A stretch of 28,843 nt of DNA from a virus, in IMG/VR virus record IMGVR_UViG_3300042691_004361, positions 1 through 28,843 of that record; one strand, given 5' to 3'. Shown piece after piece: positions 1 to 28,843 of the stretch. A program made the position numbers and the translations under genes. Positions within the stretch are counted from its first letter, which is position 1. Each line of letters opens with the position of its first letter. The notes below the pieces were generated by a model. The model worked only from the letters and a program-made list of their open reading frames with translations, was not told the origin of the DNA and searched no databases.

Positions 1-64
1 ATCTCGTTGGCAAACCCGTTACCCTGCAGTTTTGTGCCTGCGTTTCCTAAGACATCCGAAAAAC

Positions 65-499
65 TCACAGTATGCTCTTTAGGTATCTCACTTGATTACG
101 GAAAGCATTGGATGTTTCTGGAAGTTCTGCCATTGCAGCAAGATAGGGAAGGGCTGCACGAAGTCGAGCAGCATCTTCCGTATTTGCCATCTGGTCAGTT
201 GCGTACATAGATTCTGTACCAAATGCTGAGCCAGTTCGCACATCTTCGTTTGGTCGTTGTGTAGGTGCTGTAAGCGGAACCAACGGTGTTGAACCATCGC
301 CACGAAATGGGCGTTGTCCTGATGGTGATGGCGGAACATTGGTTAGTGCTGGATTAATACCAGCCATCTTTGCTGATGTCTGCATCTCATAGAAGTCTTG
401 TGCATTATCAATGCCTGCTGCATAACGAGCAGGTTGTCCATTTGTTCCTGCTCCACCAGTTGCAGATACCTCAAAGTTCTGCGCTTTTGGCTTCGCCAT
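65..499 (-). CDS. Unknown virion-region protein downstream of portal
   Basis: A 144-residue protein of unknown function, the last leftward gene seen before the left edge. It is rich in Gly, Pro, Ala, Asn and Thr in its first 95 residues, with no Cys, no membrane segment and no motif I recognise. The C-terminal 50 residues look helical (AARLRAALPYLAAMAEL). The ATG at 499 is preferred over an in-frame GTG at 511 because GGTGGGAG lies just upstream of the ATG. Its place after terminase, portal and a small basic protein suggests a structural or head-assembly role, such as a scaffold-like or internal protein, but this rests on position only. Confidence 0.75.
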   Translation of the reverse strand: MAKPKAQNFEVSATGGAGTNGQPARYAAGIDNAQDFYEMQTSAKMAGINPALTNVPPSPSGQRPFRGDGSTPLVPLTAPTQRPNEDVRTGSAFGTESMYATDQMANTEDAARLRAALPYLAAMAELPETSNAFRNQVRYLKSIL

Positions 500-629
500 A
501 TTATCTCCCACCTAAGGTCAATGTAAAATTTAGTGAGCCTTTTAATGTCAAATGCTCAGGACTGTTTTGATATGTTAGTCACGGTAATCAACCTACCAAC
601 TCTGCATTTCATAGCAGCCGCTTATTTAA
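500..629. other. Short intergenic gap in the left structural operon
   Basis: About 130 bases between the small basic protein gene and the 144-residue gene. No supported gene is present on either strand. No convincing promoter or terminator hairpin was seen, so the flanking genes may be cotranscribed. Confidence 0.4.
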
Positions 630-803
630 TTACTTATTCTTTGAACCGCGTGTACCGCCTGGGTTAGAGGTCTGATATACCTTGCCACCCTTAGGCGATG
701 CCTTCTTAGCCAACATTGGCTTCTGAACGAACGGCTTTCCTGCAGAACCCTGGTTAGCAGGCTTCTTGCTATAGCCCTTCTTAAGTGCTGATGCTTTCTT
801 CAT
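630..803 (-). CDS. Small basic Lys-rich protein next to portal
   Basis: A 57-residue, strongly basic protein beginning MKKASALKKGYSKKP and ending TRGSKNK. A very strong ribosome binding site (AGGAGGTGA) precedes the ATG, which supports it as a real gene despite its length. It lies 12 bases after the portal gene and is probably cotranslated with it. It has no recognised domain. Its Lys/Gly/Pro composition resembles the other small basic proteins at 27099-27922 in the structural block and would fit a nucleic-acid-binding or internal virion protein, by inference only. Confidence 0.75.
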   Translation of the reverse strand: MKKASALKKGYSKKPANQGSAGKPFVQKPMLAKKASPKGGKVYQTSNPGGTRGSKNK

Positions 804-815
804 TTGTTCACCTCC

Positions 816-2633
816 TCACACTGGTATTCGTTTGATTAGCGATGCCTGCAAATTAGGTTCGCCTCCCTGAGTTAAACTTGCGAGTAAAGATTGAACATCT
901 GGTCTGCCGCCTGGAGCAATCTGTCCTGGTGCAACACCGACCATACGGCCTGTAGAACTTAGTCCTTCTGGAATCTGCCCCTCACCTGGAGGTACCGCGC
1001 CTGGTTGCCCAATCATGTCGGGACTTATTCCCTCAGGGGTCATCGCTCCAGGTGGGGGATTCTTTGGTTTAAACGCATCAGAAACTGCAACCTCGATGGA
1101 TGTTCCCTTCTGGCGCTCGCTGATTACATAAGACAACTTGTAAAGAATCTCAGATGGGTCTTGACCTTGTGATGCAAGCGCTGGAATAGCCTGAGCATAA
1201 GAAGCAACTGCTTGCTTCATTGCATCACGGAGTTCTTCTGTGTCAACCTTTTCTTCTTCTTGTGTTGCATTGAAAGAGAAAGGCATTTGACGGCGAAGGA
1301 AGTCGCGTGAAATCAACTTGTCACCGCGTGCCTGTAGTCCAAAGACCAAGGCGCGGTTAGGGTCAAGTCCTGCCATGAGTCCGTACTGAACATCTACGGT
1401 GTAGTCACCATCAATGTCACGGCTTGGCTTGTACTTAATATCGTAAGGAGTTCCATTGCGTACACCGCGTAGGTTCTTCTCTGTGTTCTTAAAAATCTTT
1501 TCATCAACCTTGAGAGCAAGGCTAAGGAGTTCTACGAAAGCACGGGCAAACATTGCGTGTGCTGTCTTGATTTGTGTATCGAATCCGCCCATAAGAGCCT
1601 GAACACCACGACCTGTAACGATTGAAGCATCAATATTACCTGTACGAGACTCAGGATAGCGTGAGCCTAGACGAAGTTCACCTTCAAGGACTTGCTGTTG
1701 AGCAAATGCACCGTTAGGAATTTCAATAGCAACACGGCGTACGCCTGCAGGATTGTCTGTTTGAATCACTGCATCAGGGCCAAGAGCGATGTCACTGACA
1801 TCTCGTGGCGCTACGATTGGTGCTTGTACTGCTTTGGTTGCTGCTTCAAGTGATAGAAGCGCATAGCGAGCCTTAGCAACCTGAATTGCTAGTACATCGT
1901 CAAACTGTCCGCGTGTTTCATCATCTAGTGATGGGCGCTTTACGACACGAATCATGCACTCGCCGAGTGGATTGGTCGCTCTCTCTACAACAAGGTTGTT
2001 GCGCTGTGGGATAAAGAGAACTTCATGGTCTTTGTCGTGGTAGCGAACAATCTCAAGCATAGAACCTGATAGGTCTTTGTCTTGGATAATGTGTGCGTAC
2101 TCTGGATAGAGAGCCATAAGTTCTTGCTCTGACTTCAAGATACGCTGGTAGAACGCAGTCACACGACCAAAGCGGTCAATGATTGGGTATGAACCGTAGG
2201 AATCTAAGAAACGGATGCGTGGCATCTTGGCTTCAATGTCAATCTCAACCTGTGCAGGTACATAACCGTAGGTTACATAGCGGTCTGCAGCAGTAAACAT
2301 CTGTGTTGAGAGGTTTGAAAAGTCAACGATTCCGTTAACAATTTCTTCACGCTTGTCAGCCTTCTTGCGTTCCTTCTCCGAAACCATTGTTGGAGAGTTA
2401 CAGTTAAATGCAGGTAGTGGTGCAATAACTTCTGCTAAGTCGCGGGCAGAAATATCCACCATGTTGGCCACGATTGGGTTCTCAAATGGGCCATCTGGGA
2501 ACAAATCTGGGAATACATCGCGCATACGACCCTTACGAACAAGGAGTACCTGTTCCATACGGGAGTCGCGTTCTGCAAAATCCTGCTTGACTTTAAGGTA
2601 GTTATCCTTGATTTCTTGTACTGAAATCGCCAC
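816..2633 (-). CDS. Phage portal protein
   Basis: About 605 residues, the expected size for a large portal protein, directly downstream of the terminase. Portals form a dodecameric ring at one head vertex and are the docking site for the packaging motor and the tail. The N-terminal third carries the mixed alpha/beta region of this class, with segments such as RMRDVFPDLFPDG and IRFLDSYGSYPIIDRFG. The long helical middle is followed by a disordered Pro/Gly-rich tail of about 80 residues. GTG at 2633 is preferred because AGGAGG sits five bases upstream; the GTG at 2639 lies inside that ribosome binding site. The call rests on gene order, size and overall pattern rather than a single signature motif. 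Confidence 0.82.
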   Translation of the reverse strand: MAISVQEIKDNYLKVKQDFAERDSRMEQVLLVRKGRMRDVFPDLFPDGPFENPIVANMVDISARDLAEVIAPLPAFNCNSPTMVSEKERKKADKREEIVNGIVDFSNLSTQMFTAADRYVTYGYVPAQVEIDIEAKMPRIRFLDSYGSYPIIDRFGRVTAFYQRILKSEQELMALYPEYAHIIQDKDLSGSMLEIVRYHDKDHEVLFIPQRNNLVVERATNPLGECMIRVVKRPSLDDETRGQFDDVLAIQVAKARYALLSLEAATKAVQAPIVAPRDVSDIALGPDAVIQTDNPAGVRRVAIEIPNGAFAQQQVLEGELRLGSRYPESRTGNIDASIVTGRGVQALMGGFDTQIKTAHAMFARAFVELLSLALKVDEKIFKNTEKNLRGVRNGTPYDIKYKPSRDIDGDYTVDVQYGLMAGLDPNRALVFGLQARGDKLISRDFLRRQMPFSFNATQEEEKVDTEELRDAMKQAVASYAQAIPALASQGQDPSEILYKLSYVISERQKGTSIEVAVSDAFKPKNPPPGAMTPEGISPDMIGQPGAVPPGEGQIPEGLSSTGRMVGVAPGQIAPGGRPDVQSLLASLTQGGEPNLQASLIKRIPV

Positions 2634-2647
2634 ACCCACCTCCTGTT

Positions 2648-4510
2648 CTATGCGTAGTTGTAATCTTGAACATTAACCACAATTTGTCGTGACTGGTCGT
2701 ACCTTGTGTGGAACATGCTCATGCTGTTATGGGTTCTTACAAAAGACCTTGCTTGGTTCATGCGGTCACGGCATCCAAGTTCTGCAAACCAGAACGCCAT
2801 TACGGTGTCTGTCTTTTGCGACTTAGGTGCATCGGGATACCAAGTAACCAGTTGCTCTATCAGGGCTTTGAGTCCCTCAGAGGCGTGAGTAGATGGGAAT
2901 TCAATGAGGGCTTTATCCTCATCCCATCCATAGAAAAGTGTCGTCAGGGATGCAACACCGAAGTTCGTGTCCCATTTATTCTGACCCGTATGATGTTCGC
3001 GCAAGATTGCACCCCGTGACGACAGGTATTCCCTTACTTCACGGTCTTGAGTCAACATAGTTTGGAAAGCGTTTTTCTCAACTCGCCACTCTGAGATTCC
3101 GTATCGGTCTGTCCAACCCTTGATGAGTTCTCGGATTTCATCTGGCTTCATGCCAGCCTTGTTTGATACATCTAAAAGATAGCGTTTTTGTGTAGAAACA
3201 TCTAACGCAAGACATACGGCTGCTGTATAACCAGAGCCTGCGGGGTCTAAGCCTGCAACGACAATCAAACCATCCATGCCGTTGTAGCGAACGCCGTTCT
3301 TGCCTCGTGGTATTACGCCGATGTTGCGTGCGCCATTGATGACACCTTTAACCGCATCGGTAGGAAATGCTGCATCCTCGTGGACTTGTTGCTGTTGATA
3401 GACCATAGCCCAGAGATTTGGTGAGATGCGCGAGCGCTTCTTATGAAGTGCGGGGCCATCCCACTTGCTGTACAACCCGTTCTCGTCAGATACGCCCATA
3501 CCAGATACTGGTGCCATATTGGTCTTAGGCCATAGCGTTACCCAGTTCTCTGGTTCCTCGTCAAACTCAAGAACCGCAGGTTGTGCAAAGTAAGTCCAAG
3601 GGGAAGTCTCGTCTGGATAGCGCATTGGGTCGCGCAATTCTGAATACAGGTCTTTTGGCCGAAGGCGGGTGCCAATTACAAGGAGGCGACCCCCATCGTT
3701 GTCAATACGAGACATGACTTCCGATTGAATCCAGTCAATCTGTTTTTCGTACTCGTGGGCGTTGGTATGGTCAACGCAGTCATCCATGATGATTAAGTCA
3801 GCACGAGCGCCGTAAATGTGACCCCGTACACCGATAGCCTGCACGGTAGGGTCTTTTTCTCCAGAATCGCGGGATTCGGAGGATAGGTAAATTAAGTCCT
3901 GCTTCCATGAATCAGACCCTTTTTGGAATCCCCCTGGCGGGCCAAAGGCGAGTTGCAAATCCTGATACTTAGGGTGTGTGAGTCTGTTCTTAATGGAGAG
4001 CAGGAACTTTTGCGCCATAGCCTGGGTCTTAGAGACCACCATGATACGGATATTAGGGTTCTGGCAAATCCGATAGACAGCGTAGTTGACCGTAATGGTC
4101 GTTGACTTCGCATGTTCTGGAGGGGTGTTGACGATGAGTAGGTCTGGGCTACCCTTTTCGTGTGTAATGGCAGGGTGGACATCAGATGGCTCCCTACCCT
4201 CCAGTAGGTCAATCCAATGCTCTTGGTGTTTAAACACCCTAGTGCCTAAAAATTTTTCTGAGAATTCGGGGAAGGGTGGTACTTCCCCACGCTCTTGCCC
4301 TATTTCACCACGAACCATCATGGAACGGACTTTATCCACCTGAGTAGCAAAGCCCTCATCTACCTTTCGGTAGTATTCGTAGGTTTTGACACTTCTGCCA
4401 ACGGCATCCATCGCCCGTTGGACAGAGTACCCCTCCATAAGGAATTCGATAATCTGCTTCTTAATGGCATCGCTTTTGTGAGATGCAGAAGTAACTCTTT
4501 TTCTTTCCAT
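2648..4510 (-). CDS. terL: Terminase large subunit with N-terminal HTH-like region
   Basis: A 620-residue packaging motor that translocates DNA into the prohead by ATP hydrolysis and cuts it. The Walker A-like loop is TPPEHAKST at residues 129-137, a known variant lacking the canonical GKS. Walker B is DLIIMDD near residues 239-244. The RNase H-like nuclease starts at GLDPAGSG, with Asp422 as the likely first metal ligand, and TDTVMAFWFAE lies near the C-terminus. Residues 17-50 (EGYSVQRAMDAVGRSVKTYEYY) resemble a helix-turn-helix as found in small terminase subunits; no separate small subunit gene is seen. The ATG at 4510 is served by AGGAG, part of which is held in a hairpin (see 4519-4559). 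Confidence 0.95.
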   Translation of the reverse strand: MERKRVTSASHKSDAIKKQIIEFLMEGYSVQRAMDAVGRSVKTYEYYRKVDEGFATQVDKVRSMMVRGEIGQERGEVPPFPEFSEKFLGTRVFKHQEHWIDLLEGREPSDVHPAITHEKGSPDLLIVNTPPEHAKSTTITVNYAVYRICQNPNIRIMVVSKTQAMAQKFLLSIKNRLTHPKYQDLQLAFGPPGGFQKGSDSWKQDLIYLSSESRDSGEKDPTVQAIGVRGHIYGARADLIIMDDCVDHTNAHEYEKQIDWIQSEVMSRIDNDGGRLLVIGTRLRPKDLYSELRDPMRYPDETSPWTYFAQPAVLEFDEEPENWVTLWPKTNMAPVSGMGVSDENGLYSKWDGPALHKKRSRISPNLWAMVYQQQQVHEDAAFPTDAVKGVINGARNIGVIPRGKNGVRYNGMDGLIVVAGLDPAGSGYTAAVCLALDVSTQKRYLLDVSNKAGMKPDEIRELIKGWTDRYGISEWRVEKNAFQTMLTQDREVREYLSSRGAILREHHTGQNKWDTNFGVASLTTLFYGWDEDKALIEFPSTHASEGLKALIEQLVTWYPDAPKSQKTDTVMAFWFAELGCRDRMNQARSFVRTHNSMSMFHTRYDQSRQIVVNVQDYNYA

Positions 4511-4518
4511 AGCATATG

Positions 4519-4559
4519 CTCCTAAGACGAAAGTATGGGAGTCTTAGGGGCTAAAGACT
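4519..4559 (-). promoter_or_regulatory. Alternative hairpins over the terminase ribosome binding site
   Basis: Read on the minus strand, CCTAAGAC (4548-4541) can pair with GTCTTAGG (4528-4521), an 8-bp stem with a 12-base loop. That stem holds three bases of the terminase AGGAG (4523-4519). A competing 6-bp stem pairs AGTCTT (4559-4554) with AAGACT (4545-4540) and uses the same central bases, so the two cannot form together. The upstream stem would free the ribosome binding site and the downstream stem would cover it. The pairings are read directly from the sequence; a regulatory switch is inference. Confidence 0.45.
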
Positions 4560-4576
4560 CTAACCGAAGGCGTAGT

Positions 4577-4730
4577 CCTAGACGAAGCCGAAGGTTAGGG
4601 CTTCCTCTAGGGTGCGCGACCCCTGGGGTCGCTGCTTGCTTGCAGAGAGGCTCCGATTATTTCGCCTCTCACTATACTATAGGTGTCCAGAAGGTCGTTA
4701 GCGGACACTTCTGGGCGTGTGATTTACGCC
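4577..4730. other. Cluster of hairpins upstream of terminase (leader RNA or packaging site)
   Basis: Several inverted repeats follow each other. CCTAGA..AAGCC pairs with GGCTT..TCTAGG (4577-4611). GCGACCCC-T-GGGGTCGC is a perfect palindrome around one base (4616-4632). GAGAGGC pairs with GCCTCTC (4645-4670). GTGTCC/GGACAC and CCAGAAG/CTTCTGG (4683-4714) interleave in pseudoknot order. GGCGT pairs with ACGCC (4714-4730). Such density in a non-coding stretch beside terL suggests a structured leader RNA or a pac/cos-type recognition site. The two cannot be told apart from sequence alone. Confidence 0.45.
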
Positions 4731-4805
4731 ACATTTATAGTAAATGGTAAAAGTCCTGGTCAGAGCCTACTTGCGAGGGCTAGCAAAGTTATGTAGGTAG
4801 AGATA

Positions 4806-4824
4806 TACAGGCACAGGCACAGGC
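4806..4824. repeat. Short tandem repeat ACAGGC x3
   Basis: Three head-to-tail copies of ACAGGC followed by one more A, in the non-coding divergent region. Function unknown. Confidence 0.6.
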
Positions 4825-4839
4825 AAATTAAAAACCCTG

Positions 4840-4856
4840 GGGTGCATCACGCACCC
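4840..4856. other. Hairpin GGGTGC/GCACCC, possible leftward terminator
   Basis: GGGTGC (4840-4845) and GCACCC (4851-4856) flank a five-base loop. On the minus strand the stem is followed a few bases later by TTTTT. The gap between stem and T-run makes this a weak terminator candidate. Confidence 0.3.
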
Positions 4857-4896
4857 ATTTGCTGGCTTGTTTAAACGCATAAGCACCCAGTTGCAA

Positions 4897-5042
4897 GGCT
4901 ATGCATGCAAGCGCTAGGGGCAGGGCAGGCTTAGCGGGCGCGGTGGCGCTTACTCTCGTATCAATAGCGCCGAGACACATGCATAGCCCGCGCCCCCCGC
5001 ATCGCATGCATCGCAGGCTCACTCGCTGTCTCACTATGTGAG
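4897..5042. repeat. GC-rich inverted-repeat island in the divergent region
   Basis: An 11-bp perfect inverted repeat, GGCTATGCATG (4897-4907) and CATGCATAGCC (4978-4988), encloses a GC-rich segment. That segment carries a second inverted repeat, GGCGCT (4945-4950) and AGCGCC (4966-4971). ATGCAT occurs three times within about 110 bases, the last in a GCATCGCATGCATCGCA direct repeat. A 5-bp hairpin CTCAC-TAT-GTGAG closes the island at 5030-5042. Its composition is clearly more GC-rich than its surroundings. Plausible roles are replication origin, packaging site or structured RNA. Confidence 0.5.
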
Positions 5043-5064
5043 AAAACCCGATGGCATGTAGATA

Positions 5065-5183
5065 GTTGAACTTTCAACAATCGCTAAAGTCAGTTGTTTA
5101 ATATCACTTCAGAGCATGCGATTTATTTTTATGGGCTAAAGTCATTGATTTACACTGGTTTTAGAGATAGTTGAATTTTCAAC
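5065..5183. promoter_or_regulatory. Paired palindromes and direct repeats (operator or origin iterons)
   Basis: Two 14-bp palindromes, GTTGAACTTTCAAC (5065-5078) and GTTGAATTTTCAAC (5170-5183), share the upstream flank GATA and start exactly 105 bases apart, close to ten helical turns. Between them, GCTAAAGTCA occurs twice in direct orientation (5083-5092 and 5135-5144), each followed by a TTG..TTTA segment and 52 bases apart, close to five turns. An AT-rich tract lies between the repeats. The helical phasing favours cooperative protein binding by a repressor, activator or initiator. The binding protein is unknown. Confidence 0.5.
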
Positions 5184-5303
5184 TACTCAAACCCTTGCTC
5201 TCGGCATCTGGCGCACCTACCGCGACACGCCCGAAAACGCCAATTCCCCGAAAAAAGTTTTATGCGTAGCGACCTGCACTTTTGTATTTTTTGCCCTCAA
5301 ATG

Positions 5304-5333
5304 TTGACTTCGTTTAAACCTTGCCACTACCTT
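5304..5333 (+). promoter_or_regulatory. Candidate promoter for the first rightward operon, with GTTTAAAC in the spacer
   Basis: TTGACT (5304-5309) and TACCTT (5328-5333) are 18 bases apart, 42 bases before the first start codon of the operon. The -35 is good and the -10 is weak. GTTTAAAC occupies 5312-5319 in the spacer, where a bound protein would compete with or help RNA polymerase. Confidence 0.4.
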
Positions 5334-5374
5334 GGTGCCAGTGGGACAGACCCCCCACAGACTGGAGCAAGACC

Positions 5375-5920
5375 ATGAACCGCGAACAGTGGCTCAACCA
5401 ACTGGCAACCGTTGCCATCCCTGCAATATCTCGCTCAACCTCGTACCCTGCCGAGGAACTCTCGGTGAAACTCTCATGTGGTTTCCCATCTCAAAAGGGC
5501 AAGCGCAAGCCAGTTTCGGCTCAACTCATCCCGCCAACAGCAAGCGAGGATTTCAACGCCGAGATTTTCGTAACCCCCGAACTCGCCGAAAAGCGCAAGG
5601 TTGCTAAGGCTGTTCTGCCCCTACTCGTTGCTGTTGTGACTGGCGATTTCAAACAGCGCCAGAACTACCGCCAAGCCATCCAAGCGCTCGGTTTAAACGC
5701 CGAGGAATTGCCAACATGGGCAAAATCCATCGTTGACGATTTGCCCGCCTATCCTCATGCCGAGGTTCGCCTTGAGAACATCAAGAAGCAAACCACCCGC
5801 CTCATCAAGGTTGAGTGTGTCCGCGATGCGTACATTGCCCGCGTTTCCCGCACAACCCTTTATGTGCATGGCGCACCAATCTGCCCTGCCTGCAACCAAT
5901 CCCTAACCGAGACCAACTAA
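5375..5920 (+). CDS. SprT-like family protein lacking the HExxH zinc site
   Basis: A 181-residue protein whose layout matches the SprT-like proteins of actinophages: MNREQWL at the start, LSCGFP (33-38), a P-T-A-S-E-D..EIFVTPEL segment (54-70), YPHAEV (126-131), KKQTTRLIKVEC (137-148) and a C-terminal CPAC (170-173). In the family as I know it, the segment after the EIF block carries a zinc-binding HE..H motif. Here the equivalent stretch is LLVAVVTGD (83-91), with no His. The first zinc-ribbon pair is also incomplete, with Cys148 present but the partner replaced. It is probably a non-catalytic relative with a DNA- or protein-binding role. The start at 5375 follows the CAGACTGGAG leader. The family call rests on remembered motifs. 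Confidence 0.6.
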   Translation: MNREQWLNQLATVAIPAISRSTSYPAEELSVKLSCGFPSQKGKRKPVSAQLIPPTASEDFNAEIFVTPELAEKRKVAKAVLPLLVAVVTGDFKQRQNYRQAIQALGLNAEELPTWAKSIVDDLPAYPHAEVRLENIKKQTTRLIKVECVRDAYIARVSRTTLYVHGAPICPACNQSLTETN

Positions 5921-5946
5921 CCGTTTAAACGACTGGAGAAAAAATC

Positions 5947-6666
5947 ATGGAAACTTTCGGAATCGAACTAGAGGTTTCAGACCTCGGAATATCAACCGCA
6001 CAAACTCTCATCAACCGCGCAGGCTTGAACTGGGCTGTGAAATTTGACGGCACCCGCCATGTGTCCGCCGAGGCTGTCTCGCCAATCTTGACCGCAGACC
6101 GTTTAAACGAGGGCAAGACCGTTGCCCGCGCCCTGCTATCTGGCGGTGCAACCGTCAACAAACAAACGGGCTACCATGTCCACCTCGGTGCCGATGAGTA
6201 CGGAATTGAGGGCATCGCCAAACTCGTGTGGAACTGGAATTTCATCCACGCAACTATCGGCTCACTCGTTGCACCATCCCGTTTAAACAACGGTTTCTGC
6301 AAGGCTGTTGATACGAGCCGACTAGACCAGTGGGTTGAGCATGTCCGCAACGGCAACATCTCAAACGCCGAGGGAGGGCGCTACTACAGCCTCAACCTCG
6401 CCTCATACTCTCGCCACCGCACCGTAGAGTTTCGCCTACATCATGGCACCCTCAACGGCTCCAAGATTAAGGCGTGGGCGGAATTCTGCTCGGCTGTTGC
6501 CCGCTATTCTGTGGACAACGAGCCAATCACAGATGCGAAATTCCAATCTGTGCCAGACCGTTTAAACAACATCAAAGAGTTCTTAGAACTCATCACCTTG
6601 ACTGGTCATCTTGACCAAACCACAGCCGACTACCTCAAGGGTCGAGCCGAGGAACTAGCCCGCTAG
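5947..6666 (+). CDS. Amidoligase-type ligase (COOH-NH2 ligase family)
   Basis: A 239-residue protein resembling the Amidoligase_2 family, glutamine-synthetase-like enzymes predicted to join a carboxylate to an amine using ATP. Visible landmarks are FGIELE at residues 4-9 (acidic metal-binding start), GYHVHLGA at 75-82, RYYSLNL at 145-151 and TVEFRLHHGTL at 159-169. The family is often paired with class II glutamine amidotransferases, and one lies downstream at 7515-8318. The substrate is unknown; peptide, cell-wall or small-molecule modification are all possible. All three R-L-N tripeptides (52-54, 112-114 and near 204) are encoded so as to create GTTTAAAC, so the DNA motif rather than the protein seems to dictate the codons. 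Confidence 0.75.
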   Translation: METFGIELEVSDLGISTAQTLINRAGLNWAVKFDGTRHVSAEAVSPILTADRLNEGKTVARALLSGGATVNKQTGYHVHLGADEYGIEGIAKLVWNWNFIHATIGSLVAPSRLNNGFCKAVDTSRLDQWVEHVRNGNISNAEGGRYYSLNLASYSRHRTVEFRLHHGTLNGSKIKAWAEFCSAVARYSVDNEPITDAKFQSVPDRLNNIKEFLELITLTGHLDQTTADYLKGRAEELAR

Positions 6667-6672
6667 CGGGCA

Positions 6673-6745
6673 GGGTTGCGGGTAGCCAAGCCCGCACTAG
6701 GTGCAAGCCCTAGCAACCCACGAACAGATGGCGGAAAGACCGTCA
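6673..6745 (+). ncRNA. Candidate structured RNA: three-way junction plus hairpin
   Basis: Between the amidoligase gene and a 58-residue gene, three 5-bp stems form a compact three-way junction: GGGTT (6673-6677) with AACCC (6715-6719), GCGGG (6678-6682) with CCCGC (6691-6695), and CTAGG (6697-6701) with CCTAG (6709-6713). The joining segments are zero or one base long. A 6-bp hairpin TGGCGG/CCGTCA with one G-U pair (6729-6745) follows. GTTTAAAC then lies three bases away, before the ribosome binding site. This could be a riboswitch-like or processing element controlling the next gene. I could not match it to a named RNA family. Confidence 0.45.
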
Positions 6746-6770
6746 CTGTTTAAACAGACTGGAGAAAAAA

Positions 6771-6947
6771 ATGGCAACACCTACAGGCATCGCCTTGAAA
6801 GTAACAGGCAAGGATGGGCATGTGTCCTACCCTGCTTATGAAGCGTTCGGTTGGGACAAAATCAACGCGGTAATCCAAGGCACATTGGACATCGAACATG
6901 TAGCCAAGGTTGAAATCGTGGACATCAACATCAAGGCTGGTGTTTAA
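6771..6947 (+). CDS. Small protein of unknown function (58 aa)
   Basis: A 58-residue protein beginning MATPTGIALKVTG. It starts six to seven bases after the AGACTGGAG leader, preceded by the candidate structured RNA, so its translation is well supported. It is slightly acidic, with no Cys, membrane segment or recognised motif. The alternating hydrophobic pattern (VAKVEIVDINIKAGV) suggests beta-strands. Its last codon and stop are formed by GTTTAAAC, and the next gene starts three bases after the stop. Confidence 0.7.
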   Translation: MATPTGIALKVTGKDGHVSYPAYEAFGWDKINAVIQGTLDIEHVAKVEIVDINIKAGV

Positions 6948-6949
6948 AC

Positions 6950-7165
6950 ATGAGCCAGAGAAAACTAACTTCCGATGAGTTCGCGTTGCTCCGCAAACTA
7001 GAAACAGCCGAGCAATTACTCAACGAAATCAACGAATCACACTTCGACCTATTGCATGGCACTGTTGGATACGACAGAGCCGTACAAGTACCAGTGTCTT
7101 ACACCAAAATTGCATCGGTGCGAATCGAATTGCAACGACAGTTCCAAGAAAGCGAGGCTGTTTAA
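6950..7165 (+). CDS. Small helical protein of unknown function (71 aa)
   Basis: A 71-residue protein, mostly charged and probably helical (LLRKLETAEQLLNEI), with no Cys and no membrane segment. Its ATG directly follows GTTTAAAC, which also supplies the previous gene's stop. Its own last codon and TAA stop come from the next GTTTAAAC. No strong ribosome binding site is visible, so translational coupling to the upstream gene is likely. Function unknown. Confidence 0.65.
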   Translation: MSQRKLTSDEFALLRKLETAEQLLNEINESHFDLLHGTVGYDRAVQVPVSYTKIASVRIELQRQFQESEAV

Positions 7166-7167
7166 AC

Positions 7168-7266
7168 ATGGAACCAATCAACTATCTACAGATTATTGAT
7201 GGGCGCGTGTTGCTCATGGCTATCATCGTCACCCTTGCATGGAAGTGGAGTCGGAGTCATGAGTAG
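7168..7266 (+). CDS. Very small single-span membrane protein (32 aa)
   Basis: A 32-residue product starting MEPINYLQ directly after GTTTAAAC, with one hydrophobic stretch, VLLMAIIVTLAW, followed by KWSRSHE. The positive residues after the span suggest the N-terminus faces out. The stop overlaps the start of the next gene by eight bases, which supports translation as part of the operon. Function unknown; small inner-membrane phage proteins often inhibit host functions or exclude superinfecting phage, but nothing here shows that. Confidence 0.5.
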   Translation: MEPINYLQIIDGRVLLMAIIVTLAWKWSRSHE

Positions 7267-7468
7267 CGCACTAGAGCGCAGGCTTGAGCGCATCCTATGG
7301 GAGGCAAACTATGACGACCTCGGAAACTGCAAGCATTGCGGGTCATGGTTCTACTCGGCATGCAAACCAAACTGCAAGGCCGTAGAGCCTGACTGTTTAA
7401 ACAGTAAGCCAGCACCTGTAATCTGTGGCGATTGCCTTCGCCCAGATTGCAAGGGCTGTACAAATTAA
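7259..7468 (+). CDS. Cys-rich zinc-binding small protein
   Basis: A 69-residue protein starting MSSALERRLERIL. It has nine Cys, including a CKHC pair, single Cys in SAC, NC and DC, then CGDC and a final PDCKGC. The spacing suggests two zinc sites. The start at 7259 overlaps the end of the 32-residue membrane protein by eight bases, the coupling seen elsewhere in this operon; an ATG further upstream (7196) would overlap that gene much more. The N-terminal 20 residues are an amphipathic helix. A nucleic-acid- or protein-binding adaptor is plausible but unproven. Confidence 0.65.
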   Translation: MSSALERRLERILWEANYDDLGNCKHCGSWFYSACKPNCKAVEPDCLNSKPAPVICGDCLRPDCKGCTN

Positions 7469-7470
7469 TG

Positions 7471-7479
7471 TGATACAAT
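7471..7479 (+). promoter_or_regulatory. Candidate extended -10 promoter before the amidotransferase gene
   Basis: TGATACAAT at 7471-7479 fits an extended -10 (TG-N-TACAAT). No good -35 is present at the usual distance. It would give a short leader containing the AGACTGGAG repeat. Confidence 0.35.
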
Positions 7480-7514
7480 TAACTATCAACAACTAACAGA
7501 CTGGAGAAATACAT

Positions 7515-8318
7515 ATGTGTGGAATCGCAGGCTTCTGCCTTAACCCCAAAGAACACAAGCGCGTAAGCGTTGGAGACCTCGCAGGACAGATGCTCCTAGA
7601 CATCGAGCATCGCGGGCAACATGCAACGGGTAGCGCGTGGATTGATGCATCAACTGGCGTACGCACCATCAAGAAAGCACCGATGCCAGCGAGCGCCTTC
7701 GTGCGCCGAGCCAAAGACCTATGCAACAACGCACAGACTGCTATCTTGCACACAAGATGGGCAACTCAAGGCTCACCCAAAGACAACAACAACAACCATC
7801 CCATCCCGCGTGGCAAGATTGTCTTGACTCACAACGGACACATCGCAAACGATGATGCCCTGTTTAAACAACTCAAGGTCAAGCGACACGGACAAGTGGA
7901 TTCCGAGGCGGTGACTGCACTGCTCGCCTTCTCTAACTCACATCCAACCGAGGTGCTAACCGAGGTCAAAGGTACTGCTGCATTGGCATGGCTTGAACAA
8001 GACAAGCCAAACATCCTGCACCTTGCCCGCGTTAACTCATCCCCGCTGTGGATTGGCATGACCTACACTGGTTCGCTCGTCTATGGTTCAACCGAGGACA
8101 CCATCGAGAACGCATCCATCATCATCGGCTGTGACCTTGATTGGAAATACTCTGCCAGCGAGGGTGAATACTTCAAGGTTCAAGACGGCAAGATTGTAGA
8201 GCATCAGTCGTTTAAACCACACCGCGCCGAGCCTCGTTATCATTGGCGTTCGATGGCAAGCCTGCGCGATGAGGAACTAGACAGATGGTGGGCAGACCAA
8301 GACGAACTCGCCTTCTAA
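7515..8318 (+). CDS. Class II glutamine amidotransferase (Ntn-type)
   Basis: A 267-residue protein starting MCGIAGFC, where Cys2 becomes the N-terminal nucleophile after Met removal. It has the family landmarks HRGQHATGS (32-40), HTRWATQG (79-86), and THNGHI (105-110) for glutamine binding and the oxyanion hole. It consists of little more than the glutaminase domain, without the synthase domain of PurF, GlmS or AsnB, so it must pass ammonia to a partner. The obvious partner is the amidoligase at 5947-6666 in the same operon. It is preceded by the AGACTGGAG leader and followed by a strong terminator. Two internal GTTTAAAC copies encode Phe-Lys. Confidence 0.9.
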   Translation: MCGIAGFCLNPKEHKRVSVGDLAGQMLLDIEHRGQHATGSAWIDASTGVRTIKKAPMPASAFVRRAKDLCNNAQTAILHTRWATQGSPKDNNNNHPIPRGKIVLTHNGHIANDDALFKQLKVKRHGQVDSEAVTALLAFSNSHPTEVLTEVKGTAALAWLEQDKPNILHLARVNSSPLWIGMTYTGSLVYGSTEDTIENASIIIGCDLDWKYSASEGEYFKVQDGKIVEHQSFKPHRAEPRYHWRSMASLRDEELDRWWADQDELAF

Positions 8319-8332
8319 TCTCAACAAGAATT

Positions 8333-8358
8333 GCCCCCGCTTCGGCGGGGGTTTTTCT
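8333..8358 (+). terminator. Strong intrinsic terminator ending the first rightward operon
   Basis: CCCCCGC (8334-8340), a TTCG tetraloop and GCGGGGG (8345-8351) are followed by TTTTTC. It starts 15 bases after the amidotransferase stop. Confidence 0.95.
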
Positions 8359-8447
8359 TTTGCCTGGAAAGAAGAACCTGCACTACTGTTTAAACAATCA
8401 TTAGCAATCTACCTGGCTGCCTGCTAATACAAACTGTTTAAACAGAC

Positions 8448-8475
8448 TTGCACAACTTGACTAACCTGTTATACT
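8448..8475 (+). promoter_or_regulatory. Promoter for the second rightward operon
   Basis: TTGCAC (8448-8453) and TATACT (8470-8475) are 16 bases apart, with an extended TG-T before the -10. GTTTAAAC at 8436-8443, inside the 12-bp palindrome CTGTTTAAACAG, ends four bases before the -35. Another copy lies upstream at 8388 and one downstream at 8521. Confidence 0.65.
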
Positions 8476-8499
8476 TTTCGCATCTAAAGATGCGAAAAG
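8474..8499. promoter_or_regulatory. 12-bp inverted repeat at the transcription start
   Basis: CTTTTCGCATCT (8474-8485) and AGATGCGAAAAG (8488-8499) are perfect complements separated by two bases. The repeat begins inside the -10 and spans the expected start site. No T-run follows on either strand, so an operator, or a 5' mRNA stabilising hairpin, fits better than a terminator. Confidence 0.6.
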
Positions 8500-8631
8500 C
8501 GAACGCCACGCATGGTAAATGTTTAAACAAAATAATTTATTTTAAATCTTTAAATATATTCTTGACTTATTGCAATCCAATCTGGTTCACTTATCTCTGT
8601 AGCAACTGGGCTACCAAGTGAAAGGCTGGAC
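8500..8631. other. Leader with AT-rich tract, possible unwinding element
   Basis: About 130 bases without a gene. Positions 8518-8562 are almost entirely A and T and start with GTTTAAAC (8521-8528). The rest is ordinary sequence ending in GAAAGG, the ribosome binding site of the next gene. An AT-rich stretch beside repeats could be a replication unwinding element, but no initiator gene is adjacent. Confidence 0.35.
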
Positions 8632-8808
8632 ATGTATCTATCTAACTATGACCTCATCGCAATCACTGTATTGCTGGTGCTGTTGAACACCGCACTCATC
8701 TATGCAGTGGTGCAGAACAAGAATCTCCTACGCGAAAACAATTTCCTTCGCGCCACTAACCGCGAACTCCGCAACCGCTACCGCCACTATGTAGAAAAGC
8801 CCTTCTAA
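8632..8808 (+). CDS. Small membrane-anchored protein (58 aa)
   Basis: A 58-residue protein, MYLSNYDLIAITVLLVLLN at the start, with one membrane span (about residues 8-27) and a basic helical tail (RENNFLRATNRELRNRYR) likely to be cytoplasmic and possibly coiled. GAAAGG lies six bases before the ATG. The stop overlaps the next start as TAATG. It is the first gene after the 8448-8475 promoter. Function unknown. Confidence 0.65.
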   Translation: MYLSNYDLIAITVLLVLLNTALIYAVVQNKNLLRENNFLRATNRELRNRYRHYVEKPF

Positions 8809-8936
8809 TGAGCGAGCAAACTTACTGTGTTAGGTGCTTTGAGAACTACGATGACGATGGCTTTGACTACCGCTTTGATGAGCCAACATGCAACAAGTGC
8901 GTTGAGTTATACAAACTAGAACCGAAGGGTGTTTAA
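8808..8936 (+). CDS. Small zinc-ribbon-like protein (42 aa)
   Basis: A 42-residue acidic protein with two Cys pairs, CVRC (residues 7-10) and CNKC (28-31), the spacing of a zinc knuckle. The start overlaps the previous stop. The final Gly-Val and TAA stop are formed by GTTTAAAC, followed immediately by the next ATG. Function unknown. Confidence 0.6.
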   Translation: MSEQTYCVRCFENYDDDGFDYRFDEPTCNKCVELYKLEPKGV

Positions 8937-8938
8937 AC

Positions 8939-9187
8939 ATGGCTGATAAATATAACGGCTGGAAAAACTACGACACATGGAACTGTGCGCTGTACATCAA
9001 CAACGATTATGCACTCTACAAATCTGCAACCATCTTTATGAAAGCGTACAAGGGAGCCAAGCCCTATCGTGACTGGGTTGCACGGGCTGGACTAGAGAAG
9101 CAAACAACACCCGATGGATGCAAATGGATTAGCGACAAACTATCCTACGCAGAACTCAACGAGATGATGAAAGCGTTGAACTCCTGA
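8939..9187 (+). CDS. Small conserved phage protein with NGWKNYDTWN motif
   Basis: An 82-residue protein with the motif NGWKNYDTWNCALYINND at residues 6-23. I recognise this as a recurrent motif in small hypothetical phage proteins of no known function. The N-terminal part is rich in aromatic residues and the C-terminus is helical. Its ATG follows GTTTAAAC directly and its stop overlaps the next start as TGATG, so it is probably translated by coupling. Confidence 0.75.
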   Translation: MADKYNGWKNYDTWNCALYINNDYALYKSATIFMKAYKGAKPYRDWVARAGLEKQTTPDGCKWISDKLSYAELNEMMKALNS

Positions 9188-9363
9188 TGGCTATAGTGTG
9201 GAAGGCAGAAGTCACATCCGAAATGCTGGAACATCTAAGCGATGAACAACGCAGGCAACTGCTCAACGAACTAACAAATACAGTGGACACGATTGGTCAA
9301 AAGGCTGGCGTGGGTAGAGAGTACGAGAACGGGAGACTAAAAGATTATGCATCCAGAAGTTAA
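9187..9363 (+). CDS. Small helical protein of unknown function (58 aa)
   Basis: A 58-residue charged protein with a predicted helix around EMLEHLSDEQRRQLLNEL. It starts in the TGATG overlap with the previous gene and overlaps the next gene by 17 bases. No domain recognised; the overlaps on both sides support it as a genuine gene in a tightly packed operon. Confidence 0.55.
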   Translation: MAIVWKAEVTSEMLEHLSDEQRRQLLNELTNTVDTIGQKAGVGREYENGRLKDYASRS

Positions 9364-9709
9364 AGGCGTGGTCATCTATCCAGATGCAACGCACGAAGTG
9401 AAAGTGTTTAAACAACTAAAGGATTACCAAGAAGCAGTTGGTGGTTACATTGAAAGCGTACGGTTCTATGATTACAACGCCGATGAGGTAGCCCAAGCCT
9501 ATGTAAATGAGGAAGGCTGGCTAAATGCAGAGCCATCAATCAACCCGCTTGCTGGTGCATTGTCTTTCCTCTTTGGAAACAACGCAGTGCTGGCTGGCAA
9601 CATGATTATCATGGGCAAGGGAGACGGCAACGGATACGATACCGACATCCCTGACTGGTTACTCACACTCATCAAACAAATCTCAGCAGAGCGAGGGCAT
9701 AATGTTTAA
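9347..9709 (+). CDS. DUF3846-like protein
   Basis: A 120-residue protein matching the pattern of DUF3846: a strand-rich start (VVIYPDATHEVK), LKDYQEAVGGYIESV (24-38), then AYVNEEGWLNAEPSINPLAG (51-70) and a C-terminal part with GNMIIMGKGDGNG. DUF3846 proteins are common in phages and mobile elements of Gram-positive bacteria, and their function is unknown. The last codon and stop are in GTTTAAAC at 9704-9711, and the next gene starts two bases upstream of that motif in another frame. Confidence 0.7.
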   Translation: MHPEVKGVVIYPDATHEVKVFKQLKDYQEAVGGYIESVRFYDYNADEVAQAYVNEEGWLNAEPSINPLAGALSFLFGNNAVLAGNMIIMGKGDGNGYDTDIPDWLLTLIKQISAERGHNV

Positions 9710-10139
9710 ACGCATCGTCTCTATTCTTCTGCTGGTAACAGCGACAGTCGCCATTGATAATCGGTTCTTTGAAAAGGGACACATCCCAGTAGCAAACACA
9801 CCTAGCAAGGGCGTGGCTGGTGAGGTAGTAGCCTTCTATGAAAACGAATACCAACGCTATGCCATTGACCTACTAGCAGAGCGTGGCAAACTAGAGGAGT
9901 GGTCATGTCTGTATTACTTATGGGTACGCGAATCAAACTGGAGACCGAAGGCACTTAACCGTAGCAGTGGTGCATACGGAATCGCACAGTTCATGCCATA
10001 CACATGGAAGCAAGTAGGGTACAAGCGCACTGACGATGGCTTCACACAAGTGGAAGCAGGGCTTGCATACATTGACCGCAAGTACGGTGGCAATATCTGC
10101 AAGGCACTCGGTTCAAACTTATCAAGGGGATGGTACTAA
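9702..10139 (+). CDS. Secreted lytic transglycosylase-like protein
   Basis: A 145-residue protein with a signal-peptide-like N-terminus (MFKRIVSILLLVTATVA) and a lysozyme-fold domain: ESNW (77-80, Glu77 the likely catalytic acid), SSGAYGIAQFMPYTW (88-102) and EAGLAYIDRKYG (118-129). Cys69 and Cys133 could form a disulfide outside the cell. Such enzymes cleave the glycan strands of peptidoglycan. It lies in the early-type rightward operon with WhiB, far from the lysis genes at 17207-18116, so it may act in cell-wall remodelling rather than lysis. It overlaps the end of the DUF3846 gene by eight bases. Confidence 0.8.
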   Translation: MFKRIVSILLLVTATVAIDNRFFEKGHIPVANTPSKGVAGEVVAFYENEYQRYAIDLLAERGKLEEWSCLYYLWVRESNWRPKALNRSSGAYGIAQFMPYTWKQVGYKRTDDGFTQVEAGLAYIDRKYGGNICKALGSNLSRGWY

Positions 10140-10501
10140 TGAAGCACAAGCCAGAGCATCACAAGATTGTGGATGAGAAGCCAGCACCAAGTGGTGAGAC
10201 TTACTATCTACTGGAGTACAGTCAACAAGGATACGCTGGTGCATCCTGTAAGGGAGTGCCAACTGAAATGTTTTTCCCAGACATTGAGAACTTTAAGGAG
10301 GAGGACACCGTGTTGTTTAAACGCGTATGCGGTGGCTGCCCAGTCAAACAACGGTGCTTGGAGTGGGCGCTAGTCCATGAAAGGTACGGAGTGTGGGGTG
10401 GCATGACCCCGCGTGAGCGTATCGTTGAGCGTAGGCGCAGGGGTTGGGCTTTGCTTGAGCCACACCTCTATGTCCCGCTAGGTCAGCGATACATGGTATA
10501 G
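10139..10501 (+). CDS. whiB: WhiB-family iron-sulfur transcription regulator
   Basis: A 120-residue protein with the four cluster Cys of WhiB proteins (Cys37, Cys64, Cys67, Cys73), the CPVKQRCLEWAL block and the GVWGG turn (84-88), followed by a basic tail TPRERIVERRRR. WhiB proteins carry a [4Fe-4S] cluster and bind the host's main sigma factor to redirect transcription. Phage WhiB proteins are known to repress host whiB genes in mycobacteria. The start at 10139 overlaps the previous stop and has AAGGGG nine bases upstream. This gene is the main evidence for an actinobacterial host and is the last of its operon. Confidence 0.95.
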   Translation: MKHKPEHHKIVDEKPAPSGETYYLLEYSQQGYAGASCKGVPTEMFFPDIENFKEEDTVLFKRVCGGCPVKQRCLEWALVHERYGVWGGMTPRERIVERRRRGWALLEPHLYVPLGQRYMV

Positions 10502-10510
10502 TTTCCCCAA

Positions 10511-10555
10511 GAAGCACCCGCCAAGGTTCCAGTCCCGAAGCGGGTGCTTCGCTTT
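10511..10555. terminator. Terminator between convergent operons
   Basis: GAAGCACCCGC (10511-10521) pairs with GCGGGTGCTTC (10540-10550), an 11-bp stem with an 18-base loop, followed by GCTTTTA. It separates the rightward whiB operon from the leftward replication operon and may act in both directions. Confidence 0.8.
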
Positions 10556-11100
10556 TATGGAAGTTTAAATGCGCTCCGCATTAACATGAATACATTGTCG
10601 GATAAATCATCCAAAGTACCATCATTAATAATCACATGATTAAACATGTATCTATCCATCGCATGCTCAGATGCATGGCCGTTGACTGCAGTGTGGTTTA
10701 AACGGTTGACTCTAATCATAAAACCTGAACGCGATTTGATTGCTTCTGCTTCGTTAGGAAAACGCGTATCGGTGACAACCCAATTCTGTTCTGGGTTAGA
10801 ATCAATCTGTCGCATAACAATATCAATCCATACATCATCGCCTAGTAACTGGCGACCTACCTCAGTACCCATAACTTGTAACAGTCGGCGTACCTCAGGG
10901 TTATTCTTTGCAGTATCCCAACCATAATCCTCAGCCATCTCGCCCGCACGAATACCGTTACCAAGCATAGGGTTTAAACGCATGATGGACTCACGGATAG
11001 CATCAGCAAATGCTACGCGTTTGAAGTTGTAGTTTAAACACAGCAACTCTGCAACTGTATCTTTACCTGACTGTGCGTATCCACTTAGTCCAATAATCAT
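10555..11100 (-). CDS. Deoxynucleoside monophosphate kinase
   Basis: A 181-residue P-loop kinase that phosphorylates dNMPs to dNDPs for phage DNA synthesis. It has GYAQSGKD (7-14) as the ATP loop, FADAIRE (31-37), and VVTDTRFPNEA (108-118), typical of phage T4 gene 1-type dNMP kinases and their actinophage relatives. It is the last gene of the leftward replication operon, overlaps the sigma-like gene by four bases and ends just inside the shared terminator region. Confidence 0.85.
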   Translation of the reverse strand: MIIGLSGYAQSGKDTVAELLCLNYNFKRVAFADAIRESIMRLNPMLGNGIRAGEMAEDYGWDTAKNNPEVRRLLQVMGTEVGRQLLGDDVWIDIVMRQIDSNPEQNWVVTDTRFPNEAEAIKSRSGFMIRVNRLNHTAVNGHASEHAMDRYMFNHVIINDGTLDDLSDNVFMLMRSAFKLP

Positions 11101-11744
11101 TGGTCAACACCTTCATCTCTCCTTGGTTTGCGGTACCAGATAGGTGGTTCTCCACCCAGTCTGTCTTGTAGTTTGGTGAGCGCTCGCTTAACTCTCTTGC
11201 GTATTGCTTCCTCTGTTGTTTCATATGTCTGTGCAAGTGGTGCAAGTTCCATACCACCATCGGCATACCTCAGCCGCAACAACCCCTGGTCTGCTTTGTT
11301 TAAACGCTGTAGCCCTGCCGCCACATCCGACAACAGTGCCATACGATTGCCACCTTCACTTGGTTTAGCAGAGCGAGATACAAATTCATCCGACATGTTC
11401 TGCTTATCTGCCCACCCTACATGTGTCCATACATCGGGCAGTAGTTCATGCAGTACCTCATGCGTGTAGTAAAAACTATCGGACATAGGCGAGCGCGAAT
11501 AGCGAGCGCGTTCCTTGGCTGCATACTTCTGTGCTTCATTGTAGAAAGTCTTGCGTAACTTGTAGCGCAGACTATCTTCCTCTTGCCACTGCTCTATCTT
11601 ATGCCAGTGTTCGAGCGCCCACAACGACATGTGTTGGTACAAATCATCAGTGCTTACTAGGTTGCGATGCATACGATTGCTACGGCTAGATACTTGGCGA
11701 GCAACCGTGTAAATTATTTCCCATACCTCGTCTTGATTATCCAT
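11097..11744 (-). CDS. Sigma-70-like factor
   Basis: A 215-residue protein whose C-terminal part fits sigma region 4: LQRLNKADQGLLRLRYADG (145-163), then a helix-turn-helix in LAPLAQTYETTEEAIRKRVKRALTKLQ. Residues 25-80 (DDLYQHMSLWALEHW, then a basic helix with KLRKTFYNEAQKYAAKERAR) could correspond to region 2, though the match is weak. Such phage proteins may direct host RNA polymerase to phage promoters or act as DNA-binding regulators. It overlaps the next upstream gene by eight bases. Confidence 0.65.
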   Translation of the reverse strand: MDNQDEVWEIIYTVARQVSSRSNRMHRNLVSTDDLYQHMSLWALEHWHKIEQWQEEDSLRYKLRKTFYNEAQKYAAKERARYSRSPMSDSFYYTHEVLHELLPDVWTHVGWADKQNMSDEFVSRSAKPSEGGNRMALLSDVAAGLQRLNKADQGLLRLRYADGGMELAPLAQTYETTEEAIRKRVKRALTKLQDRLGGEPPIWYRKPRRDEGVDQ

Positions 11745-12144
11745 CTTTAGGTTCTGCCTTCTCGTTCTTTAACTTACGCATTGCCATGAGCAAATCATCT
11801 ACAGTTATTAGATAACCCTTGCTCTTGTTCGGGGGAATCTCACATGTAATCTCTCGCCCAAACTCTTTGATTGCGTAGTGAACATGGGTAGTAGGTACCA
11901 TCAGCACGCCCTGCTCTAGGACAAATGCCCAATAGTCTGCTTCCGTTACCATCACACCCGATGGTTCCCATGACTGACTCTTTTGGTACCAGCACTCCAC
12001 TTCTACATAGAGATTGTTAGTAACCCACCACTTGCGGTCACGCTTGACTTCAACTTTCTTTCCCTGTGTTAATAGTTCCTCAACTAACTGCTCGCCTTTT
12101 CTACCGTATCCAAAGTCTAAATCAAACGATGAGTTCTTTGCCAT
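11737..12144 (-). CDS. PD-(D/E)XK-like nuclease
   Basis: A 135-residue protein with features of a small restriction-fold nuclease: RKGEQLVEELL (15-25, Glu18), VEVKRD (31-36, the E-x-K pair) and NLYVEVECW (44-52), then SGVMVTEADYWAFVL (62-76), a pattern seen in hypothetical phage nucleases. It sits in the replication operon just after the primase genes. The start follows GTTTAAAC (12146-12153), which also carries the primase stop. Alternative: a non-catalytic relative with a structural role in recombination. Confidence 0.6.
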   Translation of the reverse strand: MAKNSSFDLDFGYGRKGEQLVEELLTQGKKVEVKRDRKWWVTNNLYVEVECWYQKSQSWEPSGVMVTEADYWAFVLEQGVLMVPTTHVHYAIKEFGREITCEIPPNKSKGYLITVDDLLMAMRKLKNEKAEPKDG

Positions 12145-12147
12145 TGT

Positions 12148-12768
12148 TTAAACACCAACGCGTTTGCGTAAGCCCTCTGCCCCTTCTGATAGGTACACAT
12201 CATTAACATCACAGTTATCTGGCATGAACACAGGGAACACATTGTCTAGTTCTCTGCTTATATTCTTAGCCATCTCTCGCCCTGCATTATCACCATCACA
12301 GAACAACATAATCTTTTCCCAGTCCGCAAGGACACGGGAGTAAAATGGTTTCCAGTTGTTAGCCCCTGGCAAACCGACTGCAGCAAAGCCCACTTGTGTA
12401 GCGATGATGGTATCAATCTCACCCTCGCAGATAACAAGGAAGTCTGAATCTGAATTCAGTGCATCCACATTAAAGATGTGTGTGCTTGCCCCTGGCCTAG
12501 ACATATACTTCGGGCCACCATCATTGTTTAAACTGCGGAAGCGGATGTCAATGACACCTGCTGGTGTGAGGTAAGGGATTGCTAACTTACCAATGTAAGG
12601 TTCATGCCCTGCCTCAGGATTCGCCACGAAGCCGAGGCGGAACATACGCGCCGTCTCCTCCGTGATACCGCGATTCGCTAGATACGGAAGCACCTCGCTT
12701 AGGTTTCCTTCGTAGTTCTCCGTTGCTTTCGCCAGTAATTCTCTCTGCGATTTTGACAGCCTCGCCAT
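12148..12768 (-). CDS. Primase TOPRIM subunit (DnaG-like, split gene)
   Basis: A 206-residue protein with the DnaG-type catalytic core. YLANRGITEETARMFRLGFV (29-48) is the start of the RNA polymerase domain, VICEGEID (112-119) has the TOPRIM glutamate, and LFCDGDNAG (155-163) has the metal-binding DxD. It lacks the zinc-binding domain, which is encoded by the upstream gene in another frame; the two overlap by 155 bases. AAGGAG precedes its ATG by six bases, so it is translated from its own start. It makes RNA primers with the DnaB-like protein at 14597-15376. The final Val and stop lie in GTTTAAAC. Confidence 0.9.
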   Translation of the reverse strand: MARLSKSQRELLAKATENYEGNLSEVLPYLANRGITEETARMFRLGFVANPEAGHEPYIGKLAIPYLTPAGVIDIRFRSLNNDGGPKYMSRPGASTHIFNVDALNSDSDFLVICEGEIDTIIATQVGFAAVGLPGANNWKPFYSRVLADWEKIMLFCDGDNAGREMAKNISRELDNVFPVFMPDNCDVNDVYLSEGAEGLRKRVGV

Positions 12769-12988
12769 ACTTGACTCCTTCTTTCTTCATAATCAGTGAA
12801 TACACATCTCCAGCCATATCACATGCAAAGCAGCGGAAGCCACCATTGTCTATGTTTAAACGGGCTGACTTAACTTTATCATTATGGAAGGCACAACGCA
12901 CAGTAATCCAGCCATGCCTAATTGGGATATTAAATCCGTAGTGTTCGAGGACTTTAACGATGTCATGCTTAGAGGTTTGGTCTGACAT
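12614..12988 (-). CDS. Primase zinc-binding subunit (CHC2-type)
   Basis: A 124-residue protein with the DnaG zinc-binding domain: RCAFHND (Cys32, His35), then FRCFACDMAGDVYSLIM (Cys53, Cys56). Its C-terminal 50 residues are basic and low-complexity (RRKPKRGASVSSESRYHGG, then YVPPRLR), a tail I associate with actinophage primase zinc subunits. That part overlaps the TOPRIM gene by 155 bases in a different frame. It would recognise template start sites together with the TOPRIM subunit. AAAGG lies before the ATG, and the gene overlaps the upstream nuclease gene by 20 bases. Confidence 0.88.
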   Translation of the reverse strand: MSDQTSKHDIVKVLEHYGFNIPIRHGWITVRCAFHNDKVKSARLNIDNGGFRCFACDMAGDVYSLIMKKEGVKYGEAVKIAERITGESNGELRRKPKRGASVSSESRYHGGDGAYVPPRLRGES

Positions 12989-13337
12989 CGCTCAACCTTT
13001 GAACTACATACGCTTCGCCGACACCCTTGTTAGGTGCCTTGATAATTACCAGTGGCGTAGGTGCGACTGCTAATTTCTTGGCAGTCTTGTAGTTGTTAGA
13101 TTCAACAAATGCTTCTTTCATCCAGCCACTCAAATCAATACGACCATCCCTGCGTGGAGCCTTGGCTTCCACAATATAGATGCCGTTGACACCGTGAATA
13201 ACTACATCACCAATGTCATTGCGCCCTGCTCTTGGCAAGCGCTGTGCGTTTAAACCATCATCAACAAGCCAGTCGGCTAAGTCAATTTCCCAACTCGCAC
13301 CTCTACGCTTGTTCGCTATTTGCGGACTGTTGCTCAC
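12969..13337 (-). CDS. Holliday-junction-resolvase-like nuclease
   Basis: A 122-residue protein of the PD-(D/E)XK fold. It has KRRGASWEIDLADWL (10-24, Glu17), GRNDIGDVVI (38-47, Asp44) and YIVEAKA (54-60, Glu57-x-Lys59), the arrangement of archaeal Hjc-type and phage junction resolvases. It would cut branched DNA arising in replication, recombination or packaging. GTG at 13337 is chosen because AAAGGAG lies just upstream; the ATG at 13355 has no such site. It overlaps the glycosyltransferase gene by 35 bases. Confidence 0.8.
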   Translation of the reverse strand: MSNSPQIANKRRGASWEIDLADWLVDDGLNAQRLPRAGRNDIGDVVIHGVNGIYIVEAKAPRRDGRIDLSGWMKEAFVESNNYKTAKKLAVAPTPLVIIKAPNKGVGEAYVVQRLSDVRPNL

Positions 13338-14037
13338 GCTCTCTCCTTTCTGCAATCTCTACGGCTGACCAGTACAAGTTGTAGTACGCATCATCAAGTG
13401 AAAAGCGTTTCATATGTCTGACCAGTGCTGATGTATTTGCATGGACTGGCACACCCGCTGCTCTTACCTTGCGGAAGAAAGCGATGTCCTCTCCAATGAA
13501 CTTCTCGCCCGACTCGTTGTTCTCTGCGAACCAGAACTCATCGCCGAACTTATCCTTAAGCGCCTTGATAACTGACTTGTGCATCATCACTAAGCCAAAG
13601 CCTGCGTTGTCAATGCGTACCACTTGATTGCGTGGCAGTGGGTGAAGGTGCTGTTGCTCGTACTCTGTAGCACCATCGTTAAACAACACTGGCATCGGCA
13701 TCATCAGCGAGCCTTCGTTCTGCTTACTGATGAAGTACACGCCAGATACAATCGGGCGAGCGTGCTTGTCAGCGGTATCCCATAGGGTCTTGAGTACCTC
13801 TTTGGTAAGCACGATGTCTGAGTCAACCCATAGCGCCCAGTCTGTGCCTACCTTTTCCCACATCTCAAAGGCAGCCTGTCGCTGGCGTGCTATCTGATTA
13901 CCCTGTACACGGATAGCGTTGTGTATCTTGACCTCACTTGTGATGAGTGTGTAAACAACACCTTCGGCGAACTTGCCATCAACCATACCGCCGTCACACC
14001 AGACAACAGATAGTGTTTCTTTATTACTGTGGGCCAT
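13303..14037 (-). CDS. GT-A-type glycosyltransferase
   Basis: A 244-residue protein resembling nucleotide-sugar-dependent glycosyltransferases. ALWVDSDIVL (68-77) contains the DxD metal site (Asp72, Asp74). VSGVYFISK and IDNAGFGLVMMH fit the core strands, and GEDIAFFRKV (182-191) carries the likely acidic base. It lies inside the replication operon, between an unknown gene and the resolvase-like gene. That position makes a role on DNA or on a host target more likely than on the virion, but sugar donor and acceptor are unknown. It overlaps the preceding gene by 14 bases. Confidence 0.78.
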   Translation of the reverse strand: MAHSNKETLSVVWCDGGMVDGKFAEGVVYTLITSEVKIHNAIRVQGNQIARQRQAAFEMWEKVGTDWALWVDSDIVLTKEVLKTLWDTADKHARPIVSGVYFISKQNEGSLMMPMPVLFNDGATEYEQQHLHPLPRNQVVRIDNAGFGLVMMHKSVIKALKDKFGDEFWFAENNESGEKFIGEDIAFFRKVRAAGVPVHANTSALVRHMKRFSLDDAYYNLYWSAVEIAERREREQQSANSEQA

Positions 14038-14440
14038 CAGTGAATACCTTTTCTGTTCTGTCTAGTATTTGCATTGATTGTTCAGCAACTTCTTTCCAAG
14101 TTTCGCTAATTAATTTGAGTTGTCCTGCGACTTCGGAGGCGCAGTCCGCCCCATGTTCTGCGAGATGGTCAGCCATTTGGCTAACATAATCAGCAAACTG
14201 TAGGGACTCCAACCAAATTGCGGAAGGGTCGTAGATTTTTCTTGTCGCTTCATCAATATGTTCCACAAATGCAGGGAGTTCACTGAGGATTGACTCCTTC
14301 ATTTCCTGTGGAATCGGTGCTTCCTTCACTGCTTTCTCCAGCATCTCTGGAGTAACGGAGAGTTCCTTCATCAAGTAGTTGTTTAAACTCTGCTTCCGTG
14401 AGGTCTTTGAACTGCCCCGTTTCTTTGTTCTGCCAAACAT
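14024..14440 (-). CDS. Unknown acidic helical protein
   Basis: A 138-residue protein with a basic first 23 residues (MFGRTKKRGSSKTSRK) and an acidic helical remainder (ELSVTPEMLEKAVKEAP, ESILSELPAFVEHIDEAT). No domain recognised. The ATG at 14440 has GGAG five bases upstream, but it overlaps the preceding gene by 161 bases in another frame. A later start at residue 24 would shorten the overlap but has no ribosome binding site. Function unknown. Confidence 0.6.
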   Translation of the reverse strand: MFGRTKKRGSSKTSRKQSLNNYLMKELSVTPEMLEKAVKEAPIPQEMKESILSELPAFVEHIDEATRKIYDPSAIWLESLQFADYVSQMADHLAEHGADCASEVAGQLKLISETWKEVAEQSMQILDRTEKVFTDGPQ

Positions 14441-14600
14441 ATGTTCTCCATCCTACTGTCCATGAAAAGTTCTTTGGGTAAAACATCAGTTGTGCTTTCA
14501 TGTCTGTTATCAGAGTTTTTGTTGGCACAATTACTTCTTCCGCAGATACTGAACCCTTAAGTTCCCCTGCGTTTTCAGCGATAATTAGTTCCCATGTCAT
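14280..14600 (-). CDS. Unknown protein (106 aa) coupled to the helicase gene
   Basis: A 106-residue protein beginning MTWELIIAENAGELKG. Its ATG overlaps the helicase stop as ATGA, supporting this start. The middle (MFYPKNFSWTVGWRTYVW) is aromatic-rich; the last 27 residues are Ser/Gly/Asp-rich and probably disordered. It overlaps the next gene by 161 bases. The shared GTTTAAAC at 14381 reads Phe-Lys in this frame and Leu-Asn in the other. No function can be given. Confidence 0.6.
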   Translation of the reverse strand: MTWELIIAENAGELKGSVSAEEVIVPTKTLITDMKAQLMFYPKNFSWTVGWRTYVWQNKETGQFKDLTEAEFKQLLDEGTLRYSRDAGESSEGSTDSTGNEGVNPQ

Positions 14601-15376
14601 TGTTGTAATAAGTCCAAAATCTGCATTGCTGCTGGTTCGTAGGACAACCACACGGGTGAAGCACCCATTGCATCGGCTGGCCCATAACGATTCTTTACAG
14701 CACACACGCCCATTGATGCGAGTTGACCATGTACTGTGAGGATTAATGAAGGAGTCTGGGCCACCTTGCCATGCAGCGATGAACGCGGAGGACAAGGGTT
14801 TCCAGATACACCTTCACTTGTGTGATGGCATACCACTACAGCAGCGCCAGTTTCTCTAGCCCACCACTTGAGTTCACGCATGAGTGTGCGTAGTCCGCCC
14901 CACTCATCTTGCCCATCAAGGGTTACATCTACTGCGTTATCTAGAACGATGAGTTCAACATCTTTACCTAGTCGCTCACGGCTTGCAAGGATTGCATCCT
15001 CTACATCCTTAAGCGTAGGTGCTGAGTCAAACTCCCAGAGGATATGGTCGGCAGACTTGAGCATCTGCCCTGCCCACTCTCTGTCCATCTCCATCAGTGG
15101 TTCGACTTCGTTCTGTGGTTTACCTGTAATCATTGCCAGCAAACGCAAACTCATTGTGTGTGAGTGTGTATCTGCTGAGATGTATAGCGTTGGGACAGCA
15201 GCATGCACTGCAAGTGACAACGCAAGAGTTGATTTTCCAGCCCCTGGTGGCCCCGCAATCATGCTGACTTCGCCCCGTCTAAACGCTATCTGCTGTGCAG
15301 CAAGGGATTGCCACACCGTTGGAAGCGTGGCACCCCCTTGCGATGCAGTCTTAATAGCACGGGATAGAAGGCGCAT
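14597..15376 (-). CDS. DnaB/RecA-type ATPase, likely replicative helicase
   Basis: A 259-residue RecA-fold ATPase. It has GPPGAGKS (42-49) as Walker A, ELIVLDNAVDV (141-151) as Walker B, and a sensor-like segment ending VVVCHHTSEG. It has the C-terminal ATPase domain of DnaB-type helicases without the N-terminal primase-binding domain, as in several phage helicases. Neighbouring split-primase genes support a replication role. RadA-like recombination ATPase is the alternative. There is no strong ribosome binding site, and the gene starts three bases after the preceding stop. Confidence 0.82.
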   Translation of the reverse strand: MRLLSRAIKTASQGGATLPTVWQSLAAQQIAFRRGEVSMIAGPPGAGKSTLALSLAVHAAVPTLYISADTHSHTMSLRLLAMITGKPQNEVEPLMEMDREWAGQMLKSADHILWEFDSAPTLKDVEDAILASRERLGKDVELIVLDNAVDVTLDGQDEWGGLRTLMRELKWWARETGAAVVVCHHTSEGVSGNPCPPRSSLHGKVAQTPSLILTVHGQLASMGVCAVKNRYGPADAMGASPVWLSYEPAAMQILDLLQQ

Positions 15377-15379
15377 GTG

Positions 15380-15805
15380 TTATGCGTTCACGCGATTCTT
15401 ACAAGCCAACTCCTGTGGTTGTGGGCATGCATAGAAGGCACGGTATGGCTTGCCAGTTGACTTGCTAATGCCAGCCTTGACAAAGCGCATTGGGCCTGCG
15501 CCACATGTGCAATCAGGTGAGCCACCAACTGGTGCTGGCTGTGCTGGTGCGTACTGGCGTGGTGCTGCACCTTGGTTAATTACTTGAGCGCCAGGAAAAG
15601 CGTTCTGAATTACCTGTGTAGGTGTTGGTGCTGATGGCACTGACATGTTCTCGGCTGTCTGCTCAAGGTCAACCAAGGTTGCAAGGCGTTCAGTAATGTC
15701 AGCCAATAGCATGTCGAGGTGTAGTCCATCATTGGCGCGTAGGTTAATCAACATGCCGTCACGCTTGGTCTTAAAGTTGATTTGGATAGGTGCTTCGTTA
15801 CTCAT
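15380..15805 (-). CDS. Zinc-finger protein of the replication operon
   Basis: A 141-residue protein with an N-terminal strand/helix part, a Pro/Ala/Gln-rich linker (about 55-95) and a C-terminal zinc motif: CTCGAGPMRFVKAG, then FYACPQP and ACKNRVNA. The CxC, C and C spacing resembles GRF-type or topoisomerase-type zinc fingers that bind single-stranded DNA. It sits between the Cas4-like nuclease and the helicase, overlapping the nuclease gene by eight bases. A single-stranded DNA-binding or nuclease-partner role is likely but inferred. Confidence 0.65.
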   Translation of the reverse strand: MSNEAPIQINFKTKRDGMLINLRANDGLHLDMLLADITERLATLVDLEQTAENMSVPSAPTPTQVIQNAFPGAQVINQGAAPRQYAPAQPAPVGGSPDCTCGAGPMRFVKAGISKSTGKPYRAFYACPQPQELACKNRVNA

Positions 15806-16631
15806 CTGAATCTCCTAGTTCGGGATATTTGTATGATTCTTTTCCGTTTACTGCATAGCATGCTTGGTTGACTGAACATGTACCACACATAAAGCCTGGC
15901 TGTGGGATAAAGATGTTGTTATCAACTGCAATCTTGAACCCCTTGACATGGGTAGCCAAGCGGTTTTCTGTGTAGTGGTCTAGGCTTACTGGTTCTGTAA
16001 GTTCGCCAGTGCGTGCCATCCAGTATGCACCTTTGGTTGGGCGGATACCCAATACCTTTTCGCACATGATGGCGTATGTACCTAGTTGTGTGTATGTGAC
16101 TGGTGGCTTACTGGATGTCTTAATATCAACGACAATCAGTTCACCTTCTGGTGTAACCATGAGTCGGTCAAGAAACCCCTTCATGTTTACTCCACCAATT
16201 TCTACATTGAGTTCAGTTTCAACAGCAGGTGTCTCATGGTCTAGCATATAGACCTGATAGCCACTGCTATCACGGAACTGCATCCAGAAATCAACCATCT
16301 TTGGGCCATTGTCTAGCCACCAAGAAGCATCCTCTTTATTTGGATACTGTTTGGTAGCCCTGCCACCAGCACGGAACGGCATGCCGTTATCTGCTAAGCG
16401 ATAGTTTTCTTCCCATCGCTGTTGGAAGATGGTGGTAGGGTCAAAGCCCTCTGGATTTTGGTCGTAGATTTCTGTACACTCGTGCAGAGACTTGCCACCT
16501 ACAAGCCAGTAGGATGGGTTCTCAGGCACATGTTGGATACGGGTAAGATAATAAGACCACCCACAGTTGAGCCATGTGGACATGGCGCTATGGGAGATAT
16601 AATTCTTCCCAGTCTTTTCTTCAAGTGTCAT
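15798..16631 (-). CDS. Cas4/RecB-like iron-sulfur exonuclease
   Basis: A 277-residue PD-(D/E)XK nuclease with SHSAMSTWLNCGWSYYL (13-29), GGKSLHECTE (45-54, His50), GFLDRL (152-157, Asp155) and LIVVDIKTSS (165-174, Asp169-x-Lys171). Four Cys (Cys23, Cys249, Cys252, Cys258) match the [4Fe-4S] ligands of Cas4/AddB-type nucleases. It probably resects DNA ends for phage recombination. No cas1, cas2 or repeat array is nearby, so a CRISPR role is not supported. The ATG at 16631 is used because AAGGAAG lies just upstream; the longer form would begin with TTG. Confidence 0.88.
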   Translation of the reverse strand: MTLEEKTGKNYISHSAMSTWLNCGWSYYLTRIQHVPENPSYWLVGGKSLHECTEIYDQNPEGFDPTTIFQQRWEENYRLADNGMPFRAGGRATKQYPNKEDASWWLDNGPKMVDFWMQFRDSSGYQVYMLDHETPAVETELNVEIGGVNMKGFLDRLMVTPEGELIVVDIKTSSKPPVTYTQLGTYAIMCEKVLGIRPTKGAYWMARTGELTEPVSLDHYTENRLATHVKGFKIAVDNNIFIPQPGFMCGTCSVNQACYAVNGKESYKYPELGDSDE

Positions 16632-16643
16632 GTTACTTCCTTT

Positions 16644-16679
16644 CAATAGAGGAGTTTACGCGCAATGTCTCATCTATTG
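16644..16679. promoter_or_regulatory. Inverted repeat in the divergent gap before the replication operon
   Basis: CAATAGA-G-GAG (16644-16654) and CTC-A-TCTATTG (16669-16679) form a near-perfect inverted repeat around a 14-base centre, lying between divergent genes. It may be an operator or part of the leader of the leftward nuclease gene. Confidence 0.4.
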
Positions 16680-16698
16680 AGTAAGACACGCCGATAAT

Positions 16699-16959
16699 TT
16701 GCGGAAGTATTTATGGCTGATTAAACTCCTGTTCGTGCAGAGCAGGTTAAGTATAAGCAGGCTTTGGCGTAAGCCAAAGGCTAAGCCAGATTATCGTGGT
16801 GTGCCAACGCATGCTTGTCCCTGTGGCGAAATGACTTTTTTTATTCGTGCTGTGTTTGAGGATTATGCCATCGCTTTGTATGGGTTAGATGGTGAGTGTG
16901 TAAGTTGTGGTGCTTTAGTGACTGTACCTTGTGAGGTTGACCGCGATGCCAGTGTATGA
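16699..16959 (+). CDS. Zinc-ribbon protein with THACPCG motif
   Basis: Up to 86 residues. The C-terminal 55 residues match a small actinophage protein type: RGVPTHACPCGEMTF, FEDYAIALYGLDGECVSCG, then LVTVPC. Two Cys pairs (CPC and CVSC) suggest one zinc site. There is no ATG start: TTG at 16699 opens the frame and GTG at 16735 is an alternative; neither has a clear ribosome binding site, so the N-terminus is uncertain. It overlaps the next gene by 14 bases. Function unknown; probably a nucleic-acid- or protein-binding accessory. Confidence 0.6.
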   Translation: MRKYLWLIKLLFVQSRLSISRLWRKPKAKPDYRGVPTHACPCGEMTFFIRAVFEDYAIALYGLDGECVSCGALVTVPCEVDRDASV

Positions 16960-17113
16960 ATTCAAATGCCTTGTCTGCAATGTGCAGTATGAATCGCAGC
17001 GAGAGATGGGCGACACGCTAGCGCCTATATGTTGTGGCATTAGCATGGAGCGAGTATGGTCTGCTCCAGCGGTTAAGTTCAACGGCCCTGGGTTTTATAG
17101 TACGGGCGGATAG
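16946..17113 (+). CDS. FmdB-type zinc-ribbon protein
   Basis: A 55-residue protein starting MPVYEFKCLVCNVQYE. The CLVC pair and a later CC followed by MERVWSAPAVKF match the FmdB/regulatory zinc-ribbon family, usually CxxC and CxxC, here with the second pair altered to adjacent Cys. These proteins are common in actinobacteria and their phages and are thought to be regulatory. The start overlaps the previous gene, and an ATG 15 bases further upstream would lengthen it by five atypical residues. Confidence 0.8.
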   Translation: MPVYEFKCLVCNVQYESQREMGDTLAPICCGISMERVWSAPAVKFNGPGFYSTGG

Positions 17114-17149
17114 ATTTTCTTGGCTGATGGGGAAGCGGTCAGGAAAAGC

Positions 17150-17196
17150 AAAAAAGCCCCCGCAACCAGATTTCTCTGGAAGCGGGGGTTCTTTGT
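17150..17196. terminator. Bidirectional terminator between convergent genes
   Basis: CCCCCGC (17157-17163) pairs with GCGGGGG (17182-17188), with an inner hairpin CCAGA-TTTC-TCTGG (17166-17179). TTCTTT follows on the plus strand, and on the minus strand the stem is followed by CTTTTTT. It lies between convergent genes ending at 17113 and 17207. GTTTAAAC (17197-17204) follows directly. Confidence 0.9.
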
Positions 17197-17206
17197 GTTT
17201 AAACGG

Positions 17207-17389
17207 TTACTTAACTTTACCGAACTCAGGGGCTGATGGGTCTAGCCACTTTAGGACAGGCCCAAGGAAGCCAGCGAGCGCTGCCATGCCAAGGGTTTTG
17301 ATGTCTGTCTCACCTGCTAGGTAGAGTGCGATAGCAGCAGATGCTGCAGCACGGAACCATGTGAGTGAGATTTGCTTTAGTGTTTCCAT
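17207..17389 (-). CDS. Holin-like membrane protein
   Basis: A 60-residue protein with two hydrophobic stretches, FRAAASAAIALYLAG (12-26) and LGMAALAGFLGPVLKWL (33-49), joined by the acidic turn ETDIKT. This resembles small actinophage holins of the r1t-like type, which form pores that release the endolysin. Its place immediately after the M15 peptidase gene supports lysis. The short length and second weak span leave some doubt. Confidence 0.72.
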   Translation of the reverse strand: METLKQISLTWFRAAASAAIALYLAGETDIKTLGMAALAGFLGPVLKWLDPSAPEFGKVK

Positions 17390-17400
17390 TGTGTGCCTTT

Positions 17401-17901
17401 CTATTTTGACTTATGAACTGGGCAGCATGTGCATACAGGTGTAGGCACTGCTGCTGGTTTCTTTGTAGGCGGAGTGCTTAACTCTGCTACAAGTTGGTTC
17501 ACAAGTTTTGGTTGGTTTCTCCACCAGAACCAAGGACTGGTATCTCCAGCCCTCGCCTCTTTGATGGATACATGGAGATGCTTAGTATGCGGGTTGCTAC
17601 CCGTGTACTTCCTATCACCCTTTTGCTTCGACCAAATTCTGCTGTTGAATATCAAGTAATCAACTCTCTCATCTTCACGCAACTTAATGTATAACTCAGC
17701 GCAGTCTATGCCATGCTTTGGGTCATGGGTCAAATCAACTGCAAGCCCTGTGTTGTGGTCTGAGTTAGGGCTTTGCTTGATATGAGCAGGTGAGGGAAGT
17801 AAACCGTCAGATGCCTTCTTGCGTAGGGGTGCAAGTGCAGTGGCTTGGCGCAGCAGTGCTATCGCAGCAGGGCTGGCAACCTTGGCAATCTTTGGTTTCA
17901 T
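17401..17901 (-). CDS. Endolysin, M15-type peptidoglycan peptidase
   Basis: About 166 residues with the M15 metallopeptidase signature: SDHNTGLAVDLTHD (47-60, His49 and Asp56 as zinc ligands) and GSNPHTKHLHVSI (101-113, with HxxHxH). Such enzymes cut the peptide part of peptidoglycan. The C-terminal 40 residues are Pro/Lys/Cys-rich (CTCCPVHKSK at the end) without an obvious cell-wall-binding domain. ATG at 17901 is taken; GTG at 17910, overlapping the previous stop, is an in-frame alternative. It has no signal peptide, so it depends on a holin. Confidence 0.88.
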   Translation of the reverse strand: MKPKIAKVASPAAIALLRQATALAPLRKKASDGLLPSPAHIKQSPNSDHNTGLAVDLTHDPKHGIDCAELYIKLREDERVDYLIFNSRIWSKQKGDRKYTGSNPHTKHLHVSIKEARAGDTSPWFWWRNQPKLVNQLVAELSTPPTKKPAAVPTPVCTCCPVHKSK

Positions 17902-17906
17902 GTGTA

Positions 17907-18116
17907 TCACTCATCCTTTAGTTTGTTGTAAATGAAATCAATTTTATCCTTGGTGCTTGAGCCACCATTGTTGGTGAGTTCATGCTTGACTACCGCCATC
18001 TCATCCCTAACGATGGTGCGAACTTCATTACGAATAAACCAACGAAGTCCAGTGAGGTAGATGCCGAGGATACTTAAGATAGTTAGGACTAATCCAGCCC
18101 AATCGTTTGCAGACAT
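17907..18116 (-). CDS. Small membrane protein of the lysis cassette
   Basis: A 69-residue protein with one membrane span (GLVLTILSILGIYLTGL, about 8-24) and a charged tail with the motif ELTNNGGSSTKD. I associate this tail (L-T-x-N-G-G-S-S) with small phage membrane proteins found next to endolysins in actinophages (DUF2746-like). It could be a second holin or an antiholin. Its ATG lies five bases after the tail-gene stop in GTTTAAAC, and no ribosome binding site is visible, so coupling is likely. Confidence 0.65.
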   Translation of the reverse strand: MSANDWAGLVLTILSILGIYLTGLRWFIRNEVRTIVRDEMAVVKHELTNNGGSSTKDKIDFIYNKLKDE

Positions 18117-18121
18117 TATGT

Positions 18122-20092
18122 TTAAACAACCGTTCTCGCTACAATTTGTATGACTCCACCGTAGCCAGAGAAGCCTGCCTGTGGTGGTGCCGTGCGTGTG
18201 AAAGTAACTTGTTCTACCACTGCTTCGGTAGGTTCACCACCAGCAGTGAAGTCTTGGATAATCAGGGTTTGACCCTGTGCTTCTAGTTGTTCCAGAGCCT
18301 GCAAGCGGGCTAAGGCATAGCCTTCAAAGCCAATCATTTGCTTGTTTCGGTCTGTCTCTCTATCAAAACAAAAGACAGGAATCTGAATAACACGAGCGCG
18401 GGTAGGAGTAGGCAAAGCCTTAATAGAGTAACCAAGCATAGTCGCGCCAAGCGCAGTGTTAGTAGAGTTACGGTTAAGGCGGAAGGTGAACTGCGCCTCG
18501 GCTTGAACATCTGTAAACACAGAAGCAAGGTCGTAGTCATAGATTTCTGTGGTTCCCTCAACGACTGTCTTGAAGGCTTCGTTAACACCATTGACTGTCC
18601 TTAGAATATCAATGTCACCCTTGAGTTCACCATCAAAGCGAATCTTTAAACGCTTCCATGCCTTATTCTCAAAGGTATCAAAGCGGATAATACCTACTGT
18701 GAACTGACCAGACTCTACGAGTTTAGTCTTTTCTTCAATCCATAAGCCTGAGTTCTCAACAGTAAATGCCTTGCGCCCATCAGTAAGGGTAGCGATAGAC
18801 CAGACTGCACCAGTTGTTGCAACTGCGTACACATCCTTGGCATAGGCATAGCCACCTGTTGATAGTGGTGAGCCAAGGTTAAAGCGGATAAGTCCAGAGT
18901 AGCCATCAACTTGTCCAGCAACGCCAGCCCATACGAACTCATTGCGTGCTGTAAATGCATACACACTGCTGTTTGTTTCAACGATGATAGGGCCATAGGA
19001 AAGGTTATAGTTATCATCTGCGATTGCTACACGAATACCTTGGCTAGTACCAAGCATGACATAGGTACCGAGGTAGCCATACATAGATGTAAGAGTCTCG
19101 CCTCGTGGCAGGATAAGAACTGTTGTCATTGTTGACAATGCACCAGTGCTATCTACTGTAATCTTAAATGCTAAACCTTGGTCGCCTGAGTATCCACCGA
19201 CATAGATGGCACCACTTGACTCTGTTACCGCTGTGAATCTAAAGCCAATAGGTAGCGTAGTAGAACCGTTGACTGGGGTAAGGGTGCTGAGGTTAATGCT
19301 TGAGCCAGTGTTGCGAGCCAACTCATACACAAATGTATTGTTATTAACATCGGTGTATGCAAGGATAAAGCGTTGCTTTACATAGTTAATGTTTGCACTA
19401 GATGCGTTGGCTGAGTTAATGGCATAGTCTTGATGCAATGCAGGGGTAGCCTCATCAAAAGAGTAACGCCATACCTTGGTAGGTGTAACCAACATCAAGT
19501 CATTACCACCCATGCAACCCCAAAGGATTGTCTCAGTAATCTGAGTGTTGTTAAGGATGGTAGTTTCAGCACCAGTTGCTGGATTAATTCTTAATACGCG
19601 GATAGTTTCAGTTGAAGCGCCTGTTACCTTGATGAGGTAGTCAACACCAGCAATGGTTGTTGAGAACACACCAGCACGAGATGATGAACCTTCTTGTAGG
19701 TAGGTATCCTTGAGCAGGCTAATCTGGCCTGGTTCCCATATGTTTAAACCAACACTATCTACATAGCGGAAGCGAACTTCCTGTGGTGTACCAACGATTG
19801 GCTCCTGATATGTAATGCCTGCGCCAAGGTGGAAGGATGACTGTGAACGAATCCAGTAACCAGAACCAGACAGAGACTGCTCACCTGGGTCACGCGAGTT
19901 ATCAAAGCGCTGAGTACGGAACTCTGCAGTCTGTCGGCGGTAAGGTGTATTGTCTGTGATGGCATAGATAAACGGCAATGAGCCAACAGCCACATCGTAC
20001 TTGTATGTGGTTGGGTCATAGTATGCCGATGCGCGACCAGAAAGGTCAATGATTACGCGCTCGGAAATATCAGGCGGTCTGCTCTGGGCCAT
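18122..20092 (-). CDS. Large tail protein, probable beta-propeller
   Basis: A 656-residue protein with no membrane segment. Its middle (about residues 130-470) is a run of beta-strand-like blocks, each with a V-Y or W-x-G core, for example VDYLIKVTG, LMLVTPTKVWRYSF, GAIYVGGYSG and VWAGVAGQVDG. This suggests a beta-propeller, as in tail hub or receptor-binding proteins. It starts after AAGGAG and lies between the fibre genes and the lysis cassette. The last codon and stop lie in GTTTAAAC (18120-18127). The exact tail role is inferred. Confidence 0.7.
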   Translation of the reverse strand: MAQSRPPDISERVIIDLSGRASAYYDPTTYKYDVAVGSLPFIYAITDNTPYRRQTAEFRTQRFDNSRDPGEQSLSGSGYWIRSQSSFHLGAGITYQEPIVGTPQEVRFRYVDSVGLNIWEPGQISLLKDTYLQEGSSSRAGVFSTTIAGVDYLIKVTGASTETIRVLRINPATGAETTILNNTQITETILWGCMGGNDLMLVTPTKVWRYSFDEATPALHQDYAINSANASSANINYVKQRFILAYTDVNNNTFVYELARNTGSSINLSTLTPVNGSTTLPIGFRFTAVTESSGAIYVGGYSGDQGLAFKITVDSTGALSTMTTVLILPRGETLTSMYGYLGTYVMLGTSQGIRVAIADDNYNLSYGPIIVETNSSVYAFTARNEFVWAGVAGQVDGYSGLIRFNLGSPLSTGGYAYAKDVYAVATTGAVWSIATLTDGRKAFTVENSGLWIEEKTKLVESGQFTVGIIRFDTFENKAWKRLKIRFDGELKGDIDILRTVNGVNEAFKTVVEGTTEIYDYDLASVFTDVQAEAQFTFRLNRNSTNTALGATMLGYSIKALPTPTRARVIQIPVFCFDRETDRNKQMIGFEGYALARLQALEQLEAQGQTLIIQDFTAGGEPTEAVVEQVTFTRTAPPQAGFSGYGGVIQIVARTVV

Positions 20093-20157
20093 GCTTCTCC
20101 TTAGAAATAATAATAGAGCCGTTTAAACACATGCTCAGGTGTATTAATAACTAATTG
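20093..20157. other. Short gap before the tail gene with GTTTAAAC
   Basis: A 65-base non-coding gap between two leftward genes holding one GTTTAAAC (20121-20128) and the AAGGAG site of the tail gene. No clear terminator. Confidence 0.5.
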
Positions 20158-20391
20158 TTATTCAGTGATTGCTGTGATTTCATCGCCACTCAAGCCGAGT
20201 GCCTGCAACTTAGCCTGTGCAGATAGTTTTGCATCTGCCTTGGCCTGCTCTGCAGCCTCACGCTCTTGGCGTGCTAACTCCGCAGCAGCAGCATCAATAC
20301 GGCGCTGCTCAATCTCGTCTGGAGTTAGGTCAATGTATTGCTGAGTTCCTGTTGCTAAATCAACTACAAGTTTCTTTGGTACATCTGACAT
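20158..20391 (-). CDS. Small Ala/Gln-rich coiled protein (77 aa)
   Basis: A 77-residue protein starting MSDVPKKLVVDLATG. It has a long charged helix (RQEREAAEQAKADAKLSAQA) likely to form a coiled coil, and ends with LQALGLSGDEITAITE. The start at 20391 has AGGAG upstream and overlaps the previous stop as TAATG; an upstream start would add 18 unlikely residues. Such small helical proteins next to fibre genes can be chaperones or attachment pieces, but nothing here proves it. Confidence 0.7.
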   Translation of the reverse strand: MSDVPKKLVVDLATGTQQYIDLTPDEIEQRRIDAAAAELARQEREAAEQAKADAKLSAQAKLQALGLSGDEITAITE

Positions 20392-20690
20392 TATTCTTCT
20401 CCTAGGATTATTACATGTGATGCATCTGGGCAAACCCAAGTGCAAGTTTCTTCATCAAGTGTTACCTCTGAGTGACACTCTGGATTAGGCGCAATGAAAG
20501 CATCGCGCCCTGCATCATAGGTATAACCAATGCCAGCAAAGTTCTTACGGATGTTTCCATTATAAGAAGTCTTTACCCAAGTTCCACCTAGTGAGTTCAT
20601 AAAGGCTTCGCCTTCATCTGGCTCGCTGTTATTTCCAACGAGTACACGGAGAACTGTGTTGTTCTCGTCAATCTCTGCCCAATGTGACAT
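20391..20690 (-). CDS. Conserved phage tail-region protein (MSHWAEID type)
   Basis: A 99-residue protein starting MSHWAEIDENNTVLRVLVG, with WVKTSYNGNIRKNFAGIGYTYDAGRDAFIAP in its middle (in parts: WVKTSYN, KNFAGIGYTYD, RDAFIAPNP) and CTWVCPD near the end. I recognise this pattern from small proteins near tail fibre genes of marine and freshwater phages. Function unknown. AAGGAG precedes the ATG. Confidence 0.75.
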   Translation of the reverse strand: MSHWAEIDENNTVLRVLVGNNSEPDEGEAFMNSLGGTWVKTSYNGNIRKNFAGIGYTYDAGRDAFIAPNPECHSEVTLDEETCTWVCPDASHVIILGEE

Positions 20691-20703
20691 TTATATTTTC
20701 TCC

Positions 20704-22089
20704 TTAACTTGCTATTGGGTATCTAATAATAACAATGCCTGAACCACCTGCTGCGCCGACTCCAGCACCACTTCTTTCAGAGGCACCACCACCACCGCCA
20801 GTATTTGCTATTCCTGCAACAGGGTTTTCAGTACCACCAACTTGATTAGCACCATTACCTCCACCGCCAACACCACCAGCGCCAATAGTTCCAGAAGAAT
20901 AAGCAGAACCACCTCCACCACCTGCAAGTTTATTACTAGAACCAGTGTTAGTTGCAGTCAACCAAGTAGAAAAGTTAATTGAATTGTAGGTATCTGTACC
21001 TGCTCCACCTGCTCCACCTGCAGACGATGAACCATTAGACCCAACCGCTGCTGCGCCTCCACCACCGCCAGAACCATAATATGGAGCGCCTGAATTACCT
21101 GCTGTTCCTCCAGCATAACCTTCTACTGGGCTGTAAGAGCCAGTATTTCCTGCGCCAAATAATGTTGAGTTATAAGATGGAGCGCCACCGCCAGAACCAC
21201 CCGCTTTACCAGTAAAGCCTACAAGGTCGTTGCGTGTGGAACCACCACCACCACCGCCAGATGTTGCAAAAGAGTTAAATGATGAAGCAACTCCATTAGT
21301 TCCAGCACCACCATTTACAACACCTCCAGCACCACCTGCGCCAATAACAACATTGTATGAAGTGGCAGTTAATGCTTGATTTGCGATTGCTCGTAAGCCA
21401 CCAGCACCACCTCCTGCTCCGTGATAGTAACCTCCTCCGCCACCACCACCTGCGACTACAAGATAATCACAAGTTAACGGTGTCTGTGGAACAAATGTGC
21501 CAGAGGTTAAGAAGGCGTGGTACCAGTAAGTTCCATCATTAGCAACAATGTTTCCACCAGTAGCCTTAGGTGCAGTCACTGGTGTGGTACCAAATGCTGC
21601 TATGCCATAGAGTGAGAAGGTTGAGCCTGCTACCAAGGTTGAATTTAAATGCGTTAATGTGATTGAGGTAATTGCATTAGTTGTAGTTGATAAACAAGCA
21701 AGCATAAACAATTCTCCAGCAGTACCATTTGTCTCAAGAGCGGTATCTACTGAAAATGATTTTTGGCTGCTAGATGTGTAATTTGGAATATAAATTTCCG
21801 AGTTAGAAAATGCATTAGCAGTCATTGAACTCGTATCAACATGTAATGAGTAAGCATCTGTTCCAGAAAGAGATGATACGGAAGAACCATTTCCGTAAAT
21901 TCTGCGCCAAGAATAACCAGTAGTTACTCCATTAAACTCAATTTTTACTGGGCTATCTGTTCCTGATGTTCTGCTACTAACTACAATTTTTAAATCGGTA
22001 TAACCCGTTTGTGGGATGTTGTCAAAGGTTACAGATGCTGCGGTTTGAGTAAGTTCGATAGTCTCTAGTAGTACATAATTCTCTGCCAT
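20704..22089 (-). CDS. Glycine-rich tail tip/adhesin protein 1
   Basis: A 461-residue protein in two parts. Residues 1-170 form a beta-rich domain (start MAENYVLLETIELTQ) ending in FSLYGIAAFG. A linker with GTYWYHAFLTSGTF leads to a glycine-rich domain of about 260 residues starting LVVAGGGGGGGYY and closing with GGSGIVIIRYPIAS. Such domains can fold as polyglycine-II helices at tail-fibre tips and bind host receptors. The N-terminal domain is repeated in the two genes upstream (22102-24028), so this is one of three related tip proteins. GGGAG precedes the ATG. Confidence 0.82.
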   Translation of the reverse strand: MAENYVLLETIELTQTAASVTFDNIPQTGYTDLKIVVSSRTSGTDSPVKIEFNGVTTGYSWRRIYGNGSSVSSLSGTDAYSLHVDTSSMTANAFSNSEIYIPNYTSSSQKSFSVDTALETNGTAGELFMLACLSTTTNAITSITLTHLNSTLVAGSTFSLYGIAAFGTTPVTAPKATGGNIVANDGTYWYHAFLTSGTFVPQTPLTCDYLVVAGGGGGGGYYHGAGGGAGGLRAIANQALTATSYNVVIGAGGAGGVVNGGAGTNGVASSFNSFATSGGGGGGSTRNDLVGFTGKAGGSGGGAPSYNSTLFGAGNTGSYSPVEGYAGGTAGNSGAPYYGSGGGGGAAAVGSNGSSSAGGAGGAGTDTYNSINFSTWLTATNTGSSNKLAGGGGGSAYSSGTIGAGGVGGGGNGANQVGGTENPVAGIANTGGGGGASERSGAGVGAAGGSGIVIIRYPIAS

Positions 22090-22101
22090 TATCTATCTCC
22101 C

Positions 22102-23457
22102 TTATTTCGCATATCTAACAATGACAACACCAGAGCCACCGTTACCGCCATTGTTTGGCCCATAGGTAGAACCACCACCTCCACCAGTTGCTTGAAGTGC
22201 ATTGTTGAAACTGGTGTAGTTTGTACCGATACCGCCACCACCATTAGGTCTAGTTGATGTACCAGTCTGTTGTCCGCCTGAGGCAAACCATACAGTTCCG
22301 CTTACATTGTGACCTGTATATGTTGCTAATCCCCAAGAAGAATATGTTGTAACTCCTGGCCCTGGAACACCTGGTGTTCCGCCGCTGTAGTTTGCACCAG
22401 CACCGCCAGCACTACCAGCACCGCCTGACGAAAGAAATACACCTGGCTGATGATAGCCAGCGCCACCTGCAAATCCTTGACCAGATGTATTTGCGCCACC
22501 TGCACCGCCACCAGTGTTTACAGCAGTTCCTCCACCGCCTCCAGAACCACCTGCTCCACCGTCACGAACGCTTTGTGTGTCGCTAAGCGCACCACCACCA
22601 CCTCCACCAACGGAAGCAGTTAGCGCACCAAATGCAGAATTGCCACCTTGTGCGCCACGAATACCTGTTGTGCCATCAGCACCGCAGTGACCTGCTCCGC
22701 CTCCAGCACCGACTATTACTGACTGTGCTGTAGAGATTGATTGTGATGAAAAAAGTTGAACACCACCCGCACCACCACCAGCAAGCGCACCTCCACCGCC
22801 ACCTGCAATAACAAGCACATCAGCAGTAAGTGGTTCTGTTGGCGTAAATGTTCCTGAGTATGGAAACGCATGATACCAATATGTAGAGTCTGAGTAAACA
22901 GCACCACCAGTTGCTTTAGCAGATGGTTCTGCATTATCCCAAGCCTTAATGCCGTAAATTGAAAATGTAGAACCAGCAAGAATATTACCCGTACTCATTG
23001 TTAGCGTAATACTTGTAATTGCTTCTGGAGATTTACGCCACATGCTTACTATTGCTTCTGTTCCAGTATAAGTAGGGGTAGTAGATGTAGCCCTATCCCC
23101 TCTAATTAAAAGGCTTTTAAATGTTGTTGTGTTTGCGTAATTAAAAATATTTATTCTTGTCATCTTTGTAAGAGCGTTTTCACAAGATGAATTCCAGTCA
23201 AGCCAAACATGATTTTGATTTGCTGTTCCAGAAGTTCTAGCAGATGAACCATTACCATCTATTCTTCGTGATGAATAATTAGTTGTAGTATCTGAGTTAA
23301 ATTGCATCCTTAAATAATCTTCGGTTACGGTTGAGCCATATTTACCTTTAATTTCTAAATGGGTATAACCAGAAATACCAGATAAATTAAATGTAACTGA
23401 CGGTGTTGAAGTCGCAACCGTCTCAGTTCTAAGCGCTACATAGGTATTGATTCCCAT
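22102..23457 (-). CDS. Glycine-rich tail tip/adhesin protein 2
   Basis: A 451-residue protein built like its neighbour at 20704-22089: a beta-rich domain of about 170 residues (MGINTYVALRTETVA to FSIYGIKAWD), a linker with STYWYHAFPYSGTF, and a glycine-rich region from LVIAGGGGGALAGGG to GGSGVVIVRYAK. The two share domain order and boundary motifs but differ clearly in sequence, suggesting an old duplication with diversified receptor binding. It starts one base after the previous gene's stop. Confidence 0.82.
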   Translation of the reverse strand: MGINTYVALRTETVATSTPSVTFNLSGISGYTHLEIKGKYGSTVTEDYLRMQFNSDTTTNYSSRRIDGNGSSARTSGTANQNHVWLDWNSSCENALTKMTRINIFNYANTTTFKSLLIRGDRATSTTPTYTGTEAIVSMWRKSPEAITSITLTMSTGNILAGSTFSIYGIKAWDNAEPSAKATGGAVYSDSTYWYHAFPYSGTFTPTEPLTADVLVIAGGGGGALAGGGAGGVQLFSSQSISTAQSVIVGAGGGAGHCGADGTTGIRGAQGGNSAFGALTASVGGGGGGALSDTQSVRDGGAGGSGGGGGTAVNTGGGAGGANTSGQGFAGGAGYHQPGVFLSSGGAGSAGGAGANYSGGTPGVPGPGVTTYSSWGLATYTGHNVSGTVWFASGGQQTGTSTRPNGGGGIGTNYTSFNNALQATGGGGGSTYGPNNGGNGGSGVVIVRYAK

Positions 23458-23458
23458 A

Positions 23459-24028
23459 TTATTTTACCCCGTACAATTCTATTTGAGAATACTGTGCAAA
23501 ATTTCCTGCAGATGATGTTAAGTCAATAGAACTAATAGCATTTAAATTACGCCAGTTTCCAGAGTTAAACTCTACATAACCAGTGCCGTTATTATCCCAG
23601 CCATATAAACCACGAGCAGTTTTAAATTTAGAAGTATTTGCATAATCAAATATATCTATAATTGCCACATTAAATGTGGTATCTTTTGTTCCTGCTGCAC
23701 CTGTATAGTAGTAAGAGTTTGTATTAGCAGTACCCATAGCGCCAACAGGACTACTTACTCCATCTCCATGTATATTATGGATTGAATAATTTGCAGCAGC
23801 ATCTGTGTTAAAGCGCATATATCCAGCACCTAAACCTGTGTACTTTGCAAACAACCTTACTTGCAAATGTTTATAGTTACCTGGAATACCAGCAAAGGTA
23901 ATAGTTGGTACAGAGGTAGCACCAACAGTTACTGTAGCCAATGCATCGTATGCGCCCTCAGGACTCCAAGGTGGTGTGAGATGCCCCGATATTCCAGAGG
24001 CAATAACGCCTGTTAATATCGGACTCAT
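23459..24028 (-). CDS. Tail tip protein lacking the glycine-rich domain
   Basis: A 189-residue beta-rich protein corresponding to the N-terminal domain of the two adjacent glycine-rich proteins. It shares the V-P-T-I-T-F strand, a KHLQVRLFAKYT block, GYMRFNTD, IDIFDYANTSKFK and the closing QIELYGVK (compare FSIYGIKA). It lacks the YWYHAF linker and glycine-rich part, so it may be a base or fold-only member. The start overlaps the previous stop as TAATG. Confidence 0.75.
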   Translation of the reverse strand: MSPILTGVIASGISGHLTPPWSPEGAYDALATVTVGATSVPTITFAGIPGNYKHLQVRLFAKYTGLGAGYMRFNTDAAANYSIHNIHGDGVSSPVGAMGTANTNSYYYTGAAGTKDTTFNVAIIDIFDYANTSKFKTARGLYGWDNNGTGYVEFNSGNWRNLNAISSIDLTSSAGNFAQYSQIELYGVK

Positions 24029-24486
24029 TATTCGATGTCACCAACCACATAGAATACTGTGGCAGATTCAGCCACGACAGTTGCTGCAGAATATTGAGCG
24101 CGTAGGGCTGGAGCAGTTGCTGTAGCACCAACAGAGTTGATTGTAACTCCTGAGCCTTGAGCAAATGTAACCTGACCAGCACCCTTTTGGATAACTGTGA
24201 TTCTATCTCCAGCAGAGAATACTGATGGCGGAACGGTAATTGTGATTGCGCCAGCATTGTTTGCTGTAACCACATTGTCTGCATCAGTTAATGCAAGAGT
24301 ATATGTTGTGCCAGTTTGTGCGTTTAAACTGTTGCGCTGCTTTGATAGCGGGAAGCCACCAGCAGTTGAACCATCGTGTACGACAACTGTATCTTTATCT
24401 GTATCTACCGTTAGTTCAGCCAGCAAGCCTGTGAAGGATGAGTGCTGCGCTGTTGTACCTCTACGGCGCTGAAATGCAAATGACAT
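24028..24486 (-). CDS. Tail fibre/tropism-determinant-like protein
   Basis: A 152-residue protein starting MSFAFQRRRGTTAQHSSF, followed by LLAELTVDTDKDTVVVHDGST and GGFPL. This N-terminal pattern (RRGTT, then G/AELTVDTD, VVVHDG) matches the trimerising N-domain of the Mtd type found in many phage receptor-binding proteins. The C-terminal half is beta-rich (ITITVPPSVFSAGDRITV, ATVFYVVGD). The start at 24486 forms TAATG with the previous stop. Confidence 0.78.
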   Translation of the reverse strand: MSFAFQRRRGTTAQHSSFTGLLAELTVDTDKDTVVVHDGSTAGGFPLSKQRNSLNAQTGTTYTLALTDADNVVTANNAGAITITVPPSVFSAGDRITVIQKGAGQVTFAQGSGVTINSVGATATAPALRAQYSAATVVAESATVFYVVGDIE

Positions 24487-25934
24487 TAGATTGTTCCCCA
24501 ATCCGCTAGACTTACCCACAAGGCTGATGTGCCGTTATTACCTAAGAAATAACCATTGACTCCTGCAGAGATTGCGGGTATGTAACTCGCTGCTTCGGAG
24601 GCACTGGCTGCAGCAGATGCTGCGCTTGTTGCTGCTGCAGTAGCAGATGCTGCTGCAGATGTTGCAGATGATGCTGCTGCTGTGGCTGATGCAGATGCAC
24701 TAGAAGCCGAAGTTGCAGCAGAAGTGGCAGATGTTGCAGCCGATGCAGCGCTAGTCGTTGCCGAACTAGCAGCAGCGGTTGCATTATCTGTCAAAGTTGA
24801 GATTGATACATAAGGGCCTGTGCTTGTATCCGCTGTTGTAACGCTTCCCATGTCGCGGACAAGACCCGTTCCAGCCTGACCCAGTGTGGACTGATAGGAA
24901 AGGTCAGCCGATGTAGCGCTAGTTGCTGCAGATGAAGCAGAAGCAGCAGCGTTAGTAGCAGATGTAGATGCAGCGCTTGCACTGTTAGCAGCGTTTGTCG
25001 CGCTAGTTGCAGCAGCCGTTGCGCTGTTAGCAGCAGCAGTGGCATACCCTGCGATTGTTGATACTGAGTTAGCAGCAGCGGTAGCGCTGGCTGCAGCACT
25101 GGTTGCAGAATCAGCAGCATTGGTAGCGCTGGTAGCAGCAGCACTTGCGCTGTTGGCTGCAGCAGTTGCTGATGTGGCAGCAGCCGATGCAGAGTTTGCT
25201 GCAGCAGTAGCAGAGTTGGCTGCACTTGTAGCACTATTTGCAGCAGATGTAGCACTTACTGCAGCAGAGGCTGCGCTAATAGCAGCGCTTGTTGCTGAGC
25301 CAAGGATGCTATCTACATAGTTCTTTGGTGTAGCAGATGTGTCAACCATGCCTGCGCTAGACAATCCAGTGATAACTGGGCTACCTGAAATGGTAGGGCT
25401 AGTGATTGTAGGACTTACAAAGGTTGCGCTGGTTGCTGTGAACGAGCCAGTAAATGTACCTGCTGAATAAGTCTTACGAGTAAGAGTTTGAATTTTATCT
25501 GTACCGACAACAACGCCATCTCCTGACTGCAAGCCATGAACATGTGTCTGACCAGCGGCGGTAAGGATAGCCTCATCAATGTTATAGCCACGAGCAGCGA
25601 TATGGTTTTCTGTATCTCGAAAGTCACGACCAGATACACCGTGCCTTACCACTGCACCAGCGGAGTGAGCCACTGCCTGTGTATTGTCAGAGCCACGAGT
25701 TACTGTAAGTGTTGTTCCGCTACCAGCGGTAACAGTAACTACTTCTTCTTTAGAAGTGTCTGGGTCAACAATGAGTGTGAACGGATATGAAGTTGGGAAA
25801 CCGCTAACAGAGCCTACAATGAAAGAAGTGTTTGACTGCCCTTGTGACTGTGCGGGGATTGATGAACCTAGTGCGGTTTCTACTGCCGTTGAGGAGTAAT
25901 ACCGCGCTGGTGAGCCTGGGTCGCCTGCTGCCAT
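24486..25934 (-). CDS. Ala/Ser-rich tail fibre
   Basis: A 482-residue fibre. Residues 1-200 form a beta-rich N-terminal part (FTLIVDPDTSKEEVVTVTAG, a pattern of phage tail attachment domains), followed by about 230 residues of A/S/T-rich heptad-like repeats (SATSAANSATAAANSASAAA), interrupted once near residues 320-360 by a DMGSVTTADTSTGPYVS segment. The last 30 residues (YIPAISAGVNGYFLGNNG) form the tip. The shaft is probably a coiled coil. It lies directly upstream of the tip proteins. Confidence 0.85.
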   Translation of the reverse strand: MAAGDPGSPARYYSSTAVETALGSSIPAQSQGQSNTSFIVGSVSGFPTSYPFTLIVDPDTSKEEVVTVTAGSGTTLTVTRGSDNTQAVAHSAGAVVRHGVSGRDFRDTENHIAARGYNIDEAILTAAGQTHVHGLQSGDGVVVGTDKIQTLTRKTYSAGTFTGSFTATSATFVSPTITSPTISGSPVITGLSSAGMVDTSATPKNYVDSILGSATSAAISAASAAVSATSAANSATSAANSATAAANSASAAATSATAAANSASAAATSATNAADSATSAAASATAAANSVSTIAGYATAAANSATAAATSATNAANSASAASTSATNAAASASSAATSATSADLSYQSTLGQAGTGLVRDMGSVTTADTSTGPYVSISTLTDNATAAASSATTSAASAATSATSAATSASSASASATAAASSATSAAASATAAATSAASAAASASEAASYIPAISAGVNGYFLGNNGTSALWVSLADWGTI

Positions 25935-25942
25935 TTTTTACC

Positions 25943-26836
25943 TTATCTCTGATAGTGGGAACGAATTGGATAGTCACGGCGCTGTCTGTCCGAGACTTCC
26001 TTTAAACGCTGGTTGTAGATACTAAAGAGGAACTTGGATGCGTTCTGTCCAGAACCTGCTGGTCGCACGCCATCAAGGGCATCTGCCATAGCAGACTGTG
26101 GCCCAAGGCGTGATGGGTCTAAGAAGGAAATCATACGAAACGCAGCACCATAGATAGCAACATCTTCTGAATAAGATGGTAGTCCAGTTACTGTTGCATA
26201 GTCATCGGTGTTGTTTACTAAGAGGCTAGGGGCTGCACGGTAAACAACATGGATTGTTTGTCCAGGCACAATTCCTGCATATACGCTGATGCTCTTTGTG
26301 GATGGAAACGCATCTGCTTCTGCAGACTTATCTATGGTGTACGCACGAGTTGGCATCCACTCTTTTGTTGGCCCGATTGTTGAGTATGTAACTGCAATCG
26401 TGTCATCAAAGTCTGCTGGCAACTCGTATGTTGTACGGGCTGCAATGAAGTCAAAGTCAGTTGACTGGACTCCAAAGACTGATGGATACATCGCCTGGAT
26501 AGTGTCGTTGATAGCGTTCTTGATTTCCTGGCGTGGAAAGATTGGGCTAGCCATAACCTTTGAATTGGCATCATGGGCTGCTGCAGTAGTGTTACGCTGG
26601 CCACGACCCCAAGGTGCCAATGTCAAAGTGTTTGCCACATTGTCAGTATTGTTGACAAATAGAATCTCGTCATTAATCTGGATGTAACCACGCCCAAAGA
26701 CGGAAGCATCGGCTACCGACAAGGTTGTGGCTGTGCTAGTAGCAGAGGCAGTCAGCCATGAAGTTGGCTCTGAGTTCTCTGTATAGCCATGAAGGACAGA
26801 CTCAACGCGGTCTGCTAGTTGACCGAAGTTACTCAT
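25943..26836 (-). CDS. Head-tail connector or tail-tube-type protein
   Basis: A 297-residue protein. The N-terminal third has FGQLADRVESVLHGY, then TTLSVADASVFGRGYIQINDEILFV and LAPWGRGQRNTTAAAHDAN, a beta-domain pattern seen in actinophage structural proteins. A middle helical section (FPRQEIKNAINDTIQAMYP) and a C-terminal section (YELPADFDDTIAV, PGQTIHVVYRAAPSLLV) follow. The position between small virion proteins and fibres suggests an adaptor or tail-tubular protein. AAGGAG lies upstream and the start overlaps the previous stop as ATGA. Confidence 0.65.
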   Translation of the reverse strand: MSNFGQLADRVESVLHGYTENSEPTSWLTASATSTATTLSVADASVFGRGYIQINDEILFVNNTDNVANTLTLAPWGRGQRNTTAAAHDANSKVMASPIFPRQEIKNAINDTIQAMYPSVFGVQSTDFDFIAARTTYELPADFDDTIAVTYSTIGPTKEWMPTRAYTIDKSAEADAFPSTKSISVYAGIVPGQTIHVVYRAAPSLLVNNTDDYATVTGLPSYSEDVAIYGAAFRMISFLDPSRLGPQSAMADALDGVRPAGSGQNASKFLFSIYNQRLKEVSDRQRRDYPIRSHYQR

Positions 26837-27099
26837 GCGTTAATGCTCCTTAAAGCATCCACAGCCGATAACCCGCTGGTGCCAGCAAGTTCGTTGCAGA
26901 TAGCGTTTAAACTCTTGTAGTCGTTTGGGCTACGGGAGGCACTAGCCTTGAGATTAAGGGCAGCAATAAGTCCCAACCCATTTGTACCAGCCCATGCGTT
27001 GGCAGCCCCTTGTGGGGCCTTGTAGTCCGTATAGACGGTGATTCCTGAGAGGCGATTGAGTTCGTCTGTCAGTGTGCTTCCTGCTGCTCCTGTTGCCAT
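26833..27099 (-). CDS. Small virion-region protein (88 aa)
   Basis: An 88-residue protein starting MATGAAGSTLTDELNRLSG and ending LAGTSGLSAVDALRSINA. It is rich in Gly, Ala, Leu and Asn, with no Cys outside one at about residue 67 and no membrane segment. I recall similar short proteins in the structural blocks of actinophages, but no function. The start overlaps the previous stop as TAATG. GTTTAAAC (26905-26912) lies inside and reads Leu-Asn. Confidence 0.7.
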   Translation of the reverse strand: MATGAAGSTLTDELNRLSGITVYTDYKAPQGAANAWAGTNGLGLIAALNLKASASRSPNDYKSLNAICNELAGTSGLSAVDALRSINA

Positions 27100-27257
27100 T
27101 ACTTAGCCTTTCTCCGTGCTGCTGCGTTATCCACAAGATTTGGATATGGTCTGCCAGCCTTCTTCGCTGCAGCCTTAGCCTTAGCCTTCTGTGCTGGAGT
27201 CAGAGGTGTTGATTTCTTCTTAGGGTTTGGTTTATCCCAAAATGCTTTCTTCTTCAC
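27099..27257 (-). CDS. Small Lys-rich protein with GTG start (52 aa)
   Basis: A 52-residue, very basic protein with KKKAFWDKPNPKKKST at the start and QKAKAKAAAKKAGRPYPN in the middle. The GTG start overlaps the previous stop as GTGA and its own stop overlaps the next start as TAATG, a strong sign of a real gene. It resembles the other small basic proteins of the structural block and may help with DNA condensation or head assembly, by inference. Confidence 0.7.
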   Translation of the reverse strand: MKKKAFWDKPNPKKKSTPLTPAQKAKAKAAAKKAGRPYPNLVDNAAARRKAK

Positions 27258-27511
27258 CACTTCACCTTGTCTGCCCAATACGCTGCGCTCATCTTGCCTT
27301 TGGCAATGTTCTTAGCGTGACGGGCCTTAAATGATTTCTGTCGGGCAGATGGCTTTCTATCGCCAGTGACTCCCTGTTGACCAAAGCGAATAGTCTTAAC
27401 CTGTGTGCCTTCCTTAGCCACAACAACATGTGACTTGGTTGGATGGCTAGGCGTACGCTTTGGTTTATTAAAGCCAGATACTCCTGCTCGCTTTAGTCTA
27501 GGGTCTGTCAT
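27254..27511 (-). CDS. Small basic phage protein of the PKRTPSHPTKSHVV type
   Basis: An 85-residue basic protein, MTDPRLKRAGVSGFNKPKR at the start, then HPTKSHVVVAKEGTQVKTIRFG (in parts: SHVVVAKEG, KTIRFGQQG) and RHAKNIAKGKMSAAYWADKVKW at the end. I recognise this pattern from cyanophage and other aquatic phage proteins of unknown function (DUF6321-like), usually near portal and capsid genes. The first ATG follows the previous stop directly. Confidence 0.82.
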   Translation of the reverse strand: MTDPRLKRAGVSGFNKPKRTPSHPTKSHVVVAKEGTQVKTIRFGQQGVTGDRKPSARQKSFKARHAKNIAKGKMSAAYWADKVKW

Positions 27512-27922
27512 TTAGCGATTCATGTTATCTAGGCCACCGCCACCAATAGCGCCACCACGAAGTCCACCACCACGAGGGCGAACCTTAATAACTGGCTTCT
27601 TCTTCTCGCCAATAGATGATGCTGTTACAGGCTTTGTTGCACCGCGACCTGTTGTAAGTGGTTTTTTGTTTTGCTCTTTAATAATCTTAGCGTTTGCTTT
27701 TTTATCATTGGCTACCTTAATTTCAAGAGCCTTAATTCTGTCAGCAAGCGCTCTCGCTTCCTTTAACTGTGCTGGTGTTAAAGACTTACGCGGTGGATTT
27801 GGCAAGCCAGAAAGAATCTGCTTACCAAGAACTGATACTGATGGGCTAATTACTTGTCTTACCACACCGCCAGGATTTCCTCCTGGGCGTGCTGGCTTTG
27901 GTGTTGATTTCTTTATTGCCAT
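27512..27922 (-). CDS. Basic Gly/Pro-rich virion-region protein
   Basis: A 136-residue basic protein with a Pro/Gly-rich start (KPARPGGNPGGVVRQV), a central charged helix (TPAQLKEARALADRIKALE) and a Lys-rich, Gly-rich end (RPRGGGLRGGAIGGGG). It is probably largely disordered except for the helix. AAGGGG precedes the ATG. Function unknown; the position suggests a structural or DNA-binding role. Confidence 0.68.
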   Translation of the reverse strand: MAIKKSTPKPARPGGNPGGVVRQVISPSVSVLGKQILSGLPNPPRKSLTPAQLKEARALADRIKALEIKVANDKKANAKIIKEQNKKPLTTGRGATKPVTASSIGEKKKPVIKVRPRGGGLRGGAIGGGGLDNMNR

Positions 27923-27940
27923 TTTATTTCCCCTTTTTCC

Positions 27941-28117
27941 TTACATATCCTCGTAGTTGTCATCCATCTCAAGGTTTGAGTTTTTTCCACCCTCACCTAA
28001 ACGCTGGATTGGTTTGTTGTATTGCGCTACATTTGCTGGAGTTGGAGCAGAATTAACTTTTCTGCCACCTACACCATATGGGCTGACTGTTCCGTAGCAT
28101 CCACACTTAATGCACAT
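27941..28117 (-). CDS. Small Cys-containing protein (58 aa)
   Basis: A 58-residue protein starting MCIKCGCYGTVSPYG. Three Cys within the first seven residues may bind a metal. The rest is Pro/Gly/Asn-rich and ends MDDNYEDM. AAGGAG lies six bases before the ATG at 28117, which is why this start is preferred over one 39 bases upstream. It overlaps the hydrolase gene by 11 bases. Function unknown. Confidence 0.65.
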   Translation of the reverse strand: MCIKCGCYGTVSPYGVGGRKVNSAPTPANVAQYNKPIQRLGEGGKNSNLEMDDNYEDM

Positions 28118-28670
28118 TTCTGCTCCTTTGGATTGATAACTGTATTTTTCCTCCAACTGAATCGTTGTAATCAGAGGAAATCTTTATAGCCTTTATTGCT
28201 GCTGCTTCGGCAGATTCAAGGTCGGTAGGCTCTAGGACAGCCACTGCACCAAGTGCTGTAGCACCGCCTGCTCCTATACCGTAGTAACCCTTGTCATCTT
28301 GTGACCAAGAAAAATAATGGTCAACTTCAAATATCTTGCCGTTGATAACAAAGAGGGCATCCCATCCAGACTCTTTATCAGCAGCATCAATGACATATCC
28401 ATTGGCTATCATTGCTGCGCGAAGTGATGGCAATACGGTGCCAACAAGAAAAGAAACTGGGTCTTTGGTGTATGCAATTTTAGGTGGAGTCCAGCAGTAC
28501 GCTGCAATATCTGCAGCCTGTGAATCTCCAGCGAAAGCATAAACATATCCAGCCTTCTCAAATATCTTGAGCATGCTGTCTGCTTCATACTTTCTTCCGT
28601 TGTAGGTAATCAAGGAATCTGCTGCAATTACTGCACAGTTATCCAACTGGATACCTACTATGGCTGTCAT
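28107..28670 (-). CDS. Proteasome-beta/HslV-like Ntn hydrolase
   Basis: A 187-residue protein whose start MTAIVGIQLDNCAVIAADS matches the proteasome-beta/HslV fold. Thr2 would be the nucleophile after Met removal. Numbered from that Thr, Asp18 is position 17 and Lys35 is position 34, matching the Thr1-Asp17-Lys33 triad with one inserted residue. YVYAFAGDSQAAD fits the next strand-helix, and GYYGIGAGGATALGA fits the conserved glycine-rich strand with its Ser/Gly site. No ATPase partner (HslU-like) is visible. It lies among virion genes, so a role in head protein processing or in degrading host proteins is possible. Confidence 0.8.
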   Translation of the reverse strand: MTAIVGIQLDNCAVIAADSLITYNGRKYEADSMLKIFEKAGYVYAFAGDSQAADIAAYCWTPPKIAYTKDPVSFLVGTVLPSLRAAMIANGYVIDAADKESGWDALFVINGKIFEVDHYFSWSQDDKGYYGIGAGGATALGAVAVLEPTDLESAEAAAIKAIKISSDYNDSVGGKIQLSIQRSRNVH

Positions 28671-28679
28671 GCTTACCCC

Positions 28680-28843
28680 TTACGCGCCGTATGCCTTACC
28701 TGTTTTGTTTGAAACTTCTACTGCCTTCTGGATTTGCTTCATGCTTGTTCCATCGGGCTGGATGCCTTGCTCACGGGCTGAGCGATATGCCTTGAGTTCT
28801 GCATCCCATTTTGTATTAGACATACCAACTTTAGAATTGGCAT
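28680..28843 (-). CDS. Unknown small protein, cut by the right edge
   Basis: The last 53 residues of a leftward gene that continues past the right edge. It is a basic, helical-looking sequence (TKWDAELKAYRSAREQGI, MKQIQKAVEVSNKTGKAYGA). The pattern suggests a small DNA-binding or virion protein. Its start is not visible, although an internal Met near 28823 could serve. Confidence 0.55.
   Translation of the reverse strand, partial: ANSKVGMSNTKWDAELKAYRSAREQGIQPDGTSMKQIQKAVEVSNKTGKAYGA

Follow-up and report, generated by a model that had tools for sequence, protein, structure and literature searches.

A dispersed palindromic word and a SprT-like zinc-ribbon protein as a candidate stoperator-like pair in phages

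The window, the whole stretch of 28,843 nucleotides analyzed here (IMG/VR record IMGVR_UViG_3300042691_004361), carries many copies of the 8-bp palindrome GTTTAAAC and, on the + strand at 5375..5920, a gene for a SprT-like/zinc-ribbon protein of 181 aa (phrog_6361), proposed to bind these sites because it covaries with the word. The ORF opens at 5321, the ATG at 5375 being the likely start. A putative sigma70-like promoter of the gene, TTGACT-N18-TACCTT (5304..5333, + strand; consensus match only), has one copy of the word within its spacer (5312..5319); this copy, 55 bp before the start, is a candidate operator for autoregulation.

The window has 37 exact copies of GTTTAAAC, against 0.51 expected from dinucleotide shuffles (maximum 2 in 100) and 0.5-1.1 under Markov models of order 1-3. 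The word is the most frequent 8-mer of the window, the runner-up among palindromic 8-mers occurring 6 times, and its one-mismatch variants (n=11) are at about the chance level for 24 words. Region 4869-14388 holds 29 of the 37 copies (12.2 under uniform spread, p = 2e-8), none is found in 14389-17196, and the stretch from 18120 on has five. The preliminary description had reported the same total against about half a copy expected, at the positions recovered here, as well as the cluster, the gap, the five late copies and the rarity of near-matches. All hold on recounting, and the excess withstands the Markov correction proposed there. Fourteen of the 37 sites are not fully coding, in a window that is 90.6% coding (p = 3e-6). 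Flanking residues carry little information, except for a T-N8-A preference; helical phasing of the sites followed no clear pattern, and just one of the 37 falls within a recognizable sigma70-like promoter. Scanning the window against Rfam and for tRNAs gave no match.

Outside the cluster, copies reside in the portal-region gene (1067..1074), the terminase gene (4228..4235), two intergenic regions (17197..17204 and 20121..20128) and a gene junction (18120..18127), and at 19742..19749, 24322..24329 and 26905..26912. The cluster begins in a divergent intergenic region (4869..4876); further copies are found at 5691..5698, upstream of the amidoligase gene (5923..5930), in three neighbouring intergenic positions (8388..8395, 8436..8443 and 8521..8528) and at a gene junction (12146..12153). 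Two adjoin start codons (6942..6949, next to ATG 6950; 8931..8938, next to ATG 8939), one supplies the stop codon of a gene ending at 7165 (7160..7167), and one overlaps both a start and a stop codon (9704..9711). Copies inside genes include those for the GATase (7862..7869), WhiB (10315..10322), the dNMP kinase (10696..10703, 10972..10979 and 11032..11039), the sigma-r4 protein (11298..11305) and the Toprim/primase (12526..12533). The remaining copies of the cluster are at 6748..6755, 7395..7402, 8210..8217, 9406..9413, 12854..12861, 13248..13255 and 14381..14388, plus three in the amidoligase gene (6101..6108, 6281..6288 and 6560..6567). The latter coincide with R-L-N tripeptides, all three encoded CGT TTA AAC, as previously noted. 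Taken alone, these codons would fit a compositional or codon-usage accident, an explanation of negligible probability: it is refuted by the shuffles (37 vs 0.5), near-misses are not in excess, and sites are kept at orthologous positions in relatives.

Word type and SprT type are concordant in 55 of 55 terminase relatives. Thirty-four carry GTTTAAAC and a KQxTR ribbon (type I), four carry GTCTAAAC and a KQTTR ribbon (type II), and 17 carry TGTCTTAA and a different SprT-like protein, with ribbon GRNTN (type III). Clustering in the early region is alike for the three words. Type I and type II ribbons are sometimes nearly identical; the KQxTR signature therefore leaves position 3 of the word free. 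Orthologous GTTTAAAC sites are kept in as many as 10 of 10 type I genomes, as seen in the GATase and sigma-r4 genes; the figures are 9/9 for the Toprim/primase site and that at 26905, 9/10 for the site at 13248, and 8/10 and 7/10 for the amidoligase sites at 6281 and 6101, respectively. At ten of the positions used in type I, a type II genome shows the word of its own type, reading GTCTAAAC at 5691, 6281 and 11032, and GTTTAGAC at 6101 and 7862; at 11032, type III genomes have GTCTTAA in 4 of 4 cases. The word thus changes coherently at orthologous sites when the phage type changes.

A perfect palindrome might serve DNA modification or restriction avoidance, or be a recombination or partition element (methylase, Chi-like or parS-like). 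This is very improbable, since relatives replace the palindrome with the asymmetric GTCTAAAC and GTGTAAAC, ParA/ParB families are absent in the window group, and no methylase was found among the window genes scanned. The methylase, recombination and partition readers of the preliminary description thus gain no support. Partition by ParA/ParB was rejected, no hits being found above cut-off.

A protein search retrieved unrelated cultured phages of Escherichia, Burkholderia, Dinoroseobacter, Arthrobacter, Microbacterium and Streptomyces. Those with the KQxTR ribbon have either GTTTAAAC or GTGTAAAC above chance. The word was counted 17 times in R5C (0.04 by chance), 16 times in Pan1 (0.02) and 7 times in Mica (0.09); GTGTAAAC reaches 43 copies in Microdon (0.05), 33 in Honk (0.09) and 22 in Zeta1847 (0.08). 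In Armstrong, Dismas, Epa5 and MW2, all featuring a C-terminus without KQxTR, neither word exceeds chance. Counting against the association, L387, L388 and L390 have 3-5 copies of the word and no KQxTR. Searching by word only (three words 165-195 bp apart) yielded 60 viral contigs, about 0.2 being expected by our own estimate, and the ribbon was found in 43 of the 60, most of which are fragments. Overall, GTTTAAAC is not peculiar to this phage: phages and prophages from several bacterial phyla have it or variants differing by one base. Among motif-positive genomes the SprT cluster is the most widely shared, the next non-SprT protein cluster being found in 7 of 19.

This covariation points to one gene, the SprT-like/zinc-ribbon gene at 5375-5920, as encoding the probable reader of the word. 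Another reader (the phage sigma-r4 protein, WhiB, or a host nucleoid protein), with the SprT-like gene as a linked passenger, is improbable: although WhiB and the sigma-r4 protein are encoded in the window, and annotated DNA-binding proteins are neighbours in AZ/EH phages, orthologs of sigma-r4, WhiB and primase occur in relatives having a different word, and are missing from unrelated phages having the same word.

Bacterial genomes were scanned with alignment A4, the broad alignment A3 being too diverse. Thirty KQ-type loci have 71 GTTTAAAC and 51 GTGTAAAC (2.15 and 3.46 expected, respectively), 50 other SprT loci 14 and 11 (5.3 and 7.8 expected). Four actinobacterial chromosomes show the word grouped in blocks of 38-62 kb, and both blocks inspected contain phage genes; in these chromosomes the word is concentrated in prophages. 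No SprT-like gene is near the roughly 20 sites of one Pseudarthrobacter prophage; another prophage of the same genome has such a gene.

The 5375-5920 protein matches phrog_6361 with E 6.1e-12, and its C-terminal zinc ribbon, KKQTTRLIKVEC...GAPICPACNQSL, spans roughly residues 134-181 and features the KQxTR signature. The PF10263 cut-off is met by relatives, the window protein itself having no PF10263 match. The window protein lacks HExxH, which L119, R5C and Powerpuff have, among others; beyond the window group the motif is intact in the majority of families. An AF2 model of the window protein matches zincins and zinc ribbons, with middling Z scores by VIA-align against zincins (SPRTN 6mdw 7.2, selecase 8.2). 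Foldseek alone gave no significant match of the model in PDB, a result which is not evidence for a new fold. Judged from its sequence, the protein is a SprT-like metalloprotease derivative which lost HExxH and kept the C-terminal zinc ribbon. No description of a KQxTR ribbon tied to a DNA word was found in the literature searched, and searches for GTTTAAAC with phage, as for GTGTAAAC, returned no phage motif among the matches listed.

A site lies in the -35/-10 spacer, or at +1, of the best promoter of 29 of 37 SprT/ribbon genes (14.5 expected; the sequences were partly inspected before scoring). The usual presence of a site in the gene's own promoter suggests that the SprT-like protein controls its own gene by autorepression. 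GTTTAAAC is probably the binding site of the 5375-5920 protein, which would act as a stoperator-like silencer of its own promoter and of the early and replication operons, and be an immunity candidate in relatives with integrases. The ribbon (KQ[S/T/G]TR) would read GTNTAAAC; bound at 5312, the protein would repress its own promoter, and at some 30 further sites across the early and replication operons it would block or attenuate transcription, in the manner of the repressors which cluster A mycobacteriophages use at stoperators. Sequence data back the word and the protein with their covariation, the coherent change of word, the placement in the promoter and the location in prophages; physical binding, repression and an immunity role of the protein are predictions. 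The comparison with stoperators drawn in the preliminary description, dispersed operators read by a repressor, remains the best supported class; the reader had been left unchosen among several candidates.

The same protein may read the word for purposes other than repression, the sites tethering a DNA-linked protease, active or reduced to an inactive remnant, for removal of host roadblocks, protection or organization of phage DNA, or aid to replication. We regard this as rather unlikely, though SprT/SPRTN relatives are DNA-activated proteases (PMC5128726) and the majority of families beyond the window group retain HExxH. Moreover, the sites of R5C, Pan1 and Mica are sparse, widely spread and often intragenic, and fit a simple operator less well. 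Silencing by the SprT-like protein accounts better for sites at the autoregulatory promoter position, for their concentration in the early arc, and for the persistence of ribbon and sites where HExxH or the whole protease domain is gone.

Neither serine/tyrosine integrases nor ParA/ParB families were detected above cut-off in the window group, and lysogeny is therefore not indicated there. Six cultured carriers of the protein-word pair do have integrases. Powerpuff is proven temperate, its lysogens being homoimmune, with no identifiable repressor (PMC8758107). It has 27 copies of GTGTAAAC, Lego 25 and YesChef 26. Clusters AZ and EH, proven or likely temperate and with no repressor identified, carry the pair. 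In integrase-bearing relatives the pair makes a good candidate for the immunity repressor that is missing. More tentatively, and with some doubt, KQxTR SprT-like proteins might be widespread unrecognized phage immunity repressors, joining repressor and metalloprotease in one chain, acting at dispersed GTNTAAAC stoperators, possibly inactivated on induction by a self-cleavage which DNA triggers, and including the missing AZ/EH repressor; their descendants would include protease-dead forms, such as the window's protein, and ribbon-only ones. If binding and silencing hold true, a function would be assigned to the genes which many phage annotations list as 'SprT-like protease', a candidate named for the repressor of proven temperate Arthrobacter phages, the zinc ribbon recognized as a sequence-specific DNA reader in phages, and shared immunity types predicted from a DNA word in raw metagenomes.

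The closest known system is the repressor/stoperator system of cluster A (L5, Bxb1, TipsytheTRex; PMC9283540, PMC6550527). As in the window (37 sites, vs. more than about 20), tens of short sites are dispersed over the phage genome, one lies at the regulator's own promoter (29/37 homologs here; 5312 in the window), word and protein diverge together among relatives, and some members are prophage-borne. Cluster A repressors, however, have a HTH and a second DNA-binding domain, the presumed reader here being a SprT zincin with a zinc ribbon; their sites are asymmetric 13-mers rather than an 8-bp word, palindromic in the window, and are oriented with transcription. Many sites here lie inside coding sequences. 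In relatives with GTGTAAAC, strand orientation showed no significant bias after correction for TAA stops, except in Emotion. Cluster K mycobacteriophages have start-associated sequences and also encode a SprT relative (PMC3203893). These too are short dispersed repeats, some of the window sites likewise lying beside start codons, but they are non-palindromic 13-mers at start codons, and window sites are mostly elsewhere. SprT/SPRTN metalloproteases (PF10263, phrog_6361, actinophage 'SprT-like protease') share the sequence family and probably the fold with the window protein, and differ from it in having HExxH. ImmA/ImmR, CapP/CapH and IrrE/DdrO are metalloprotease-controlled repressors. Also in these systems a zincin protease is linked to a phage or stress repressor, but as two separate proteins, the two parts being predicted to reside in one chain here. 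CapP and IrrE/PprI are among the weak structural matches of the SprT-like protein.

In the 28,843-base window, taken from a virus record, the palindromic word GTTTAAAC occurs 37 times, against a mean of 0.51 and a maximum of 2 in dinucleotide shuffles, and 0.5 to 1.1 copies expected under Markov models (orders 1-3). Twenty-nine copies lie in the early region (4869-14388), where 12.2 are expected by chance (p = 2e-8). Only 11 one-mismatch variants reside in the window, and there is hence no halo of decayed copies. Excess, clustering and rarity of near-matches, as claimed in the preliminary description, are borne out, and its remark that the word determines the codons of R-L-N tripeptides is right. 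Fourteen sites are not wholly coding, in a window 90.6% of which is coding.

The early block of the window (5.3-10.5 kb) is rightward, the rest mostly leftward. Pfam matches include amidoligase, GATase, SLT domain, WhiB, dNMP kinase, sigma region 4, CHC2 and Toprim primase parts, a DnaB-like ATPase and a Cas4/PDDEXK nuclease. WhiB and the likeness of the terminase to those of Streptomyces phages suggest an actinobacterial host. The CHC2 zinc-finger and Toprim parts of the primase (12148-12988, minus strand) occupy two frames that overlap (12614-12988 and 12148-12768), owing to either a split gene or a programmed frameshift.

Relatives whose terminases are 84-91% identical fall into three word types. 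Type I genomes, the majority, feature tens of GTTTAAAC, replaced by GTCTAAAC/GTTTAGAC in the few type II, and by TGTCTTAA in the type III relatives. Site density is in all types about 2-3 per kb in the same early arc vs. 0.04-0.6 elsewhere. Codons were compared at the 20 window sites located in genes having orthologs in at least 10 genomes. Some of these sites are kept in every type I genome, the type II genome shows a type-specific variant of the word at ten equivalent positions, and GTCTTAA is found at the position of one window site in all four type III genomes. Many sites change in coordination, which implies some trans-acting factor reading them. In four type III loci (L037, L054, L059, L080) TGTCTTAA is often joined by AGACAGGAGA, a Shine-Dalgarno-like extension present in 10-14 copies.

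In a protein-cluster comparison across 21 whole records, the cluster of gene 5321/5375-5920 (plus strand) is the sole one that occurs in type I and II genomes with few exceptions, is absent from type III and extends to phages otherwise little similar to the window. The product of 5375-5920 is a SprT-like derivative (phrog_6361) ending with a zinc ribbon with a KQxTR signature. In the AlphaFold model the C-terminal part is a zinc ribbon and the N-terminal part is zincin-like, with moderate scores (selecase, Z 8.2; SPRTN 6mdw, Z 7.2); for L119, an intact relative, Foldseek ranks SPRTN 6mdx first, also with a moderate score (E 0.049). HExxH is kept in unrelated members of the cluster; the window protein, a SprT-like family member by sequence, lacks this catalytic motif. 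Only the ribbon is left in the 53-100 residue proteins of G010, G012, G021, L029 and other relatives. At the equivalent locus type III genomes encode a different SprT-like protein, whose ribbon reads GRNTN. Word and SprT types match in 55/55 terminase loci reaching far enough, a figure which overstates the number of independent events, the genomes being linked by phylogeny, and which includes as type III a locus (L054) assigned to type II by the classification rule but carrying 29 type III words. Near-identical ribbons accompany either GTTTAAAC or mixed GTCTAAAC/GTTTAAAC sets, and the signature alone therefore does not set the third base. No link between SprT-like proteins and these words was found in the open-licence literature.

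A gene-blind scan for three words at 165-195 bp spacing matched 60 viral contigs; a KQxTR-type ribbon is encoded in the fetched stretch of 38, and elsewhere in the record of five more. In cultured phages found via the protein alone, a KQ[S/T/G]TR ribbon is always accompanied by GTTTAAAC (R5C 17 copies, Pan1 16, Mica 7, Bas97 6, ECO1230-10 5, Persinger 4) or GTGTAAAC (Microdon 43, Honk 33, Zeta1847 22, Maureen 17, Emotion 17). Most of these phages show a strong excess, Bas97 (0.69 expected) and ECO1230-10 (0.97 expected) a modest one. Neither word is enriched in Armstrong, Dismas, Epa5 and MW2, the C-termini of which lack KQxTR. Of 30 KQ-type loci in bacterial genomes, 29 contain one or more copies of GTTTAAAC or GTGTAAAC, totals being 71 vs. 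2.15 and 51 vs. 3.46 expected, respectively; at 50 loci with other SprT proteins the figures are 14 vs. 5.3 and 11 vs. 7.8, the split being slightly favored because the KQ class was set partly after the near variants KQSAR and RKQKTR were known. Three betaproteobacterial loci (L387, L388, L390; Burkholderiales, Limnohabitans) have 3-5 GTTTAAAC by a SprT-like gene lacking KQxTR.

Among 37 SprT/ribbon genes having a site at most 160 bp upstream, 29 have it in the -35/-10 spacer or at the transcription start of the best-scoring promoter (14.5 expected at random positions). Window site 5312 is enclosed by TTGACT-N18-TACCTT, GTTTAAAC is found 7 to 8 bp after TATAAT in ECO1230-10 and Bas97, and GTTTACAC directly adjoins TAGACT in Powerpuff. 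As sequences were inspected before the scoring rule was fixed, the test is not blind, but supportive of a putative autoregulation.

The likeness to stoperators suggested earlier holds at the sequence level, in that copies are dispersed, one site lies at the putative regulator's own promoter, and word and candidate regulator diverge together. By analogy, the word and the SprT-ribbon protein would work like a stoperator system, binding by the reader being predicted. The pair falls outside the cluster A family, whose stoperators are asymmetric 13-mers in fixed orientation, unlike the present sites, and whose HTH repressor differs from the covarying SprT-like protein.

GTGTAAAC elements cluster in ~40-60 kb blocks in Pseudarthrobacter siccitolerans, Micromonospora veneta, M. 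okii and Kibdelosporangium banguiense; both blocks inspected contain phage genes for portal, tail and replication functions, and one ends with a serine integrase. A P. siccitolerans prophage (G071:C25:130353-167587) encodes a serine integrase and has ~20 GTGTAAAC sites. A SprT-like gene, not found near it, is present on another prophage contig (C28) of that genome. An integrase lies near the SprT-like gene in six cultured carriers, and in none of four carriers without KQxTR. Published descriptions give clusters AZ and EH an integrase and no identified repressor, and report homoimmunity of Powerpuff lysogens (PMC8758107; PMC7302621). AZ/EH phages, Powerpuff included, carry the SprT-ribbon and word pair; cluster EB (Dismas), described as lytic, has neither KQxTR nor word. 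Integrase, ParA and ParB were not found in the window's own group; there the word may serve immunity or, equally well, transcriptional regulation in lytic growth.

Further repeats were observed. Arthrobacter phage Emotion (OQ709216; W12, L314-L316) has seven palindromic TTTCACGTGAAA words (GTTTCACGTGAAAC, parS-like); ParA/ParB were not detected, and the phage may use a host partition protein. Pan1 (L288-L291) and R5C (L296-L299) share a second dispersed repeat, ATAAGCGAGTTATA / ATAAGTCGCTTAT, in 5-8 copies, some intergenic. Microbacterium phage Armstrong (NC_048090; L312, L313) has six copies of a repeat resembling CTACAATAGAAGTAT, which may be a promoter repeat, and Pseudomonas phage Epa5 (MT108725; L292-L295) carries AGAAAAGGAG repeats and 57 copies of CCCTGGGC vs. 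5.6 expected.
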